A stretch of DNA of 64,000 nt, from NCBI RefSeq assembly GCF_014279995.1, contig NZ_CP047935.1:1385494-1449493 (forward strand). Reading direction: 5' to 3'. A program made the translations under genes and the position numbers. Positions 1 to 64,000 of this stretch are shown here, piece by piece (positions within the stretch are counted from its first letter, which is position 1; the number at the start of each line of letters is the position of its first letter). The notes under the pieces are model-generated. The model made no database searches and was not told the origin of the DNA. It saw nothing but the letters and a program-made list of their open reading frames with translations. Source of the DNA: Synechococcus sp. BIOS-E4-1. GTDB lineage: Bacteria > Cyanobacteriota > Cyanobacteriia > PCC-6307 > Cyanobiaceae.

Positions 1-642
1 TCGGTGCTGGCGGCTGCAGATCAGCTCCAGGCCCTTGGGGCCGAACTGGTGGATGTGAGCTGCCCCCGCTTCAACGATGGCATCGCCACCTATTACGTGA
101 TCGCTCCCTCGGAGGCCTCCGCCAATCTCGCTCGCTACGACGGTGTGAAATACGGCTATCGAGCCGAGGATGCAACATCTCTGGCGGCCATGACGGCCCA
201 AAGTCGTGCGGAGGGTTTCGGCAGTGAGGTGCAACGCCGGATCTTGATCGGCACTTATGCCCTTTCAGCCGGTTATGTCGATGCTTACTACAAAAAAGCT
301 CAGCAGGTGAGAACGCTGATCCGGCGCGATTTTGACTCGGCTTTCGAGTCGGTGGATGTGCTGTTGACACCCACTGCCCCAAGCACGGCGTTCCGCAACG
401 GGGCCCATGCGGATGATCCCCTGGCCATGTATCTCTCGGATCTGCTAACTATCCCGGCCAATCTCGCTGGCCTACCGGCCATCAGTGTCCCCTGTGGTTT
501 CGATGCTGGTGGTCTGCCAATCGGCGTGCAGCTGATCGGCAATGTGCTGGAGGAGCCCCTTCTGCTTCAGGTAGCGCATCAGTACGAGCAGGCTGCGGAG
601 GTGATGAAGTCAAGGCCCGAAGCTGCGCTTGTGCCGGCTTGA
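1..642 (+). CDS. gatA: Asp-tRNA(Asn)/Glu-tRNA(Gln) amidotransferase subunit A, 3-prime part
   Basis: This is the last 213 codons of GatA; the 5-prime part lies before the window. GatA is the glutamine amidase of the GatCAB complex, which converts Glu-tRNA(Gln) (and Asp-tRNA(Asn)) to the amidated form in the cytoplasm. The visible segment is the C-terminal part of the amidase fold, with the conserved run [20 protein letters not shown], the [11 protein letters not shown] segment and the C-terminal [13 protein letters not shown] and LPIGVQLIG blocks typical of GatA. The catalytic Ser-Ser-Lys residues are upstream and not visible. It is followed by dnaE on the same strand after about 90 bases. 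Confidence 0.95.
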
Positions 643-731
643 CAGCAACGGTGGAGCCTGGGCGGCACCGCATCTGGTGTTGCCTTGGTTACCTGTGCGC
701 TGCATCTTGCGCATGCGCCTAGGCTGGGTGC

Positions 732-3700
732 ATGGCATTCGTCCCTCTCCACAACCACAGCGACTACAGCCTGCTGGATGGTGCTTCCCAGCTGCCTCAG
801 ATGGTGGAACGCGCCAAGGAGCTGGGAATGCCGGCTCTGGCTCTCACCGATCATGGGGTGATGTACGGCGCTGTTGAGCTGCTCAAGCTCTGCAAGGGCA
901 GTGGTGTGAAGCCGATCATCGGCAACGAGATGTATGTCATCAACGGTTCGATTGATGACCCCCAACCGAAGAAGGAGCGTCGATATCACCTGGTGGTGCT
1001 CGCCAAAAATGCCGTTGGATATCGCAATCTCGTCAAGCTCACCAGCATCAGTCACCTGCGTGGCATGCGTGGCCGCGGAATTTTTTCACGCGCCTGCATT
1101 GATAAGCACCTACTTGCTCAGTATTCCGAGGGTCTGATCGTTGCCACAGCCTGCCTGGGTGGGGAGATTCCCCAGGCCATCATGCGTGAACGACCTGATG
1201 TGGCCCGTGATGTTGCCCGATGGTATCAGAGCGTTTTCGGTGATGACTTCTATCTGGAAATTCAGGATCACGGGTCGCCGGAAGATCGCATCGTCAATGT
1301 GGAGATCGTCAAGATCGCCAGTGAACTGGGCATCAAGGTTGTGGCCACCAACGATGCGCACTACCTCACGCGCAACGATGTGGAGGCCCATGACGCTCTG
1401 CTGTGTGTGCTCACGGGCAAGCTGATCAGCGACGAAAAGCGCCTTCGCTACACCGGTACCGAATACCTCAAATCGGAGGAGGAGATGGGCCATCTCTTCG
1501 CCGATCACCTCGAGCCTGAGGTGGTACAGGAAGCGATTGCCAACACTGTTGCCGTCGCAGAAAAAGTCGAGGACTACGACATCCTGGGTCGCTATCAGAT
1601 GCCCCGTTTTCCGATCCCTGATGGCCATACCCCTGTCACCTATCTGCGAGAAGTCACCGAGCAGGGCCTGCGCGACCGTCTCGACCTGACAGCGACAGAC
1701 ACCATCGAGGCGGTGTACGCGGATCGGATGGTGTACGAACTAAAGATCATGGAACAGATGGGGTTTCCCACCTATTTCCTGGTTGTCTGGGATTACATCC
1801 GTTTTGCTCGCGAACAGAGTATCCCTGTGGGTCCGGGTCGTGGTTCGGCAGCAGGCTCACTGGTGGCCTATGCGCTCGGGATCACCAACATCGATCCGGT
1901 GAGCAACGGCCTGTTGTTTGAGAGGTTTCTCAATCCGGAACGCAAGTCGATGCCTGATATCGACACCGACTTCTGCATTGAGCGCCGCGGCGAGGTGATC
2001 GATTACGTCACCCGACGTTACGGCGATGAAAAGGTGGCTCAGATCATCACCTTCAACCGTATGACTTCAAAGGCCGTGTTGAAGGATGTGGCCCGGGTCC
2101 TGGATATTCCCTACGGTGATGCGGACCGGCTAGCCAAGCTGATCCCCGTGGTGAGGGGCAAGCCCGCCAAACTCAAGGCCATGATCGGCGACGAGTCGCC
2201 GAATCCCGACTTCAAGGAGCGCTACGAGAAGGATCCCACTGTGAAGCGCTGGGTCGACATGGCCATGCGCATCGAAGGAACCAACAAAACCTTTGGCGTC
2301 CATGCCGCTGGCGTGGTCATAGCCGCTGACCCCCTCGATGAACTGGTTCCTCTTCAGCGCAACAACGACGGTCAGGTGATCACCCAGTACTTCATGGAAG
2401 ACGTGGAGTCGATGGGACTGCTGAAGATGGATTTCCTCGGCCTCAAAAACCTCACGATGATCGACAAGACTCTGGAGCTTGTCGAGCAGACCAGTGGTAC
2501 GAGGATCGATCCCGATCAGTTGCCCCCTGAAGATGAGGGGACCTTCGCTCTGCTGGCCCGTGGTGACCTTGAGGGCATCTTCCAGCTTGAGTCCACCGGA
2601 ATGCGTCAGATCGTGCGTGATCTGAAGCCTTCATCTCTGGAAGACATCTCCTCGATCCTGGCTCTCTACCGGCCTGGCCCCCTCGATGCTGGCCTGATTC
2701 CCAAGTTCATCAACCGCAAGCACGGCCGCGAAGCAATCGACTTCGCCCACAGCACCCTGGAACCGATTCTGAGCGAGACCTACGGAATCATGGTGTACCA
2801 GGAGCAGATCATGCGCATCGCGCAGGACCTGGCCGGCTACTCCCTTGGAGAAGCGGATCTGCTGCGTCGGGCCATGGGCAAGAAAAAGGTTTCGGAGATG
2901 CAGAAGCATCGCGGCATCTTCGTGAAGGGAGCAACGGAGCGAGGCGTTGACACCAAGGTCGCCGACGAGTTGTTCGACCAGATGGTGTTGTTTGCCGAGT
3001 ACTGCTTCAACAAGAGCCATTCCACGGCCTATGGAGCGGTGACTTACCAAACCGCCTATCTCAAAGCGCACTATCCAGTGGCTTACATGGCAGCGCTGCT
3101 CACGGTGAATGCCGGAGCCAGCGACAAGGTTCAGCGGTACATCTCCAACTGCAACGCCATGGGCATCGAAGTGATGCCGCCGGATGTGAACGCCTCGGGA
3201 ACCGACTTCACCCCTAAGGACAGCCGCATCCTCTTTGGACTGTCAGCCGTGCGCAATCTTGGTGATGGTGCGATCCGTGCCCTGATTCGCTCCAGGCAAT
3301 CCGATGGAATCTTCCAGTCACTCGCTGATCTCTGTGATCGGGTTCCCTCCAGCGTGCTCAACCGGCGCAGCCTGGAATCGCTGATTCATTGCGGTGCACT
3401 CGACGCACTGGAGCCAGAAGCCAACCGCGCTCAATTGATTGCCGATCTTGATCTCCTGCTCGACTGGGCCGGATCCCGGGCAAGGGACCGTGCCAGCGGT
3501 CAGGGCAATCTCTTTGATCTGATGGCGGCCCCCGCAGAGGATGAAACCGACACCAGCACGGATCTCAGCCTTGCCCCGAAGGCAGCTCCCGTGAAGGACT
3601 ATCACCCCAGCGAAAAACTGAAGCTCGAAAAGGACCTGGTGGGCTTCTATCTTTCCGATCATCCTCTGAAGCAGCTCACAGCACCCGCCCGTCTGCTGGC

Positions 3701-4253
3701 ACCGATCGGACTGGCCAGTCTGGAAGAGCAGGCTGACAAGTCGAAGGTCAGTGCCATCGCCATGGTGAGTGAAATGCGTCAGGTCACCACCCGAAAAGGT
3801 GATCGCATGGCGATTCTTCAGCTTGAGGACCTCACCGGTTCATGTGAAGCCGTGGTGTTCCCGAAAAGTTATGCAAGGCTCTCCGATCACCTCATGGCTG
3901 AGGCCAGATTGCTGGTCTGGGCCGCTGTGGATCGACGCGATGAACGCGTGCAACTGATCGTGGATGACTGCCGCGCAATTGATGATCTGCGTCTGCTTTT
4001 GGTGGAGCTGGATCCTGATCAGGCCTCTGATGTGGCGGTTCAGCACAAACTCAGGGAGTGCCTCCAGGCCCATCGTCCGGATCAGGATGAGCTTGGTGTG
4101 CGCGTTCCCGTGGTGGCTGCCGTGCGCAAAGGCCCCGAGGTGCGTTATGTGCGCCTTGGCCCCCAGTTCTGTGTCAAGGATGTGGCCGCGGCTCAGCAAC
4201 ATCTGCAGAACAGTGCGTTCACCGTCAGCTGCAGCGACCCGTTGATGAGTTGA
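732..4253 (+). CDS. dnaE: DNA polymerase III subunit alpha
   Basis: The catalytic subunit of the replicative DNA polymerase III, 1173 residues, the normal length for cyanobacterial DnaE. The N-terminal PHP domain begins with [15 protein letters not shown] and carries ALTDHG. The family C polymerase core follows, with [16 protein letters not shown] and the catalytic aspartates in PDIDTD (residues 408-413), then [31 protein letters not shown], read as family motifs. The C-terminal part has the helix-hairpin-helix and OB-fold regions ([19 protein letters not shown]). The ATG at 732 directly precedes the PHP domain, so the start is secure. It lies between gatA and the leftward PAM68 gene, a housekeeping context. 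Confidence 0.98.
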
Positions 4254-4272
4254 CGCTGAACCGGTGTCCGGA

Positions 4273-4650
4273 TCAGCCCTGCTTCTGGGCTTTCACTGAG
4301 CTGCGCAGACGTTGCAGATTGGGCTTCAGGTGCTCAAGTCCCAGAAGTGATCCAGGCTGGGATTCCCAGCTGGCGGACAGAACCCCGTAGCTCAGGCCGA
4401 CCAGGCCCAACAGAAAGAAGAAGCCCGAGCCCAGCAGGGTGATGCTTGGCGGCACATCGAGAATGCCTCGACTCACCACGAGGTAGCTGATCACAAAGAC
4501 GGCCATTCCCATCAGGGATGGAACCCCTGTGGCAATGGCAACGCGTCGGGCCATTCTGTTGGCCACTTCTCTGGGAATCGCTTGATTACGGGTGGTTTCT
4601 GGAGCTGAACGACGCGGTTCAAAGGGAAGAGGATCGCGCTTTTCAGCCAT
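4273..4650 (-). CDS. PAM68 family protein (DUF3464)
   Basis: A 125-residue membrane protein of the PAM68/DUF3464 family. The plant and Synechocystis members assist photosystem II assembly and chlorophyll delivery to the core antenna proteins. The N terminus is polar and rich in Arg and Pro (RDPLPFEPRRSAPE). Two hydrophobic segments follow at about residues 37-60 and 70-92, joined by the short loop RGILDVPPS. The tail SWESQPGSLLGLEHLKPN is typical of the family. It ends 20 bases from the convergent dnaE stop and lies just downstream of rpsO on the same strand, 26 bases apart, so co-transcription is plausible. Assignment rests on recalled family pattern. Confidence 0.88.
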   Translation of the reverse strand: MAEKRDPLPFEPRRSAPETTRNQAIPREVANRMARRVAIATGVPSLMGMAVFVISYLVVSRGILDVPPSITLLGSGFFFLLGLVGLSYGVLSASWESQPGSLLGLEHLKPNLQRLRSSVKAQKQG

Positions 4651-4676
4651 GGCTCATGCAGATTCCGGGATGCGGC

Positions 4677-4946
4677 TCAACCGCGGATCCCCAGTTTGGC
4701 GATGAGGCTGGTGTAGCGCTGCTCGCTCTTGCCTCTCATATAGCTGAGCAGCCGCTTGCGGCGACCGATCATCTTCAACAACCCCTGACGAGAGGAGTAG
4801 TCGTGGCTGTTCTGCTGGAGGTGGCTGCTGAGCTTCGAAATGCGCTCGCTCAGCATGGCCACCTGAACCTCAGCCGACCCGGTATCGGTGGCATGGGTCT
4901 GGTGGGTGTTGATCAGCTGCTGCTTTTCGGTGGTATCGAGCGACAT
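4677..4946 (-). CDS. rpsO: 30S ribosomal protein S15
   Basis: S15, 89 residues, binds the central domain of 16S rRNA early in small-subunit assembly. The sequence has the family signature [44 protein letters not shown] and ends [12 protein letters not shown]. The start chosen is the ATG giving [12 protein letters not shown]. An upstream in-frame start would add nine residues (MLCQGQKPR) that no S15 has. Transcribed leftward between ruvA and the PAM68 gene. Confidence 0.97.
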
Positions 4947-5001
4947 GCGCGGCTTCTGGCCCTGACAGAGCAAAGAACCAACTTACCTTCCCGCGGTCCC
5001 C

Positions 5002-5649
5002 TCAGGCCGATTCGCTGAGCCAACGCAAACTGGCGCGCAGCCATCCTTCACTGTCGTTGTCTTCAGGCACCTCGGAACTGCCGGCAACAGCCCGCATGGC
5101 CCGTCGAATCTCGAGGTCCTCATAACCGAGAGTCTCGAGGGTGAGTTGCAGCTCTTGGAGTGAATCAGGCTGAATCGGGAGGGCTTTCACGTCGCTGCGG
5201 TCCACGATGGACAGTGATGCCTCGTTGGCCTCGGGTGCCCAGGATCCAAGGCGATCGCGCAGTTCCACAGCGATCCGCTCGGCGGTGCGCTTGCCGACTC
5301 CCTGTGCCTGGGTCAGCCGCTTCAGGTCCCCTTCAATGATCGCCATCACCAGTTCCGGCGCTGAGCAGCAATCGAGCAGGGAGAGGGCCATCTGGGGGCC
5401 TACGCCATTCACTGCAATCAGGGTTCGAAACAGATCTCGATCCCTTTGCTGTGGAAATCCATAGAGGGTTGAACCGTCGTCTCGCTGAACCTGATGGATC
5501 CAGACCGTGCAGTTGTCACCTGTTTGAGCCTCCTGGTCGCGTCTGGTCAGCTGCACCTCATAACCGACCCCTGAACAGGCGATGACAACACCCCTGCGGC
5601 CTCCCTGCTCCCAGGTCTGGATCCTTTCACCCTGAAGCCAGCCGATCAT
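5002..5649 (-). CDS. ruvA: Holliday junction branch migration protein RuvA
   Basis: RuvA tetramers bind the Holliday junction and load the RuvB motor. The protein has 215 residues. The N-terminal OB fold begins MIGWLQGERIQTWEQGGRRGVVI. The middle part holds two helix-hairpin-helix motifs, visible as VNGVGPQMALSLL and AQGVGKRTAERIAVELRD. The C-terminal three-helix domain that contacts RuvB spans about residues 160-215 (LQELQLTLETLGYEDLEIRRAM). Its stop is 55 bases upstream of the rpsO start on the same strand. Confidence 0.97.
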   Translation of the reverse strand: MIGWLQGERIQTWEQGGRRGVVIACSGVGYEVQLTRRDQEAQTGDNCTVWIHQVQRDDGSTLYGFPQQRDRDLFRTLIAVNGVGPQMALSLLDCCSAPELVMAIIEGDLKRLTQAQGVGKRTAERIAVELRDRLGSWAPEANEASLSIVDRSDVKALPIQPDSLQELQLTLETLGYEDLEIRRAMRAVAGSSEVPEDNDSEGWLRASLRWLSESA

Positions 5650-5833
5650 GAAACGCTCCTGTCCTTTGAATACTGATCGATTCCAATCATGCCGCTAAAA
5701 GCTCAATTCAGGGCAGAACAGTTTGATTTAGAGCGTTGATCAATGCCTGGCAGCCTTGCAGAGTAGGGGTGTCGATTTCGCTTGCTTGGTAGGTTGAAAA
5801 CTGTTGCCAAATACCGCTTCTGCAAACCTGGCT

Positions 5834-5992
5834 TCAGGCGGGCTGATTCTGTTCGGATTGCTCCAGGTCCTTAAGGCTGCGCAGGTAGCGCCGGCGTTGA
5901 GGGGATTCATACCCAGTCCAGGAATCGCGATGGGCTTGCCCCGATTTGTTTGGAATCCTTTTCGTCCCTGAACTTTTGAAGTGTCTGTTCAT
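5834..5992 (-). CDS. small basic hypothetical protein
   Basis: A 52-residue basic, hydrophilic protein, MNRHFKSSGTKRIPNKSGQ at the N terminus and RRRYLRSLKDLEQSEQ near the C terminus. An upstream in-frame ATG at 6016 would add MNCINNEA, but the chosen start gives the more natural Lys/Arg-rich N terminus. There is no membrane segment and no motif I recognise. It lies alone between ruvA and an uncertain leftward gene. The compositional regularity supports coding, but function is unknown. Confidence 0.5.
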   Translation of the reverse strand: MNRHFKSSGTKRIPNKSGQAHRDSWTGYESPQRRRYLRSLKDLEQSEQNQPA

Positions 5993-6320
5993 GGCTTCGT
6001 TATTGATGCAGTTCAATTGTGAATCTCTGGAAGTTTAATAATGTTCCATATGTTTTCATGAGTTGTCTGCTTAAACGGTATCAAGCATTGCTAAAAAATC
6101 GCATTGATCGTGTTTTGTGCTGTTATTGACATCTTTATATGTGACTATGCGTTGTGAACTGGCGTTCTGCCAATCTTGCTGATGGTGGTGTCTTCAGATT
6201 GTCAGTTTCGCCCTATTTGATCATCTTTTCTTGGGTCTGCATCGTTGATCTTCAATGCCGCAGGCTGATTTTCAGCGACTTTATGCGTTGGAGCGAATCA
6301 GCCGCTTCGTGCTCCGATTG

Positions 6321-6716
6321 TCATTGTCCGCCGCCAGCGCGATCATGAAACACTGTCGTGCTCAGCCCCTGATCAGCTTCACCGCTTAGGCACAGCTGCT
6401 GAATCAGTGACGTGATCTCTGCCTCCACGGAGAACATTTCATTGACCAGATCCCCGATGACGTTCCAGATCTGTAGCGGTGGTTCAAAGTTGTTGCGTTC
6501 AACGGTCTGATCTTTGGAGATCCGATCAACTGCATGCCGTGCAGCCTGGTTCTGCATCGGTTGGCTTTGCTGATGCAGCTTCAGGGTCACGCCGGCATCC
6601 GCGTCGCGTTGGCCAAACCAGGTGACGGTCGTGAAGGATCCAGCAGCCCATGGGCTTTCCATCCTGGGTTGAGCCTGTATCAGGTCCATCAGTTGCTGTG
6701 ACATCGGCTCGTCCAT
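6321..6716 (-). CDS. hypothetical protein
   Basis: An open frame of 131 codons on the minus strand. The protein is soluble and mildly acidic, with Gln-rich stretches (LKLHQQSQPMQNQAARHAV) and a helical C-terminal half (NVIGDLVNEMFSVEAEITSLIQQLC). Start choice is open: ATG at 6716 or MSQQLMDLIQ four codons in. No family was recognised and no partner gene adjoins it. Confidence 0.5.
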   Translation of the reverse strand: MDEPMSQQLMDLIQAQPRMESPWAAGSFTTVTWFGQRDADAGVTLKLHQQSQPMQNQAARHAVDRISKDQTVERNNFEPPLQIWNVIGDLVNEMFSVEAEITSLIQQLCLSGEADQGLSTTVFHDRAGGGQ

Positions 6717-7276
6717 TCACAGTGTGCTCGCCTAAGCCTCTTGAAACAACGTGATTCCTTGAGCCACCGGCGGCTTAGTCAGCTTCTGCGCCGACGGCAT
6801 GATTGTTTTGTTATGGATTATTTCTTGGCGCTCAGAAATGTCTCAAAGTTGAACATCGGTCCTGAATTGTCTGCAAGTGAGAATCATCGCCAAGTGGTGT
6901 TTGTTTGCTTTTGAGAATCATCTTCAGCAGCAAATGGCCTGCCCTGCTTGTCGTCGAATAACGATTGCTGTTCACCCGGTGTTCTGACTGCTCTGCTCTC
7001 ATGACAATGGTCTAGGGCTGGGGAGCGAGCGTTGCAGATTGTTTTTCAAGTCGCTGACCGTACCTTCTAGGGCGGCTCTCCTCACTTCACGTTGGCCTGA
7101 AGCTGGAGTACAAAGAATCACCTGGTTGTGAACTCTTTGAATAACACAACCCCTCTATATCGTTTGGCATCAAGCTCCCTGCTCCGCTTTATTCAGCCAA
7201 TCCTGGCTGGAGAACCTGGAGCTTTAGCTCTGGTCGACGATGTTGATCGCTTCCACGTTTTTATTTGTGGCTGAAT
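6717..7276. other. intergenic region without a supported gene
   Basis: About 560 bases between a leftward hypothetical gene and a rightward small secreted-protein gene. I see no convincing reading frame, RNA gene or terminator. The sequence is AT-rich near 6800-6960. Regulatory sites for the two divergent neighbours would be expected here, but none can be named. Confidence 0.5.
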
Positions 7277-7456
7277 ATGAAATTATTTGCTTCTCTTGCT
7301 GCCCTAGTTCTGATGGCTTTCCCTTTGAAATCGGATGCGCGCCCGTTGGTTGGTGATCTGATGGCAGAAAAGCTGTATTACGCAGAGGGGCGTCAGCATC
7401 CGGGTCATCCTCTGCATGGCTCTCACGAAGGTCTTTGGGCAGGTTCAGAGCGTTGA
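7277..7456 (+). CDS. small secreted hypothetical protein
   Basis: A 59-residue protein starting at the ATG that gives MKLFASLAALVLMAFPLKSD. This N terminus is a standard Sec signal peptide with probable cleavage after SDA (about residue 21). The mature part of about 38 residues contains AEKLYYAEGRQHPGHPLHGSHEG, which is His-rich and might bind metal; that is inference only. A TTG start four codons upstream is possible but less natural. Confidence 0.55.
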   Translation: MKLFASLAALVLMAFPLKSDARPLVGDLMAEKLYYAEGRQHPGHPLHGSHEGLWAGSER

Positions 7457-7592
7457 TCTTTTGAATGACGTCGTCTTTGAATGACTTGTTTGATCAATCC
7501 ACAGAAGAATCTATTCCCTGCTTAGTCTTTGTAGCTTTCGTCACCTGATTGGTGCTTATCCTGTGAGATCGTGGGTGATTGATTTCTGACAC

Positions 7593-7955
7593 ATGGCAAA
7601 GTTACGACTTGGCCTTTATGGGGCTACTGCACTTGCTGGTATTGCGTGGCCCTGGTATTGCATTTATCAGTTCATTCAAGAAACAGAAGCCCTAGGCCTG
7701 ACAGACCCAATTGAAATCGTTAATTTGTTTTCGCAGGGAGTCTGGGCCAATGCCTCTGCAGGTTTTATTGCTGCAGATCTCACACTTGTGCTGATTGCGT
7801 CGTTTGTGTTTTACGCGGCTGAAGGTATTCGCTTAAAAATGAAGTTCTGGTATCTCTATATTGCAGTTACCTTTGCTATTTCCTTTGCTTTTTCGTTTGG
7901 TCTTTTCATGTTCAACAGGGAGCGGAACATGGCTGCTGCCTCAGCGAGCGACTAG
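7593..7955 (+). CDS. DUF2834 domain-containing membrane protein
   Basis: A 120-residue integral membrane protein with three hydrophobic segments at about residues 8-27, 55-78 and 85-108. The motifs WPWYCIYQFI near the N terminus, NASAGFIAADL in the middle and a basic C terminus match the DUF2834 family, whose function is unknown. It starts at the ATG at 7593. The gene stands alone on the plus strand. Confidence 0.72.
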   Translation: MAKLRLGLYGATALAGIAWPWYCIYQFIQETEALGLTDPIEIVNLFSQGVWANASAGFIAADLTLVLIASFVFYAAEGIRLKMKFWYLYIAVTFAISFAFSFGLFMFNRERNMAAASASD

Positions 7956-8074
7956 TTGTTGAGCGTCACGAAAGCGGGGCCATGTTCTCTTCAGGCAGAA
8001 GAGTGTGGCTCCAGCATTCCTGCTGCCACTAGCCTGGAGTGGTTCTTCCAGGGTGATCACTCCAGACACCAGCA

Positions 8075-8584
8075 ATGATTGGCATCCAGTTCAGCGAGAT
8101 TGCAGATTTCAGCGCGTCTGATCGTTCACGACGTTTTGCAGTGATTCAATCTCTATGCCGCACGCAGAGATGGCTTCTGAACATGGTGCTGGCATGTCTG
8201 ATCTGCCTCGGGCTGAGCTCCTGTTCACTTGGCGATCGCCCTCCGCGTGGTGTGATTCTCAGCGCCCTGGGTCAGCAGATTCAGCTCACCCAGAGTGCGA
8301 TCGCCCAGTCGCTGGACCTCGAGGCATCTGGGGCTCCAGAGGTGACCAGGGTCCGTCTTGAGGAGCAGGAGAGTTTGAGCATTGGTGATCAGAAAGGTGT
8401 GCATCTGATTGGACGCTTCGATTGGCGATTGTCCGGAGATGCGGTCAAGGTCGATAGTCCCTTCGAGCTGTTTCTCGAGCGGGGTGAACGCGGCCAGAGC
8501 TGGCGACTGGCTTTGCCGAGTGGATCCGATGACGGCAGTTCCCAGACTTGGATCACTTACCCGCTGGCCATTGATCCAGCCTGA
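8075..8584 (+). CDS. putative lipoprotein
   Basis: A 169-residue protein with an internal hydrophobic stretch ending in a lipobox-like LSSC (MVLACLICLGLSSCSLGD). If the lipobox is used, the natural start may be nearer the signal than 8075, for example the ATG encoding MVLACLIC. The mature domain (VRLEEQESLSIGDQKGVHLI, then GRFDWRLSGDAVKVDSPFEL) looks like a small beta-rich fold. No family was recognised. The 3-prime end overlaps the convergent EamA gene by 28 bases. Confidence 0.65.
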   Translation: MIGIQFSEIADFSASDRSRRFAVIQSLCRTQRWLLNMVLACLICLGLSSCSLGDRPPRGVILSALGQQIQLTQSAIAQSLDLEASGAPEVTRVRLEEQESLSIGDQKGVHLIGRFDWRLSGDAVKVDSPFELFLERGERGQSWRLALPSGSDDGSSQTWITYPLAIDPA

Positions 8585-9477
8585 CGTTGTTTGGCACTGA
8601 GGCTGATCAGCGTGGCGCCAAGCACGCAAAGGGCACCGACGATGACGGTACCTGTCACCGGTTCAGCAAAGATCAATACACCCCAGAGGGTTGCGAACAC
8701 CACCTGCACGTAATTGATCGAAGTTGCGCGCGCCGCTGGCAGAGCCGCCAGCCCCTCGGTGAGCCAAACCTGCCCAATCTGCGTGAGCAGACCGACTCCC
8801 ACCAACCACAGCCAGTCGCTTCCTGTTGGCAGCACCACCTTGTTCACCAGTAACGGCAATGTCGCCGGTACGGACACGAGCGGGAAGTAGAACACGATCA
8901 CCAGAGGGTGCTCCCGCACAGACAGTTGGCGCACGCTCACGTAAGCCAGAGCGGTTAGCAGGGCTCCACCAAGTCCGATCAGTGCCGAGAGAGGCGGAAG
9001 CCCTGCCATCGTCTGTCCTGCCCATTCAGGCTGCACGACAAGCAGAACGCCGAACAGTCCCAGCACGACCGCCAGGCTGATGCGCTTGCGTACCGGTTCC
9101 CGCAGCAAGGCCCAGGCGCAAACCGTTGTGAGGGTCGGGTAGGTGTACTGAAGAAGGGTGGCTGCGGCCAGGGGCAGGCTGGAAATGGCCTGGAAAAACA
9201 TCAACAGCGCGCCAGTACCGAGCACACCTCTCACCAGCAGTAATCCCCTCTGGTGGCCCCAGGGCGACACTCCCAGTCGTGACAGCATGGTGAGCGTGAT
9301 CACGAGGCTGATCAGCGATCGAATCAGCACGACCTCAGCGACTGGCAAGCGACCTCCAAGGTGCTTGACGCAAACGGTCATCAGGCTGAAGGCCAATGCC
9401 GCTCCTACCAGACTCAGGCAGGCCTTCCATTCCTCAGGGGACTGCGATCCGCGGATGGTTGTCAGCAGGCCTCGCAT
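8557..9477 (-). CDS. EamA/DMT family transporter
   Basis: A 306-residue inner-membrane protein of the drug/metabolite transporter superfamily, with ten predicted hydrophobic segments arranged as two five-helix EamA repeats. The first repeat shows LVGAALAFSLMTVCVKHLGG and PLAAATLLQYTYPTLTTVCAW. The second shows ALAYVSVRQL and LPAARATSINYVQVVFATLWG, followed by IFAEPVTG, a typical EamA block. The substrate cannot be inferred. It is convergent with the lipoprotein gene and lies 81 bases downstream of devA on the same strand. Confidence 0.88.
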   Translation of the reverse strand: MRGLLTTIRGSQSPEEWKACLSLVGAALAFSLMTVCVKHLGGRLPVAEVVLIRSLISLVITLTMLSRLGVSPWGHQRGLLLVRGVLGTGALLMFFQAISSLPLAAATLLQYTYPTLTTVCAWALLREPVRKRISLAVVLGLFGVLLVVQPEWAGQTMAGLPPLSALIGLGGALLTALAYVSVRQLSVREHPLVIVFYFPLVSVPATLPLLVNKVVLPTGSDWLWLVGVGLLTQIGQVWLTEGLAALPAARATSINYVQVVFATLWGVLIFAEPVTGTVIVGALCVLGATLISLSAKQRQAGSMASG

Positions 9478-9557
9478 TCAACGGTCTGCACGCTAATTCT
9501 CAACGATGCCACTGACGCGGTTCCTCGATGAGCCTGGCTGGTGACATCAGGAAGGCC

Positions 9558-10250
9558 TCATTCCACCAGCGAGCCCTGTTCGAGTTTCACGATCCGATCA
9601 GCGATGTCGAGAATTTTGTTGTCGTGGGTCACCATCACGATTGCGGTCTTGGTGTCACGGGCCAGGGCCCTGAACAAATCCACCACATCGCGACCGGAGT
9701 CCTTGTCGAGAGCGGCGGTGGGTTCATCGGCGAGCAGCAGCTGGGGTGAAGCGGCAAGTGCTCTGGCAATCGCAACGCGTTGCTTCTGCCCACCCGAGAG
9801 TTTTGAAGGGAAGTACTCGCGGCGTTCCCCAAGGCCCACCCGCTCAAGCATCTCGTTGCAGCGATCGTTCATGGCCGCCTGGCCTCGCTCCAGCCATTCA
9901 GGGACTACCTCCAATCCAAGCCGGACGTTCTGTTGAGAGTTGAGATACGGCATCAGGTTGTGAGCCTGAAAAATAAAACCCACTTTGCGGCGCAGTCTTG
10001 TGAGATTGGTCTTCGATGCTTCCCGTAATTCTTCGTTGAAGATTCGCAGACTGCCATCCTGCGCCGAGCGCAGTCCGCCAACCATTGTTAGCAACGTTGT
10101 TTTGCCGGATCCGGAAGGCCCCAGCAGAATTGTGATCTCTCCTGGTTGAACCGTGAGATTGATTGACCGCAAAACTTGTTTGCGTTGATCTCCATCTCCG
10201 AACCAGTGATTCAAATTCCTGATTTCAACCAATGGCTTTTGCTCACTCAT
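9558..10250 (-). CDS. devA: DevA family ABC exporter ATP-binding protein
   Basis: A 230-residue ATPase of the MacB/DevA type. It has Walker A GPSGSGKTT (residues 44-52), the LSGGQKQRVAIARAL signature, Walker B LLLADEPTAALD and the switch His in VTHD. In the DevBCA systems of cyanobacteria this subunit powers export through DevB and DevC, in heterocyst formers exporting glycolipids. Unicellular picocyanobacteria carry homologues of unknown substrate. It is the last gene of a leftward devB-devC-devA operon, two bases after devC. Confidence 0.93.
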   Translation of the reverse strand: MSEQKPLVEIRNLNHWFGDGDQRKQVLRSINLTVQPGEITILLGPSGSGKTTLLTMVGGLRSAQDGSLRIFNEELREASKTNLTRLRRKVGFIFQAHNLMPYLNSQQNVRLGLEVVPEWLERGQAAMNDRCNEMLERVGLGERREYFPSKLSGGQKQRVAIARALAASPQLLLADEPTAALDKDSGRDVVDLFRALARDTKTAIVMVTHDNKILDIADRIVKLEQGSLVE

Positions 10251-10252
10251 GA

Positions 10253-11413
10253 TCAGAACACATCGGCTGGATCAAGGCGCCTTAACTTTGATGTGGCCAG
10301 CCAACCTGAGCCTGAACAAAGAAGCAGCGTCATGGTGAATACAAGTGCGGCACGACTGAACGACATCACCACCAGCAAACCAGTGGCTTGCATCAGAACT
10401 CTGTAAAGCAGAGTTGAAACAAGCAGGCTTGGCAAAAAAGCGAGACTTGCAAGTATCACCGATTCTTGAATAATAATCGCTACAACGAACCGATCGTCGT
10501 ATCCCATTGCTTTCATGGTGGCATATTCACTGATGTGTTCACTCACTTCTGAATAAAGAATCTGATAAACAACGATTCCGCCAACGCTGAAACCCACAAG
10601 AACTCCAAGACCGAAAATCAATCCGAAAGATGTGTTGCGTTTCCAATGCTTCACTTCCCGCAGCTGCAGCTCCTCCATGCTGAGAACCTGCAGCGAAGGT
10701 CCCAGAACCTTGTTCAGTTGGCTTTGAACATCGCTGGCATCAGCACCAGAGTGAAGTTGAACCACTCCGATCTGAATTTCATCGGGATCACGTTCCGGGA
10801 AAAGACTCTGAAAATTGCTGGTTGAAGTGATCAGATTGATATCAGCAGCGAAGGTGAGGCCAAGTTGAAACAACCCATTCACACTGGTGCGTTGACCATT
10901 GAGTTCAGTGGTGAACGACTGACCCTGCTCAAGGCTTGAAGTCACAGGTCCGGCTGATGTTTTGGAAGCCTTGTCGAACAGAACGCCAGCTTGCAGTTGC
11001 AGCGACGATCGCTGCATCGTCAGCTCCGGAAGCTTCAGCGCAGGATTGCCGGGGTCAACGCCCATCACCAAAGCCTGCGTTGATTCCTGAGTCTTCGGAT
11101 TCAACCACTGCAGTTTGCCCAGTCGCAAAGGACTGACTCCACGCACACCCTGGAAGCCAAGGACCTGCGTCAACCGTGATCTGGGGAAACCAGCGGGTTC
11201 TCCGAAATTGGTGTACCGACGAGGGATCACAGCCAGAGATCCGTTGAACTGTTGAATCGGCCGTTTCTGGCTGTCGTAGAGCCCTCCGGAGAGACCGAGC
11301 TGGAAAAACACCAGGACATTGGCAAATCCCACACCTGCCAGAGCCGCGGCCAGGCGCAGAGGACGATGAGACAACTGAAGCCAGGCGATTGGAGTGCGCT
11401 TGATCAGTTTCAC
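10253..11413 (-). CDS. devC: DevC family ABC exporter permease
   Basis: A 386-residue permease of the MacB/FtsX-like fold. One transmembrane segment lies near the N terminus (LRLAAALAGVGFANVLVFFQL). A large extracytoplasmic domain spans about residues 45-265, and three C-terminal membrane segments follow, starting FGLIFGLGVLVGFSVGGIVVY. The FQLGLSGGLYDS block and YATMKAMGYDD motif are typical of DevC. It sits 10 bases after devB and 2 bases before devA, so the three form one operon. Confidence 0.93.
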   Translation of the reverse strand: MKLIKRTPIAWLQLSHRPLRLAAALAGVGFANVLVFFQLGLSGGLYDSQKRPIQQFNGSLAVIPRRYTNFGEPAGFPRSRLTQVLGFQGVRGVSPLRLGKLQWLNPKTQESTQALVMGVDPGNPALKLPELTMQRSSLQLQAGVLFDKASKTSAGPVTSSLEQGQSFTTELNGQRTSVNGLFQLGLTFAADINLITSTSNFQSLFPERDPDEIQIGVVQLHSGADASDVQSQLNKVLGPSLQVLSMEELQLREVKHWKRNTSFGLIFGLGVLVGFSVGGIVVYQILYSEVSEHISEYATMKAMGYDDRFVVAIIIQESVILASLAFLPSLLVSTLLYRVLMQATGLLVVMSFSRAALVFTMTLLLCSGSGWLATSKLRRLDPADVF

Positions 11414-11423
11414 AACACTACCT

Positions 11424-12416
11424 TCAGGGTTGCTGGGGTCTGATGCGACGTTGCTCGTCCGTCAGCGGGTTGAACAGAACGTTCACCTGGAGGTTGTTGA
11501 TTCTGCTGGCGATGGCCAGGCTTTCTTTCGGGAGAGCAAGTTTTACTTTCACCACCCGTTTGTCGACCTTGTCGCCAGCCTCGCCGGTGGCCACGCTTTG
11601 ACTGCTGATCTGTTGTGCAATCTCAGTGACCGTGGCTTGCTGGCTTCTGCCGGGGAAGCCGTTGGCGCTGATGGTTGCCGTTTGCCCAGGACGAATTTCG
11701 GGTAGATCACTCTGGTAAACCTCAGCAACCACGCCCATCCTGGTGGTGTCGCCCAGCAGCAGCAGTCCGTCTTCTCCGACTCGGTTTCCTGGACGAGCCA
11801 GAATTTCAAGGATGGTGCCTTTTGACGGGGCTTTCACAGTCGCCTGGTCCAGGTCAGCCCTGGCCTGCTTCACCTGAGCCTGTTTGACGTTCACATCCGC
11901 CTTGAGCGTCATCTCGTTGGCCAGTGCCTCGTTGAGCTGCGCCAGGGCTGCGTCCGAGTCGGCCTGAAGCGCTTCATAGCGCTGAAGACTGGTCGCACCA
12001 TTCTGGTAAAGCTCCCTGCCGCGGCTTGCTTCAGCCTGAGCCCGACGCTGTTCAGCTCTGTAGCGGTCAATCACTGAGATCTGAGCATCCAGTGCCCGTT
12101 GTGATGCTGTGACCTCGGCTTCCGCCTTGATCAGATTCGCTTTGAGGACGGGCTGAGTCTCGAGCAGAGCGAGGGGCTGACCCTGTTCAACAACCTCTCC
12201 TTCCTCCACCAGAACCTGGCGGATGCTGTCGTTGCTGAGTGAATTCGGAAGACTCACTTTGAGGATTCCGTCGAGAGGCTCGATTCGTCCAAGGGCAGAA
12301 ACCCGACGGGGTTGGAGACTTGCTGTGGATACTTCTTGCTTTTCAGAAGCACCGCATCCACTCAGGATTGCAGCCGATAATCCAAGGGTGATAAGCAGTG
12401 AGGACCCTTGATTCAT
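11424..12416 (-). CDS. devB: DevB family membrane fusion protein (HlyD-like periplasmic adaptor)
   Basis: A 330-residue adaptor that links the DevCA pump to an outer-membrane channel. The chosen ATG at 12416 gives MNQGSSLLITLGLSAAILSGC, a lipoprotein signal with the lipobox LSGC. The frame is open farther upstream, but that extension lacks signal-like sequence. The N-terminal beta/lipoyl half-motif is seen around VLVEEGEVVEQGQPLALLET. A long Ala/Gln-rich coiled coil follows (about residues 95-200) and then the second lipoyl half VKAPSKGTILEILARPGNRV. First gene of the devBCA operon. Confidence 0.9.
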   Translation of the reverse strand: MNQGSSLLITLGLSAAILSGCGASEKQEVSTASLQPRRVSALGRIEPLDGILKVSLPNSLSNDSIRQVLVEEGEVVEQGQPLALLETQPVLKANLIKAEAEVTASQRALDAQISVIDRYRAEQRRAQAEASRGRELYQNGATSLQRYEALQADSDAALAQLNEALANEMTLKADVNVKQAQVKQARADLDQATVKAPSKGTILEILARPGNRVGEDGLLLLGDTTRMGVVAEVYQSDLPEIRPGQTATISANGFPGRSQQATVTEIAQQISSQSVATGEAGDKVDKRVVKVKLALPKESLAIASRINNLQVNVLFNPLTDEQRRIRPQQP

Positions 12417-12610
12417 GGTGCCCCGACCTTTGCAGAGATCGTATTGAGCTCTCTGGGGATTGTCATCAGATATCTCGCAATCCTCATCAGTCTCTGAACC
12501 TCCATTTGTACCAGTTAATTTGCGTAGCTGATGTTGAGTTCGTCGATACCGAGCCTGTCGTTTGTGAAAGCAGCTATTGCCTGTATGACCTGGAACGTCG
12601 TCAAGGTGAA

Positions 12611-12763
12611 ATGTCATCAGCCCCTGCTCATTTTGTGAATAAGACGGCGAGAGTCTTTGAAGAATGTTGTGAGACCAAGCAGATGATGAAAGCGACATTT
12701 GGATCTGTTTCTCTCCTCAATCAGTCAGCAACAGAGCAGGCGCTTGAACTGCTGAGCGCATAG
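12611..12763 (+). CDS. small hypothetical protein
   Basis: A 50-codon frame starting MSSAPAHFVNKTARVFEECC and ending ATEQALELLSA. A GGTGAA sequence about six bases before the ATG could serve as a weak ribosome site. The frame is also open upstream with other starts. Coding is plausible from the amphipathic C-terminal helix; no family was recognised. Confidence 0.35.
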   Translation: MSSAPAHFVNKTARVFEECCETKQMMKATFGSVSLLNQSATEQALELLSA

Positions 12764-12795
12764 AACTAAAGTATCTATATCTCGAGTGAAACAGT

Positions 12796-13131
12796 TTGAC
12801 TTTTGCTTTAGTGGTGATCTCCTTCGTGCTGGCTGTGCTGCTCTTAAATGAGAGAGATGCCACGGGAAAGGCAGCTGAAGACAGAAACAAAGCAGTGAGG
12901 AACTATCAGGCTGCGGAGAAGTGGTTTGTTGCTGCAGTATCTATGGCGAACAATGAACAAGAAATAGTAAATACACTCACGCAAATCCAGAGAGAGGAGA
13001 GTGTAAAATGGGACGCAGACTGGTACGGGGACAAGGTGCCTGGAATGAGTACCAAAGACAAAAGGTTCGTTGATAACGTAATACTTGAGCGCCTGCTCAA
13101 GATGCATGGTGAGCAGAATTCGCAGGGATAA
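12796..13131 (+). CDS. hypothetical protein with N-terminal membrane anchor
   Basis: A 111-residue frame from a TTG start. The first 18 residues (TFALVVISFVLAVLLLNERD) form a membrane anchor or signal segment. The rest is charged and helical (GKAAEDRNKAVRNYQAAEKW), ending with VDNVILERLLKMHGEQ. The topology suggests a small anchored periplasmic protein. A stop codon lies directly upstream in frame, so no earlier start exists. Function unknown. Confidence 0.5.
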   Translation: MTFALVVISFVLAVLLLNERDATGKAAEDRNKAVRNYQAAEKWFVAAVSMANNEQEIVNTLTQIQREESVKWDADWYGDKVPGMSTKDKRFVDNVILERLLKMHGEQNSQG

Positions 13132-13277
13132 GAGCCTGGATAAGATTTCAAAAGCTTATCCACAATGTCAATAATTCTTTGTATTGTTGAAAGCGTAGCT
13201 AATTGATTGATATCCAAATTGCTGTCAGCTGTGCCTATGCGCATTACCTATGTAAAGATCAATAATGATCATTAATT

Positions 13278-13388
13278 ATGTCCACTGAAACTATAGCTCC
13301 TGCTGGCTTGATTATTCGTCAGCTTCTGCGGAATGACCGTGGTCACTGTTGCTGCCAAGGTTGGTATGGCTTGTCGAGGAATCAGTGA
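13278..13388 (+). CDS. possible small Cys-containing peptide
   Basis: A 36-codon frame, MSTETIAPAGLIIRQLLRN followed by DRGHCCCQGWYGLSRNQ. It starts with ATG after an AT-rich stretch. The Cys-Cys-Cys run is unusual, but nothing else supports coding, and it has no Nif11 leader. Confidence 0.2.
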   Translation: MSTETIAPAGLIIRQLLRNDRGHCCCQGWYGLSRNQ

Positions 13389-13461
13389 TGACCTCGAGGA
13401 GCCATGGCTTGCAACCTGTTAACGGTTTGACGACGGTCACTAGTGGAGAGCCTGGTCCTAT

Positions 13462-13680
13462 ATGGAGCAGAACTGGGAACGCTTCAGCGAGACTTCTGCC
13501 ATTGGGATTGGAACGCTAATCCACTACGCCAACGAAAGCGATAAGCAGTGGCGTTATCTCTGCCCCTTCATGGGAAAGACACAGAAACAGTTCATCAGTC
13601 CTTGCTTCCAGCTCCTGCGTTCACATAAGCCAGGTACTCCAGGCTTCTTCAATTTTTCACTTACTGACTACGAATCATGA
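13462..13680 (+). CDS. hypothetical protein upstream of a ribbon-helix-helix gene
   Basis: A 72-residue frame, MEQNWERFSETSAIGIGTLI at the start and GFFNFSLTDYES at the end. Its stop overlaps the start of the next gene as ATGA, which suggests translational coupling and supports it being real. No motif was recognised. It heads a small rightward cluster of three frames just before the prochlorosin array. Confidence 0.45.
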   Translation: MEQNWERFSETSAIGIGTLIHYANESDKQWRYLCPFMGKTQKQFISPCFQLLRSHKPGTPGFFNFSLTDYES

Positions 13681-13862
13681 GTACGACACCTAAACGAAAT
13701 AATCAAATCACTGTCAGGCTTACTGACTTTGAAGAAGGCTTTCTCACTTGGTATGCAATGCACATCGATTGCGATAGAGCCAACAGTATCAGGCATGTCT
13801 TGAGTTCCTTCCTGGCAGACCATGATCAACTGGTAGCTCGTTATCTTGAGGAGAAGAAGTGA
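13677..13862 (+). CDS. probable ribbon-helix-helix DNA-binding protein
   Basis: A 61-residue protein. The segment KRNNQITVRLTDFEEGFLTW has the beta-strand pattern (alternating ITVRL) of ribbon-helix-helix repressors. Two helices follow: EGFLTWYAMHIDC and the helix ANSIRHVLSSFLADHDQ. It starts at an ATGA overlap with the preceding frame. Such proteins act as dimeric repressors or antitoxins. It is the only candidate DNA-binding protein next to the procA array, but a link is inference. Confidence 0.55.
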   Translation: MSTTPKRNNQITVRLTDFEEGFLTWYAMHIDCDRANSIRHVLSSFLADHDQLVARYLEEKK

Positions 13863-13864
13863 TC

Positions 13865-13996
13865 ATGGAAGACGACATCTGGCAACGTAAGCATAAAGAA
13901 TAGGTAGAAGAAGAAGAGCTCACCAGGGTTCTGATCGCAAGACAGGAGCTTGAGAAGATGCTTCTAGCTTTTGTACTACGAGAGGTTGTCGATTAA
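13865..13996 (+). pseudogene. small frame interrupted by one in-frame stop
   Basis: Two bases after the ribbon-helix-helix gene an ATG opens MEDDIWQRKHKE followed by TAG (13901-13903). The same frame then continues as VEEEELTRVLIARQELEKML and ends at TAA 13994. The spacing suggests a third gene of the small operon, either broken or short by design (12 codons). Confidence 0.35.
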
Positions 13997-14021
13997 GTAG
14001 AATGCTTTTAGTTATCAGACA

Positions 14022-14071
14022 AAGACACTAGCAGATATCAATGCTACAACCGTTAAAGAGTCCCGATACTC
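14022..14071 (+). promoter_or_regulatory. procA promoter, unit 1
   Basis: AAGACA at 14022, 17-base spacer, TACAAC at 14045, then ATG 27 bases after the -10 start. The upstream TGGCAC box of later units is missing here. Confidence 0.5.
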
Positions 14072-14302
14072 ATGTCAGAAGAACAACTTAAAGCCTTCCT
14101 GGAAAAAGTCAAAGGCGACACCACGCTTCAGGAGAAGCTCGAAGCTGCAGCTGATTCAGATGCAGTTCTTGCGATTGCGAAAGAGGCGGGATTTAGTCTC
14201 TCTGCTGATGACTTGAAGAACGCTCAATCAGAGATTTCTGAAGAAGCGCTGGAAGGCGTGTCTGGAGGAGTTCTAGAAGAGAGCTGGCGAGGACCATGGT
14301 GA
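14072..14302 (+). CDS. Nif11-like leader peptide RiPP precursor (ProcA-like), unit 1, Cys-free core
   Basis: A 76-residue precursor. The leader MSEEQLKAFLEKVKGDTTLQ continues through AIAKEAGFSLSADDLKNAQ and ends EGVSGG. The core after Gly-Gly is VLEESWRGPW, ten residues with no Cys. A lanthionine ring needs Cys, so this core cannot be cyclised by the usual LanM chemistry. It may be a decayed core or a substrate of another kind. First unit of the array. Confidence 0.85.
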   Translation: MSEEQLKAFLEKVKGDTTLQEKLEAAADSDAVLAIAKEAGFSLSADDLKNAQSEISEEALEGVSGGVLEESWRGPW

Positions 14303-14417
14303 TGTTACCTTTTTGTTCTGAGTGTTGATTAGTAGTCTACTCATCAAAGCTCTTGTCATCACAGGGGCATTTTTTCTTCAAATGCTTGACTAATCCCATA
14401 AATTAGCCTTTACTTCC

Positions 14418-14498
14418 TGGCACGATTGAGCGCAGTAAATACTAGTCAAAGACGCTGCAGCACGCCGTTGTTATGAATGATGAACAGACTTCATACAC
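14418..14498 (+). promoter_or_regulatory. procA promoter, unit 2
   Basis: TGGCACGATTGAG box at 14418; AAGACG at 14449 (31 bases on); TATGAA at 14472 after a 17-base spacer; ATG 27 bases later. Confidence 0.6.
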
Positions 14499-14729
14499 AT
14501 GTCAGAAGAACAACTCAAAGCCTTTATAGAAAAAGTCAAAGTCGACTACAGTCTTCAGGAGAAGCTCAAAGCAGCCGCTGATGTTGATGCAGGTCTTGCA
14601 ATTGCGAAAGAGGCTGGGTTTAGTATTTCTGCTGATGACGTTCGGGCATCAGTTTCAGATGATGAGCTGAAAAACGCGGCTGGAGGTCATCCGACTTGCA
14701 ATGATCTTTATAACTGTAGTAAAGGGTAG
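14499..14729 (+). CDS. Nif11-like leader peptide RiPP precursor (ProcA-like), unit 2
   Basis: A 76-residue precursor of the DDVRASVSDDELKNAAGG leader subtype. The 13-residue core is HPTCNDLYNCSKG, with two Cys plus Thr and Ser that could be dehydrated, so one or two thioether rings are possible. No obvious ribosome binding site precedes the ATG, as in the other units. Confidence 0.9.
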   Translation: MSEEQLKAFIEKVKVDYSLQEKLKAAADVDAGLAIAKEAGFSISADDVRASVSDDELKNAAGGHPTCNDLYNCSKG

Positions 14730-14836
14730 ATCTTTTCGCTAACAGGTGAGAGGTTTGCGTATTAACCACACTACCGCTGAAGGGGTTCTTTATTTCTTTA
14801 ATAGCCTGACCAATCCTATAAATAGCTTCCAATACC

Positions 14837-14917
14837 TGGCACGATTGAGCGAAATAATTATTAGCCAAAGACACTTCAAGACATTGTTGCTATAACCGCT
14901 AAATACTCCCGATAGCC
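14837..14917 (+). promoter_or_regulatory. procA promoter, unit 3
   Basis: TGGCACGATTGAG at 14837; AAGACA at 14868; TATAAC at 14891 (17-base spacer); ATG 27 bases later. Confidence 0.6.
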
Positions 14918-15148
14918 ATGTCAGACGAGCAACTTAAAGCCTTCATTGCCAAAGCAAAGAATGATCAGACCATTCAGGACAAACTAAAGGCAGCAAAGTC
15001 ACCTGAAGACGTTGTGGGCATCGCTAAAAAACACGGCCACGAATTCACTGTTGATAAGATTACTGAACTCAGTGAAGAGGAACTAGAAGGCATGGCTGGA
15101 GGCTGGACTGTTGCTATTACAGAGAGTGCCAGGTGTGGCTGTCAATAA
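14918..15148 (+). CDS. Nif11-like leader peptide RiPP precursor (ProcA-like), unit 3
   Basis: A 76-residue precursor with the AAKSPEDVVGIAKKHGHEF leader subtype, ending EGMAGG. The core is WTVAITESARCGCQ: two Cys in a CGC arrangement near the end and upstream Thr/Ser residues able to form rings. Confidence 0.9.
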   Translation: MSDEQLKAFIAKAKNDQTIQDKLKAAKSPEDVVGIAKKHGHEFTVDKITELSEEELEGMAGGWTVAITESARCGCQ

Positions 15149-15183
15149 CTTTTTACCCTCGGCTTCAAAACTTAAACACTCAA

Positions 15184-15210
15184 AGCCTCTGCATTGCCAG
15201 GGGCTTTTTA
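15184..15210 (+). terminator. terminator-like hairpin after unit 3
   Basis: AGCCTCTG, loop CATTGC, CAGGGGCT, then TTTTATT. This is the best-preserved example near the start of the array of the hairpin that follows many units. Confidence 0.65.
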
Positions 15211-15255
15211 TTGCCTTAATCAGCCCAAACAGCCCGCAAATCAGCCTCCAGTACC

Positions 15256-15336
15256 TGGCACAATTGAGCGCAGTAATTATTAACCAAAGACACTGCAGCA
15301 GACCGTTGCTATGACTACTCAAGTGACCTGATACCC
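15256..15336 (+). promoter_or_regulatory. procA promoter, unit 4
   Basis: TGGCACAATTGAG at 15256; AAGACA at 15287; TATGAC at 15310 (17-base spacer); ATG 27 bases later. Confidence 0.6.
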
Positions 15337-15579
15337 ATGTCCCTAGAACAACTCAAGGCATTCCTCGCCAAAGTCAAGGGCGATTCCAATCTTCAAGAGA
15401 AACTAAAAGCAGCTAAGTCACCTGAGGATGTTGTAGGTATCGCTAAAGAACATGGTCATGAATTCACTGCTGATAAGATCAACCAGCTCAGTGAAGAAGA
15501 GCTTGAAGGAGTGTCTGGTGGTACCTGTGCGATTATGCCCGATGGTAAAGTTATGACAGGTGTCAAGCCACCAGTTTGA
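15337..15579 (+). CDS. Nif11-like leader peptide RiPP precursor (ProcA-like), unit 4, single-Cys core
   Basis: An 80-residue precursor with an MSLEQLKAFLAKVKGDSNLQ leader of the SPEDVVGIAKEHGHEF subtype, ending EGVSGG. The core TCAIMPDGKVMTGVKPPV has one Cys at position 2 and two Thr. At most one ring is possible, and it would need Thr either next to the Cys or ten residues after it. Confidence 0.88.
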   Translation: MSLEQLKAFLAKVKGDSNLQEKLKAAKSPEDVVGIAKEHGHEFTADKINQLSEEELEGVSGGTCAIMPDGKVMTGVKPPV

Positions 15580-15670
15580 ATATTTATTGTACCCATACTT
15601 GTGTCCAGGGAAAGCAGGTAGTTCGTTGCTCTTAGATCAACCCCTAAAACCACAATTAGGGTTCAATACT

Positions 15671-15751
15671 TGGCACGATTGGGCGTATTAATCGATAGAC
15701 AAAGACGCTTCAGGAAATGGTTGCTATGACTGCTGAAAAAACCTGCTACCC
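15671..15751 (+). promoter_or_regulatory. procA promoter, unit 5
   Basis: TGGCACGATTGGG at 15671; AAGACG at 15702; TATGAC at 15725 (17-base spacer); ATG 27 bases later. Confidence 0.6.
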
Positions 15752-16006
15752 ATGGCAAAAGAACAACTGAAGGCATTCATTACCAAAGTTCAAGCCGATA
15801 CTTCACTGCAGGAACAGCTCAAAGCAGAAGGTGCTGATGTTGTAGTCATTGCCAAAGCCGCTGGCTTCTCCATTACCGCAGAAGACTTAGACACTCATCG
15901 CCAAAACCTGTCTGATGCAGAGCTTGAGGTTGTGGCTGGGGGAGACTGGACTTCTTTTGGGCGCTGTGCTCTTACGGTAAACACCCTTGGCTGCAGGAAG
16001 TGCTGA
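15752..16006 (+). CDS. Nif11-like leader peptide RiPP precursor (ProcA2.8-type leader), unit 5
   Basis: An 84-residue precursor. The leader MAKEQLKAFITKVQADTSLQ then EGADVVVIAKAAGFSIT and HRQNLSDAELEVVAGG is close to the characterised prochlorosin ProcA2.8 leader as I recall it. The core is DWTSFGRCALTVNTLGCRKC, with three Cys and four Ser/Thr upstream, suitable for two or three lanthionine rings. This is the clearest link of the array to prochlorosins. Confidence 0.93.
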   Translation: MAKEQLKAFITKVQADTSLQEQLKAEGADVVVIAKAAGFSITAEDLDTHRQNLSDAELEVVAGGDWTSFGRCALTVNTLGCRKC

Positions 16007-16331
16007 ACTTACTGATTGGCAGTCTACTTGAAACCCTTTAAGCTAATTCACCAAAAGCTCCTGCCACTACAGGGGTTTTATTTCTTCAATCACCCCAAAA
16101 AGCCAACAAATCAGCCTCCGATACCTGGCACGATTGAGCGCAGTTGAGTAGTAATTAGGCAAACGAATCCGTTACTGACCTTAGTAGTGACAAGGTTCTG
16201 ACCGATTCACCAGACGCGCACCAGAACTTCACGGATTACGCACCAGCGCCGTGTAGTGTGGTTCACCAGAAGGGTTGTGATCTCGAAGGAGTCCAGGGGG
16301 CAACGCCTCTAAACGTTCACTCCTTAGAACC
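16007..16331 (+). promoter_or_regulatory. intergenic region with type B upstream module, before unit 6
   Basis: The usual TGGCACGATTGAG box occurs at 16126, but the normal -35/-10 pair is replaced. CACCAGA-type repeats lie at 16208, 16219, 16230 (CACGGAT, degenerate), 16241 and 16264, mostly on an 11-bp period. A hairpin follows: AAGGAGT at 16286 pairs with ACTCCTT at 16319, with an inner GGGGC/GCCTC stem. The ATG is at 16332. The same layout recurs before the Arg-rich gene at 21139 and the procA unit at 26012. Confidence 0.65.
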
Positions 16332-16589
16332 ATGACACAAGAACAACTCGCAGCTTTCCTGGCTAATGTCAAAGGCAACACCAGCCTTCAGGAGCAACTT
16401 AAAGCCGCAGCTGATGTCAATGCTGTTGCTGCAATTACTAAAGAAGTAGGATTTATTATCAATGTTGATGGCCCCAACAAGGCTCAGTCAAGATTTTCAG
16501 AAAAAGAACTGGAAGGTGCGGCTGGTGCTAGAGCTGAAACATGCGAATGGTCAGCGTCATGTGATCTATGTAAATGTTGGTTTTGCTGA
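16332..16589 (+). CDS. Nif11-like leader peptide RiPP precursor (ProcA-like), unit 6, Gly-Ala site
   Basis: An 85-residue precursor with an MTQEQLAAFLANVKGNTSLQ leader, a subtype found only under the type B upstream region. The cleavage position reads EGAAGA rather than Gly-Gly. The core RAETCEWSASCDLCKCWFC has five Cys but only three Ser/Thr, so not all Cys could form thioethers. Disulfides, metal binding or a different enzyme are options. Confidence 0.85.
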   Translation: MTQEQLAAFLANVKGNTSLQEQLKAAADVNAVAAITKEVGFIINVDGPNKAQSRFSEKELEGAAGARAETCEWSASCDLCKCWFC

Positions 16590-16648
16590 CCACGACACAT
16601 GTTGACAACGAAAATAAGACCTTGATTTTTTGGACTACTCATCGTCTA

Positions 16649-16678
16649 ATGCCCCCGCCACCACGGGGGGGGCATATT
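16649..16678 (+). terminator. terminator-like hairpin after unit 6
   Basis: ATGCCCCCG and a run of G ending GGGGGGGCAT form a strong stem with a short CCACCA loop, followed by ATTTCTTC. The T-run is short. Confidence 0.55.
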
Positions 16679-16721
16679 TCTTCAATACCCTGACTAACCC
16701 CATCAATCAGCCTCCAATACG

Positions 16722-16802
16722 TGGCACGATTGAGCACAGTAAGTATTAACCAAAGACACTGCAGAAGAACATTGCTATAACCGTTAAAGACTCCTGAAAC
16801 CC
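16722..16802 (+). promoter_or_regulatory. procA promoter, unit 7
   Basis: TGGCACGATTGAG at 16722; AAGACA at 16753; TATAAC at 16776 (17-base spacer); ATG 27 bases later. This is the closest copy to the consensus. Confidence 0.6.
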
Positions 16803-17063
16803 ATGTCAGAAGAACAACTTAAAGCTTTCATTCAGAAGGTCAAAGCAGACACCAGCCTTCAGGAAAAGCTCAAAGCAGCTACCGATGTTGACGCAGGTCT
16901 TGCAATTGCAAAAGAGGCTGGGTTTAGTATTTCTGCTGATGACGTTCGGACCAAGATTTCAGATGATGAATTGGAAAGGGCGGCAGGAGGTGAATGCGGG
17001 AACGTTAGCTGTGTTAATATTTACCTGCTGACGATAGGAAAGGATAAGGAAGTAGAGCTGTAG
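16803..17063 (+). CDS. Nif11-like leader peptide RiPP precursor (ProcA-like), unit 7
   Basis: An 86-residue precursor with a DDVRTKISDDELERAAGG leader. The 23-residue core begins ECGNVSC and continues into a Cys-free charged tail ending GKDKEVEL. Two Cys and one Ser lie close together, so at most one small ring is expected near the N terminus. Confidence 0.88.
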   Translation: MSEEQLKAFIQKVKADTSLQEKLKAATDVDAGLAIAKEAGFSISADDVRTKISDDELERAAGGECGNVSCVNIYLLTIGKDKEVEL

Positions 17064-17146
17064 TTTACTCATCAAATCGCTAGCATTAGCAGGGGATTTA
17101 ATTGCTTCAATAGCTTGAATAATCCCATAATACAGCCTCCAATACT

Positions 17147-17226
17147 TGGCACGATTGAGCACTCTAATTGTTAGCCACAGACACTGCAGCAAACCATTGC
17201 TATAACCGTTAAAGACCCTTATACCG
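17147..17226 (+). promoter_or_regulatory. procA promoter, unit 8
   Basis: TGGCACGATTGAG at 17147; CAGACA at 17178; TATAAC at 17201 (17-base spacer); ATG 26 bases later, one base shorter than most copies. Confidence 0.6.
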
Positions 17227-17478
17227 ATGTCAGAAGAGCAACTCCAAGCTTTCCTGGAGAAAGTTAAATCAGACAACAGTCTTCAGGAGAAGCTCAAAGC
17301 AGCTACTGAATCAGACGCAGTTTCTGCGATTGCGAAAGAGGCGGGATTTAGTATCTCTGCTGACGATTTGAAGAAGGTTCAATCAGAGGTTTCAGAAGAA
17401 GAGCTGGAAGGCGCGGCTGGGGGAGAGAGATCAAAAAATTGCTGTCTAACCGCGGTTTGTCGGACACTTGCGTTCTAG
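17227..17478 (+). CDS. Nif11-like leader peptide RiPP precursor (ProcA-like), unit 8
   Basis: An 83-residue precursor. The leader MSEEQLQAFLEKVKSDNSLQ ends EGAAGG. The core ERSKNCCLTAVCRTLAF has three Cys, including an adjacent pair, with one Ser and two Thr as ring partners. Confidence 0.9.
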   Translation: MSEEQLQAFLEKVKSDNSLQEKLKAATESDAVSAIAKEAGFSISADDLKKVQSEVSEEELEGAAGGERSKNCCLTAVCRTLAF

Positions 17479-17587
17479 AATTTTGTAAATTAAACCCCTT
17501 TCCTACTCCATCCACCCACCATATTGTCGCAGCTTTTTTTAATGCTTCAAATCACACCAACAAGACCATCAATCAGCCTTCAATACC

Positions 17588-17668
17588 TGGCACGATTGAG
17601 CTCAGTAATTGTTAGCCAAAGACGGTTCAAGACATTGTTGCTATAACCGTTAGAGATTCCCAATAACC
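17588..17668 (+). promoter_or_regulatory. procA promoter, unit 9
   Basis: TGGCACGATTGAG at 17588; AAGACG at 17619; TATAAC at 17642 (17-base spacer); ATG 27 bases later. Confidence 0.6.
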
Positions 17669-17941
17669 ATGTCAGAAGAACAACTCAAAGCCTTTCTGGA
17701 GAAGGTTAAAGGCGACACTATCCTTCAGGAGAAACTCAAAGCAGCTGCTGATGCTGATGCAGTCCGTGCGATTGCTAAAGAGGCTGGCTTTAGCATCTCT
17801 GCTGATGATTTGAAGAACGTTCAGCAATCAGAACTTTCAGCTGAAGAACTTGAAACCGTGGCTGGTGGTTCAAACTATTATAGATGCCATTCTTGCTGGA
17901 ATAAGTTCAGTCAATGCAGTGGCGTGGCTGGAACTTGCTAG
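17669..17941 (+). CDS. Nif11-like leader peptide RiPP precursor (ProcA-like), unit 9
   Basis: A 90-residue precursor with the common MSEEQLKAFLEKVKGDTILQ leader, ending ETVAGG. The 23-residue core starts SNYYRCHSCW and ends GVAGTC. It has four Cys and four Ser/Thr, the right balance for several thioether rings. Confidence 0.9.
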   Translation: MSEEQLKAFLEKVKGDTILQEKLKAAADADAVRAIAKEAGFSISADDLKNVQQSELSAEELETVAGGSNYYRCHSCWNKFSQCSGVAGTC

Positions 17942-18153
17942 GAAAAATCAAGAAGTGGCATATTGTTAAGGTTGGTCAATCTACGCACCAAACCCGCTAT
18001 CCACCAAGCCAAAGGTAACACAATCAAATTTTTTATTCTCTCATTGCAAATCGTCTAGATAGCACATGAAACCGTACCGCTGAGTTCGGCTTCCCCCTCT
18101 GCTCCCTGCAGTGCAACAGGCGTAGAACCAAAGAGTCCCTTTTGGAGATACGC

Positions 18154-18423
18154 ATGACTAAAAAACAACTCAAACCATTCCTGGAAAAAGTCAGAGGCAA
18201 CACCACTCTTCAGGAAAAGCTCAAAGCAGCTGCCGATACTGACGCCGTTGTGGCGACTGCCAAAGAAGCAGGTTTCAGCATCTCGACTGAGGACTTGAAG
18301 GAAGCTCAGCCAGAGCTTTCAGGCAAAGAACTTGAAAGAATGGCCGGCGGTGATGCTGGTGGTGATGTTGGGTCACTTTGGTCTTATTTTTGCCAGTCAC
18401 ATTGTCAAAATATTTGCAATTGA
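18154..18423 (+). CDS. Nif11-like leader peptide RiPP precursor (ProcA-like), unit 10, divergent promoter
   Basis: An 89-residue precursor starting MTKKQLKPFLEKVRGNTTLQ and ending ERMAGG. The ATG at 18154 is preceded by TTGGAG, a ribosome binding site that the other units lack, and the standard promoter cassette is absent. An alternative TTG four codons upstream is less likely. The core ends SYFCQSHCQNICN, with three Cys, after a Gly/Asp-rich stretch. It may have been placed under a different promoter. Confidence 0.87.
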   Translation: MTKKQLKPFLEKVRGNTTLQEKLKAAADTDAVVATAKEAGFSISTEDLKEAQPELSGKELERMAGGDAGGDVGSLWSYFCQSHCQNICN

Positions 18424-18514
18424 AAGTTGCAATCGCAATCCGCTCACCATATGCAGTAATTGTCTTATTATTCCTTTAATCACAACCTTTTCCTAACAAA
18501 TCTCCCTCCACCCA

Positions 18515-18594
18515 GGCACGATTTAGCGCAGTAATTGTCAGTCAGTGACACTCCAGTATACCGTAGCTATGACTGCTGAACCGACCTGCTAACC
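18515..18594 (+). promoter_or_regulatory. procA promoter, unit 11
   Basis: Degenerate GGCACGATTTAG box at 18515; GTGACA at 18545; TATGAC at 18568 (17-base spacer); ATG 27 bases later. Confidence 0.55.
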
Positions 18595-18858
18595 ATGTCA
18601 GAAGAACAACTCAAAGCCTTCCTTGAAAAAATCAAAGCTGACACAAGCCTTCAGGAAAAGTTCAAAGCAGCAGCCGATACCGATGCTGTTTCTGAGATTG
18701 CCAAAGAGTCGGGATTCATGATCACTGCTGATGATTTAAGGAACGCTCAATTAGTGATTTCTGAAGAAGAACTGGAAGGCGTAGCTGGGGGGAAAAGCAG
18801 TGACTGCTTCGCGGAGTGCAAGAGCTGTAAATACGTTTCTTGGGAAGTTTTGCGTTGA
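18595..18858 (+). CDS. Nif11-like leader peptide RiPP precursor (ProcA-like), unit 11
   Basis: An 87-residue precursor with an MSEEQLKAFLEKIKADTSLQ leader, ending EGVAGG. The core starts KSSDCFAECKSCKY with three Cys spaced four and three residues apart and ends in a Cys-free VSWEVLR tail. Confidence 0.9.
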   Translation: MSEEQLKAFLEKIKADTSLQEKFKAAADTDAVSEIAKESGFMITADDLRNAQLVISEEELEGVAGGKSSDCFAECKSCKYVSWEVLR

Positions 18859-18962
18859 TTATCTCTCCATTAACTTAAATCAAACTTGAACCCCATTATT
18901 TGTCAGGAGTTTTTATTGCTTTAATCACTCCAGGCTCCAAGAATTAATCTTCAATACCTTGC

Positions 18963-19039
18963 TCGATTGAGCGTAGTAATTATTAGCTAAAGACACTGCA
19001 GCAGATCGTTGCTATGACTGCTGAACAGACTTGATACCC
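18963..19039 (+). promoter_or_regulatory. procA promoter, unit 12
   Basis: Partial TCGATTGAG box; AAGACA at 18990; TATGAC at 19013 (17-base spacer); ATG 27 bases later. Confidence 0.55.
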
Positions 19040-19294
19040 ATGTCCCTAGAACAACTCAAAAACTTTATTGCCAAAGCCAAAGGCGATTCCAATCTTCAGG
19101 AGAAGCTCATAGCTGCTGCTGATTCAGACGCAGTTCTTGTAATTGCGAAAGAGGCTGGGTTTATGATTTCTGCTGATGATTTGAAGAATGCTCAATCTGA
19201 GATTTCTGAGGAGGAGTTAGAAGGCGTGACTGGTGGGACGAATATCCGCTCTCTTGCTGCCTGTCCTTGTATCTTGCGTTGGACCCACAAATAG
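19040..19294 (+). CDS. Nif11-like leader peptide RiPP precursor (ProcA-like), unit 12
   Basis: An 84-residue precursor beginning MSLEQLKNFIAKAKGDSNLQ. The ATG at 19040 keeps the promoter geometry; an upstream TTG would add MIP. The leader ends EGVTGG. The core is TNIRSLAACPCILRWTHK, with a CPC pair and Ser/Thr on both sides. Confidence 0.9.
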   Translation: MSLEQLKNFIAKAKGDSNLQEKLIAAADSDAVLVIAKEAGFMISADDLKNAQSEISEEELEGVTGGTNIRSLAACPCILRWTHK

Positions 19295-19433
19295 GTTTTG
19301 AGTGGATAGTGCGAAGCCTATTTTTGGCCAATCCTACAATTTTAGCCAGAAAAGCTCTGTGATGAATGGGGTATTTGCTTCAATCGCCCCACCCCCTCTC
19401 TCAAAATAAGCTCATCAATCAGCCTCCAATACC

Positions 19434-19514
19434 TGGTGCGATTGAGCACAGTAAATATTAATCAAAGACGTTGCAGCAGAGCGTTGCTATGACTTCTGAA
19501 AAGACCCGCTATTC
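19434..19514 (+). promoter_or_regulatory. procA promoter, unit 13
   Basis: TGGTGCGATTGAG at 19434; AAGACG at 19465; TATGAC at 19488 (17-base spacer); the start codon, here GTG, 27 bases later. Confidence 0.55.
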
Positions 19515-19736
19515 GTGTCAGAAGAACAACTCAAAGCTTTCCTAGAAAAGGTCAAAGCAGACACCAGCCTGCAAGATAAGCTTAAAGGTGATGATGTTGA
19601 CGCAGCTTTTGCGATTACGAAAGAAGCTGGGTTTGTCATTACAACCGATGAGATCAAGCAGGCTCAATCTGGTATCAAAGAACTTTCAGGAAACGAGCTT
19701 GACATACACGTTGTCGCTGGATTTTGGAAATCATAA
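19515..19736 (+). CDS. degenerate Nif11 leader peptide without core, unit 13
   Basis: A 73-residue frame from a GTG that replaces the usual ATG. The leader MSEEQLKAFLEKVKADTSLQ is well kept, but a codon block is lost (KLKGDDVDAAF) and the C terminus reads HVVAGFWKS. There is no Gly-Gly and no Cys. It is probably a decaying unit whose core has been lost; a leader-only peptide is an alternative. Confidence 0.65.
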   Translation: MSEEQLKAFLEKVKADTSLQDKLKGDDVDAAFAITKEAGFVITTDEIKQAQSGIKELSGNELDIHVVAGFWKS

Positions 19737-19897
19737 GCCCCCACTGGTGGAGGTGGCTTCGTCAACTGGAGGGGTAGCTGCTGATCATCAACAATCAGCT
19801 CCGACTACCAGAAAATTTGGGCTTTGCTGAGTGTCAGTTGCCGTCTGACATCACTGCCAACCGTTGCTACGTCCAGGCTGTAGCTCAACGCACTCCA

Positions 19898-20117
19898 ATA
19901 TCAGAAGAACAACTCAAAGCCCTTCCTAAAAAAGGTCAAAGTCGACACTACACTTTAGGAAAAACTTAAAGCAGCTAAGTCACCTGAAGACGTCGTAGGG
20001 ATCGCTAAAGAGCACGGTCATGAATTCACTGCTAATAAGATTACTGAACTCAGTGAAGAAGATCTATAAGGTGTGGCTCGCGGTGGGACAATTACTTGTT
20101 GTACAGGTTATTGTTGA
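19898..20117 (+). pseudogene. broken procA unit 14
   Basis: The start codon reads ATA, a frameshift lies near 19920 in a run of A, and two stop codons (CTTTAG and CTATAA) interrupt the leader. Leader remnants include SPEDVVGIAKEHGHEF-like codons. The core after Gly-Gly would be TITCCTGYC, with three Cys and still intact. It is followed 23 bases later by another procA start, an unusually short spacing. Confidence 0.75.
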
Positions 20118-20140
20118 GAGTACATTGCTTTTAAATAATT

Positions 20141-20371
20141 ATGACTTCAGAACAACTCAAGGCATTCCTCGGAAAAGTCAAAGGCGACTCCAGTCTTTAG
20201 TCAAAGCTCAAAGCAGCTAAGTTACCTGAGGATGTTGTGGTTATCGCTAAAGAATATGCTTACGAATTCACTGCTGATATGTTTACTGAGCTCAGTGAAG
20301 AGGAACTAGAAGGCGTGGCTGGTGGCTGGACAGTTCATGACAGAGGTCGCACAATTTGTTGTGGACAGTAG
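20141..20371 (+). pseudogene. procA unit 15 with one in-frame TAG
   Basis: The frame opens MTSEQLKAFLGKVKGDSSL, then meets TAG at 20198, and continues in frame through LPEDVVVIAKEYAYEF to a perfect EGVAGG. The core is WTVHDRGRTICCGQ, with two adjacent Cys. Only one change interrupts it, so inactivation is recent or the stop is tolerated. It has no promoter of its own; the upstream junction is the same as at 23089. Confidence 0.75.
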
Positions 20372-20472
20372 CCCACTTTTATATATTTACTCATTATCAA
20401 AGCCTCTGCTGCCACAGCGAATTCTAATTGCTTCACTCTTGCCAGTAATCCCACAAACCAGCCTTCAATTCC

Positions 20473-20553
20473 TGGCACAATTGAAGGCAGTAAATATTAT
20501 CCAAAGTCTCTGCAGCAGACCATTGCTATAACCACTAAAGACTTCCGATGCCA
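20473..20553 (+). promoter_or_regulatory. procA promoter, unit 16
   Basis: TGGCACAATTGAA at 20473; AAGTCT at 20504; TATAAC at 20527 (17-base spacer); ATG 27 bases later. The promoter is intact although the gene is frameshifted. Confidence 0.55.
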
Positions 20554-20816
20554 ATGTCAGAAGAACAACTCAAAGCATCCTTGAGAAGGTCAAAGCAGAC
20601 ACCAGCCTTCAGGAAAAGCTTAAAACTGCTGCTGATGTTGACGCAGGTCTTGCAATTGCGAAAGAGGCTGGGTTTAGTATTTCTGTTGATGACGTCCGCA
20701 GAGAGATTTCAGATGAGGAACTGGAAGGAGCGGCTGGGGGTTATTTTTCACTCGAAGCAGGATGTAAGGCGCCGTGTTGTACTATAGGAGCATGTTCTAC
20801 CAGCAGACCGCTCTGA
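20554..20816 (+). pseudogene. procA unit 16 with a one-base deletion
   Basis: The start MSEEQLKA is normal, but one base is missing near 20577, so the frame shifts into an Arg/Leu-rich nonsense peptide. Reading on in the proper frame restores the DDVRREISDEELEGAAGG leader end and a core containing GCKAPCCTIGACS, with four Cys. The whole unit is otherwise undamaged, with promoter and terminator. Sequencing error is possible. Confidence 0.75.
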
Positions 20817-20861
20817 TTTTTTTAGAAAAACAATATTAAAGAGATTAAGTTTACTTATCAA

Positions 20862-20890
20862 AGCCCCTGCGGTAGCAGGGGCTGTTTATT
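20862..20890 (+). terminator. terminator hairpin after unit 16
   Basis: A perfect 9-bp stem AGCCCCTGC, loop GGTA, GCAGGGGCT, followed by GTTTATTTC. This is the best copy of the repeated hairpin. Confidence 0.75.
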
Positions 20891-20950
20891 TCTTCAATCT
20901 CGTCAATAAGCTCAGTAATCAGCCTCTGATATATGTCACATTGAGTGCAG

Positions 20951-21138
20951 TTGAGAAGAGATCAAGCGTATGAATGCCCTACTAGCCTATGCAGTGAAAA
21001 GGATCTGAATAATTCACCAGATCCTCACCAGATCCTCTACGCTTCTGCACCAGAGCTTTGCAGTGGGGTTCACCAGAAGGGCTGTGATCTTGAAAGAGTC
21101 CAGGGGGCAGAACCCCTAAACATTCACTCCCTAAAACC
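20951..21138 (+). promoter_or_regulatory. type B upstream module before the Arg-rich secreted gene
   Basis: CACCAGA direct repeats at 21015, 21026, 21048 and 21071, with a degenerate slot at 21037. A 5-prime UTR hairpin follows: AAAGAGT at 21093 with ACTC at 21126, and inner GGGG/CCCC. Spacing of the repeats is identical to that upstream of the procA units at 16332 and 26012, although the downstream gene is unrelated to procA. Confidence 0.65.
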
Positions 21139-21438
21139 ATGACCACATTCAATAAAGTGAAAAAGGTCACCGCAGCCGTACTTTGTGTTGGATTGATCGG
21201 AGCCACAACGACTGCTTTGGCTCCTGCCGCTGAGGCGCGGAGCTACGAACAGCAAAGGCGGCATGAGCTGAGACAGCTGCGGCGGGAGATTCGCCGCGAA
21301 ACGCGTGATTTCCAGCGTGCTCGGCGTGCCTATCACCGAGAAGTTAATCGCTATCCACTTGTGATTCCTGTATATGGGCTCAGGTATGGGAATGTTTATG
21401 GGGCTCCCGCTGGATTTGGAATACAGCTGCGCTTCTGA
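21139..21438 (+). CDS. Arg-rich secreted hypothetical protein
   Basis: A 99-residue protein. The N terminus has a Sec signal peptide (KVKKVTAAVLCVGLIGATTT, then ALAPAAEA) with probable cleavage after AEA at about residue 33. The mature part is an Arg-rich helix (RHELRQLRREIRRETRDFQR) followed by a Tyr/Gly-rich C terminus (YGLRYGNVYGAPAGF). There is no Cys, no Nif11 leader and no known family. It shares its upstream regulatory region with two procA genes, and a strong terminator follows. Confidence 0.8.
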   Translation: MTTFNKVKKVTAAVLCVGLIGATTTALAPAAEARSYEQQRRHELRQLRREIRRETRDFQRARRAYHREVNRYPLVIPVYGLRYGNVYGAPAGFGIQLRF

Positions 21439-21456
21439 AGGACTATTAACAATCCA

Positions 21457-21783
21457 TTACCAGCCCCGTTTCGCCACGAGCGGGGTTTTTAATTGCCCTG
21501 GTTCCCTCGGCAGGATGTGCTTTACCAGGTCGGCGTTTATCCAACAAATCACGCCAGAATCCACATATGCGATTTGAAAGAGGTTGTGGATGTTCGGTTC
21601 TCGGGCACCGCCGCCGCAGTGGATTACCTGCCCCATCCACCAATCCTTGTCTCTCTTCTCTCCGGACAGACAGTCGTGCTGCACGATCACCGTTTTGTCT
21701 GGAACCACGCTCAGGAAGTTCGGCTGCTCTGAGGGGTCCTGTTGGTTGTAGATCCCGTGATCGACTGACACGCTCTCGAACAT
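21457..21783 (-). CDS. DUF3104 domain-containing protein
   Basis: A 108-residue protein starting MFESVSVDHGIYNQQD. The segments NFLSVVPDKTVIVQHDCL, KDWWMGQVIHCGGGAREP and LFQIAYVDSGVICWINADLV match the DUF3104 family of marine picocyanobacteria, as I recall it. The start at 21783 is chosen because the frame upstream is not domain-like. The last codons run through the terminator of the opposing gene, so the C terminus may have been truncated or extended by a rearrangement. It is the only minus-strand gene inside the array. Confidence 0.7.
   Translation of the reverse strand: MFESVSVDHGIYNQQDPSEQPNFLSVVPDKTVIVQHDCLSGEKRDKDWWMGQVIHCGGGAREPNIHNLFQIAYVDSGVICWINADLVKHILPREPGQLKTPLVAKRGW
21464..21492 (+). 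terminator. rho-independent terminator after the Arg-rich gene
   Basis: CCCCG and CGGGG form a stem around TTTCGCCACGAG, followed by TTTTT. It also lies within the last codons of the opposing DUF3104 frame. Confidence 0.8.
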
Positions 21784-21915
21784 AGGACACCTGTACCAGC
21801 AACGAAACAGCAGGTCTGCCCAAGTTCTTTTGGTAAGACGAGGCCGGATGCTGCCCTGAGTGCGGATGACGCCGCTGCTGGCCATGGCTAGGTCTTCTGT
21901 ACTGGCCAATCACCT

Positions 21916-22182
21916 ATGTCAGAAGACCAGCTCAAAGCCTTCCTCGAAAAGGTCAAAGGCGACACCAGCCTTCAGGAAAAGCTCAAAGCAGCTGCTGATG
22001 TTGATGCAGTTGTTGCGATAGCGAAAGATGCTGGCTTTAGCGTCTCTGCTGACAACTTGAAGAAGGCTCAATCAGAGATTTCTGAAGAGGAACTGGAAGG
22101 CGCGGCTGGAGGTGCCGAAACGGCGTGCTTGACAAACAACACCTGTTTTGAGCCACAAGCGTGCTGTTATTTCACCTTGTAG
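21916..22182 (+). CDS. Nif11-like leader peptide RiPP precursor (ProcA-like), unit 17
   Basis: An 88-residue precursor, leader MSEDQLKAFLEKVKGDTSLQ ending EGAAGG. The core begins AETACLTNNTC and ends PQACCYFTL, with four Cys and several Thr. The usual promoter cassette is absent: the 132 bases upstream are shared with the divergent DUF3104 gene, so it must be read from a different promoter. Confidence 0.88.
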   Translation: MSEDQLKAFLEKVKGDTSLQEKLKAAADVDAVVAIAKDAGFSVSADNLKKAQSEISEEELEGAAGGAETACLTNNTCFEPQACCYFTL

Positions 22183-22280
22183 AGAGTGGTTATAGAAATT
22201 TATTCATAAGAGCCCCTGTCGGCGCAAGGTTTTTGTTTCTCCAATCACTCCAAAAAGCCTATAAATCGGCATTTAATAAT

Positions 22281-22360
22281 TGGCACGATTGAGCGCATCA
22301 AATATAAGCCATAGACACTACACCAAACCGTTGCTATATCTCCTGAATAGCTCTGCATCC
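22281..22360 (+). promoter_or_regulatory. procA promoter, unit 18
   Basis: TGGCACGATTGAG at 22281; TAGACA at 22312; TATATC at 22335 (17-base spacer); ATG 26 bases later. Confidence 0.6.
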
Positions 22361-22687
22361 ATGTCAGAAGAGCAACTCAATGCCTTCCTAGATAAGGTCA
22401 AAGCTGATTCCAATCTTCAGGAGAAACTAAAAGCAGCCAAGTCACCTGAAGATGTTGTGGGCATCGCTAAAGTACACGGTCATGAATTCACTTGTGACAA
22501 GATCAGTCGACTCAGGGAAGATGAGCTAGAATGCCTGGCAGGCGGAGGGCTCAGCATATGGGGATGCACAGAATGCGTAGTTGGAACTTTTCACTGCAAG
22601 AGATGCGATTTGTCAAACCTGTTTAAATTAACATCTCAAGTACACAATTTAGTGCTGCAAATTATTGGAAATGAATGCACGGCCTGA
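22361..22687 (+). CDS. Nif11-like leader peptide RiPP precursor (ProcA-like), unit 18, long core
   Basis: A 108-residue precursor, the longest here. The leader MSEEQLNAFLDKVKADSNLQ belongs to the SPEDVVGIAK type and ends ECLAGG. The core of about 46 residues begins GLSIWGCTECVVGTFHCKRC and runs into a Cys-poor tail with one last Cys. The leader itself has two Cys, which is unusual. The tail may be accidental read-through after loss of an earlier stop. Confidence 0.85.
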   Translation: MSEEQLNAFLDKVKADSNLQEKLKAAKSPEDVVGIAKVHGHEFTCDKISRLREDELECLAGGGLSIWGCTECVVGTFHCKRCDLSNLFKLTSQVHNLVLQIIGNECTA

Positions 22688-22753
22688 ATTTGTGTTCTCC
22701 AGAAACCTTGTCAAGAAAAATACTCTTATAATCATCAGATATATATTAAAACT

Positions 22754-22834
22754 CGTCACGATTGAGCGCAGTAATTATTAATCAAAGACACTGCTGCAGA
22801 CCGTTGCTATGAATGTTGAAAAGATCTGCTACTC
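22754..22834 (+). promoter_or_regulatory. procA promoter, unit 19
   Basis: CGTCACGATTGAG at 22754; AAGACA at 22785; TATGAA at 22808 (17-base spacer); ATG 27 bases later. Confidence 0.6.
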
Positions 22835-23065
22835 ATGTCAGAAGAACAACTCAAAGCGTTCCTGGAAAAGGTCAAAGGCGACACCAGCCTTCAGGGGAAG
22901 CTCAAAGCTGCAGCTGATTCTGACGCAGTTATTGCGATCGCCAAGGAGGCTGGGTTTAGTATTTCGGCTGGCGATTTGAAGAAGGCTCAATCAGAACTTT
23001 CTGAAGAAGAGCTGGAAGGCGTGTCTGGCGGTATCACAATCTCTTGGTGTGCTGGTGAGTGTTGA
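22835..23065 (+). CDS. Nif11-like leader peptide RiPP precursor (ProcA-like), unit 19
   Basis: A 76-residue precursor, leader MSEEQLKAFLEKVKGDTSLQ ending EGVSGG. The ten-residue core is ITISWCAGEC, with Thr and Ser upstream of two Cys, a compact two-ring candidate. Its stop is followed after 23 bases by a second, broken procA. Confidence 0.9.
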   Translation: MSEEQLKAFLEKVKGDTSLQGKLKAAADSDAVIAIAKEAGFSISAGDLKKAQSELSEEELEGVSGGITISWCAGEC

Positions 23066-23088
23066 GAGTACATCACTTATAAATAATT

Positions 23089-23330
23089 ATGTCCCTAGAA
23101 CAACTCAAGGCATTCCTCGCCAAAGTCAAAGACGATTCCAATCTTCAGGAGTAACTAAAAGCAGCTAAGTCACCTGAAGATATTGTAGGAATTGCTAAAG
23201 AACATGGCCACGAATTCACTGCTGATAAGATCGACTAGCTCAGCGAAGAGGAGCTGGAAGGCGCAACTGGCGGATGGCTGCCGAGCTTGGAGCGAAGAGG
23301 AGCTGGAATGCGACGGCTGACTTTGGGAGT
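23089..23330 (+). pseudogene. broken procA unit 20
   Basis: Opens MSLEQLKAFLAKVKDDSNLQ then TAA at codon 22, continues as SPEDIVGIAKEHGHEF and meets TAG before LSEEELEGATGG. After Gly-Gly an internal copy of AGCGAAGAGGAGCTGGAA (23242 and 23291) follows, so the core region is scrambled. It lacks a promoter and starts 23 bases after unit 19. Confidence 0.75.
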
Positions 23331-23365
23331 GCTGTCACTGAACTCAGTGGAGTTTACTTACCCCA

Positions 23366-23394
23366 AGCCCCTGTTCTCGCAGGGGCTTTTCATT
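23366..23394 (+). terminator. terminator hairpin after unit 20
   Basis: AGCCCCTG, loop TTCTCG, CAGGGGCT, then TTTCATTTC. Confidence 0.7.
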
Positions 23395-23437
23395 TCTTCA
23401 ATCAGCCCAAACAGCTTACAAATCAGCCCTCACTACT

Positions 23438-23518
23438 TGGCACGATTGAGCGCAGTAAGTATTAGCCAAAGACACTTCAAGACATTATGGCTATAACCCT
23501 TAAAGACTCCCGATAGCT
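23438..23518 (+). promoter_or_regulatory. procA promoter, unit 21
   Basis: TGGCACGATTGAG at 23438; AAGACA at 23469; TATAAC at 23492 (17-base spacer); ATG 27 bases later. Confidence 0.6.
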
Positions 23519-23779
23519 ATGTCAGAAGAGCAACTCAAAGCCTTTTTAGACAAGGTCAAAGCAGACACCAGCCTGCAAGACAAGCTTAAAGCAGCCGCTG
23601 ATGTTGACGCAGCTCTTGCAATTGCGAAAGAGGCTGGGTTTATGATTTCTGCTGATGACGTTCGGACCAAGATTTCAGATAATGAGTTGGAAAGAGCTGC
23701 AGGAGGGGAGCAGACGAAAGACGAACTTGGTTGTCCTACGCTATCTACTAGTCGGGATGATTGCTCGTATGCGTGCTGA
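23519..23779 (+). CDS. Nif11-like leader peptide RiPP precursor (ProcA-like), unit 21
   Basis: An 86-residue precursor of the DDVRTKISDNELERAAGG leader type. The 23-residue core starts EQTKDELGCPTL and ends DDCSYAC. It has three Cys, with Thr and Ser both between and before them. Confidence 0.9.
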   Translation: MSEEQLKAFLDKVKADTSLQDKLKAAADVDAALAIAKEAGFMISADDVRTKISDNELERAAGGEQTKDELGCPTLSTSRDDCSYAC

Positions 23780-23968
23780 AAAAGCTATCTACTAGGATTT
23801 CAGAAGTACTAACCTACAGTACTAAATTTGCTGTTCCTACTCCTACTCCTGCTCCAGCAATTCCTAGTCCCCACCTGCTAACCCCCTGCTGCTCATCAAA
23901 CCCCCTGCCGCAGTGGTTTTTTATTTCTTCAATCACCCCAAAAAGACCACCAATCAGCCTCCAATACC

Positions 23969-24049
23969 TGGCATGATTAAGCGCAGTAAATACTAGTTAA
24001 TGACGCTACAGCACGCCGTTGCTATGAATTCTGAATAGACTTCATACAT
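23969..24049 (+). promoter_or_regulatory. procA promoter, unit 22
   Basis: TGGCATGATTAAG at 23969; ATGACG at 24000; TATGAA at 24023 (17-base spacer); ATG 27 bases later. Confidence 0.55.
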
Positions 24050-24325
24050 ATGTCAGAAGAACAACTCAAAGCCTTTATTGAAAAAGTAAAAGCTGACACT
24101 AGCCTTCAGGAGAAGCTAAAAGCAGCTGCTAACCCTGATGATGTGGTCTCTATTGCCAAAGAAGCAGGATTTAGTATCTCTGTCGATGACTTGAATAACG
24201 CTCAATCAGAGCTTTCTGAAAAGGAGCTTGAAGGTGCTGCTGGGTTGGGCAATATAAATACACCCCCATTTCCTGTCTGTTGCTTGTGCCGTCCAATATC
24301 TGAAGAAATGTCGAAGCTGCCGTAA
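24050..24325 (+). CDS. Nif11-like leader peptide RiPP precursor (ProcA-like), unit 22, Gly-Leu site
   Basis: A 91-residue precursor. The leader MSEEQLKAFIEKVKADTSLQ ends EGAAGL, so the second Gly of the cleavage motif is lost. The core begins GNINTPPFPVCCLCRPIS and ends EEMSKLP. The CCLC cluster has a single upstream Thr, so ring formation would be limited. Confidence 0.85.
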   Translation: MSEEQLKAFIEKVKADTSLQEKLKAAANPDDVVSIAKEAGFSISVDDLNNAQSELSEKELEGAAGLGNINTPPFPVCCLCRPISEEMSKLP

Positions 24326-24449
24326 ACGTTAATGCTGGCATGTTTAAGTATCTGGCTCTTGGAGTTCACATAACACCTAAAACTGCCGCCACAGGGGCTT
24401 TTTATTTCTTCAATCATGCCAGTAATCCAATAAATCAGTCTTCAAGGCC

Positions 24450-24530
24450 TGGCCCGATTGAGCGTAGTGAATACTATCCAAAGCATCTGCAACAGACCGT
24501 TGCTATGATTGCTTAACAGACCTCATACCC
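24450..24530 (+). promoter_or_regulatory. procA promoter, unit 23
   Basis: TGGCCCGATTGAG at 24450; AAGCAT at 24481; TATGAT at 24504 (17-base spacer); ATG 27 bases later. Confidence 0.55.
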
Positions 24531-24776
24531 ATGTCAGAAGATCAACTCAAGGCTTTCCTGGAGAAAGTCAAAGGCGACACCAGCCTTCAGGAGAAACTAA
24601 AAGCAGCGAAAACTCCTGAGGACGTCGTAAGCATCGCTAAGCAATACGGCCACGAATTCACGACTGATAATATTTCTAAATTAAGTGAAAGAGAGCTGGA
24701 AGGTGCCTCTGGGGGTTGTGAGCTTTTTACTAAATGCGAGTGTCATGGAACTTTAATTAGTTTGACCTTTGGATAA
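24531..24776 (+). CDS. Nif11-like leader peptide RiPP precursor (ProcA-like), unit 23
   Basis: An 81-residue precursor. The leader MSEDQLKAFLEKVKGDTSLQ continues into the TPEDVVSIAKQYGHEF subtype and ends EGASGG. The core is CELFTKCECHGTLISLTFG, with three Cys in the N-terminal half and Thr/Ser mostly after them, so rings would close with Cys N-terminal to the dehydrated residue. Confidence 0.9.
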   Translation: MSEDQLKAFLEKVKGDTSLQEKLKAAKTPEDVVSIAKQYGHEFTTDNISKLSERELEGASGGCELFTKCECHGTLISLTFG

Positions 24777-24849
24777 GATCTCAGACTTTTTGAGCACAAT
24801 CGGAACAGGAAGGATCAGTCAATAACCCAACAAATCAGCCCTCAATACC

Positions 24850-24930
24850 TGGAACGATTGAGCGCAGCAATTATTAACCAAAGGCACGGCAGCAGACCGT
24901 GGCTTTAACTGCTGAACAGACCTGCTACTT
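24850..24930 (+). promoter_or_regulatory. procA promoter, unit 24
   Basis: TGGAACGATTGAG at 24850; AAGGCA at 24881; TTTAAC at 24904 (17-base spacer); ATG 27 bases later. Confidence 0.55.
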
Positions 24931-25182
24931 ATGTCAGAAGAGCAACTCAAAGCTTTTCTAGAAAAAGTGAACGCTGACACCACTCTTCAGGAAAAGCTCA
25001 AAGCTGCAGCTGTTGTTGATGCTGTTCTTGATATTGCAAAGGTGGCTGGGTTGACGATTTCTGCTGATGACGTTCGGACCGAGATTTCAGAAGAGGAGCT
25101 GGAACGAGCTGCCGCTGGGGGGGATGGCGAGAATTTTACGCTATGTAATAGAATGAGATTGTGTATTGTTGTCTGTGATTGA
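24931..25182 (+). CDS. Nif11-like leader peptide RiPP precursor (ProcA-like), unit 24
   Basis: An 83-residue precursor with a DDVRTEISEEELERAAAGG leader that has one extra Ala before Gly-Gly. The core is DGENFTLCNRMRLCIVVCD: three Cys but a single Thr, so only one thioether can form. Confidence 0.9.
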   Translation: MSEEQLKAFLEKVNADTTLQEKLKAAAVVDAVLDIAKVAGLTISADDVRTEISEEELERAAAGGDGENFTLCNRMRLCIVVCD

Positions 25183-25342
25183 GAAATGAATTAATATTAC
25201 TCACTTTGTTGTTCCTACGCCTACTCTAAAATTTCCAGTCACCCTCTTGCTTACCCCCTGCTGCCCAGCAAAGCACCTGCCTCTGCAATAACTTTGATTG
25301 CTTCAATAGCCTAACTGATCCCATCAATAAGCCTTCAACACC

Positions 25343-25423
25343 TGTCACGATTGAGTGCAGTAATTATTAGATGGAGACACTGCGAGATATGGTTGCTATA
25401 ACCATTAAAGACTATCTATCCCA
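25343..25423 (+). promoter_or_regulatory. procA promoter, unit 25
   Basis: TGTCACGATTGAG at 25343; GAGACA at 25374; TATAAC at 25397 (17-base spacer); ATG 27 bases later. Confidence 0.55.
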
Positions 25424-25687
25424 ATGTCAGAAGATCAACTCAAAGCCTTTTTAGAAAAAGTCAAAGGCGACACCAGCCTCCAGGAGAAGCTAAAAGCAGC
25501 TGCTGACGTTGACGCAGCTCTTGCAATTGCGAAAGATGCTGGCTTTAGTATTTCTGCTGATGACGTTCAGAACGAGATTTCAGATAGTGAGCTGGAAAGA
25601 GCTGCTGGCGGTGAGTATGAGTGTCTTTGTCACTGTACATGGGATGATGTTACCTCATGTACTGTTAATACTTGGGGATTGGGATGA
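25424..25687 (+). CDS. Nif11-like leader peptide RiPP precursor (ProcA-like), unit 25
   Basis: An 87-residue precursor with a DDVQNEISDSELERAAGG leader. The 24-residue core starts EYECLCHC and ends NTWGLG, with four Cys and four Ser/Thr. A near-exact 19-base repeat (25641 and 25681, 40 bases apart) spans the end of the core and its stop codon, so the C terminus arose through a local duplication. Confidence 0.9.
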   Translation: MSEDQLKAFLEKVKGDTSLQEKLKAAADVDAALAIAKDAGFSISADDVQNEISDSELERAAGGEYECLCHCTWDDVTSCTVNTWGLG

Positions 25688-25820
25688 TATTACCTCATGA
25701 AGGATAAGGATAGAAAACATAGATTTAGTAAACTTATCAAAGCTTCTGACTCTGTAGAGTCTTTTTTAATAAACTCTTAAAGCTCATAAATTAGCTTTCA
25801 ATACCTGGTACGGTTAAGAG

Positions 25821-26011
25821 CAGTTGAGCAGGAATCCGAGAGGCGGATGCCTTATATAACTAAGTAGTGACAAGGTTCTGAGACATACACCATTTGCTCA
25901 CCAGAACCCTGCGGGGTTTCCACCAGAACTGTGTAGTGGTGTTCACCAGAAGAGCTGTGATCTTAAAGGAGTCGAGGGGGCTACACCTCCATTCATTCAC
26001 TCTTTAGAACC
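25821..26011 (+). promoter_or_regulatory. type B upstream module before unit 26
   Basis: CACCATT at 25888 and CACCAGA at 25899, 25921 and 25944, with an unoccupied slot at 25910. Spacing matches the modules before 16332 and 21139. A 5-prime UTR hairpin pairs AAAGGAGT at 25965 with ACTCTTT at 25999, with inner GAGG/CCTC. Confidence 0.65.
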
Positions 26012-26257
26012 ATGACACAAGAACAACTCACAATTTTCATTGCTAACGCCAAAGGCAACATCAGCCTTCAGGAAAGGCTCAAGGCAGCGGCTGATACCAA
26101 TGCTGTTGCTGCCATTGCTAAAGAAGTAGGATTTACTATTTCTGTTGATGACTTGAAGAGAGCTCAATCAGACATTCCTGATGAAGTGCTCGAAGGAGTG
26201 GCTGGTGGAGCGTCGTGGAGCGGTCCCATGTGGAATACTACCTGCGTTGGTGGTTGA
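26012..26257 (+). CDS. Nif11-like leader peptide RiPP precursor (ProcA-like), unit 26
   Basis: An 81-residue precursor of the MTQEQL leader subtype (MTQEQLTIFIANAKGNISLQ), ending EGVAGG. The core is ASWSGPMWNTTCVGG, with one Cys, two Ser and two Thr, so one ring only. It shares both leader subtype and upstream module with unit 6. Confidence 0.88.
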   Translation: MTQEQLTIFIANAKGNISLQERLKAAADTNAVAAIAKEVGFTISVDDLKRAQSDIPDEVLEGVAGGASWSGPMWNTTCVGG

Positions 26258-26595
26258 AAATGAATGTAGTCTTGGTAATCTCTTCTCAAACATTCATGAT
26301 TGATCTAATTCCAAGATACATTTTTTGTCGTTTAATGTTAGGATTAGAAATGGTAAAAGTGTTCAGTTCAATTGCTTTTGCTCAAGGATAGAGAGAGGCT
26401 CGACGCATGCACTCGTCGGGCCTTTTCTTTGTCTACGGTTAAGCAGCGACAAGTTCTCGTTGCGCTGTCAGTTCGTCAGGGTCAACACTTCCATGATCAG
26501 CTTGGGATAATACCTGCCACGATTGAGCTCAGTAATTATTATCTAAGGACGCTCAAGTGTACCGTTGCTAGAACTGTTGAACAGACCTGTTACCC
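26258..26595 (+). promoter_or_regulatory. intergenic region with terminator and procA promoter, unit 27
   Basis: The stretch holds a strong hairpin at 26397-26426 (GGCTCGACG, loop, CGTCGGGCC, TTTTC), which differs from the array hairpin. It then holds a procA promoter: ACGATTGAG near 26518, AGGACG at 26546, TAGAAC at 26569 and ATG 27 bases later. No gene is seen. Confidence 0.55.
26397..26426 (+). terminator. terminator hairpin after unit 26
   Basis: GGCTCGACG and CGTCGGGCC around an 8-base loop, followed by TTTTC. Confidence 0.7.
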
Positions 26596-26838
26596 ATGTC
26601 AGAAGAGCAACTGAAGGCATTCATCGCCAAAGTTTAAGTCGATACATCACTGCAGGAACAGTTAAAGGCTGAAGGTGCAGACCCTGTTGCTATTGCTAAA
26701 TCTGCAGGCTTTTCGATCACTACAGAAGAATTAGAAGAGCATCGCCAATTCCCATCTGATGCTGAGATTGAAACTTTGGCTGGTGGGAAAGTTTCCGACT
26801 TTTGTACTTCCGACATTGTGTCCTATTGCTGTTGGTAA
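26596..26838 (+). pseudogene. procA unit 27 (ProcA2.8-type leader) with one in-frame TAA
   Basis: The frame MSEEQLKAFIAKV meets TAA at 26635, then continues undamaged as VDTSLQEQLKAEGADPVAIA through FSITTEELEEHRQ to TLAGG and a core KVSDFCTSDIVSYCCW with three Cys. One base change would restore an 80-residue precursor like unit 5. Confidence 0.75.
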
Positions 26839-26967
26839 TATGTTCTTCCTATCCCTGACTGTGGCCACTCTTTTAGGGTCAGCCTACATACTAAAAGCCT
26901 TTGTATTAGCAGTGGGAATATATTGCTTCAATCATCCCTAAAAGCTTACAATTCAGTCTCCAATGTG

Positions 26968-27048
26968 TGGCACGATTAAGTGCAGTAATTGCTAGCCAAT
27001 GACGCTGCTACAGACTGTTGCTATAAACCCTATACAGATCTGATACCC
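26968..27048 (+). promoter_or_regulatory. procA promoter, unit 28
   Basis: TGGCACGATTAAG at 26968; ATGACG at 26999; TATAAA at 27022 (17-base spacer); ATG 27 bases later. It heads only a fragment. Confidence 0.55.
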
Positions 27049-27112
27049 ATGTAGCTCGACCAACTCAAGGTATTTCTCACTAAAGCCAAGCATGATTCCA
27101 GTGTTCAGTAGA
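27049..27112 (+). pseudogene. truncated procA unit 28
   Basis: ATG is followed at once by TAG, then the leader codons LDQLKVFLTKAKHDSSVQ and a second TAG, after which similarity stops. The promoter upstream is intact. The fragment ends about 40 bases before the alpha/beta hydrolase start, so this promoter might now serve that gene. Confidence 0.65.
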
Positions 27113-27149
27113 AACGTTGCCAATTGACAAAATCAAGGTTTGATTCAAG

Positions 27150-27890
27150 ATGACTTTACCTAACACAAAATTATCAGCGGTTTTGTTGCCCGGATTTGCT
27201 TGTGATCTCGACTCCATGTTGGAATTAGATCATGCTCTAAATGAATCTCCCAGTGTCAGTCGTACAAGATGCGAGTTATTCACTTCAGAAGTATCATTAG
27301 AGGAAATGGCTTGTAAAGTTGTTAAGCAATATTCTGACTCAGAGCTTCTTTTGTTCGGGTTTTCAATGGGTGGTTGGGTCGCACAGGAAGTGGCAAGCAG
27401 GATGAGATCTCAGGTGAAAGGTCTGGTGTTGATTTCGTCTTGGTCAGAAGCACCTTTTCAATATCTTCAAGTTATTCATAGTCTCTATAATGACCTGAGA
27501 TCGGGGAAAGCATTGGATTCATTTAGATCAATTGTTGAAGAGGGATTTATCAACCAACAGACCAGTTATTCCATGGCTGATCGTTGGTTATCAATGGCTA
27601 AAAGAATAGGTCCTGAAACTTTTCTCAGGCAATTAAAAGCTATACTTGAAAAGCCAGGTGTGAGTGAAAATATTCCTAATATTCAATGTCCAATACTTGC
27701 AATTGCTGGAGCCGAGGACGCACTGCTAAAGCCTTCTGAACAATTTGAATACGTGCAGTATCATAAGAAGTGTGAAACACAAATACTTGACCTATGCGGT
27801 CATAATTTAATCTGGGAGAGGCCATTATTACTTTCTAAAACTGTTGATCAATGGATTCGTTTGAATATCGATTTAAAGGAGAGATATTAA
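27150..27890 (+). CDS. alpha/beta hydrolase
   Basis: A 246-residue hydrolase of the BioH/MenH-like fold. It has an oxyanion loop segment LLPGFACD (12-19), the nucleophile elbow GFSMGG with Ser72, and likely Asp190 (AGAEDALL) and His218 (LCGHNLI) completing the triad. The substrate is unknown. The gene is AT-rich compared with the core genome and sits between a truncated procA and a procA leader fragment, so it was probably inserted into the array. A role in maturing or inactivating the peptides is speculation. Confidence 0.85.
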   Translation: MTLPNTKLSAVLLPGFACDLDSMLELDHALNESPSVSRTRCELFTSEVSLEEMACKVVKQYSDSELLLFGFSMGGWVAQEVASRMRSQVKGLVLISSWSEAPFQYLQVIHSLYNDLRSGKALDSFRSIVEEGFINQQTSYSMADRWLSMAKRIGPETFLRQLKAILEKPGVSENIPNIQCPILAIAGAEDALLKPSEQFEYVQYHKKCETQILDLCGHNLIWERPLLLSKTVDQWIRLNIDLKERY

Positions 27891-28726
27891 TATTTAGACC
27901 TAGGGGTATCTCAAAACCTTTCGCTAGTTATAAGTAAAATTATCTCAATAACTCTTCCATGTGTGCTGATTTTTCTTGCTTCTAATGATCATCTATTTCG
28001 TATGCACTTATTGGGATTGCGAAAGATGCTTTGTTTCTGATGTGAACAACGTTCAATCAAGGATTTTTGAAGAATAGCCGGAAAGAGCGAATGACTGTTT
28101 CTCTATTTCAGATTGTTAGAGTGTGTTGGTTGTAAACAACCATATAATCTAGTTTTAATATGTTTTTGCTGAGTGTTGCTGCATGATCATGCAGCTGCTG
28201 AGGTTCACTAGATCTCTAGGGATATGGCGGTAGGGTTCGTCTGAGCAGACAGCGTTGTTCCTTCCTTTGCCGTTTTTTTCTGTTTCAATCGCCTCCAAAG
28301 TTAAAAATCAACTCTCAATGCGAGTCTATTTTTTTCGGAGATCGATAGTGACTAATCAGTGCCTTCTGCCTTATTTTTTGCTCTTCATAGCATGTGGCTT
28401 CGTTTTGATCAGTTCACGATTCCAGACAAGTTATATCGTTGCTTAAGTTTAATTGGCAGCCATCATTGCTTACCAAGAATCTCGAGTAATTTTTCTATGT
28501 TGTCTAATAGCAATTGAAGTCTTATGAATGCCAGTTTTCCGCCTTAATATTTGGATTGGGTCAATAGGAATTTCTGCATCGTTTGTTACATCTATGATCC
28601 TGCTTTGGCACTGATTATCATCTGGGGTTTGAATAAGTTATGAACTGCAAAATTGCTGACCTATCGTGATGCCATGATAATTCAATTCCAAGACCTTGTA
28701 GGCTATCAATACAGCAGCCTGCGATC
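27891..28726. other. low-GC intergenic region with array relics
   Basis: No gene is supported. Two relics of the procA array are visible: a leader fragment at 28014-28120, and at 28270-28320 a stretch resembling the block that follows procA terminators (CAATCGCCTCCAAAG then AAAATCAACTCTCAATG). The rest is AT-rich and featureless to me. Confidence 0.6.
28014..28120 (+). pseudogene. procA leader fragment
   Basis: ATTGCGAAAGATGCT, then CTGATGTGAACAACGTTCAA and GAAAGAGCGAAT, align with the middle and end of the unit 25 leader (AIAKDAGFSIS, DDVQNEIS, LERAAGG). Stops and small deletions destroy the frame. It shows that the array once continued beyond the hydrolase. Confidence 0.6.
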
Positions 28727-29602
28727 ATGCTCAAGGGAATCGCTTGGGGAATCAGCACTTCTTTCCTCTTTAGCGTCTACATTGTGTTATCTAAATATCT
28801 TCTCGGGCATTTCGCTTCCCCGTGGCTGCTGCTAGCTTCTGGTGTCGGAATTGTTGCTTTATTACCATCAATTATAAAGCGACGTCATGTTTACAAAGAG
28901 TGGAATCGGAGACAGTGGAGACTTGTTGTCTCAATGGCTTTATTGAGTGGACTATTTAATTTTTCTGCACTCTTGTGTATTAATTACTTGCCTGCATCAA
29001 TTGCTGCAATGTTCCTCAGTCTGTCCTCTGTTGTGCTACTTCTCAGAACCTGTAGCATTGAATCAAGACCGCCGATACCATTGGAACTAGCAGCTGTTGT
29101 CTTTGCTGCTGCAGGCGCTTTTCTGGTCTTAGGAGTGAAGATTCAGACATTTCCATTCGTTGGCTTGTTGTTTGGGGTTTCAACTCTGATATTTAGCACT
29201 AGCGCTGACATTTTGACCGGTAGAATGCGTGGAATGGTCAACGTGAAAGAAGTCGTTTTTTCAAAACAGCTGAGCAAAGTTGCATTTGCTTGTTTAGGCT
29301 TGATTCTAATATCTAGATTACCTGCTGCATCTTACCCTGCACTAGCAGTTCTTTGGATTTTATTGCTAGCTGCAGGTATTTTGAAAATGCTGGAAAGCTT
29401 TACTGCATCAAAGACTGTATTTGCCCTGCCACCTGTGACATTCCAGAATATATTACTGCTTAATCTGCCGATTGTTGCATTTGCAGAATCCTGGATATTC
29501 GATATTCATCTAGATTTCTATCAGTGGATTGGTGTTGTACTTATCATGCTATCTGCCCTTAGCGCGATCTTTTCCGGTCAGAAACGCCTCAAAGCACTCT
29601 AA
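28727..29602 (+). CDS. EamA/DMT family transporter
   Basis: A 291-residue membrane protein with about ten hydrophobic segments. The first half has SALLCINYLPASIAAMFLSL, the usual EamA block around helix 3-4; the second half has VVFSKQLSKVAFACLGLILI and a C-terminal helix VLIMLSALSAIFSG. It lacks close resemblance to the EamA gene at 8557. The substrate is unknown. AT-rich like its surroundings; a link to the procA array is only positional. Confidence 0.8.
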   Translation: MLKGIAWGISTSFLFSVYIVLSKYLLGHFASPWLLLASGVGIVALLPSIIKRRHVYKEWNRRQWRLVVSMALLSGLFNFSALLCINYLPASIAAMFLSLSSVVLLLRTCSIESRPPIPLELAAVVFAAAGAFLVLGVKIQTFPFVGLLFGVSTLIFSTSADILTGRMRGMVNVKEVVFSKQLSKVAFACLGLILISRLPAASYPALAVLWILLLAAGILKMLESFTASKTVFALPPVTFQNILLLNLPIVAFAESWIFDIHLDFYQWIGVVLIMLSALSAIFSGQKRLKAL

Positions 29603-30757
29603 AAAAATAAATTCATTGTTGGCATATTTCTTTTTGCTCAATTCTTTGGCATTGTTAACAATTTTTAGCAGCTGCAAAGCATTAGTTCTTGTCTATAAGA
29701 GGACCTTTATGCCTTGATATAAATCGTTTTGTCTCACTCTCGGCTGCTTGTCAAATCTGAATCATCGTCGCAAAGACGGCCTATTGTGATTCTCAATATT
29801 TCGACTAATAGAACCAAAAGTAAATTAGTATCAAAGTATTTATTTCATCAAACTCTTTTGTCCACAGATTTTTTGAGAGTTGACTGCTGAAGAGCCAGGG
29901 TTACGTACTGACCATTTCATCCAGCAGTATTGATTTTCTCAAGATCCTTTGACGCTGACCGAGTATCCGACTCGGTATTAGTAATTAGTAACCGCACTTT
30001 ATTGGGTACAGTAGTCACCTTGATCAATTGGGGCTCTCCTGGTGATGTTCAAATACAGGCTTACCTTCTTTCTTCGCTGGGGTGCTGCATGAGTGAGAGC
30101 ACATCGAAATGGCTTGAACCTGCTGTTGTCGTGACCTCTCTTGTTACTCATCATGGCTTTGTGACTGGATATCGTGCCGGATCGCTTCAGGTGCATAGCA
30201 GTGTCATTCTTGAGAGTACCTTTGTCTGCAACGATTCCATGCTGGTTTATGGAGCTAGCTTTAGCAACTAGGGCTTGGAACTTCGGAGCAGTGTGAGTTT
30301 TTAACCGTTGAACTCTTGATTAGCATTATCTTGCGTGGAGATTATCTCTTTGCTTCAATCTTCCGCTTCCATTGCCTTGGAAAATGCATGATTGTTGATG
30401 GGTTGTTGTTGCAGCCCTTGTTGATACTCAGCAATCTTTGCAATGACTCTCATTCGTTCCTTTTGAGCAGATTGTATTGCATCAGACTAAAGTTCTACAA
30501 TTGATTTGATTTTATTAAGGAATGAACCAGGTCCTGCAGAGATTGGTTCGCCATCATTTTTTAGGAGTGGCATCTTTTATATAGTTGGTTGGACTATGTT
30601 GAATAACCCTTTTTAAGTATCAATCAGCTTGGTGATAAGACGGTTTGTTCCAGATGTGCCGGTCCTTATACATGTATTGCAGGCTACTTAAGTAATGTAA
30701 GGATTAATTGGTATGTAGAGGAAAAGCCTCTATACCTGCATGGATTAAAGGAGGTTT
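29603..30757. other. long region without a supported gene
   Basis: About 1150 AT-rich bases. A TTG-started 113-codon frame at 29930-30271 gives a protein with no recognisable pattern and no ribosome site, so it is not called. Short frames on both strands look like chance. No RNA gene or repeat was recognised. It may be decayed accessory DNA. Confidence 0.5.
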
Positions 30758-30910
30758 ATGGAATTGCCCAAATACACTTTTGTCAAAGCCGATAATGGTT
30801 TGACTGAACAGTGGTGGAAGGATCGTATCCAGTACTTGCTTATGAATAAGCATTTGCAGGATGCCGATGCACTTTATCGCGAGTTTGATGTTTCTCACGA
30901 CGGTTACTAA
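30758..30910 (+). CDS. small hypothetical protein with a strong ribosome binding site
   Basis: A 50-residue protein starting MELPKYTFVKADNGLTEQWW and ending ADALYREFDVSHDGY. A near-perfect Shine-Dalgarno, AAAGGAGGT, ends three bases before the ATG, the strongest in this part of the window. The helical middle (KDRIQYLLMNKHLQDADALY) looks like real protein. An antisense frame at 30704-30943 is its shadow. No family was recognised. Confidence 0.65.
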   Translation: MELPKYTFVKADNGLTEQWWKDRIQYLLMNKHLQDADALYREFDVSHDGY

Positions 30911-31748
30911 GTTTTTCTTCGTCATTAACAGCAATCGCTGCATAAAGGGCTAGTGCTTTGACACGCTTGTTTCTTCATCGAGCTTGCTCATCAAATAGTT
31001 TTGTTTTTATACATCAGTGTTTTTTCAGATTGAATAATAGATATGTAGCTTTAGGAATCATCTGGATGTCAGAAGGCAGTGTTTCAGTGTCAGCTATGAC
31101 TGCTACTAAGACTCTTTTGCAGCCTGATATTCCATCGATTTAGCGTGATTGACAGTGCCTCTTTCCCGTTGCTTCACGTGAAGGATCGCATTTTTTTGAT
31201 CTGTCTGAGCTGCTGGTTCTTCTCAGTTCCTTCTCATCCGACTTGCTGACCGCGATTCGCTCCATGTGGGCATTGAAAGTGGCTCATTTCTTCAGGAACC
31301 ATGACAAATGTTCTTTGGAAAATTGCTTTCTTTTCTTCTGTTGGTGTCTGTTTTTCTGTGATCAATTGCGGCCCAATGGATCTTGCTAATCAAAGTACCA
31401 CTGTTCAATTGAACACATAGATGCTCTGATGAAGATTCGTCAGATCGCCCGCACTACTGGACGGTTCTAGATGGATTCTTTTCGTGTGTTGCCTGCCTTC
31501 CTCTGGATTGCGTCGGTTCTCAGCAACTTGCGACGTTTGGCAGGTACTGAGATGGGCAGATCGACCTCGAACGTCCTTTGTGTTGGATGATCTTTGATAT
31601 TCATTAACAGCCAGGCGTTACAAGCTGCGCTCACAACAAACCGCCAGACCCCATTGTTCATGCCATAACTCTCCCCTCCGTATTGCTAAGGGTCTTTTCA
31701 TCAGCGATCCCGATCGACGTTGAGCTCGGTCTCTCGCAGAATGGTCTG
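30911..31748. other. region with at most one very small frame
   Basis: About 840 bases before dnaG. The one candidate is a 39-codon frame at 31301-31420 after CAGGAACC, MTNVLWKIAFFSSVGVCFSV then INCGPMDLANQST, which resembles a small lipoprotein signal, though the residue before Cys (Asn) does not fit a lipobox. No terminator or RNA gene was seen. Confidence 0.4.
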
Positions 31749-33836
31749 ATGGTCAGCCCACGACTTCACCCCCGCACCATTGAGGCCGTTAAGGAACGCG
31801 CCGACATCGTGGATGTGGTCGGTGAGCACGTTGTGCTTAAGAAGAAGGGCCGTGAGTTCGTCGGGATCTGCCCGTTTCACGATGACAGCAAGCCGTCCAT
31901 GACGGTGTCTCCTGCCAAGCAGTTCTATTACTGCTTCTCGTGCGGCGCAGGAGGGAACTCCATCAAATTCCTGATGGAGTTTCAACGCCAGAGTTTCAGT
32001 GAGGTCGTCCTTGATCTTGCCCGCCGCTACCAGCTGCCGGTGGAGACCGTCGACGGTCCTCAGCAGGAGAAACTCAAACAGCAGCTCTCCCGTCGCGACA
32101 AGCTCCACCGGGCACTTGCGCTGGCTTCCGGCTGGTTTCGTGCACAGCTCAGGACCGACGCCGGTTCTGAGGCTCTTCGCTACCTGCGTGAGACGCGTGG
32201 ACTGAGCGAAACCACTCTCGACCAGTTTGAGCTCGGCTATGCGCCGGATCAATGGGACGGCCTGCTCAGGCATCTGCGGCAGGTGGAGGGTCTCGCGCCC
32301 GAACTTCTGGAGGCGGCTGGTCTGGTGGTTCCCCGCAAGGGGGGGAACGGTTTTTATGACCGCTTCCGCCATCGGGTGATCGTTCCCATCCGTGATCGAC
32401 AGGGCCGGGTGATCGGGTTCGGTGGGCGCAGCCTTGATGGCAGTGAGCCCAAGTACCTCAACTCACCTGAAACAGAGGTGTTCGAGAAAGGAAAGCATCT
32501 TTTCGGGCTCGACCGAGCCTCTTCGGCAATCCGCAAGGACGACCGTGCTGTCGTTGTGGAGGGTTACTTCGATGTCATCGCACTGCATGCGGCAGGTATC
32601 ACCAATGCGGTGGCCTCCCTAGGCACTGCTCTCAGTAGTCAGCAGATCACCCAGCTGTGCCGGTGCAGTGATGGCAAACGCATCATTTTGAATTTTGATG
32701 CCGATGGAGCCGGCGTCCGTGCCGCCAACCGGGCGATTGGTGAGGTGGAGCAGCTCGCACTCCAGGGACAACTCGAGTTGAGGGTCCTGCACCTTCCATC
32801 CGGAAAGGACCCTGATGAATTTCTCAAGGATCACGGCGCCGGTGATTATCGGGCTTTGCTGGATCAGGCGCCGCTGTGGCTTGACTGGCAGATCGATCAG
32901 GTCCTTGAAGGCAGAGATCTAAGCAAGGCGGATCAGTTCCAGCGTTCGGTGGCTTCGCTGGTTGCGTTGCTGGGCAAGCTTCCCCAGTCCGCCATTCGCA
33001 CCCACTACATCCAGCAGGTGGCAGAGCGCCTCAGCGGTGGGCAAGGCCGTCTTGCTCTGCAGCTGGAAGAGGATCTCCGTCAGCAAGTCCAGGGTCAGCG
33101 TTGGCATGGTCGTTCAACCCGACATGAAAAGGCTGGAGAAGCTTCCCAGCGTGAACGTTCGGAGGCGGAGATCCTGCTGCTTTATCTCCATTGCCCATCC
33201 CATCGGGCTGGCATCCGCCAGGAATTGAGGAGCAGAGAGCTCGAGGACTTTGCACTTCAGCACCACCGGCTGCTCTGGTCAGGCATCACGGATCTCGAGG
33301 AAGGCAATCTCGGCAGTATGCGTCTGGAAGCGATCAGTCGCGGTGAGGATCGCGGCGACGAATTGGCGGATCTCGATCTGCCTCGACTGCTCACCGATCA
33401 GCTCCTGCTGGAAAACAGTGATCTGGTGGCGCGCCTTACACCCCTGCTCGAACCGGATGAGCTGCAGCGTGTGTCACTCTCGCGGCCCATGGATCAGCTG
33501 CGGGGAACTGCAGCGATGCTCGAGCGTCAGAAGAGTCACAAACGCTGCCGGCATTTGCTCGAAGCCTGGACTGGACAGCGTCTGCAGACCCTGGAGCGAT
33601 GCATCGCCGTCTTGATCGAGCAGGAGAAAGATGAGCAGTCAACTCCCGCTGCTGAGATGGAAGTGGACATGGAGCAGCGCATTCACGCCATGTTCGAAGA
33701 CCTCAACGCTGAAGCCCTGCGTTTTCAGGAGCTGTATTACAGCGAGCGTCGACACATCCAACATCTCGATCAACAGCGCTGTGCCGGTTATGCCTCGGAC
33801 ACCAGCTCCGCTCCTTCTGCTTCCGTCAACGGTTGA
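31749..33836 (+). CDS. dnaG: DNA primase
   Basis: DnaG synthesises RNA primers at the replication fork with DnaB. The protein has 695 residues from the ATG at 31749; the frame is open 22 codons farther but those residues are not primase-like. The N-terminal CHC2 zinc finger is Cys41, His44, Cys62, Cys65 (CPFHDDSKP and YYCFSCGAGGN). The TOPRIM core holds VVVEGYFDVIALHAAG and NFDADGAGVRAANRA, with KDPDEFLKDHG next. A helicase-binding C-terminal domain follows. The last 49 bases overlap the convergent gene at 33788. Confidence 0.97.
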   Translation: MVSPRLHPRTIEAVKERADIVDVVGEHVVLKKKGREFVGICPFHDDSKPSMTVSPAKQFYYCFSCGAGGNSIKFLMEFQRQSFSEVVLDLARRYQLPVETVDGPQQEKLKQQLSRRDKLHRALALASGWFRAQLRTDAGSEALRYLRETRGLSETTLDQFELGYAPDQWDGLLRHLRQVEGLAPELLEAAGLVVPRKGGNGFYDRFRHRVIVPIRDRQGRVIGFGGRSLDGSEPKYLNSPETEVFEKGKHLFGLDRASSAIRKDDRAVVVEGYFDVIALHAAGITNAVASLGTALSSQQITQLCRCSDGKRIILNFDADGAGVRAANRAIGEVEQLALQGQLELRVLHLPSGKDPDEFLKDHGAGDYRALLDQAPLWLDWQIDQVLEGRDLSKADQFQRSVASLVALLGKLPQSAIRTHYIQQVAERLSGGQGRLALQLEEDLRQQVQGQRWHGRSTRHEKAGEASQRERSEAEILLLYLHCPSHRAGIRQELRSRELEDFALQHHRLLWSGITDLEEGNLGSMRLEAISRGEDRGDELADLDLPRLLTDQLLLENSDLVARLTPLLEPDELQRVSLSRPMDQLRGTAAMLERQKSHKRCRHLLEAWTGQRLQTLERCIAVLIEQEKDEQSTPAAEMEVDMEQRIHAMFEDLNAEALRFQELYYSERRHIQHLDQQRCAGYASDTSSAPSASVNG

Positions 33837-34855
33837 GTCAGCTGGCCGCGGACCAGTCGTGCAAACAACGCCATTGAGTGCCCTGGCCAGCGCTGCTCTT
33901 TCAGCAGCTTTTCCAGTTCGCCCGCACGTTGGAGTGTGAGCTCAAAGGCCTTCTGATGCTGGCTTGGCTCAAGCGTTGAGACATAGACGTGAGCCCTTGC
34001 CTCCGTGTTTGGGACTCCCTCAATCGAGAGGCCGAGACCTCTCCGGAACAGATCGGCATCAAAGTGTCCCAACGCTGCCGTCATCCCCATGGCATCGGCG
34101 ACGATTTCGTCGTACAGATTGATGCGCATCTCACCAACCAGCCTGCGGCAGGCGATATGGGTGAGTTCATGTTCCAGCCTCCAGGTCTGCGACAGGTCCA
34201 GCCAGCGTTCCATTGGTGGCTCACCAGGAATTGTTTCTATCGATAAAGAGGCGTAGGGAGCCCGGTGTAAAAGGAGGATCTGGCATCGTGCCTGCACGCC
34301 TAACGCGCGGATCAAACCCCAGTGGATCAGGCCTGAAATCGCCTGAGCGTGCACAGTGGGTTGAATCGGAACCGCTTCACAGCGGTGGGCCAGACAGCGT
34401 ACGGCCAGCACGAAATCCTCATGGTTGCGAAAGGTCAGCACTGGAACGGCACCGGTCGGATGCTGCGCAATGGTGAGCGTTGTTCCTGACGGGTCACGCA
34501 GGACTGGCGCGAGCTTGAGGTCTGCAGCCTGTGCTTGTTCACCCCGCATCACCAGTCGTTGATAGGCATCGCTGCTGTGTACGTCGATTCCCGGTTGCAG
34601 TAACAGCTGCGGCAGGAGCTGACGGAGATCATCCCAACATCCCGCAGGGTCCCTGTCCGCAAGCCAGCGCTCCCACCACTGTTGCCGGTCATCGGCGGCC
34701 ATCGGCAGATCGGGCCAGATGGCGTCGGCCTCTTTAAATCTCCGGCAATACTCCTCCAGCGTCTGCATGGGCCACCGACTTCGCTGCCCCGTGTCTAGCC
34801 ATGCCGCATCCAAACGCTCTCTCCTGATCTCCTGAGAGCTCAGCGACCCATCCAA
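33788..34855 (-). CDS. putative zinc metallopeptidase-like protein (HExxH)
   Basis: A protein of up to 355 residues. An HExxH motif, HELTH (229-233), lies in TWRLEHELTHIACRRLVGEM, and a second acidic motif YDEIVADAMGM follows at 248-258. This is the spacing and form (E/D-x-x-A-D) seen in gluzincin-type metallopeptidases. No signal peptide is visible, so the enzyme would be cytoplasmic. The start could be 34855, which overlaps the SDR gene by 16 bases, or the ATG at 34768 (MQTLEEYCRRF). Family identity and substrate unknown; the catalytic call is inference from motif. Confidence 0.65.
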   Translation of the reverse strand: MDGSLSSQEIRRERLDAAWLDTGQRSRWPMQTLEEYCRRFKEADAIWPDLPMAADDRQQWWERWLADRDPAGCWDDLRQLLPQLLLQPGIDVHSSDAYQRLVMRGEQAQAADLKLAPVLRDPSGTTLTIAQHPTGAVPVLTFRNHEDFVLAVRCLAHRCEAVPIQPTVHAQAISGLIHWGLIRALGVQARCQILLLHRAPYASLSIETIPGEPPMERWLDLSQTWRLEHELTHIACRRLVGEMRINLYDEIVADAMGMTAALGHFDADLFRRGLGLSIEGVPNTEARAHVYVSTLEPSQHQKAFELTLQRAGELEKLLKEQRWPGHSMALFARLVRGQLTQPLTEAEGAELVSEA

Positions 34856-35607
34856 CCGCCATCCACGACCAGTGTCTCTCCATGCACGTAGCGCGAGGCC
34901 TCACTGGCCAGAAACACCACCGGTCCGCGCAGATCATCAGGTGATCCCAGGCGCCCGGCGGGGATGCGTTCCAGAATCTGCCGCGATCTGAGTGGATCTG
35001 ACTGCAGCGCCTCAGTCATCTCTGTGTCCACGTACCCGGGTGCGATGGCGTTCACTCTCACACCGCGTCCTGCCCATTCATTGGCCAGTGAGCGTGTGAG
35101 GTTGGCCAGGCCCGCTTTGCTGGCGGCATAGCTCGCCACATTCAATCCACCCTGATCGCTGAGCACGGAGGCTGTGGAAATGATGCTTCCCTTGCCGCGA
35201 GCCAGCATCACTGCCCCGATCCTGCGACTGACTCTGAATGCTGCACTGAGGTTGACCTCCAGCACCGTGTCCCAGAGCTCATCGCTGTGCTCCTCCGCCG
35301 GTGATCTGCGCACGATGCCGGCGTTGTTCACCAACACGTCGATGACCGGATGCTGGCTGAGAACCTGGTCCAGAACGAGGTCGACGGTGTGGCGGTCGCT
35401 GAGGTCGCAGCGAAAACCGGAAAATCGACGACCACGCTTACGGATTGCATCTCCCACTTCACTGCTGTCGGGGTTGAGCGATGCGCTGATGCCAACAATG
35501 TCCGCTCCTGCTTCGGCCAGTGCATCCGCCATGGCCTGGCCGATCCCACGCCGGCAGCCCGTCACCAGTACCACCTGACCATCAAGCCTGAACAGCGAAT
35601 CCTGCAT
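34840..35607 (-). CDS. SDR family oxidoreductase (2-deoxy-D-gluconate 3-dehydrogenase-like)
   Basis: A 255-residue classical short-chain dehydrogenase. The cofactor loop is TGCRRGIGQAMADALAEAGA, the structural motif NNAGIV, and the catalytic residues are Ser in STASVLSDQGG plus YAASK. The later motifs NAIAPGYVDTEMT and VVFLASEASRYVHGETLVVDGG complete the fold. The C-terminal region and TGCRRGIG resemble KduD-type enzymes. Its stop overlaps the start of the HExxH gene, so the two are probably one transcription unit. Confidence 0.88.
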   Translation of the reverse strand: MQDSLFRLDGQVVLVTGCRRGIGQAMADALAEAGADIVGISASLNPDSSEVGDAIRKRGRRFSGFRCDLSDRHTVDLVLDQVLSQHPVIDVLVNNAGIVRRSPAEEHSDELWDTVLEVNLSAAFRVSRRIGAVMLARGKGSIISTASVLSDQGGLNVASYAASKAGLANLTRSLANEWAGRGVRVNAIAPGYVDTEMTEALQSDPLRSRQILERIPAGRLGSPDDLRGPVVFLASEASRYVHGETLVVDGGWMGR

Positions 35608-35704
35608 TGTTCTGCCGGTCCCTCAATCCCCATTCTCGAGCTTTCAGGCACTGTGCAGTGGCCCAGGTCGGAGCCATGATCAACAAGCTCGTTTCCCGTG
35701 TCCG

Positions 35705-35962
35705 ATGTCTGAATTCTTTGAAGCGTTCTGGCATGGGGAGGGCATTGGCGATGGCGGAGATTTGGAGGAGGCGTTGCAGGCCTATGTGTCCGTTAAACCG
35801 GATGACAACGACTGGATTGCGGCCTGTGCCGTGAAGGAGGCTGCTCCCCGGATTGAGCGGTTTTCGTCGTTTGAGGCCTACCTCGATAACAAGGATCCTC
35901 TGGAGGTGATCGAGGTCTCACCACAGATGATTGTGGTGGCGATTGAACAGCTGCCTGTCTGA
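35705..35962 (+). CDS. hypothetical protein
   Basis: An 85-residue acidic soluble protein, MSEFFEAFWHGEGIGDGGDL at the N terminus and VIEVSPQMIVVAIEQLPV at the end. The stop overlaps the next start as ATGA-like TGATG, indicating translational coupling. No family was recognised. Confidence 0.65.
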   Translation: MSEFFEAFWHGEGIGDGGDLEEALQAYVSVKPDDNDWIAACAVKEAAPRIERFSSFEAYLDNKDPLEVIEVSPQMIVVAIEQLPV

Positions 35963-36258
35963 TGTCCCATCCTTCAGTTGATTTTGCGGCCAGCGCTCCA
36001 GTGAACGACCTCTGGCCTGCTCTTGTGGAGCGACTCGGACTGGAGCGTTCGCAGCGTGCAGTTCGCCAGGCTTTGGATCTTCAGGCCATGCAGGGCAGTG
36101 CTGCAACGTTGCCGGTGTTGTTCTGCGAGACCTGTGGCCTGGCCCTTGCCAGCACTGATTTGCTGCGCGAGCAAACTGGATTGAATGGCCATGGCGATAA
36201 TTTTGTGCTCTTGTTTTCCTCCAGATCCAATGCAGTGCAGTTGGTCTGCCCTGTCTGA
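35962..36258 (+). CDS. hypothetical protein with a CxxC motif
   Basis: A 98-residue protein. It contains LPVLFCETCGLALASTDLL, with a CxxC pair that may bind metal or act in redox, and ends AVQLVCPV. Its start overlaps the upstream stop by one base, so the pair is likely co-translated. No known family was recognised. Confidence 0.6.
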   Translation: MSHPSVDFAASAPVNDLWPALVERLGLERSQRAVRQALDLQAMQGSAATLPVLFCETCGLALASTDLLREQTGLNGHGDNFVLLFSSRSNAVQLVCPV

Positions 36259-36387
36259 GCAGACGCTGGCAACATTTTGAAAACCAGTGGCGCCTTTCCC
36301 GGTCTTGGTGAATGGTTAGGGGTCACGGATATCACTGGCGATCTGGGCTTGATTGAGCCACTAAGGAGGTGAGTCGATGTCCACGTG

Positions 36388-36519
36388 ATGGCACGCAAAA
36401 TTCAGCTTCCACTGTCGAAAAGCTCCAGCTCCAGCACCGCGGCCTGGGCTGCAATGACCTTCGCCTGTATTACAGCACTGGCGGTCTGGGGGTTGGCGAA
36501 TGCTTATCCCCACCTTTGA
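36388..36519 (+). CDS. small single-pass membrane protein
   Basis: A 43-residue peptide, MARKIQLPLSKSSSSSTAAW then AAMTFACITALAVWGLANAY, with one transmembrane segment at about residues 20-38. A strong Shine-Dalgarno (TAAGGAGGTGA) ends at 36372, but the nearest ATG (36377) opens only MST and a stop, TGATG, that overlaps this start. The short upstream frame may couple or regulate translation. Confidence 0.5.
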   Translation: MARKIQLPLSKSSSSSTAAWAAMTFACITALAVWGLANAYPHL

Positions 36520-36743
36520 ACACTGAGCTTCTGACTAGAGCAGCTTCTGTGCTGAACAGCTGAGACCCCTTCCCTGAGATGTTGGATGCGTTTTGTATCC
36601 ATTTGAACGACTAAACCATTGGCGTTTGTTCTATAAGAAGTCTGTAGCAACAGCTACCAACAACGTTCACCTCTTGCTTCAGAGAGGCGCAGTTCGATTC
36701 AGGCCAAGGAACGGGGACCTGAACTTGCTTCGAGGAACCATTC

Positions 36744-36914
36744 ATGACAGCTCTTATCTACAGAGGTCAGACCTACACCCCTCATCACACTGCTGTTCCA
36801 AAGCAGAGTGTTGAACTCACCTACCGGCGCGAGCACTACAACGCCCGTCGCAGGCAGGCAGCGCGGGACCTTCATCCCAAGCTTGCCTATCGCGGTGTTT
36901 CCTACGCCAGGTAA
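36744..36914 (+). CDS. DUF4278 domain-containing protein
   Basis: A 56-residue protein starting MTALIYRGQTYTPHHTAVPK, with the family repeat element LxYRGxxY at both ends (LIYRGQTYTP and LAYRGVSYAR) and an Arg-rich middle (TYRREHYNARRRQAARDLH). This is the pattern of DUF4278, found in cyanobacteria, function unknown. GAGGAA precedes the ATG by about eight bases. A good terminator follows. Confidence 0.72.
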   Translation: MTALIYRGQTYTPHHTAVPKQSVELTYRREHYNARRRQAARDLHPKLAYRGVSYAR

Positions 36915-36936
36915 TCCAACATCGCTTTGGTATGTG

Positions 36937-36962
36937 GCCTCGCCTCGGCGAGGCTTTTTTTG
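36937..36962 (+). terminator. rho-independent terminator after the DUF4278 gene
   Basis: GCCTCGCC, TC loop, GGCGAGGC, then seven or more T. Confidence 0.88.
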
Positions 36963-37750
36963 TCGAAGTCTGATGTCACAACGCGGGTTGGTCCACAAAG
37001 AGGAAGGCCGCCCTTCCCGCTGGAAAGACGGCCTAACTCGCTCGTTTGTGCATTGTTCAACCCTTCGCTTGTGGAGATAGGAAGGGGTCGAAGCTTCTGG
37101 CTAGAGGCGCCCTGGGGCCATCGCTCTAGGTGTCGGGTTGTTTCCTTCTGGGGCACCTCAGGCGGTGCAAACGAAGCGGCGATTGGCGTGACGTCTCTGA
37201 TGTGTACCTAACCAATCGACCAACCCAGGTCATTGTTGAAACTGTTGGAGCAGGGGCCAGAAGTCAGTCTGCTTCTTCGATCTGCTCAGGTGGAGTATCG
37301 ACCATGTTTGGTTCCTCCGGTTGCGTGGCCTTACTATCCACCCGCTGTGGTGCTTTGGGCATCAGTCGAATCGCGCATTGCCTTCGCTGAGAAAAGCTTC
37401 AATAGTGGGAATGGCGTGCCCTGATTCGGAAGCAGGCGAGATCCGAGACAGCTTTGATCAACAGCAATCAAGCTGCTTGCCAGGGCAAGGCTTGCATTCT
37501 CGGCCAAGGCATCTGCTGCTGAGATCCTGATCATTCGCGGTTATCGCACCCTTGATATCTGCCCGTTATCCGTTGGGGAGAGGTCCGACTGGCCTGGATC
37601 GAAAATTGTGAGCTGAGGTGGTCGCGACTCCAGATGCAGCGTGCCAATGAAGCGTTCGACAGGCTGCTCGCCATGGACGCCAGCCGCCATGCGCAGCTGC
37701 AAGCCCTTTTGTCCATCAGTGCTCCTGTGCGCTGATGACGGTCTTTGCAA
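36963..37750. other. region without a secure gene
   Basis: About 800 bases. A hairpin pairs AGGCCG at 37005 with CGGCCT at 37029, without a T-run. A weak plus-strand frame at 37233-37424 ends VESRIAFAEKSFNSGNGVP. A 33-codon frame at 37634-37735 (MQRANEAFDRLLAMDASRHA) could be the end of a decayed gene, since the frame is open upstream as RWGEVRLAWIENCELRW without a start. None is called. Confidence 0.45.
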
Positions 37751-37756
37751 GGACAA

Positions 37757-37793
37757 ACAAAAAACCCCACTCGATCGGGCGGGGCCTGGTTTA
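37757..37793 (-). terminator. terminator of the metallothionein gene
   Basis: Read leftward: CCCCG and GTGGGG around CCCGATCGA, followed by TTTTTTG. It lies about 25 bases after the metallothionein stop. Confidence 0.8.
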
Positions 37794-37814
37794 TTCAAAG
37801 CGTGTGGTCAGAAA

Positions 37815-37973
37815 TCAGCAGCACTCGCAGCTGCTGCAGCACTGATCCCCTCCGGCATGTCCATCAGCGCAAGGCTGAGAGCAAAACAGCTTGCCGTCTT
37901 TTTCGACAGCTGTTTGGGGAGCAATCGTGCAATCGCAGGGCTCACAGGCGCAGGTTGGGGTTGGGATCGACAT
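37815..37973 (-). CDS. bacterial metallothionein (SmtA/BmtA type)
   Basis: A 52-residue Cys-rich protein, MSIPTPTCACEPCDCTIAPQ at the N terminus and DQCCSSCECC at the C terminus. In the middle FCSQPCADGH carries a Cys pair and a His. The clusters CACEPCDC and CCSSCECC are the metal-thiolate ligands of cyanobacterial zinc metallothioneins, which bind Zn and Cd in the cytoplasm. The zinc-finger-like middle FCSxPCADGH is typical of SmtA. It has its own terminator. It is easily missed because longer frames overlap it in other phases. Confidence 0.9.
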   Translation of the reverse strand: MSIPTPTCACEPCDCTIAPQTAVEKDGKLFCSQPCADGHAGGDQCCSSCECC

Positions 37974-38208
37974 AAGCAGTCCTCTTTAGTCAATCCTTTC
38001 TACGACGGGTTGTGTCCGGACTCATCCCCCAAATGGGTGCTCGTCTCCAGTCCATCACCTCAGTGCAGTGGCCATTCACCCGCTTGCCAGGGCTCTGGCT
38101 CTTCAGCAAGTTCAGGATTTTTACTGATCGCCAGGATGCACGATCGCTCGCTGGGGGGATGTGTTCTGCGTCTGGATCAAAGAGTCTTGCTCCAACTTGT
38201 TTCGATGA

Positions 38209-38613
38209 ATGGTCTGTCTGCGTCGGGTTGTCGTTGGTTCTGCTGTTGGCGGGCTGTTTGCTGCAGCTGCGCTTTCAGCAATGGAAGGATGGATCAACTT
38301 TGCCAAGGCCGATCAGGTCTATCTGCGCTGCGATGTGTCTGGAGTGAACCGAACTTTCTGGGAGATCACCCTCGACGAGGAGGCTGGTAAAGCATGGACT
38401 TACCAGCCTTCATTCCTGAGCAGCACTGAATATCCAGCTGAATTCACCAGCGCAAAAGTTCGTTTTGGCAAGGAGCTGCCCCACACAGGGTCATACCTTT
38501 TCAATGTCTTGGACCGTTCAACCGGAGCACTCACCAGTGATATCCCCGGGTTGGGAGCACCTCCTGTGACCGGAACCTGTGAAATTCTCGCCAACTCAAC
38601 TCCCTCTGCTTGA
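38209..38613 (+). CDS. secreted hypothetical protein
   Basis: A 134-residue protein. The N terminus MVCLRRVVVGSAVGGLFAAA then ALSAMEGWINFAKADQ is a signal peptide or anchor with a likely cleavage near FAKA. The mature part is beta-rich (VYLRCDVSGVNRTFWEITLD) with Cys in YLRCDV and GTCEIL that might pair in the periplasm. No family was recognised. Confidence 0.6.
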   Translation: MVCLRRVVVGSAVGGLFAAAALSAMEGWINFAKADQVYLRCDVSGVNRTFWEITLDEEAGKAWTYQPSFLSSTEYPAEFTSAKVRFGKELPHTGSYLFNVLDRSTGALTSDIPGLGAPPVTGTCEILANSTPSA

Positions 38614-39185
38614 ACTGATGAATCCCTCTTTCGGGTGATGTGTTGTTGCTCAACTCGGGTGACATTGGAGATGCCCACCTCTGAAGCGCAGTGTTGTCGA
38701 CAGTCTCACCAGCTCGCTGAATGAACAGGGTTCTGTCGACCACTGCCTGCACCAGGTTGTTGATCTTTTAGCGCCCGATCCAGGCTCTGCGCTGACGCCA
38801 GGCCTTCTGTGAAGAGAAGAGTGGTCTCTTCTGGCCAACGCTTGAATCAGCTTTCACCGTGATCATTTAGGGCTGTTGTTGGGACCCCTCTTGATGATTG
38901 CTCAGCAGTAGCGCTGGTCAGTCCGGCAGAGTTTCTGGTTGGCGTGCCAGGCTGGCCACGATTCTTCAGGCCTTGGACGCTTGTACATCAATTTCAGTGG
39001 CCACAAAGCGAGGGTCAGAAGCGTCTGCATGCAGATCATCGCGAGCCACTCGGAAAGATGAATCAAGACATCTGAAGAACGACCTGAAGATGGATTGCTG
39101 AAGAGTTCGGTCATGCTCAACGTACCGATGCTTCAGTCGTAGCTCATGGACCGTCGAAGAGCATCGGGAATTCAACCCATTGGGG
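38614..39185. other. region without a supported gene
   Basis: About 570 bases between two opposed genes. Overlapping frames on both strands around 38900-39170 exclude one another and none shows a ribosome site or family pattern. One minus-strand frame (38902-39120) has a hydrophobic middle (LAMICMQTLLTLALWPLK) but is not convincing. Confidence 0.45.
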
Positions 39186-39368
39186 TCAACTGAACAGACC
39201 CAACACCTGATCGAGGATTCCTTTGCCGGTCACTGCTTCAACGGTGACCCCGATGGCCAACCCCAGCATGGCCATGCGTCCATTCAGGCGTTCGGTGTAG
39301 AGATTGACAGGGTCAGCAGTCGTCTGCCGGGGCCCTAGAGGTGAATTCGTGAACTGCAAAAGAGACAA
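39186..39368 (-). CDS. hli: high-light-inducible protein (Hli/Scp, chlorophyll a/b-binding family)
   Basis: A 60-residue protein with one transmembrane helix carrying the chlorophyll-binding signature ERLNGRMAMLGLAIGVTVEA (residues 26-45) and an N-terminal TNSPLGPRQTTAD stretch. Hli proteins bind chlorophyll and carotenoid at photosystem II assembly sites and are induced by light stress. The start is uncertain: the frame begins at TTG 39368, and no ATG is available upstream. Confidence 0.9.
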   Translation of the reverse strand: MSLLQFTNSPLGPRQTTADPVNLYTERLNGRMAMLGLAIGVTVEAVTGKGILDQVLGLFS

Positions 39369-39465
39369 TCAAATAATTATTGAGAAAACCTTAAGGGCGT
39401 GCATCTGTTGTTGGTTGTGCCAAAAGCGCGTGCCGTGTCATTTGTGCTGACATCTTCGAATCAGG

Positions 39466-40050
39466 TTGAACAAGACATCTGTCTCTGGATACAGACCCCG
39501 TTGTCCAAGGCTTGTTCAAGCTTGGCTTGGCTTGAGCGGTCAAACTCGTTGCCGTGATGCTGATTCACCCTTCTTGAACGTTCTTTTCCGCAGGCGTCAG
39601 CTGCTGGTTGTGATCGTGTCGATTCTCTTTGCCGGTGTCAATCCGTCTCATGCGCAGGAACAGGAGCGTCGTATTCAGGCTGTGATGCGTTGCCAAAAGC
39701 TTGAAGAGCGTTTCACTCCTGGGCGCGACCTGGGGGCGCAAACCGTTTTCAAGATGGGTGCTGGAAGTCAGTTGACATCCATTGTTCGCCAACGTCTGGA
39801 GGTGGCCGCGACACGTGCGATCGGTCAGCTTTTCAGCTGGAATGAGGTTGAGCAGGATTACATCAAGGTGTATGCCGAGACTTGCAGCCCGGATCAGCTC
39901 GATTTCATTTTTGAGCTCTGCCGGCACCCCCACTATCAGCAGCTAATGCAGCTCGAGATTCTGATGACCAAGGATACTCTCGCTTTGAACGAAAACTATA
40001 TTTTCCAAATCCAGCAAGCCGCTTTAAAAGCTGTTCAGGACGTTCTGTAA
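39466..40050 (+). CDS. secreted hypothetical protein, DUF2059-like C terminus
   Basis: The frame has up to 194 codons from a TTG. A signal peptide is found internally (FRRRQLLVVIVSILFAGVNP, cleavage near SHA), so the functional start is probably the TTG at about 39574. The mature protein is helical (FSWNEVEQDYIKVYAETCSP then LDFIFELCRHPHYQQLMQLE), an arrangement like DUF2059 proteins. Two Cys could pair. Function unknown. Confidence 0.6.
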   Translation: MNKTSVSGYRPRCPRLVQAWLGLSGQTRCRDADSPFLNVLFRRRQLLVVIVSILFAGVNPSHAQEQERRIQAVMRCQKLEERFTPGRDLGAQTVFKMGAGSQLTSIVRQRLEVAATRAIGQLFSWNEVEQDYIKVYAETCSPDQLDFIFELCRHPHYQQLMQLEILMTKDTLALNENYIFQIQQAALKAVQDVL

Positions 40051-40170
40051 GGCTATGTTGGTGGGTTTTTAAATGCAAATATAATCTTTTCTTGACTGTT
40101 TAATCTCTCTCTTAATGGCCAGATCTGTTGTTCTGTAGACGAGAACTACCCGTCAGGATTGCTGAGTTGA

Positions 40171-40395
40171 TCACTTTTTGATGGCGTTGTGAAGGGTTAT
40201 GGCTTGTGTCTGTGTCAAAGAGTTGATCGAAACCTGATCAGACTTGCAATTCAGGTCTTTGTCGATCTCATAGAGCAGTGCGAAAGCAAACACCACCACT
40301 GCACCACCCAGAAAGATCCAGGTTTGCCTCCAGGAGTGCTTTTCGCTGAATTGTTCGATATGGATCCAGGAGTCAGTGGTGTCGCTGTCATTCAT
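40171..40395 (-). CDS. small membrane-anchored hypothetical protein
   Basis: A 74-residue frame, MNDSDTTDSWIHIEQFSEKH, with one transmembrane segment at about residues 26-43 (WIFLGGAVVVFAFALLYEI) and a hydrophilic C terminus. No family was recognised. The start ATG at 40395 is well placed. Confidence 0.5.
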   Translation of the reverse strand: MNDSDTTDSWIHIEQFSEKHSWRQTWIFLGGAVVVFAFALLYEIDKDLNCKSDQVSINSLTQTQAITLHNAIKK

Positions 40396-40913
40396 GCCGC
40401 CACGTGTCCTGGTTCAATCATGGCTCCAGTGCGTGTTGATGGCATCTGAAGGGCTGATGTTTTGAGCCCTTCGGATGCCAGCGATTTGAAGCTGAGTGGT
40501 CGTCCTTCAGCTGTTGGAGTGAGGTGTTCCGCGTGTTCCCGGATACACGGGACGGGCCAGGAGCGTCAGGGGTTTTGGCGCTTCGGCTTTCTTCTGTTGC
40601 GTTGCGTTCTTGTCGATTGACGGCATAGCACCAAAAGCGGTTCTTTCCGGTGTAACCCAGGTCGGCCCCTCCGTGCACTTCGACTCAGCAGCAAATCAGA
40701 CCTGTTTTCTGCGGTTTTCTCGCAGAACAGTCGGCGGCTGATTGCTGGAGTGGCGCGAACCGACGTGATCAATTCAGATGGGCTTGATCACCAGATGCCT
40801 CTGAATCGATGCCGAGGAGCGCATGACCGGCTCCGCTCAGTGGTGTGGACCCATCAAAAAAGGGAGGTCTGATTGTCCAGCCTCCCCCAGGATCAGCATT
40901 GTCTCGGGAGCGT
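40396..40913. other. region with a large inverted repeat and a doubtful frame
   Basis: A perfect-looking inverted repeat lies at 40441-40479 (listed separately). A GTG-started minus-strand frame, 40418-40678, begins MHGGADLGYTGKNRFWCYAV, which looks protein-like, but its last third runs through the inverted repeat. It is possible but unproven. No other feature. Confidence 0.35.
40441..40479. repeat. large inverted repeat (hairpin)
   Basis: GGCATC, T, GAAGGGCT, nine to ten bases of loop, AGCCCTTC, G, GATGCC: 14 paired positions with one mismatch. No T-run follows on either side, so it is a terminator only by likeness. It lies about 45 bases upstream of the membrane-protein start at 40395. Confidence 0.7.
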
Positions 40914-41078
40914 TCAGGCCACTGAGATGCTGTAGGGAGCTGCCGGATAGCTTGTCGGCATCGGGTCAATGCCGCCGTTGGCCATTGCTTTTGCACGTCG
41001 ATACATCTGGCTGTCAGTGGCGCCTTGCTTTTCCATGGCCGCAGCGATCACGGCCCAGTTGCGGATTTCGTAAGTCAT
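40914..41078 (-). CDS. small hypothetical protein
   Basis: A 54-residue protein, MTYEIRNWAVIAAAMEKQGA then TDSQMYRRAKAMANGGIDPM. The inner ATG at 41078 is chosen because the upstream extension (MRISRSRTTTGFSDGF) reads like untranslated sequence. Helical, soluble; no named family. Confidence 0.55.
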   Translation of the reverse strand: MTYEIRNWAVIAAAMEKQGATDSQMYRRAKAMANGGIDPMPTSYPAAPYSISVA

Positions 41079-41274
41079 CAGAACCAGCAGTTGAAGAACA
41101 TCGAAACCATCGCTAAATCCGGTTGTTGTCCGTGATCGAGATATCCGCACAGTTGCGGCTCGCGAACAGATCAGCTGCTGTCTAACGTTCCCGCGAAAAG
41201 TGGATACTGTTGCTGCTGCTACGTCAAGGCGGCATGAAAACTTGTAATAATTTCTTCATCCCTTCGTGTTTCCC

Positions 41275-41457
41275 ATGAACGAGCCTGTCGCCACCTTCTC
41301 GTACGACTTGAACGCTCTGCGGTTGGAATACAAGACCACCTGTGATGCGTTGCGCAACTGGCCCGGAGGTGATCCCAATGAGCAGGATTTTCTTGAATGC
41401 AAGAAGCAGGAGATTTTCCGAGCTCTGGCTGAGCAATCTCTCCAGCTCACGGCTTAA
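41275..41457 (+). CDS. small hypothetical protein
   Basis: A 60-residue protein, MNEPVATFSYDLNALRLEYK, with a helical, charged body and the end EIFRALAEQSLQLTA. The ATG at 41275 is chosen over a GTG three codons earlier. No family was recognised; the regular helical pattern supports coding. Confidence 0.6.
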   Translation: MNEPVATFSYDLNALRLEYKTTCDALRNWPGGDPNEQDFLECKKQEIFRALAEQSLQLTA

Positions 41458-41900
41458 ACGCTTCGCTGTTGCTTCTCCTGCCTGAGTTGGGCCGTCCCTC
41501 GCGTTAGCAAAGCATCCAACGCGTTCGCTTACCTGTTGTTCAACCCATCATTTGAAATCAAGCCAGGGGATTCAAGTTTCTGGCAATATGCACTCTTGTT
41601 TTATTCTCCAATGTTTGGATTGTGATCTGCACGATCACTAATGACGCTATTCAATCAGCGTTGGCAGTCGTGGACATCTTCATTTTTGTTGTCTTTTTTC
41701 AGCCGTTGATCTGTTGTGACAACGGTGAAATCGCGCATGGCACCCGGAGGCATTTCACCGAGTTTGCACATCCTTCGCTTCTGTCTGGCTCCCCGTCCCC
41801 AGAGAATGATGATTCCCGTCGTTTGTTGATGCACCCAAACGACAACGTTGTCTCTGGCCCGTTTTGTGATCAGTTTGATAACTGCGGTGGGGACTGAGCC
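41458..41900. other. region without a supported gene
   Basis: About 440 bases between a small gene and the broken MFS transporter. A 91-codon frame at 41622-41897 starts hydrophobic but lacks a ribosome site and pattern. Nothing else was recognised. Confidence 0.45.
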
Positions 41901-43280
41901 ATGGCCATGGCTGCATTGTCGATTCTTTGGCCTGTCATCTCCGCTGCTCTGGGCGGCTTCCTTTTCGGGTACGCCGAGGTCATTGTCAATGGAGCAGCAG
42001 ATCCGCTTCGCGTCAGCTTGGGTTTGACTCCGGCGCATCTGGGCCTTGTTGTTGCGGCTGCTCCGATAGGAGCTGTGCTCACGGTTCTGTTCAGTACCCG
42101 AATGACAGCTTCCATCGGCAGGGTGCCGGGAATGCAGTTGGCAGCGTTGGCCTTCATGGGCTCCTTCATCGGCTCAGCGCTCAGCAGCGCGATGCCCTCA
42201 CTGTTTCTGTGGCGACTGCTCGGTGGGATCGGCATTGGCCTCGCCAGCGTTGTGGTTCCGGCCTATCTCACTGAAATTGCTCCAGCCAGCATGCGTGGCC
42301 GGATCGGCAGTGTCATGTATTGCGCCATTGGACTGGGGATTCTGCTCGCCCTGGTGTTCGAGGCGTTGCTCGCTCTTGCTGTGCCTGGTGCTGAGCCTGT
42401 CCAGCGTCTCGGATCGATGGAACTCTGGCGCTGGATGCTGTTCTCCGGAGCACTGCTTTATCTGCTTCTGCTGCCACGGGTTCCGGAGAGTCCACGGGTG
42501 TTGGTGCGTGAAGGTCGGCTTGAGCAGGCTCGCAGGGTGTTCAGTGTTTGCGGTGTCTCTGATCCTCACCGTCTGGTGCTGCAGGTTCAGAATTCATTGG
42601 CGGTGAAAGTGAAAGGTTCTCAGCAAACAGATGCCATTGGCCTCTGACAGGTCCTTGCTTTACCGGTTGTCTGGAGTGGAATCGTTCTGGCCTGTTCTCA
42701 GCAATTCAATGGCATCAATGCCGTTTTTTATTACTCAACTCTGATCTGGCGATCGATTGGTTTTTCGCCAGAAGTCAGTCTCGGATGGAGTGTGGTGACA
42801 GCAGCCGACAATCTGCTTGCCACATTCATCACGATGTTGCTTGTGGATCGACTGGGCTGCAAACAGCTCCTTCTGATCGGTTCCGCCGGGATGACCTTGA
42901 GCCTGCTGGCATTGTCCATCGGGCTCAGAGGTCTTGGGATGCCGCAGGGTCCTGATTCGCTCTGCGTTTCTTCAACTGTTGTGGTGATGATTGCGGTGAA
43001 TTTGTTTGTGTTCTCATTCGGCTGTTCCTGGGGTCCCGTGCTCTGGATTCTGCTTGGTGAGTTGTTCAGCAACCGCATTCGTGAAAAAGCCCTCGGTGTT
43101 TCTGTCACTGCCAAATGGTTGGCCACGATTCTGATTTCCCTGAGCTTTCCTCTTTGGCTCAAGCATGCAGGACCATCGCTTCCATTCGCCTGCTTTGCTG
43201 TGTTCAGCTTGATCTCGTTCATTTATGTCCTGTTTGCGCTGCGAGAAAACCGCGGTCGCGAACTTGAACAGATGGGTTGA
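41901..43280 (+). pseudogene. sugar-type MFS transporter interrupted by one in-frame TGA
   Basis: The two halves are in the same frame, 459 codons in all, with a single TGA at 42645-42647. The N half has six membrane segments with PAYLTEIAPASMRGRIG, the loop signature of the sugar porter family, and PESPRVLVREGRLEQARRVF. The C half resumes directly after the stop (QVLALPVVWSGIVLACSQQF then NGINAVFYYSTLIW), the classic QQFxGIN motif, and ends with RENRGRELEQM. One change (for example CGA to TGA) accounts for the break. Sequencing error is an alternative. Confidence 0.85.
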
Positions 43281-43364
43281 TCATTTTCGACAGATCAGTT
43301 TCTTTGCAGTTCAGTTGTTGCGGTTTGTTCCGCAACTGTTGTTCCGTGCAACGCGGACTTCTGA

Positions 43365-43733
43365 GTGCACCATTTTGAGAACACGCTTGGCCTGAGTCGT
43401 CAGGATGTCTTGAGCTGTTGTTGTTCAGTGCATCGTTTTTTCATCGCTCTCGCTGCTGCTTCCTGTCTTTTGCATTCTCCGGTGATGGCTATTCCGGCCA
43501 TGGATGATCTGGAACTCAGATTGCAGGGTGAAGCCAAGGGATGGCTTGATGCCACTTGCACCTACTACGGATTGGGGTGGATCACTGCCGATCAGGGAAG
43601 GAAGGCTCTGAAGCGTCTGATGCTGCTGCTGACGGCGCACTACCTCGATTCAGAAGAAACAGAGCGGGCAAAATCCGCTGCACTCTCGAGAGACCCGCAA
43701 TGCATAACCATCTGGCCGGAGTCGCCTCAATGA
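43365..43733 (+). CDS. secreted hypothetical protein
   Basis: A frame of 122 codons from GTG. A signal peptide (VHRFFIALAAASCLLHSPVM, cleavage near AIPA) is internal, so the true start may lie farther in. The mature part, about 80 residues, has CTYYGLGWITADQGRKALKR and a second Cys in RDPQCITIW. A compact helical secreted protein; no family was recognised. Confidence 0.55.
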   Translation: MHHFENTLGLSRQDVLSCCCSVHRFFIALAAASCLLHSPVMAIPAMDDLELRLQGEAKGWLDATCTYYGLGWITADQGRKALKRLMLLLTAHYLDSEETERAKSAALSRDPQCITIWPESPQ

Positions 43734-43746
43734 TGTCCGCTCAGTC

Positions 43747-44652
43747 TCAATCCAGCTTCACGCCCACCTGCATCGAGATGCTGTTGTTCACTTTCGGACT
43801 GCGCAGTTCGTTGTAGATCGTCTGACCGTTCAGGGATGTGAACAGGCGCTGATTGTTCATGGGGAAAACCTTCAACGCGATGGAAAAGATGTTGTTGGTT
43901 GAGATCCCGTTGACGTAAGCCCCGGTATAGGTGTTGGTCAGCGTGAGACTGGCGGCTGAGCTGGGCTTCCACTCCAGCTCAGCTCTGGCCGTTGATGCTG
44001 CGAATGTCTCGCCGCAGACCGGATCTGCGAGGCAGCCATCTCCTCCCCAGATCGTCTCGATCGAGGGACCGAGGGACACGGTGAGTCGTGTTTTTGGAGT
44101 CTTGATCAGGTCGTAGCCAAGACCAATCGAGCTTTCAAAAACATCGGTACCGGTGAAGTTCAGTGTGTCGTAATTGAAGCGCGCACCTGCATAGGCGTGC
44201 AGGCGGCTGTTCAGGTTGCGGATGTAGCGCAGCTCGGCATCGCCCTCATTTGTGTCTGTTGTATTGCCGCTCTCTCCCTCGTCACGGGACACCTCGTATT
44301 GGGCACTCACTTTCAACGACACCTTGTCGGCGCCTGCGCTGTAGCTGGTGTCGAGCTGCGCTGTTCCCCCGGCGGAGAGATCGTTGTCGGTGTTGGATCC
44401 CGTGATTCCGCTGGAAAGACTCAGCTTCCATGGTTTCGGCTTGGGTTCGGGCATCAGCGCCGTTTTCGGAATGCTCAACCGTCCCAGCACCGGGTGCTGC
44501 AGCACCGTTGTGGTGTCTGTGCTTTCGGATGGGATGAGTTCTCCGTGCAGGGTGTCGCCGTTGCTCAGCTTGAGGGTGACCTGCTCGGCGAAAGTCGCTT
44601 GGGCTCCCAGCAGGACAAGCCCCGCAGTCATGATCGGGATTCGCCGCAACAC
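43747..44652 (-). CDS. DUF481 domain-containing outer-membrane protein
   Basis: A 301-residue protein with a Sec signal peptide (MTAGLVLLGAQATFA), a short N-terminal domain VTLKLSNGDTLHGELIPSES, then a beta-barrel domain of about 12 strands with the DUF481 pattern (KVSAQYEVSRDEGESGNTTD, RYIRNLNSRLHAYAGARFNY, GLGYDLIKTPKTRLTVSLGP). DUF481 barrels are probably outer-membrane proteins of unknown substrate. The gene ends near the end of the opposing secreted-protein gene. Confidence 0.85.
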   Translation of the reverse strand: MLRRIPIMTAGLVLLGAQATFAEQVTLKLSNGDTLHGELIPSESTDTTTVLQHPVLGRLSIPKTALMPEPKPKPWKLSLSSGITGSNTDNDLSAGGTAQLDTSYSAGADKVSLKVSAQYEVSRDEGESGNTTDTNEGDAELRYIRNLNSRLHAYAGARFNYDTLNFTGTDVFESSIGLGYDLIKTPKTRLTVSLGPSIETIWGGDGCLADPVCGETFAASTARAELEWKPSSAASLTLTNTYTGAYVNGISTNNIFSIALKVFPMNNQRLFTSLNGQTIYNELRSPKVNNSISMQVGVKLD

Positions 44653-44705
44653 AACCCTTTCGTCTCTAAAGGCCAGATTTTTTCATACAACCCCGTGTCT
44701 GCTGT

Positions 44706-45980
44706 TCAGGTCTTGACCACCGGCACGTCACTCAGGCGTGTGGTGGCTGCCCGGCCCAGGCGTTCCCGTCGCATGGACCAGCTGGAATGCAGGCCGCAGG
44801 CTGCCCACTGCACGGTGCCTCGTCCATAGCGGCGGTTGAGGCCATCAATGGTGTTCATCAGGGTGTCCCGCCGTTGCAGGTTCGCTGCACTGCACGGCAC
44901 CAGCAAGTGGTGCTGCAGTTGCTCCGTGTCCTGCAGATGCTCCATCAGGACGCCGGCCTTGGCGAGCTGACGGTTTGGCTGAAAGATCCGTTCCACCAGT
45001 GGTAACGCTGCGTTCAGCAGCGTCTGGGTGTCGTTGCTGGGGAGGTCCAGCTGGGTGCTGGCGCTGCGGCTGTAGAAGGCTGGCACGAATGGGCTGGTGC
45101 GGGTGTAAACGCTCAGGGATGCGGCGCGTTGCTGCTGTTTGCGCAGCTTTTCCGCGGCGCGCACCACGTAGGTCGCCACGGCTTCTCTCAGCTCCACCAG
45201 GGACGTGATCGGTCGACTGAAACTTCTGCTGACACAGGTTTCCTGTTTCGGGGATGGGGCCAGGTCGAGGGGGAGACAGGCATGCCCCTGGAGTTCCCTC
45301 TGCAGACGCAGGCCGACCACACCTGCCTTGGCCCGTAGTGGTCCGCTGGCCATGTCCCGCAGTTCCCGGGCGTTGCGCACACCACGCAATCGGCACCAGT
45401 AGGCCAGTTTGCGCCCGATCCCCCACACGTCTTCGATGGCGATCGTTTCCAGCCAGTGGTCCCGATGGCTGCAGTGCCCAAGGTCGAACAGGCCTGCATG
45501 GCCTGCCTCCACCTTGGCCAGACGGTTCGCCAGCTTCGCCTGGCCTTTGCTGGCTCCCAGACCGATGGCGATCGGCAGCCCCAGATTGCGACGGACCAGG
45601 GCACGCAGTTGCCGTCCCCAGGGCCGCAGATCCGCTGCCGCTGGACGACTGATGCGAGCGAATGCTTCATCGATGGAATACACCTCCAGTTCCTCCACCT
45701 GACTTTCCAGGAGGCTCATCAGCCGTTGGCTCATGTCGGCGTAGAGGGCGTAGTTGGAACTGCGCACCACCACTCCGCAGCGTTCCAGCGTCTGCTTGGC
45801 CTTGAAATACGGCGTACCCATGGCAATGCCGAGTGCACGGGCTTCGGCGCTGCGGGCCACGATGCAGCCGTCGTTGTTGGAGAGCACCACCACGGGGCGG
45901 CCGATCAGGGCTGGATCGAGGCTCTGCTCGCAGGAGGCATAGAAGTTGTTGGCGTCGATGAGGGCGGTGACCTGAGCCAT
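44706..45980 (-). CDS. umuC: DNA polymerase V catalytic subunit UmuC
   Basis: A 424-residue Y-family translesion polymerase. The N terminus MAQVTALIDANNFYASCEQS and the motif VYSIDEAFAR carry the catalytic acidic residues (Asp of LIDAN and the Asp-Glu of SIDEA). Thumb and little-finger domains follow, and the C terminus contains a conserved RYGRGTVQWAACGL block seen in UmuC. It bypasses DNA lesions with UmuD-prime after SOS induction. It lies five bases downstream of umuD, under the LexA box at 46464. Confidence 0.96.
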   Translation of the reverse strand: MAQVTALIDANNFYASCEQSLDPALIGRPVVVLSNNDGCIVARSAEARALGIAMGTPYFKAKQTLERCGVVVRSSNYALYADMSQRLMSLLESQVEELEVYSIDEAFARISRPAAADLRPWGRQLRALVRRNLGLPIAIGLGASKGQAKLANRLAKVEAGHAGLFDLGHCSHRDHWLETIAIEDVWGIGRKLAYWCRLRGVRNARELRDMASGPLRAKAGVVGLRLQRELQGHACLPLDLAPSPKQETCVSRSFSRPITSLVELREAVATYVVRAAEKLRKQQQRAASLSVYTRTSPFVPAFYSRSASTQLDLPSNDTQTLLNAALPLVERIFQPNRQLAKAGVLMEHLQDTEQLQHHLLVPCSAANLQRRDTLMNTIDGLNRRYGRGTVQWAACGLHSSWSMRRERLGRAATTRLSDVPVVKT

Positions 45981-45985
45981 GGCGT

Positions 45986-46435
45986 TCAGAGGGGGTGAAT
46001 CACATGGATGGCGACCCCCCAGATCTGCACGTCGTCGCAGGACTGCAGATCGAGAGGTGGATAGCTGGGATTGGCCGCTTCCAGGCGCAGCCGGCCCTGA
46101 TGGCGCATCAGGCGTTTGAGGGTGAAGCCGCCGTCGAGAACGGCCACCACCACTCGTCCGGGACAGGGGTTAAGGCTGCGGTCCACGACCAGAAGGTCGC
46201 CGTCATGAATGCCGGCACCGGTCATGGAGTCTCCGCTGACACGCAGGAAGAAGGTGCTGGTGGGATGACGGATCAATTGGTCGTTGAGGTCGATCCCCAC
46301 GTCCACGTAGTCCTCTGCCGGGGAGGGAAAGCCAGCGGCCACCCGCTCTCCCGCCAGTGGCAGCTGCCTTGGCGTTCGCTGGGGGCGCAGGGGTTGTGGT
46401 GGCTGGAGAAAGGAGCGATCGATCTCCATTGCCAT
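45986..46435 (-). CDS. umuD: SOS mutagenesis protein UmuD (LexA-like autoprotease)
   Basis: A 149-residue S24 family protein. The self-cleavage site is Ala34-Gly35 in VAAGFPSPAEDY, the nucleophile is Ser70 (VSGDSMTGAG) and the general base is Lys107 (GFTLKRLM), all in the usual order. RecA-stimulated cleavage gives UmuD-prime, which joins UmuC as polymerase V. It begins a two-gene operon with umuC. An alternative start two codons in (MEIDRSF) would not matter for function. Confidence 0.95.
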   Translation of the reverse strand: MAMEIDRSFLQPPQPLRPQRTPRQLPLAGERVAAGFPSPAEDYVDVGIDLNDQLIRHPTSTFFLRVSGDSMTGAGIHDGDLLVVDRSLNPCPGRVVVAVLDGGFTLKRLMRHQGRLRLEAANPSYPPLDLQSCDDVQIWGVAIHVIHPL

Positions 46436-46463
46436 GGGGCCAATAAACCAACACGCCTAGAAT

Positions 46464-46477
46464 AGTACAAATGTTCT
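46464..46477. promoter_or_regulatory. cyanobacterial LexA (SOS) box upstream of umuD
   Basis: AGTACAAATGTTCT matches the cyanobacterial LexA consensus RGTAC-N3-DGTWCB at every position. It lies 29-42 bases upstream of the umuD start, so LexA repression and SOS induction of umuDC are expected. Confidence 0.85.
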
Positions 46478-46502
46478 ATAGCGGTTGTTCTGGGTGCGCC
46501 GC

Positions 46503-47195
46503 TCAGATTTGGGCGATGAGATCGGCAAGGCCTGAAGCAATCGCGGACTGGGCCTGGCTGTCGAAATGGATGCCATCCAGGGATGAGGCCGTCGCCACGG
46601 TCTGAACATCGAAAGCGAGCAGCTCCAGTTCATCGGCGAGCTGGAGATAGCGTCTGGCTAATGCCTGGGATTTCGTGTCAGCTCCAGCGAACCCCCAGTT
46701 CAGCGACTGCGCAGTGATCGTCACCAAGGGCGGGGTCATCAGAACAATGCAGGGGGGCTGGTCGGGCCGCTCACGCGGGCCACAGTTGAGCGCGCTGCGG
46801 ATGTCGTGAATCAGGATGCGGGCGCCGTCTGCGATCTGCTCGGCGGACAGGTTGAGATAGTCCTTGCAGTCGTTGCAGCCCAGCGCCAGGATCACAACGT
46901 CGATGGGTTTGTGGCTGTGCAGAGAGGTCATCAGGCCTGAGCGGCCGCTGCAGCTGTACTGCGCGCCATACCTGGCGGCACCGATGGGATCATCGAGCAG
47001 CCAGGTGCGGGAATTGAGGCCGTCCTCAATCGTGCGCCAGGCTTTGCCGGACGCACGCCGGTTCAGCTGTTGCTCCAACTGATTCGGCCAGCGCGTGTCA
47101 TGGGGCAGCCGTCCTCCACCGTCGGGATTGAATCCCCAGGTGTTGGAGTCGCCAAAGCAGAGGACGGTTCTTGCTTCCTGAGCTGATGCTGTCAT
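46503..47195 (-). CDS. SGNH/GDSL hydrolase family protein
   Basis: A 230-residue esterase-like protein. The block I motif is CFGDSNTWGF with Ser16, block III is LGCNDCKDYL with the oxyanion Asn, and the C-terminal block V is LDGIHFDSQAQ with catalytic Asp and His. This resembles arylesterases of the GDSL family that hydrolyse small esters. No signal peptide is visible, so cytoplasmic. Substrate unknown. Transcribed away from the next plus-strand gene. Confidence 0.88.
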   Translation of the reverse strand: MTASAQEARTVLCFGDSNTWGFNPDGGGRLPHDTRWPNQLEQQLNRRASGKAWRTIEDGLNSRTWLLDDPIGAARYGAQYSCSGRSGLMTSLHSHKPIDVVILALGCNDCKDYLNLSAEQIADGARILIHDIRSALNCGPRERPDQPPCIVLMTPPLVTITAQSLNWGFAGADTKSQALARRYLQLADELELLAFDVQTVATASSLDGIHFDSQAQSAIASGLADLIAQI

Positions 47196-47294
47196 GGATG
47201 GCAGGTTGTCTGCGCAAATTCAGTTCAGCCATGATCCGGATTCGGCGCCACTGCGGCCTTGACCGGAGAGGATGCGCTCACTGAGGTTGTCGTG

Positions 47295-47687
47295 ATGACT
47301 GCTGCTCCATATCTCGTTGCCCTCGCCTTGATCGAGCAGGAGGGGAAGAGGGCTCTGCCGCTTGCCGGGCGTTCCCTGAGTGCGCCAACCGCCACGCAGG
47401 AGCAGCCCACCCAGGTGGCCCATTCCCTGGCTCTGGAGCTGCTGCTGCGGCTGTGGCAGCGCAGTGACGATGGACCGTTGCGTCGGGCTTGCGGCGTGGA
47501 GAGTCTGCTGCTGGTGGAATTGCCGATGGAGTGTCTGCCGGAGGATCTCCCCAGGCTCAAAGCTGACTGGCTCAACAGTGGCGACACCGAGGCGTTTCAG
47601 GCGAGTCTTCAAGCCATCTGTGGGCGTGCCTGGACCATGAGCATCGCCAAGTTCGAGCCTGTGGCGCTCAGCGCCTGGCCGGCCTGA
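47295..47687 (+). CDS. hypothetical protein
   Basis: A 130-residue protein from the ATG at 47295 (MTAAPYLVALALIEQEGKRA); an upstream start would add MTGEDALTEVVV. The sequence is acidic and helical, LLLRLWQRSDDGPLRRACGV and LPEDLPRLKADWLNSGDTEA. No family was recognised. It is followed by the MFS gene after three bases, so they are probably one operon. Confidence 0.65.
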   Translation: MTAAPYLVALALIEQEGKRALPLAGRSLSAPTATQEQPTQVAHSLALELLLRLWQRSDDGPLRRACGVESLLLVELPMECLPEDLPRLKADWLNSGDTEAFQASLQAICGRAWTMSIAKFEPVALSAWPA

Positions 47688-47690
47688 TCA

Positions 47691-48935
47691 GTGGTGATGT
47701 CGCCGTCCGCTGCAGGCTCACTAGAGCCATTTCAGCCACAAGAACCTCATCGACTCAGGGTGCTGGCAGGCGCATGCGGACTGGGCATCGGTCTGGGATT
47801 GATCCGATCCGACTTCGGCGTGATCGGCCGGGAAATGGTGGTGCAGGAATGGATGTCTCAGGCCGATCTCGGCGAACTCGCCGCACTCAACATGGTGGGT
47901 TACCTGTTGGGCTGTGTGCATCAGGCGCAACTGAAGGGCAAAGCCCAGTTGCTGCGCAGCCTGCGGCTGGCATTGGTTGTCGGAGTGCTTTGCCTCTGGT
48001 TGGGGGCTGTGCCGAGTGGCCAACTCGGTGAGGGTGGTCTGAGGGTGTTGGCCGGCTGGGGCGCTGGACATCTGATGAGCGGTCTGCCAGGCCTGGCTCT
48101 CGCGGGCGTTCCCGCTCGTCATCAACGCCAGGCGGTCGCCACGGTGTTGGGAGGTGGTGCACTGGTGGCTCTGCTGGGAGCCAGTGCGGTGGCCTGGTTG
48201 GCTCCGAGTTCGGCTGCAGGCGCTTGGCTAGTGCTGGCTTGCTTCGCCACGGTTTTGTCCCTCCCCACCCTGTGGCTGATCGATCGAGGTCACCGCCGTT
48301 TGCGCGCCAACGAACAGTGCGGAGAAGAACAACAGGTGGCGATTGCTGACAGCGGTGTGCGATCAATTGGCTGGTTTCCGTTGATTGCGCTCACCTGCGC
48401 GTTTGCTCTCACGGGAGCGGCCCAGGTGCCAATGGCGCTGTATGAGCCGATCGTGGCTTCGAGCCGCATCGGAATGGATGCCTCGATGAGCAGTGCCTCC
48501 TTCTCCGCCATGGGACTTGGCGGCCTGATGGCCTCACTGCTGTTGGTGGGTTTGCCCAGGGCCTGGCCAACGGCACTGTTGCTCCCTTTAGTGGCCATGG
48601 TTGGTGGATTGGGGGCCTGGATCTATGCGTTGGCGCGCTCGCCACAACAGCTGCTTTTGTCTGCTTTTTTGATCGGTTGGTGGTCAATCATGACCTCATC
48701 GCTCACGCTCGATCGACTGCCTGACCTGGTGCCGGCCGAGTTGCAGAGACGTTGCTGGGCAACACTCACCACGCTCAATGGCCTCGGTTTTGTGATCTTC
48801 TCGATGGGAACAAGCTCGATGGCCTCGAAGGGCTTGCAGACCTTGCTCTGGCTTGGGGTGGCACTCATGGCATGCGTGCTGTTGGCGCAGTTGTTGCAGA
48901 CCTCTCGCCGATCCGTTTCGAATAGCCAAAGCTGA
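47691..48935 (+). CDS. YbfB/YjiJ-like MFS transporter
   Basis: A 414-residue membrane protein with about twelve hydrophobic segments. The N terminus has GLGIGLGLIRSDFGVIGREM and MSQADLGELAALNMVGYLLG, the start of the YbfB/YjiJ group of the major facilitator superfamily. The second half has ALTGAAQVPMALYEPIVASS. The start may be GTG 47691 or ATG 47697. The substrate is unknown. Confidence 0.8.
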   Translation: MVMSPSAAGSLEPFQPQEPHRLRVLAGACGLGIGLGLIRSDFGVIGREMVVQEWMSQADLGELAALNMVGYLLGCVHQAQLKGKAQLLRSLRLALVVGVLCLWLGAVPSGQLGEGGLRVLAGWGAGHLMSGLPGLALAGVPARHQRQAVATVLGGGALVALLGASAVAWLAPSSAAGAWLVLACFATVLSLPTLWLIDRGHRRLRANEQCGEEQQVAIADSGVRSIGWFPLIALTCAFALTGAAQVPMALYEPIVASSRIGMDASMSSASFSAMGLGGLMASLLLVGLPRAWPTALLLPLVAMVGGLGAWIYALARSPQQLLLSAFLIGWWSIMTSSLTLDRLPDLVPAELQRRCWATLTTLNGLGFVIFSMGTSSMASKGLQTLLWLGVALMACVLLAQLLQTSRRSVSNSQS

Positions 48936-48968
48936 TGAATATGGAAGTCATCGCGCTTGCTCACAGCC

Positions 48969-49628
48969 ATGACGAACGATCGCTGTGTGACCCCCGAACA
49001 GATCATGGGAACGTCTCAACAGAGTGCTAATGGCCACCGAAAAGGGACCACCTCGGCGTTTTTTCTGAATGCGGAATGGGCCCTCCGCAGGCCCTTGCTA
49101 TCGGATCAAGACCGACTGCAGGCTGAAGCCTGCAAACGCATGCTTCGGCGTCAGATGGTCGACATTGTGCGTTCCAACGGCGTTGGTGACCTGTTCGACT
49201 GGCGCGACCAGGACATCGCTGAGATCTGTCTAGAGGAGATGGCCAAGCGCGGCGATGAGCAGGTTCAGGGTTTTGATGCTGACAATCTCGAGGCCCTGGC
49301 CTCAGGTGAGGTGTGCGGATTCACCGGTGAGGATCTGTTGCCGGGTGCTCAGGATTTCGGTGCATCAGCTGAGCAGACCGCTATCAGTGGCCATCGCACC
49401 GACCCTGTGCTGCAGGAGCATCTCAACCGTCAGCGGGGAGTTCGCAAAGGAACCTTCGGTGCTTTTTGCGCGAACTATCGACTGGCCAGGACTCAGCCTG
49501 ATCCGGCGGCGACAGCAGCTGCTGCGATGATGCTTGAGCTGCTGCCTCACGTGCATCAGCTTGGATACCTCAAGTGGTGGGTATGCCGTGATGCCTGGGC
49601 CGAGGCTCTGGTTGCCGTGGGGGCTTGA
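48969..49628 (+). CDS. hypothetical protein
   Basis: A 219-residue soluble protein from the ATG at 48969. A helical N-terminal half (EWALRRPLLSDQDRLQAEAC then KRMLRRQMVDIVRSNGVGDL) and a C-terminal half with LPHVHQLGYLKWWVCRDAWA. No known domain was recognised. It follows the MFS gene by 33 bases and may belong to the same transcript. Confidence 0.6.
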   Translation: MTNDRCVTPEQIMGTSQQSANGHRKGTTSAFFLNAEWALRRPLLSDQDRLQAEACKRMLRRQMVDIVRSNGVGDLFDWRDQDIAEICLEEMAKRGDEQVQGFDADNLEALASGEVCGFTGEDLLPGAQDFGASAEQTAISGHRTDPVLQEHLNRQRGVRKGTFGAFCANYRLARTQPDPAATAAAAMMLELLPHVHQLGYLKWWVCRDAWAEALVAVGA

Positions 49629-49666
49629 ATGCCGTGGCATCTGGGCGTTCGTCCTTGGTTTGGCTG

Positions 49667-50101
49667 TCATGCCCGGTGATAGGGACTGCCCTGAAGGATC
49701 GACTGTGCTCTGTAGAGCTGTTCAAGAAGTAGCAGCCGGGCTAGTTCATGGGGGAACGTCATTGGCGAAAGGCTCAGCTGCCAGCGGGCTGAGCTCTTGA
49801 GTGCATCGGTGAAGCCGTCAGCGCCACCAATCACAAACGCCAGACGCTCAGAACCCAAGTCCCGCAAACGATCAGCGAAGCCCACAGAGGTCAGGGTGAT
49901 GCCCTGCTCCATCAGCAGCACCGGACATTCATCGCTACGCAGGGCCTGACGGATCGCCTCCGCTTCCTTCTCAGGGTTGCTGTCACGCAGTTCGGTGACG
50001 CCCAGGCCAGGCAGCCGTTTGAGGTAGAGCTCCACACCTTCCTGAACCCAGCGCTTGCGCACTTTTCCGACCGCGATGATGCGGCAGCGGGAGATGTTCA
50101 T
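49667..50101 (-). CDS. rlmH: 23S rRNA (pseudouridine-1915-N3)-methyltransferase RlmH
   Basis: A 144-residue SPOUT methyltransferase that methylates pseudouridine 1915 in helix 69 of 23S rRNA using S-adenosylmethionine. The knot motifs are [18 protein letters not shown] and [20 protein letters not shown], with the C terminus [10 protein letters not shown] binding the substrate. It is the last gene of a leftward three-gene operon with the 148-codon hypothetical gene and the pentapeptide gene. Confidence 0.95.
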
Positions 50102-50113
50102 GGCACTGCGGCT

Positions 50114-50560
50114 TCAGTCCATTTCGTCGTCTTGTTCCTCGAGAAACATCTGCCCGAAAGCCACATACAGACTGTCCTCTTCGCTGCCGGGAATGACATC
50201 ACGGCGTTGAGGCCGGGTGTTTTTACCCTTGCCCGTCGAACGGGTCGGCAAGGCTGACGGGGATGCAGCCGAATCCTGCGTAACGGGAGAAGGGGCATTC
50301 CGCTGCTGGCGTCGTTCACTGTCGACCCGCTCTTCCGCATCACGCAATCTCGCCATCAGATGCTCTGGAACGGTGCCGTCCTGGCTCACCTGCATCAGTT
50401 CATGGAACAGAGCTTTGGGATCCTGTTCAGTTTCCACCTTGTGGCGGGGCCGGCTGTCTTTGGCGGCGCGTTTCGTTTCGGTTGCCGGTGCGGGGATGGC
50501 TTCAGGAAGCTGACGTCCCAGTTGCCTGAGCCGCTCCAGGCTGCGGGGATCGAAGCTCAT
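50114..50560 (-). CDS. conserved hypothetical protein
   Basis: A 148-residue, highly charged protein, MSFDPRSLERLRQLGRQLPE at the N terminus, a disordered Ser/Arg-rich middle and an acidic end SLYVAFGQMFLEEQDDEMD. Its start overlaps the pentapeptide gene's stop (ATGA) and its stop is 12 bases before rlmH. No family was recognised; membership in the operon supports coding. Confidence 0.75.
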   Translation of the reverse strand: MSFDPRSLERLRQLGRQLPEAIPAPATETKRAAKDSRPRHKVETEQDPKALFHELMQVSQDGTVPEHLMARLRDAEERVDSERRQQRNAPSPVTQDSAASPSALPTRSTGKGKNTRPQRRDVIPGSEEDSLYVAFGQMFLEEQDDEMD

Positions 50561-51036
50561 GAGCAGCCAAGGGTGTCGCGGGTTTCGCGGCCTGTCACTG
50601 GATTGGTGCCGTCGGCGGCGGCGCAGAGTGTTTTGAGTGCGTCACCGCGGAAAGGCACGTTGGTGAAATCGGCACCGGTGATCGTCACGTTGATGAAGCG
50701 GGTGTTGAAGGCAAAAGCATCTTCAAGAACGGCGTCCGTGAGGTTGGTGCCATCCAGCACCGCTGAATCCAGCGTTGCCTCGCGCAGGTTGGCTCCTGCG
50801 AGGTTGGCGTCTTGAAGCTTGGCTCCATAGAGGCTGGCGCCCTGAAGGTCGCTGCCAGACAGATCAGCTTCACGCAGGTTGGTGAGGTTGAAGGTCACGC
50901 CCTGCATCTCCCGGTTGGAGAAATCAGCACCGATCAACACCTGTTTGGCGTAATCCATTGCAGCCTCAACCGGCTGAGCAGGCAGACCCACCAGCAGAAG
51001 CAAAGCAAGCAGAGAGGCCAGTAGATGTCGTTGCAT
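50557..51036 (-). CDS. pentapeptide repeat protein, secreted
   Basis: A 159-residue protein from the ATG at 51036 (MQRHLLASLLALLLLVGLPA), a signal peptide cleaved near VEA. It is followed by A(D/N)Lxx pentapeptide repeats: IGADFSN, READLSGSDLQGASLYGAKL, QDANLAGANLREATLDSAVL, DGTNLTDAVLEDAF, which form a right-handed beta-helix. It is probably thylakoid-lumenal or periplasmic. The start at 51060 would add eight residues. First gene of the operon with rlmH. Confidence 0.85.
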   Translation of the reverse strand: MQRHLLASLLALLLLVGLPAQPVEAAMDYAKQVLIGADFSNREMQGVTFNLTNLREADLSGSDLQGASLYGAKLQDANLAGANLREATLDSAVLDGTNLTDAVLEDAFAFNTRFINVTITGADFTNVPFRGDALKTLCAAADGTNPVTGRETRDTLGCS

Positions 51037-51406
51037 CAGCGGATGAAGAACGCTGTTCAAGCCTAGAGCGCGTTGAACTCTGTTTTAAGCGAAACGCTGA
51101 GTGAAGGTGTCGATGAGCTGTTCATGAAGGATTGGCATTCAACTGCAGGCGAAGAATCACATTGCCGAGGTGTCAGGCTTTTTGGTGTCTGGCTTTGTTT
51201 TTGCCGGGAAGACCTTGAACTGTTCTTCTGTCATTGCTTGTCAGCATATTTTTGAATGCATCACTTTTGGCAATCAACCAGTCGGGATCATTCGATCAAG
51301 AGGGCGAGGCAAACTTTAAATGACAGATTCAAAAATATTATTCCAGTCGATCAGGCCAGGTTAAAAACTTTGATACGGGTTCAAAAATTAATGATGTAGC
51401 TGACGT
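51037..51406. other. region without a supported gene
   Basis: About 370 AT-rich bases between two leftward genes. Nothing recognisable; a 60-codon frame at 51073 has no supporting pattern. Confidence 0.45.
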
Positions 51407-53665
51407 CTAAGGTTGTGTGCTCAAATTGGATTTCCCCCTTGTGCTTTCGTTGAGTGATTGAACTGGAATGCCCTTAACCCAATGATCAAAAATCTTTTCT
51501 GTTACACCGGTTGTATATTGAAAAAACATCCAGTCATCCCAGATACGCAGAAGAGTTTTTGCTTCCAGTGGCAGAATTCTTTGTTTAGGGACTTGTTGTA
51601 CTGGCATTGGCACAGTGATCCTCAGTGAAGGTTCAAGAACTGTCCAGGCGCTTGCCTTTTCCGTTGTCATTAAAACGAGATCGACCTGATTGTTGTTTAA
51701 GGCTTCGATCAGTAAACGATTAGTGCGTTGTCGTATAAAAATCGCTTCAGGTGCAGCCTGGCTCAATGTTGAATCAACCAAATTTTTGCCTTCTAGAATT
51801 CCGATCCTCAACGTTTTATATTTTTTAAGATCATTCCATTGTTTGATGGTGCTGAATTGAGGCTGCTTGCTTAGGAACGAAAGACTCAGGTCTCTAAGAG
51901 ATCTTGTAGACAGAAATTTGGAAATTACTTTGTGGCTGGTAATAACGTTAGAAAGGGTCATGTCGCAATTATGTGATGCAAAAAAGTTCTTATTCAGTTT
52001 TGTGCTTTTGCCGATTGGTTTGTTGAACGACTTGAATAGTTTGAACTCCGGTTTCAAGCCCATCTCTTCAGCAAAAAGCAGGCCGATTTCAATATCCAGT
52101 CCGACAAGATTGCCTGAGGAGTTTTTGTATGACATTGGGTAGTCATTTCTCATAATGCAATAATGAATAACTCCTTGTTTCTTGATCCTTTGCCATGAGC
52201 CAGGTTCTGAAATCTTTGTGTATGAGAGATCGATTTTCGCAGTTCCTTTTGCCACTGCAAAGCCCTGCGAAAGCATTTGCTCTTTCTCCCAGTTGACGGG
52301 TGCAGGAACCCTGTTAAAGATTGCATTGATCGTTGCAATGAATAGGGGAATGCTTAAATACGATATTGCCGCTGGTAAAAGCCTTCGTTGTTGTTCGTGT
52401 TTATTTCCCAGGCTGATCCAAGTGCTTATGATTACGAGGCTGAAGACACTGCTGCATTCCAGTAGGGTTCCGAGTCGAGCAATAATTGTTTGATCAAGAG
52501 TCACATAAAGGTCAACAAGTTGATTGGACAGATTCAATCTGTTGATCATGAATGTCATTGCCATGACTCCCTCCATGAACGTGCTGGCAAGGCCTGTGAG
52601 CAGAAACTCCGGATAAGCTTCGATGATCAATGGTCTGCCAGTCATCCATTCTGAAAAAGGAATGAATGCAATAGAGGCGATTCTGCCCATGCCAGGAAAG
52701 ACCAATGCCAGAGGTGTAAGTAGCTCAATGGGGAGTTCAATCTCCTTGATCAGGGCTGAACTTGCGGATTGATTATGAGTGCTGATATGGTGAACCTTGC
52801 GTTTTTCTTCTAAAATCAGCTGCTTAATGATATTGATTATTGATGGTAAGACCACAAGCATGTTTGCTGTAGCGAACGCAATCAGCATGGGGTTCTTGAA
52901 TCTATTGATAATTTTCTTGGCTTTGAAAGGGGTTAGGCCTTGGACGATTAGGGGGAGAATGAGGAATGTGAATAGCAAGGCAATTCCTGCCTGTATGGCT
53001 ACGTAGACCCCGATTCGCGGGATCTGTGAACTGCCTATTTTATTGGCACTGCACGCCACAATTGCAAGAACTCCAAGTGGGGTGAGTTTGGAAATTGTTG
53101 TCGATATTTTTAACAATCCACTGCAAAGAGTGTCAAATATTTTGATGAGTGATTTTCTTTTTGGGATTCTGATTAACGCAATTCCTAGCATTAATGAAAA
53201 AAGCACAATTGCCGGTATCTGGGTTTGCGCAAATGCCTCAAATGGGTTTGAAGGAATAAAGAGTTCGACTAAATCAAATGATTCTCCTGTTTCCAGAAGA
53301 CTGGGTTGGTAGAACGATCCTTGTTGCCAATCAGGAAAGCCAAGTGGTATGAGGCAGACAGTCAGTAAAATAAGTGCCCAGAAAAAGACAAGCACAGCTC
53401 CTGCTCTGATTAAGAGTCGACCGGCCTGATGCATTTCCAGCCTCCCCACGCCAGCGATGAGAGATAGGCTGATAAATGGTAAAACAGGCATTTGAAATAG
53501 CCTTATGAATCCATTGCCGACGGGTGATAGATAAGTCGTTGCTTGGTCGGGTAGGAGCTGTCCCAGTATGAAGCCGACGCCCATGCCCTCGATAACCTGG
53601 GCAGCAAAGTTTTGTCGGTTGAATCGTTTGATTAATTGCATGAAATCCCTTGAAATTGATTTCAT
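51407..53665 (-). CDS. dicarboxylate/amino acid:cation symporter fused to a solute-binding domain
   Basis: A 752-residue protein of two parts. Residues 1-470 form an SDF (DAACS) symporter: VIEGMGVGFILGQLLPDQAT, FIRLFQMPVLPFISLSLIAG, the IFDTLCSGLLKISTTISKLT block and the reentrant-loop region near LVFPGMGRIASIAFIPFSEW. Residues 480-752 resemble an SBP_bac_3 periplasmic binding domain: GVIHYCIMRNDYPMSYKNSS, GNLVGLDIEIGLLFAEEMGL and CDMTLSNVI. A C-terminal binding domain on a secondary transporter suggests substrate capture before uptake of acidic amino acids or dicarboxylates. Codon use is AT-richer than its neighbours. Confidence 0.85.
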   Translation of the reverse strand: MKSISRDFMQLIKRFNRQNFAAQVIEGMGVGFILGQLLPDQATTYLSPVGNGFIRLFQMPVLPFISLSLIAGVGRLEMHQAGRLLIRAGAVLVFFWALILLTVCLIPLGFPDWQQGSFYQPSLLETGESFDLVELFIPSNPFEAFAQTQIPAIVLFSLMLGIALIRIPKRKSLIKIFDTLCSGLLKISTTISKLTPLGVLAIVACSANKIGSSQIPRIGVYVAIQAGIALLFTFLILPLIVQGLTPFKAKKIINRFKNPMLIAFATANMLVVLPSIINIIKQLILEEKRKVHHISTHNQSASSALIKEIELPIELLTPLALVFPGMGRIASIAFIPFSEWMTGRPLIIEAYPEFLLTGLASTFMEGVMAMTFMINRLNLSNQLVDLYVTLDQTIIARLGTLLECSSVFSLVIISTWISLGNKHEQQRRLLPAAISYLSIPLFIATINAIFNRVPAPVNWEKEQMLSQGFAVAKGTAKIDLSYTKISEPGSWQRIKKQGVIHYCIMRNDYPMSYKNSSGNLVGLDIEIGLLFAEEMGLKPEFKLFKSFNKPIGKSTKLNKNFFASHNCDMTLSNVITSHKVISKFLSTRSLRDLSLSFLSKQPQFSTIKQWNDLKKYKTLRIGILEGKNLVDSTLSQAAPEAIFIRQRTNRLLIEALNNNQVDLVLMTTEKASAWTVLEPSLRITVPMPVQQVPKQRILPLEAKTLLRIWDDWMFFQYTTGVTEKIFDHWVKGIPVQSLNESTRGKSNLSTQP

Positions 53666-54174
53666 GCTTTTGCTGTCCTACGGATAATTCATAGCGCCTC
53701 CAGTTATTGCGGCACCCCATTTGCAACATGCCTGGGTTTCTTTTGTCGTATGAACTGGCTTGCGCTGGCGATGCGTCAATGCTTTTGATCGAGTGATTTT
53801 CTTCCCGTGTGGTGAGCTCTGATTTTTTCTGATCGTCCTGGCTTAAGCACGGTCTGCTCCGATGAATCGAATCGCGATGGCGTGTCTTTTCAATGGCATG
53901 CACTGTTTGATCTTGCTTCCATCCATGTCGTGATGAATTGGCATCTCAGGTGATTGGAGCAAAATATGCTTTTTCAATGTTGTGTTGTTCAGGCTCTTTG
54001 TTTACACGGCTTGGATACTTGGTCGGGTTGGTGTTGCTGCCATCCAATGATCGTCTTCTTGGCTGGGTTAAATAGTCGTTCAATCAAGTCATCGTGATCA
54101 GCACTGTGTGTGTATGAACGTCATCAGGAGTTGTCCGCTTGTCTGATGACAACCCTTTCAGCAGCTGATGGGGA
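53666..54174. other. region without a supported gene
   Basis: About 510 bases upstream of the symporter fusion. A minus-strand frame overlapping its 5-prime end is a shadow. It should contain the promoter of the symporter and that of the rightward yraN gene, but no site is clear. Confidence 0.45.
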
Positions 54175-54594
54175 ATGCTTTCTGAATCCAGGGAGCTGAT
54201 CTTGAGCGCTGTTGATGCAAAGAGTGATCCCGGTCGCTGGGCGGAGCAGCGTGCTCTCAATCTGTTGAAGAACCGTGGCTGGAGCTGCCTTGATCAGCGC
54301 TGGGCCTGTCGTTATGGCGAACTTGATCTGATGATGATCAAACCGGGTCGCTCCGGGCCACGCCTGCTGATGGTTGAAGTCAAGGCCAGGCGGCGATGCG
54401 GCCCCGATTACTGGGGGTTGAAGGCTTTTGCTCCGATGAAACGCAGACGCCTGGCGCGGACTGTTGCCTGTTGGCAGTCGTGCAATCCCTGGAGTGATCA
54501 GGGGCATCTGGAGGTGGTGCTCGCGCTGGTACCGCTACCTCCCAGTTCCAGGCCTGTGCGCTGGATCAGGGTGCCGGAGCTTGGGATTGCCTGA
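54175..54594 (+). CDS. YraN family (UPF0102) endonuclease-like protein
   Basis: A 139-residue protein with the restriction-endonuclease-like core of UPF0102: GRWAEQRALNLLKNRGWSCL, RYGELDLMMIKPG and LLMVEVKARRRCG, in which Glu-x-Asp and Glu-x-Lys are the putative metal site. RLARTVACWQ follows. The biochemical role is unsettled. Its 3-prime end overlaps the convergent kinase gene by 29 bases. The ATG at 54175 may be extended relative to homologues. Confidence 0.85.
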   Translation: MLSESRELILSAVDAKSDPGRWAEQRALNLLKNRGWSCLDQRWACRYGELDLMMIKPGRSGPRLLMVEVKARRRCGPDYWGLKAFAPMKRRRLARTVACWQSCNPWSDQGHLEVVLALVPLPPSSRPVRWIRVPELGIA

Positions 54595-55192
54595 TCAGAA
54601 CTTCAATCCTCTGCACAGCCTGAAGAAGGCCTTGCGGAACATCACTGATGACCAGATCGGCAGAACGTTGAAGCGGATGGATATAGCGCCGTTCCCCAGG
54701 AATCATGTTCAGCAGCATCTGGCGAAGCACAGATGGCACTGAGCGCTCACGTTCGCGCACATCGCGTCGCAGTCGCCGCATCACCCTGATCGGGAGGAAT
54801 GCGCTCACATAAATCAGAAGATCAGGATGGAGATGATTCATCAGCAGCTGCGGACCATAGGCTCCCTCCAACAGCACGACGTCGCAGGTTGTCTTCAGAG
54901 ACTCCCAGCTGACGGCCCTGGTGCTCATGTCGTAACGACGTCGATGCTTCAGACGGCGCTCGAGCAGAGCCTGAACGTCTCCGATCAGTGCATCCCTGTC
55001 GATGGCATCGACCGTGTCGAATCCATAGATCGAATTCGGTGTCCAGTGCTCGCGGTAGTAATCGTCGGAGCCGATCACCACAGCAGCAATCCCGCTTTGC
55101 ACGAGCGACGTCTTCAGCTCCTTACTGAAGTGGGTCTTGCCTGCCGCTGAAGGGCCTGCGATCAAAATCAGCAGGGCCGGTCTGGTCATCAA
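54566..55192 (-). CDS. uridine kinase-like P-loop protein
   Basis: A 208-residue NTPase/kinase of the uridine kinase-phosphoribulokinase family. The Walker A is IAGPSAAGKTHFSK (about residues 11-24), then IGSDDYYREHWTPNSIYGFD with the acidic base and substrate loop, VVLLEGAYG in place of the usual EG motif, and an Arg-rich lid RRLRRDVRERERS. The substrate is unproven. A 16-base tandem repeat lies just upstream. Confidence 0.8.
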   Translation of the reverse strand: MMTRPALLILIAGPSAAGKTHFSKELKTSLVQSGIAAVVIGSDDYYREHWTPNSIYGFDTVDAIDRDALIGDVQALLERRLKHRRRYDMSTRAVSWESLKTTCDVVLLEGAYGPQLLMNHLHPDLLIYVSAFLPIRVMRRLRRDVRERERSVPSVLRQMLLNMIPGERRYIHPLQRSADLVISDVPQGLLQAVQRIEVLIRQSQAPAP

Positions 55193-55258
55193 CCGCCCGA
55201 GGTCTGAACAACAGCATCATCGCGTTCTGCATGCACCCTTTCCGCTCCTTGATGCTGC

Positions 55259-55354
55259 CGCTCAGCATTGTTTTCGCTCAGCATTGTTTTCGCTCAGCTC
55301 AACTTCCGTTCAGCACTGTCTGTGCTCAGCACTGTCTGCGCTCAGCACTGTCTG
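55259..55354. repeat. six tandem copies of a 16-bp repeat
   Basis: Units CGCTCAGCATTGTTTT (twice), CGCTCAGCTCAACTTC, then CGTTCAGCACTGTCTG, TGCTCAGCACTGTCTG and CGCTCAGCACTGTCTG, exactly on a 16-base period. It lies between the divergent kinase gene and ksgA, 34 bases before the ksgA start, and could modulate expression by copy number. Confidence 0.9.
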
Positions 55355-55388
55355 CGCTGATGCACAGTGAAACCATGCCCCGCATGAC

Positions 55389-56222
55389 ATGAGCTTCGCA
55401 GGACATACGGCCCGCAAACGGTTTGGTCAGCACTGGCTTCGGGATGAACGGGTTCTGGATCGGATCCTCGAGGCTGCGGAGCTGACGCTGGCGGATCGTG
55501 TGCTGGAGGTGGGGCCTGGCCGTGGTGCCCTGACCGAACGTCTGCTCAGCAGTCCTGCTGCCTTCGTTCACGCTGTTGAGTTGGACCGTGATCTCGTGGC
55601 AGGTCTGCGTGCGCGTTTCGGTCCCAAGCCGCGGTTTTCGCTCTGTGAGGGGGATGTTCTTGAGGTGCCTCTGACGCTTCCGGACGGCGCTGCGGCTTCC
55701 AAGGTGGTGGCGAATATTCCCTACAACATCACAGGGCCCCTGCTCGATCGTCTGATCGGTCGTCTGGATCGGCCCGTTGAGCCTCCCTACGAACGACTCA
55801 TTCTCTTGGTGCAGAAAGAGGTGGCAGAGCGCATTCGTGCCCGTCCCGGACACAGCAGTTTCAGTGCTCTGAGCGTGCGTCTCCAGCTTCTGGCTCGTTG
55901 TGCAAGCGTTTGTCCTGTGCCGCCTCGTTGCTTTCAGCCACCTCCGAAGGTGCAGTCCGAGGTCATCCGGTTGGATCCCTTGCCGGCGGATCAGCGCCCA
56001 GATCCGGATCTCTGCTGTCGGGTGGAACGTTTGCTCAAACAGGCTTTTCTCGCTCGACGAAAGATGTTGCGAAACACGCTTGCCGGTGTCAAACCTCCGG
56101 ATCAGCTCCACGAGCTGGCACAGCAGGCGGGGATTGATCTGCAGCAGAGGCCTCAGGAGGTGGCACCTGAGAGCTGGGTGGCCCTGGCCAGGGGATTGAG
56201 TCAGGCGGAAAGAGGCGAGTGA
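55389..56222 (+). CDS. ksgA: 16S rRNA (adenine(1518)-N(6)/adenine(1519)-N(6))-dimethyltransferase
   Basis: A 277-residue KsgA/RsmA methyltransferase that dimethylates two adjacent adenines in helix 45 of 16S rRNA. The N terminus has RKRFGQHWLRDE, the SAM site EVGPGRGALTERLL (motif I), ELDRDL, the catalytic motif VANIPYNITGPLL and the C-terminal RRKMLRNTLAG. It starts at the ATG at 55389 and heads a rightward run with ispE. Confidence 0.97.
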   Translation: MSFAGHTARKRFGQHWLRDERVLDRILEAAELTLADRVLEVGPGRGALTERLLSSPAAFVHAVELDRDLVAGLRARFGPKPRFSLCEGDVLEVPLTLPDGAAASKVVANIPYNITGPLLDRLIGRLDRPVEPPYERLILLVQKEVAERIRARPGHSSFSALSVRLQLLARCASVCPVPPRCFQPPPKVQSEVIRLDPLPADQRPDPDLCCRVERLLKQAFLARRKMLRNTLAGVKPPDQLHELAQQAGIDLQQRPQEVAPESWVALARGLSQAERGE

Positions 56223-56372
56223 GCTGCCGAAGCGGGATCGATGTCTGCGCCTGTCTTGGATCTGCGATCCGCAAGGCATCGTGCCCACGATTCCCTTTGA
56301 ACACTGGGCTCTGACCGTGGTTTAGCCTCCTGAATTGGGTCGGAGTCCGGCCAACTCCGCTGCGTTCTGTTC

Positions 56373-57305
56373 ATGACGGCTCCGGTTTGCGTCAGCGCTC
56401 CGGCCAAGATCAATCTGCACCTCGAGGTGCTTGGCCTGCGCAGCGACGGGTTTCACGAACTCGCCATGGTGATGCAGAGCATTGATCTCGCCGATCAGCT
56501 CGATTGCGAGAACACCGCTGACGGGACTCTTTCCCTCAGCTGTGATCAGCCCGAACTCAGTTGCGGTGACGACAACCTGATCATGCGGGCGGCCAGGCTG
56601 CTGCGACAGCGATCCGGATTCTCAGAGTTGGGTGCACGCATGCATCTGCGCAAACGCATTCCCATCGGCGCTGGTCTCGCGGGAGGTTCCAGCGATGGCG
56701 CAGCAGCGCTGGTTGCACTGAACACGCTCTGGGGTCTTGGGCAGACCCTCTCCCAGCTTGAGACGCTTGCTGCCGATCTCGGATCCGACATGCCGTTCTG
56801 TGTTGCCGGCGGCACCCAGCTCTGTTTTGGACGAGGAGAGCGGCTTGAGCTGCTGCCAGAACCGTCCGTGCCGATGGGTGTTCTGTTGGTGAAGGATCCG
56901 TCCATCAGTGTCTCGACGCCGTGGGCCTACGGCGAGTGCAAACGCCAGCGTTTCGATCACTACCTCGATGGTGAGTCAGCCTTTGAGCAGCGTCGTGAAG
57001 AGCTTCGATCCTCTGCATGGCTGCACCCTCTGCGAGCTGAAGCTCCTCCGCCATTGCGCAACGACCTGCAGGCCGTGGTGGCACCGCAGAACTCCTCGGT
57101 GCGAAAGGCGCTGCAGCTCCTGGAGGCATTACCGGGCCAGTTGCGGGCGGCCATGAGTGGTTCAGGGCCGAGCTGCTTTGCTCTGTTCCCCAACTTCGCT
57201 GCGGCTGAACAAGCCCGTCAGCGAACGACCGAGCTGTTTCTGGCAGAGGGTTTGCAGTCCTGGAGTTGCTCACTGCTGCCACACGGCGTCAAGCTGGCGG
57301 CATGA
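56373..57305 (+). CDS. ispE: 4-(cytidine 5-prime-diphospho)-2-C-methyl-D-erythritol kinase
   Basis: A 310-residue GHMP kinase of the MEP isoprenoid pathway, phosphorylating CDP-methylerythritol. It has the N-terminal [20 protein letters not shown], the phosphate loop [20 protein letters not shown] and the C-terminal [11 protein letters not shown]. The stop overlaps the DUF3082 start by ATGA. It lies in the operon with ksgA upstream, a usual arrangement in cyanobacteria. Confidence 0.97.
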
Positions 57306-57607
57306 GTGACAGCAACACAGCCTCAGCGAAACCCCGTAAAGGACCACTCAGTTTCCTTTCGGGATCCATCACCAGCCTGGTTCTGGCCTGGTTGAGTTTT
57401 GGCTTGAGCAAAAAAGTCGTGATCTATCTGTCAACTCACTCTTCAAATTTCAGCAGCACCACAGCGCAGAACATCGCTTCTGCCATGAAGACTCTGTTCA
57501 TTGGCATGTGTTTCCTGGCCACATTCAGCTTTGCCTTCATCGGAATTGGTTTGTTCCTGGTGTTTCTTCGCAGTCTTTTCATGAAAGACAAGCTGGACGC
57601 TGCCTAG
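57302..57607 (+). CDS. DUF3082 domain-containing membrane protein
   Basis: A 101-residue protein with two transmembrane segments (about 22-42 and 64-88) and the sequence [20 protein letters not shown] followed by [11 protein letters not shown], matching DUF3082, which is frequent next to ispE in cyanobacteria. The ATG at 57302 overlaps the ispE stop. Function unknown. Confidence 0.85.
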
Positions 57608-57631
57608 CCTCAGCCAAGATCCCTTGCAGCC

Positions 57632-57727
57632 ATGACCCCCCACGATCTCGGTCAGCTGGTGCTGCTGCTGTCTCCAGGTCTGCTCCTTTCAGTGCTGCTG
57701 CTGGCGACCTTTGCCGCCGGGGGCTGA
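57632..57727 (+). CDS. very small hydrophobic peptide
   Basis: A 31-residue single-helix peptide, MTPHDLGQLVLLLSPGLLLS then VLLLATFAAGG, between the DUF3082 gene and pdhB. A weak GCAGCC precedes the ATG. The position inside an operon and the regular membrane helix favour coding. Other small picocyanobacterial membrane peptides look alike. Confidence 0.5.
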   Translation: MTPHDLGQLVLLLSPGLLLSVLLLATFAAGG

Positions 57728-57789
57728 ACACACCTGGACTGAGATAGCTTGGCCGCTGACGCCGGCATGGCCGGGATTGCAGCAACGCC

Positions 57790-58773
57790 GTGGCAGGGAC
57801 GCTTCTCTTTAACGCACTTCGCGAAGCCATCGATGAGGAAATGGCCCGTGATCCCCACGTCTGTGTGATGGGAGAGGACGTCGGCCATTACGGCGGCTCC
57901 TACAAAGTCACCAAGGATCTCTACGAGAAATACGGCGAACTGAGGGTTCTCGACACCCCGATTGCCGAGAACAGTTTCACCGGAATGGCTGTAGGTGCCG
58001 CGATGACAGGCCTGAGGCCGATCGTGGAGGGCATGAACATGGGATTCCTGCTGCTGGCCTTCAATCAGATCTCCAACAACATGGGGATGCTCCGCTACAC
58101 CAGCGGCGGCAATTTCACGATTCCAACGGTGGTGCGGGGGCCGGGCGGAGTTGGTCGACAGCTGGGAGCTGAACACAGTCAGCGGCTCGAGGCTTATTTC
58201 CATGCCGTGCCCGGCATCAAGATCGTGGCCTGCAGTACGCCAACCAACGCGAAGGGCCTGATGAAGGCTGCCATTCGCGACAACAATCCGGTTCTTTTCT
58301 TCGAGCATGTGTTGCTCTACAACCTCACGGAGGATCTACCGGCAGGCGACTACACCTGTGCCCTCGATCAGGCGGATCTGGTCAGGGAGGGCAGTGACAT
58401 CACGATCCTGACCTACTCAAGAATGCGTCATCACTGCCTCAAGGCTGTGGAACAGCTCGAGGCCGACGGGATCAGTGCCGAACTGATTGATCTGATCAGC
58501 CTCAAGCCCTTCGATATGGAGACGATCGCCCGCTCGATCCGCAAGACCCACAAGGTGATTGTGGTGGAGGAGTGCATGAAGACTGGCGGCATCGGTGCCG
58601 AGCTGATCGCTCTGATCACCGAGCAGTGCTTCGATGAGCTCGATGCCCGGCCGATTCGGCTGTCCAGCCAGGACATCCCCACTCCCTACAACGGCAACCT
58701 CGAGAATCTGACCATCATCCAGCCGCATCAGATTGTCGAAGCGGCTCAGACCATTGTTCGTCAGGGGCTCTGA
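57790..58773 (+). CDS. pdhB: pyruvate dehydrogenase E1 component subunit beta
   Basis: A 327-residue subunit of pyruvate dehydrogenase, which converts pyruvate to acetyl-CoA. Together with E1 alpha it binds thiamine diphosphate. Motifs include [40 protein letters not shown] (with the Glu that activates thiamine), [20 protein letters not shown] and the C-terminal [17 protein letters not shown]. It starts at a GTG at 57790; no ATG with this fit is nearer. Confidence 0.97.
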
Positions 58774-58776
58774 TTG

Positions 58777-60249
58777 ATGGCCCGCCAACAGGGCTGGTTC
58801 GCCCTCATTCTTGCGCTTGCTATCGCGGCAGCAGCGGTTCTGTCCAGTTTCCCGCTGCAGCTTGGACTTGATCTACGCGGGGGCAGTCAGCTCACGCTCG
58901 AAGTCCAGCCGGCGGGGGAGATCACCACCATCGGCGCCGAGCAGATGGAGGCGGTCAAGGCGGTGCTCGATCGCCGTGTCAACGGCCTGGGTGTGGCTGA
59001 ATCCACACTGCAGACCGTTGGTGATGATCAGCTCGTGCTGCAGCTGCCAGGCGTCACCGATCCGACCCGCGCCGCAGACGTGCTTGGAAGCACAGCCTTG
59101 CTGGAGTTCAGGGCTCAGAAGGAAGGCACGCAGGAGGAAGTACAAAGCCTGCGACAGCTGAGGGGCCAGCTGCAGAGTGTGCTGGCCACGCGCACTGAGG
59201 ATGAGACCTCTGAGCTTGATCCCGAGCAGCAGCAGGAGCTCGCCAACCGTCAGAAGGAACTGGGGCTTGATGGAACGGCCAAGACGGAAACCGATCAGCT
59301 GCAACAGCTGTTGGCAAAAACCAACCGGGAAATTCTCGATCGATTCGAACCCACGGCTTTCACCGGCAAGCAACTGATCAGCGCAGGTCGTCAGCAACAG
59401 CAGAACGGCTCTGGTTGGGAGGTGACCCTGAATTTCAATGCTGAGGGTGGTGAGAAATTCGCTGAACTCACCCAGTCGATCGCCGGCACGGGGCGTCTGC
59501 TTGGCATCGTTCTCGATGGTGAGCTCATCAGTGAAGCCAGCGTCGGTCCCCAGTACAAAGCTGCTGGAATTTCGGGGGGCACGGCGTCCATTTCCGGTAA
59601 TTTCACGGCAGAAGATGCACGTGACCTTGAGGTTCAACTGCGGGGTGGTTCGTTGCCTTTGCCGGTTGAAATCCTTGAGGTGCGCACCATCGGACCGTCT
59701 CTTGGTGCTGAGAACGTCCGTCGCAGCCTGATCGCCGCCCTTTCAGGTCTTGTGTTGGTCGGCATTTTCATGCTGCTGATCTACCGGCTTGCAGGAGTTG
59801 TTGCGGTGATGGCCCTCAGCCTCTACGCCTTGTTCAACCTCGCGGTGTATGCCCTCATCCCCGTCACGCTGACGCTGCCAGGCATCGCCGGGTTCATCCT
59901 GAGTATCGGCATGGCGGTCGATGCCAATGTGCTGATCTTCGAGCGCATCAAGGACGAACTGCGGCGCGGCAACACCTTGATCCGCTCCATTGAAACGGGT
60001 TTTTCCGAGGCCTTCTCATCGATTGTTGACGGCCACCTCACCACGTTGATCAGTTGCGCCGCACTCTTTTTCCTGGGCACCGGTCTGGTCAAGGGCTTTG
60101 CGGCGACTCTCGGCATCGGCGTTCTGCTGAGTCTGTTCACGGCTCTGACCTGTACGCGTACGTTGCTGCGCTTCCTGATGAGCTATCAGGGCTTGCGGCG
60201 TCCAACGAATTTCCTGCCTGCAAGTCAACTTCCCAAGACTGCGTCCTGA
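58777..60249 (+). CDS. secD: protein translocase subunit SecD
   Basis: A 490-residue SecD with six transmembrane segments. The first is near the N terminus (WFALILALAIAAAAVLSS), followed by LGLDLRGGSQLTLEV and a large periplasmic domain (P1) of about 270 residues. Five C-terminal helices carry LPGIAGFILSIGMAVDANVL and RIKDELRRGNTLIRS. It completes protein export with SecF using the proton motive force. The ATG at 58777 follows pdhB by three bases. Confidence 0.96.
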   Translation: MARQQGWFALILALAIAAAAVLSSFPLQLGLDLRGGSQLTLEVQPAGEITTIGAEQMEAVKAVLDRRVNGLGVAESTLQTVGDDQLVLQLPGVTDPTRAADVLGSTALLEFRAQKEGTQEEVQSLRQLRGQLQSVLATRTEDETSELDPEQQQELANRQKELGLDGTAKTETDQLQQLLAKTNREILDRFEPTAFTGKQLISAGRQQQQNGSGWEVTLNFNAEGGEKFAELTQSIAGTGRLLGIVLDGELISEASVGPQYKAAGISGGTASISGNFTAEDARDLEVQLRGGSLPLPVEILEVRTIGPSLGAENVRRSLIAALSGLVLVGIFMLLIYRLAGVVAVMALSLYALFNLAVYALIPVTLTLPGIAGFILSIGMAVDANVLIFERIKDELRRGNTLIRSIETGFSEAFSSIVDGHLTTLISCAALFFLGTGLVKGFAATLGIGVLLSLFTALTCTRTLLRFLMSYQGLRRPTNFLPASQLPKTAS

Positions 60250-60252
60250 GCC

Positions 60253-61248
60253 ATGGCTTTCACTTCACCCGAAAACGATGTGCGACCTCTGCGCTTCCCC
60301 CTCACCAGCCGTCGAAGGCAGGTCTGGTTGGTGTCCGCCGTTTGTCTGCTGCTGAGCCTGCTCGGGATTGTGCGCAGCTGGACGGACCCTCAGATTGGTT
60401 TGCCTTTGAGGCCCGGTCTTGACTTCACTGGAGGAACCCAGATTCAGCTTGAGCGCAGCTGCTCTGACAGCTGCGATCAGCTCAGCACCGTCGCCGTCGA
60501 AGCTGAGCTTCAGCAGATCAAGCTGCCAGTTCAGGACGGAAAAGCATTGCCCAAGCTGGAGAACGCTCGCGTTCAGCTCCTCGATGCAGGTCAGTCTGTC
60601 GTGCTGCGCATGCCAGCTCTCACTGCGGGCCAGGGGCAAGCTGTGATTGAAGCACTTGAGCCGGTTGCTGGTCCTTTTGAGCCTGGTGGACAGTCCGTTG
60701 ACACGATCGGTCCGAGCCTTGGTGGACAACTGCTGCGCAGCAGTCTGATTTCCCTGCTGGTCGCCTTCACGGGGATCGCTCTCTACATCACTGTTCGCTA
60801 CGACCCTCGCTACGCCTTTCTGGCCCTAGTGGCACTGGCTCACGACATCGTGATTGTGTGCGGCGTGTTCGCCTGGCTCGGACTCATCACAGGTCTGGAA
60901 GTTGACAGCCTGTTTGCCGTTGCTCTGCTGACCATTGCCGGATACTCCGTGAACGACACGGTTGTCGTTTTCGACAGAATTCGCGAGCGCCAACGCATCG
61001 ATGGTGACCTTCCTCTCTCGGTGCAGGTTGACCGTGCTGTTTCAGCCACGCTGACCAGAACCATCTACACAAGCGGCACCACACTTCTGCCCCTGGTTGC
61101 CCTCATTCTGTTCGGCGGTTCAACGCTCTACTGGTTTGCCATTGCTCTCGCGCTTGGTGTGGTCGTTGGCAGTTGGTCCAGCATTGCCCTGGCGCCCTCT
61201 CTTTTGAGCATCTGGCCATCTCGGTCCGCTGCAGCTGCCAGTGCCTGA
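60253..61248 (+). CDS. secF: protein translocase subunit SecF
   Basis: A 331-residue SecF with six transmembrane segments, starting MAFTSPENDVRPLRFPLTSR. The D1 motif GLDFTGGTQIQLE and the D5-D6 blocks IAGYSVNDTVVVFDRIRERQ and TRTIYTSGTTLLPLVALILF are typical. The ATG is three bases after the secD stop, so the two form one transcript. Both are housekeeping export genes. Confidence 0.96.
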   Translation: MAFTSPENDVRPLRFPLTSRRRQVWLVSAVCLLLSLLGIVRSWTDPQIGLPLRPGLDFTGGTQIQLERSCSDSCDQLSTVAVEAELQQIKLPVQDGKALPKLENARVQLLDAGQSVVLRMPALTAGQGQAVIEALEPVAGPFEPGGQSVDTIGPSLGGQLLRSSLISLLVAFTGIALYITVRYDPRYAFLALVALAHDIVIVCGVFAWLGLITGLEVDSLFAVALLTIAGYSVNDTVVVFDRIRERQRIDGDLPLSVQVDRAVSATLTRTIYTSGTTLLPLVALILFGGSTLYWFAIALALGVVVGSWSSIALAPSLLSIWPSRSAAAASA

Positions 61249-61492
61249 ACGTTCAGCGACAGCACGAGTCCGCTCCCAGCGCTGGATACCGCTGCTGTTG
61301 CTGCTGCTTGCTCTGAGTGATCTCAGAACAGAACTGCGATTGTTGGCGGATCAGGTCACCCTGACGGCTCTGATCTTTGCGGTACGTCATCATTTGCTCG
61401 CTGTGGTTGTTCTGGTGCTGCAACCTTCGCTTTGGATCCACTACGGCCCGCGCCATCGGCGCGTCAATAACGAAATTGTCGATACCCTCTGA
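61241..61492 (+). CDS. small hypothetical membrane protein
   Basis: An 83-residue protein from a GTG inside the last codons of secF. Two hydrophobic segments are visible (WIPLLLLLLALSDL and HHLLAVVVLVLQPSLW). Ends RRVNNEIVDTL. It overlaps secF by eight bases, so it is probably coupled. Family unknown. Confidence 0.55.
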   Translation: MPERSATARVRSQRWIPLLLLLLALSDLRTELRLLADQVTLTALIFAVRHHLLAVVVLVLQPSLWIHYGPRHRRVNNEIVDTL

Positions 61493-62045
61493 CCTCCAGG
61501 GAGTTCTGCTGTTCTCTGCTGACTTCTTCATTCCTGTCAACGTCGAATTCAATGCAGTTGAGACGTCGATAAGAACTCACAGGAGTGCATGTTCGGCGCG
61601 GGCGTTGACTGGTCTGAACACGAACATCCTCAATGACTTTGGTGGAGGGAACACCGCCGATATCACCTGTACCCGATGCGGTCGAATTCTCGTTGGGCGG
61701 TAACTGCTGAAAGGAACAGAGTTCTTTGGCAAGATCCGTAGCCGCTTGATTGAGACAGGCTTCATAGTCCGCCTCAATCAGGGCTCTGCGCTTCTCATCA
61801 GCCAAAAGCTCGAGTTTGAGCCGTTCCTGGCGGGTGAGGGGAATGGTTCTGCGAAAACGCTGTGTGGTCTTGACCGTGAAGGTGCCCCCCTCCTCGATCC
61901 ACCGTTCGGCTTCCTGCTCGGCCTGCGCTTGAGTTGGATAAGAGGGGCGAAGCTCCTGATGCTCCAACGTTGAACTGGTTCGACGCAGGTTGGCGTAAAA
62001 GAAGCCGGCGTAGATCAACAGGCCCACCACTCCGCTTCCGGCCAC
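61464..62045 (-). CDS. hypothetical protein with N-terminal membrane anchor
   Basis: A 193-residue protein from GTG 62045. The N terminus (SGVVGLLIYAGFFYANLRR) is a membrane anchor, followed by a charged coiled-coil-like stretch (PTQAQAEQEAERWIEEGGTF, RQERLKLELLADEKRRALIE) and a low-complexity tail with Cys. The frame is open upstream as LDRPSSLSLFATVAG with no ATG/GTG/TTG, only CTG, so the real start may be earlier and non-standard. It is convergent with the 83-codon gene and overlaps it by 29 bases. Confidence 0.6.
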   Translation of the reverse strand: MAGSGVVGLLIYAGFFYANLRRTSSTLEHQELRPSYPTQAQAEQEAERWIEEGGTFTVKTTQRFRRTIPLTRQERLKLELLADEKRRALIEADYEACLNQAATDLAKELCSFQQLPPNENSTASGTGDIGGVPSTKVIEDVRVQTSQRPRRTCTPVSSYRRLNCIEFDVDRNEEVSREQQNSLEVRGYRQFRY

Positions 62046-62196
62046 CGTTGCGAACAGACTCAGGGAGGAGGGCCGGTCCAGGGATCCTGCTCAGAAGCCG
62101 TCGAAAACTAGCAGTCCCCCTCTGGTGTCTGCAGCGCTGACACGTTGTGCTGTCACGGTTTTGCCTATTCTTCCCACATCGTGAGCACGAACCGCC

Positions 62197-62679
62197 ATGT
62201 CACTTGATCTGGACGCCAAGAAGACACTGTTGCGGAAAATCCCTCATGGGTTGTTCATCTGCGGCGTCGCGGAAGGTGATGAGGTGAATGGATTCACTGC
62301 CAGCTGGGTCACCCAGGGTTCCTTCGAGCCGCCTCTGGTGGTGATGGGGGTGCGTGCCGACAGCACCAGCAACGGCATGATCAAGCGCACGCGTCGTTTT
62401 TCGCTGAACGTGCTGGCCGCCGACCAGAAGAATCTGGCTGCGACATTCTTCAAGCCCCAGTCCGCGGTGGGAGGCCGGTTTGAGGCTGCGCCCTTTGAGC
62501 TCGGCTCCCTTGGTCTGCCGATTCTGAAAGATGCCCTGGGCGGTGTTGAGTGTGAACTGGTGGGTGAGCTGGCTCACGGTGATCACACTGTCTTCATCGG
62601 TGAGGTCAAATCAGCGGTGCTTCACAGAGATGGAGATGCCCTTGAGCTGAGCACCACCGGCTGGCAGTACGGCGGTTGA
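62197..62679 (+). CDS. flavin reductase family protein
   Basis: A 160-residue protein of the flavin reductase-like (FMN-binding split barrel) fold. Typical blocks are KIPHGLFICGVAEGDEVNGF, TASWVTQGSFEPPLVVMGVR, FSLNVLA and HGDHTVFIGEV. Related domains are found alone or at the C terminus of cyanobacterial flavodiiron proteins. It probably reduces or binds FMN with NAD(P)H. The partner is unknown. Confidence 0.85.
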   Translation: MSLDLDAKKTLLRKIPHGLFICGVAEGDEVNGFTASWVTQGSFEPPLVVMGVRADSTSNGMIKRTRRFSLNVLAADQKNLAATFFKPQSAVGGRFEAAPFELGSLGLPILKDALGGVECELVGELAHGDHTVFIGEVKSAVLHRDGDALELSTTGWQYGG

Positions 62680-62854
62680 GTCTTCTTGGGCTGAAGCTCT
62701 GAAGACCAGATCTGAATGGCGTCTGCTTCGACATGGACAAGCGCTATTCAGATTTTTTCTCTGTAGCTGCTGGTTATTGTTGCGTCTTGAGGATGACTCT
62801 CGACGTTTGTAGTGAGTTCTAAATGTGTTAAAAGTGGAGAGTTGAAGATTATCT

Positions 62855-63715
62855 ATGCTTCGTAGAACATTTATTGGCTTGACAACATTTACTGGTTTTG
62901 TGTTGGGCGGTTTTGGCTTGATGAAGCGCTCAAAAGCAGAAGGGCGAAACAACAGCATTCAAAATCAATTTGTCAATGCTCAGGTTTCTGAAACAGCCAG
63001 TGATTTGATTAACTTCTTCCAAGGATATGGCTATAAGTTGGTTCAAGCCGGGCCCTTGGTGACCGGTTATGACTTTAACGGAGGCTTGGAATTTGACGAC
63101 AATCTTTCGCTGATTGGCGTCAATGAGTTTTGTATACAACCGGCTTCACGAGTTGAAGATGTCAGCGAAAAGTCCAGGCCAGGGACTCTTCCGCTCTTTC
63201 ACATAATCAGCCTGGGATCACTGGACAGCAGCAAGCCCAATCAAAGTGTTGACCTCGCCCTGAAGTTGTTGGTTGGCCGGATCGGCCTCGCGCCTGATCG
63301 ATTGAAAATCACTGGAACAGAACATGTCCTGGATCATTTGCCTTTGCTTCAAAAATACGGAATTCAACAATCGCAGATTCGCTTCGTTGACTTGAATGAG
63401 GCTCGGATGGCTGGAAAAGGATCAGGCTATTTTGAACCCAAGGGTCATCCCCGTTCGCCGTCTTTGCAGACGTATTCGATTGAATATGTTTTGCCCGACG
63501 GCCAGGAAATTGAAATTGCTGAGATTGGCCTCAACACAGACTGGGGTTTTGGAATAGGTGTCGAACGTTTGACAATGGCTCGTCACGATCAGGCACTGAC
63601 CTGGGATCAAGCCCTGAAGAGTTTCAGGACTTCGGTTCAATCAAGCGCTGATCGTCAGAATCTGCCATTGCCTGCGGGGTACTACAAAATCCTTGAGCTC
63701 TCGCAACCGGCTTGA
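62855..63715 (+). CDS. exported protein resembling an alanyl-tRNA synthetase catalytic core
   Basis: A 286-residue protein. The N terminus MLRRTFIGLTTFTGFVLGGF has an Arg-Arg motif plus hydrophobic stretch, like a Tat signal or anchor. The rest resembles the AlaRS aminoacylation core in order: FFQGYGYKLVQAGPLV (54-69), QPASRVEDVS (95-104), LPLFHIISLGS (112-122), LGLAPDRLKITGTEHV-like strand and a class II motif 3-like GFGIGVERL (231-239). It lacks editing and C-Ala domains and is far shorter than AlaRS. The function is unknown; assignment is by eye. Confidence 0.6.
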   Translation: MLRRTFIGLTTFTGFVLGGFGLMKRSKAEGRNNSIQNQFVNAQVSETASDLINFFQGYGYKLVQAGPLVTGYDFNGGLEFDDNLSLIGVNEFCIQPASRVEDVSEKSRPGTLPLFHIISLGSLDSSKPNQSVDLALKLLVGRIGLAPDRLKITGTEHVLDHLPLLQKYGIQQSQIRFVDLNEARMAGKGSGYFEPKGHPRSPSLQTYSIEYVLPDGQEIEIAEIGLNTDWGFGIGVERLTMARHDQALTWDQALKSFRTSVQSSADRQNLPLPAGYYKILELSQPA

Positions 63716-63729
63716 AACGATTCAGACGC

Positions 63730-64000
63730 TTAGGTCCAGCGGTCCATGATCTTCTTAACCACAACCTGCTCCATCCCCACCTGAAGCACTACCACCAGAG
63801 GAAGCGCCAGTAACACCCCAGGTAGTCCCAGCAGAGCGCCCAGGCTCAGCTGGGAAGTCAGAGCAACCGTGGGCAGGAGATTCACGGTGCGCCTGAGCAA
63901 CAGCGGTGTGAGAACGAAGGCTTCCAGGTTCTGCAGTGCCAGTCGCAGCACCAACACCTGAAGCATTGTTCCCGGTGAGATCATCAACGCCAGGCTGAGA
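63730..64000 (-). CDS. AI-2E family transporter, C-terminal part
   Basis: The last 89 codons of a permease of the AI-2E/PerM family; the gene continues beyond the window. Seen are NLEAFVLTPLLLRRTVNLLP, LSLGALLGLPGVLLALPLVV and a C-terminal segment, all characteristic of the last helices of the family. Substrate unknown. It is convergent with the AlaRS-like gene, 14 bases apart. Confidence 0.85.
   Translation of the reverse strand, partial: LSLALMISPGTMLQVLVLRLALQNLEAFVLTPLLLRRTVNLLPTVALTSQLSLGALLGLPGVLLALPLVVVLQVGMEQVVVKKIMDRWT

Follow-up and report, generated by a model that had tools for sequence, protein, structure and literature searches.

A putative control element of about 115 bp precedes more than 30 genes of this genome, most of them for unrelated small exported-looking peptides. 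The module is real and portable, it is a likely promoter, and the genes behind it probably form a secretome regulon. The reading that we favour, with moderate confidence, is that the module joins an OmpR/PhoB-type operator to the promoter of an exported-peptide regulon, and that its most likely reader is a regulator whose gene forms a trio with those of a histidine kinase and a periplasmic binding protein.

Three copies lie in the stretch of 64,000 nucleotides that was analysed (the window). The original prediction stated that CACCAGA repeats recur with the same 0/11/33/56 spacing before the genes at 16332, 21139 and 26012, and all three sets were found, with 0–2 mismatches. At up to 8 mismatches in total, the window held exactly three four-site sets on the plus strand and none on the minus strand; the random expectation from 40 Markov-1 windows was 0.0 per window at ≤4 or ≤6 mismatches and 0.075 per window at ≤8. 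A further, degenerate repeat had been claimed at position 22, but no repeat is seen there when conservation is profiled over 125 non-redundant copies. The block common to the three genes, about 115 bp, is longer than the repeats alone. Its features in the window are:

16196–16310, plus strand: module copy 1, 5' of the procA-type gene 16332–16589 (model R1 match, 102.1 bits)
16208–16270, plus strand: four CACCAGA repeats of copy 1, at 16208, 16219, 16241 (1 mismatch) and 16264 (mismatch search)
16283–16295, plus strand: conserved element TCGAAGGAGTCCA downstream of the repeats in copy 1 (conservation profile and sequence)
16296–16310, plus strand: small hairpin (GGGGGC/GCCTCT) in copy 1, a probable part of the 5' UTR (stem analysis, 125 copies)
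16332–16589, plus strand: Nif11-leader prochlorosin-type precursor, MTQEQL (TIGR03798, 55 bits against a cut-off of 32.3)
21003–21117, plus strand: module copy 2, 5' of the gene 21139–21438 (model R1 match, 104.6 bits)
21015–21077, plus strand: four CACCAGA repeats of copy 2, at 21015, 21026, 21048 and 21071 (mismatch search)
21103–21117, plus strand: small hairpin of copy 2 (stem analysis and sequence)
21139–21438, plus strand: small Arg-rich protein, apparently with a signal peptide (sequence; gene classes)
25876–25990, plus strand: module copy 3, 5' of the procA-type gene 26012–26257 (model R1 match, 103.4 bits)
25888–25950, plus strand: four CACCAGA-type repeats of copy 3, at 25888 (CACCATT, 2 mismatches to CACCAGA), 25899, 25921 and 25944 (mismatch search)
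25976–25990, plus strand: small hairpin GGGGG/CCTCC of copy 3 (stem analysis and sequence)
26012–26257, plus strand: Nif11-leader prochlorosin-type precursor, MTQEQL (TIGR03798, 59.5 bits against a cut-off of 32.3)

The Arg-rich protein matched no Pfam or NCBIfam family; other copies of the module (L031, L077) also have paralogues of it behind them. The three genes had been proposed to form one regulon distinct from the rest of the procA array. The module is indeed common to the two MTQEQL procA units and the Arg-rich gene, and the window's other procA units lack it; the region upstream of MSEEQL-type units examined in other parts of the genome is unlike the module. A regulon of three genes, however, is too narrow, given at least 34 strong copies in the genome. 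A genome-wide search yielded 36 matches to model R1, 34 of them with E<1e-10, well beyond the three genes, and a strict pattern gave 12 matches compared with 0 for the reversed control.

Among the matches listed, 12 other genomes of the genus carried the module; this set of 13 genomes, rather than 15, leaves out the single weak matches of G008 (E 0.009) and G019 (E 0.007). From relatives, at least 120 matches exist, 120 having been fetched and some weaker ones left out. When 400 genomes of the family were searched with the module model, at most nine candidates were scored per genome, and the family copy counts are therefore lower bounds. Phage carriage was also considered and rejected (0 viral contigs with the exact CTGTGANCTTGAAGGAGTC). 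No description of the module was found in the open-licence PMC literature searched.

The phased repeats are followed by GGGCTGTGAYCTTGAAGGAGTCGAGGGGG, a small hairpin and, shortly 3' of it, the start codon. Where the steps between repeats could be assigned (156 copies; sites with at most one mismatch, searched for within a few bases of the expected place), they measured 11 bp in 110 of 110 cases, 22 bp in 112 of 113, and 23 bp in 115 of 122, with 22 bp in the other seven. We profiled conservation over 125 non-redundant copies (of the 156, seven fell outside the anchored profile and 24 were removed as near-identical) and found its maxima at the repeats and the 3' core. Two copies of G001 carry five CACCA and one CACCC, the latter read from the printed sequence, on consecutive 11-bp steps. 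An ancestral form with four consecutive exact 11-bp repeats was rejected, as it occurred in 0 of 400 genomes; those of G001 depart from it in their third unit.

An ATG ORF of at least 30 aa starts within 80 nt 3' of the module in 139 of 148 copies; looking leftwards on the opposite strand, the figure is 39 of 148. Of 142 downstream ORFs, classed by rules and then checked by eye, 117 look exported and comprise double-glycine peptides, Sec-like small proteins and MTQEQL-type prochlorosin precursors; in relatives, the copies mostly precede exported-looking peptide families other than prochlorosins. The distance from module end to ATG is 20–22 nt in 21 of 22 procA copies and in 21 of 32 Sec-like copies, and 25–41 nt in 58 of 63 double-glycine copies. 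Neither in G005 (16 copies fetched) nor in G059 (9) does a prochlorosin-type gene lie behind the module, indicating that the module does not simply travel with procA. This last result also argues against a mobile, MITE-like repeat or recently duplicated DNA that has no regulatory role. Many dispersed copies, unrelated genes behind copies that differ at 8–9 of 114 positions, and the inverted repeat GTGACAAGGTTCT/AGAACCATGACAC flanking copies 1 and 3 would fit such an origin. We nevertheless regard it as very improbable, since most copies lack the inverted repeat (the best 12-mer identity averages 7.46, versus 7.13 for shuffles, in 116 copies; ≥10/12 in 6 of 116), the copies face an ORF in one direction, and conservation is uneven, with its maxima at the phased sites.

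In the operator-promoter reading, the four 7-bp CACCAGA sites on their 11-bp phase (slots 0, 1, 3 and about 5) would form an array for dimers of an OmpR/PhoB-type regulator. This binding array would directly abut a strongly conserved promoter core, GGGCTGTGAYCTTGAAGGAGTCGAGG, at which the mRNA would start; a small hairpin in the 5' UTR and, some 20–40 nt on, the start codon would follow. We infer that the regulator activates rather than represses. Any TANNNT starting from -40 to +55 was present in just 7 of 125 copies, and thus no ordinary -10 box backs the promoter reading. The 3'-end hairpin has a stem of at least 4 bp in 110 of 125 copies, compared with 16% of mononucleotide shuffles, and its arms show compensating changes. 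Such a hairpin would suit an RNA element, in which the conserved block serves as a 5' leader, either a riboswitch or one bound by a protein, and the repeats work at the RNA level; moreover, TCGAAGGAGT of copy 1 can pair with ACTCCTTAGA before the ATG. We consider an RNA element unlikely, because the repeat spacing hardly varies, which would be expected from helical phase rather than RNA loops, because the repeat half has little folding signal (mean z -0.4 versus -2.1 at the 3' end), and because no Rfam family matched the module at gathering score. An upstream ORF in the leader was considered from the sequences and dropped, since changes after GTGA would alter codons.

A candidate reader of the operator is encoded outside the window, at about G000:C1:3199017–3202386, where genes for an OmpR-type regulator, a histidine kinase and a phosphonate-binding-like protein of the periplasm form the trio. 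The regulator gene spans G000:C1:3199019–3199711, and its product, P0003, has both Response_reg and Trans_reg_C domains. The binding protein is a member of Pfam Phosphonate-bd (PF12974); no NCBIfam family among those shown reached its cut-off for any of the three proteins. Against the equivalog model of the phosphate regulator PhoB (TIGR02154) the score was 215 bits, below the cut-off of 296. In G000, G025, G028 and G016 the regulator gene lies 279–283 bp from a module copy, and these neighbourhoods look like one inherited locus. The kinase gene is separated from a module copy by 485 bp in G013 and by about 0.4–0.5 kb in G059, and the gap in G001 is 2.8 kb; G189 has a weak copy ~400 bp from its closest regulator homologue (51% identity). 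In G005, G009, G026 and G029 the binding-protein and regulator genes are separated by other genes. In ten genomes, the intergenic regions between these two genes contained no phased repeat set (one CACCA in G028; two reverse words 24 bp apart in G125) and thus gave no sign of autoregulation of the trio.

Across 400 genomes, the kinase was called in 15 (kinase-sensor profile, E<1e-80; matches in 25 further genomes, the best at 1.5e-8 and covering the last part of the profile only, were not counted), the module in 18, and both in 13 (Fisher p=1e-18). Within the genus, the association was p=6e-5 for the kinase versus 0.14 for LanM and 0.30 for the C39 peptidase, which was rejected as a module partner. 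A tie of the regulon to the lanthipeptide synthetase was likewise rejected, as LanM (at cut-off) and module distributions disagree: LanM was not found in module-bearing G002, G029 and G001 or in incomplete G013, G017 and G030, and it is present in module-less G006, G012, G015, G018 and G023. With relatedness counted in (DnaG tree of 31 genus genomes, without G013, G014, G015 and G017, which had no DnaG match), there were four to five independent genus contrasts, none contrary, and the sign test was not significant (p 0.125–0.5); in these contrasts LanM did about as well as the kinase.

The last result would also fit an operator-promoter of one regulon with another reader, either a different OmpR-type regulator of the genome or some unrelated protein that binds DNA and works with an alternative sigma factor; the trio would then be linked only through descent or as a neighbour. 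The complete genome of Synechococcus WH7803 (G002) has three module copies without the kinase, its best regulator match being 43% identical; the module likewise occurs without the kinase in G017, G030 and G147, which are 74–80% complete, and in G189 (99%), where its one copy is weak. The reverse, kinase without detected module, was seen in G125 (82% complete) and G026 (63% complete). Ten Trans_reg_C matches in the genome and the lack of a canonical -10 point the same way. Trio presence, however, follows module presence, copies of the module are found close to the trio in several arrangements, and genomes at least 93% complete have ~9–11 Trans_reg_C matches with the module versus 5–11 without, which by eye is little different. 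We regard another reader as rather unlikely. The predicted OmpR/PhoB-type target agrees with the 11-bp phase; an OmpR-type regulator exists whose distribution and neighbourhood match the module's apart from the exceptions above, and it would be the candidate that binds there.

OmpR/PhoB-type sites usually, if not as a strictly defining trait, abut a sigma-70 -10 box, and PhoB site words differ from CACCAGA. Compared with OmpR-family tandem sites, slots 2 and 4 are empty in the module's main form, the last site is shifted by 1 bp in most copies, and a long conserved core follows the repeats in place of an ordinary -10. Three-component sensing with a periplasmic binding protein is known from the TorT/TorS type, whose binding protein, kinase and regulator genes also lie near each other; the trio differs in its Phosphonate-bd protein. 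The radiation of prochlorosins is reportedly the subject of a 2017 PNAS paper. Like the Pho box of PhoB-type operators and other OmpR-family tandem sites, the module has several 7-bp direct repeats on an 11-bp phase. M. tuberculosis PhoP recognises direct repeats of 7 bp separated by 4-bp spacers (PMC4832192). In S. elongatus, according to PMC4997328, the small GG-leader peptides EbfG1–4, similar to those found here, are exported by the C39-type transporter PteB; they are encoded in a four-gene cluster, whereas dozens of dispersed genes here share one module with prochlorosin-type and Sec-like genes. The two procA-type genes of the window are Nif11-leader precursors of the prochlorosin (procA/syncA) kind, and PMC10783134 names regulators in some clusters, its main text lacking the words promoter, upstream and intergenic.

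Besides MTQEQL-type prochlorosin precursors, the trio-read regulon would take in double-glycine peptides, small proteins of the Sec type and some long proteins. As the regulator is encoded with a binding protein and a kinase, the entire set would be switched by a small molecule from outside the cell. More tentatively, and with less than even confidence, we propose a dedicated secretome regulon of marine picocyanobacteria, in which unrelated genes would acquire the block up to the start codon. It would be read by the trio and by a polymerase form that uses no ordinary -10, and a single extracellular cue would bring about the joint release of prochlorosins, double-glycine peptides, small proteins of the Sec type and large secreted ones. 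The shared element and its candidate sensor and regulator allow direct tests of what these little-understood peptides respond to, and bring the purpose and timing of prochlorosins and ocean cyanobacterial double-glycine peptides within reach of a few direct experiments. The module also provides a DNA signature for finding further short exported peptides.

Elsewhere in the window, Glutamine-II at 36661–36723 was the sole Rfam match at gathering score.

Upstream of two procA-type genes (16332 and 26012; procA, prochlorosin precursor) and of a gene for a small Arg-rich protein (21139), we confirmed CACCAGA words at relative positions 0, 11, 33 and 56, alike in all three regions, as the original prediction had claimed. 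It had also placed a degenerate repeat at 22, but this position is not conserved in a profile of 125 copies. The 64-kb window held exactly three four-word sets, those before these genes, whereas random windows held 0.0 sets each at ≤6 mismatches and 0.075 at ≤8. The common block extends beyond the repeats to ~115 bp, and this module scored 102-105 bits with the module model at three places, whereas nothing else in the window exceeded 6.8 bits.

Module copies in the window (each within the range of 102-105 bits)
16196-16310, module copy before 16332
21003-21117, module copy before 21139
25876-25990, module copy before 26012

In the genome-wide search proposed originally, the pattern CACCAGA-N15-CACCAG-N17-CACCAGA matched 12 times (reversed control: 0), and from these matches a sequence-only model, R1, was built. 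R1 gave 36 matches in the BIOS-E4-1 genome, 34 of them with E <1e-10. Within the genus, 15 of 31 genomes had a match at E≤0.01; the best E was ≤7.8e-7 in 13 of these, BIOS-E4-1 counted, and the other two had one weak match each. In a family sample the module was detected at E≤1e-4 in 18 of 400 genomes, five of which lie outside the genus. An exact search of a species-level genome collection with the most conserved stretch returned 27 stretches, 24 from Synechococcus or Prochlorococcus records (WH7803, UW105, UW140, MIT 0701 and others) and three from a Clostridia MAG, Desulfobulbus and an unidentified bacterium. The exact search for this stretch found none in viral contigs.

The anatomy was analysed in 156 copies (36 from BIOS-E4-1 and 120 from relatives), counting spacing only for sites assignable with ≤1 mismatch. 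Repeat spacing was 11 bp in 110/110 assignable copies, the second step 22 bp in 112/113 and the last step 23 bp in 115/122 (22 bp in the remaining seven); GAAGGAGTC lay 21 bp from the last repeat in 124/132. Two copies of one relative (G001) carry an almost unbroken six-slot version of the array. In the profile of 125 non-redundant copies, conservation peaked at TTCACCAGA, TCACCAGAAC and CACCA and stayed high past these peaks along TGnAGTGGGGTTCACCAGAAGGGCTGTGAYCTTGAAGGAGTCGAGGGGG. Behind the conserved core, a stem of ≥4 bp was present in 110/125 copies, compared with 16% of shuffles. The stem and its varied arm pairs (including GGTGG/CCGCC, GGAGGC/GCCTCC and TTGGGG/CCCCAA) suggest that the 3' end of the module is transcribed. 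No ordinary -10 box was visible, any TANNNT from -40 to +55 occurring in just 7/125 copies.

The most economical account is that the module is the predicted operator-promoter of an exported-peptide regulon, in which dimers of an OmpR/PhoB-type regulator would bind the repeat array on its 11-bp phase. Less likely rival explanations are an RNA leader and a mobile repeat. PhoP, a known regulator of this type, has a site geometry of 7+4 bp according to PMC4832192, and the module repeats share it. An OmpR-type regulon is a known kind of system, and no description of the module was found in the open-licence articles searched. As far as we have seen, three features are new: the missing -10, a candidate three-gene sensor, and a portable module shared by peptide families that look exported but are unrelated.

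Flanking DNA was sufficient on either side of 148 copies; 139 of these had an ATG ORF of ≥30 aa starting ≤80 nt downstream, compared with 39 for the control leftwards on the opposite strand. By rule-based classes, the 156 copies were followed by 63 double-glycine leader peptides, 32 Sec-like proteins, 22 prochlorosin-type, 12 long and 13 other short genes, with no ORF in reach or a contig end for 14. The BIOS-E4-1 counts were 13 prochlorosin-type, nine double-glycine, nine Sec-like, two long, one other (a further Arg-rich paralogue) and two without. Double-glycine peptides by rule followed 10 of 16 fetched copies in G005, where none of the 16 preceded a prochlorosin-type gene, and seven of nine in G059. 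The distance from module end to ATG was narrow per class: 20-22 nt for 21/22 prochlorosin-type and 21/32 Sec-like genes, 20-26 nt for 11/12 long genes and 25-41 nt for 58/63 double-glycine genes. Modules differing at 8-9 of 114 positions preceded unrelated genes, and across all genomes the nearest same-genome module had the same gene class in 61/92 cases. Met-Thr starts occurred in 95/142 ORFs behind module copies, although many of these proteins are unrelated, as though the common block reached partway into the second codon. Otherwise unlike long proteins behind modules (loci L265, L266, L267 and L318-L321) have similar C-terminal ends, four with ..PYQAQ..Y(E/A)VLA and three with ..VLA or ..VMA; this end may act as a secretion signal, possibly of the type I pathway.

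Matches to PF00486 in the genus revealed an OmpR-type regulator (Response_reg and Trans_reg_C domains) adjoining a module copy, at a locus that also encodes a Phosphonate-bd-family protein and a histidine kinase. Kinase and regulator were both present in 14 of 15 kinase stretches, separated by other genes in four of the 14 (G005, G009, G026 and G029); in G322 the regulator (75%) is on a different contig from the kinase. The binding protein was found in 13 of the 15, and not in G001 or on the G322 stretch. Orthologues were 65-96% identical to the BIOS-E4-1 regulator, other regulators ≤51%.

The kinase-sensor profile A4 was strong in 15 of the 400 genomes, 13 of which also have the module; the kinase is missing from five module genomes (Fisher p=1e-18). 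Kinase/module counts were 10/1/3/17 in the genus alone (p=6e-5) and 3/1/2/363 outside it (p=5e-6), whereas in the genus the lanthipeptide synthetase LanM and the C39 peptidase gave p=0.14 and p=0.30. A DnaG tree covering 27 of the 31 genus genomes, used to account for relatedness, left only 4-5 independent kinase/module contrasts; none of these ran the other way (p 0.125-0.5), and LanM did not perform clearly worse than the kinase. Two kinase genomes without a detected module, G026 and G125, are 63% and 82% complete.

The nearest trio gene lay 279-283 bp from a module copy in four genomes, which seem to share one locus, and 485 bp (G013), ~0.4-0.5 kb (G059), 2.8 kb (G001) and 12.9 kb (G054) in others; by a rough estimate, each genome has a 0.4-10% chance of carrying a copy ≤3 kb from the trio. 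The closest homologue of the regulator in G189 (51%) has a weak module copy ~400 bp away. In G001 the regulator gene and a DUF6554 gene that bears the module flank a gene for an RTX-type protein (HemolysinCabind repeats; L261:3110-3910). The trio regulator is the likely candidate for the module's reader; alternatively, a different regulator may read it. Against the trio, WH7803 has three module copies, yet no trio, and one of the copies precedes a shortened gene (51 aa vs 143 aa in G022). Also against it, no phased repeats were found in the trio's own intergenic regions in ten genomes.

BIOS-E4-1 has at least 150 prochlorosin-leader matches, several with an internal stop codon. Among the best 30 of 150 (loci L326-L355), 13 are preceded by the module, and all 13 start MTQ or MTE. 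Of the 17 module-less genes among these 30 (L335-L355), 15 start MSEEQL, MSEDQL, MSLEQL or MAEEQL, the exceptions being L338 (MTEEQL) and L351 (MTQEQL); 15 of the 17 have a TGCTA-type sequence, often TGCTATAAC, at much the same upstream position. This sequence is perhaps an ordinary -10, and there are perhaps two procA promoter classes largely tracking the two leader subtypes. Genes for an ABC ATPase, an FtsX-type permease and an HlyD-type adaptor (9558-12698, minus strand), a possible exporter, adjoin the procA array, and a Glutamine-II riboswitch aptamer (70.8 bits) lies at 36661-36723 (plus strand) of the window.
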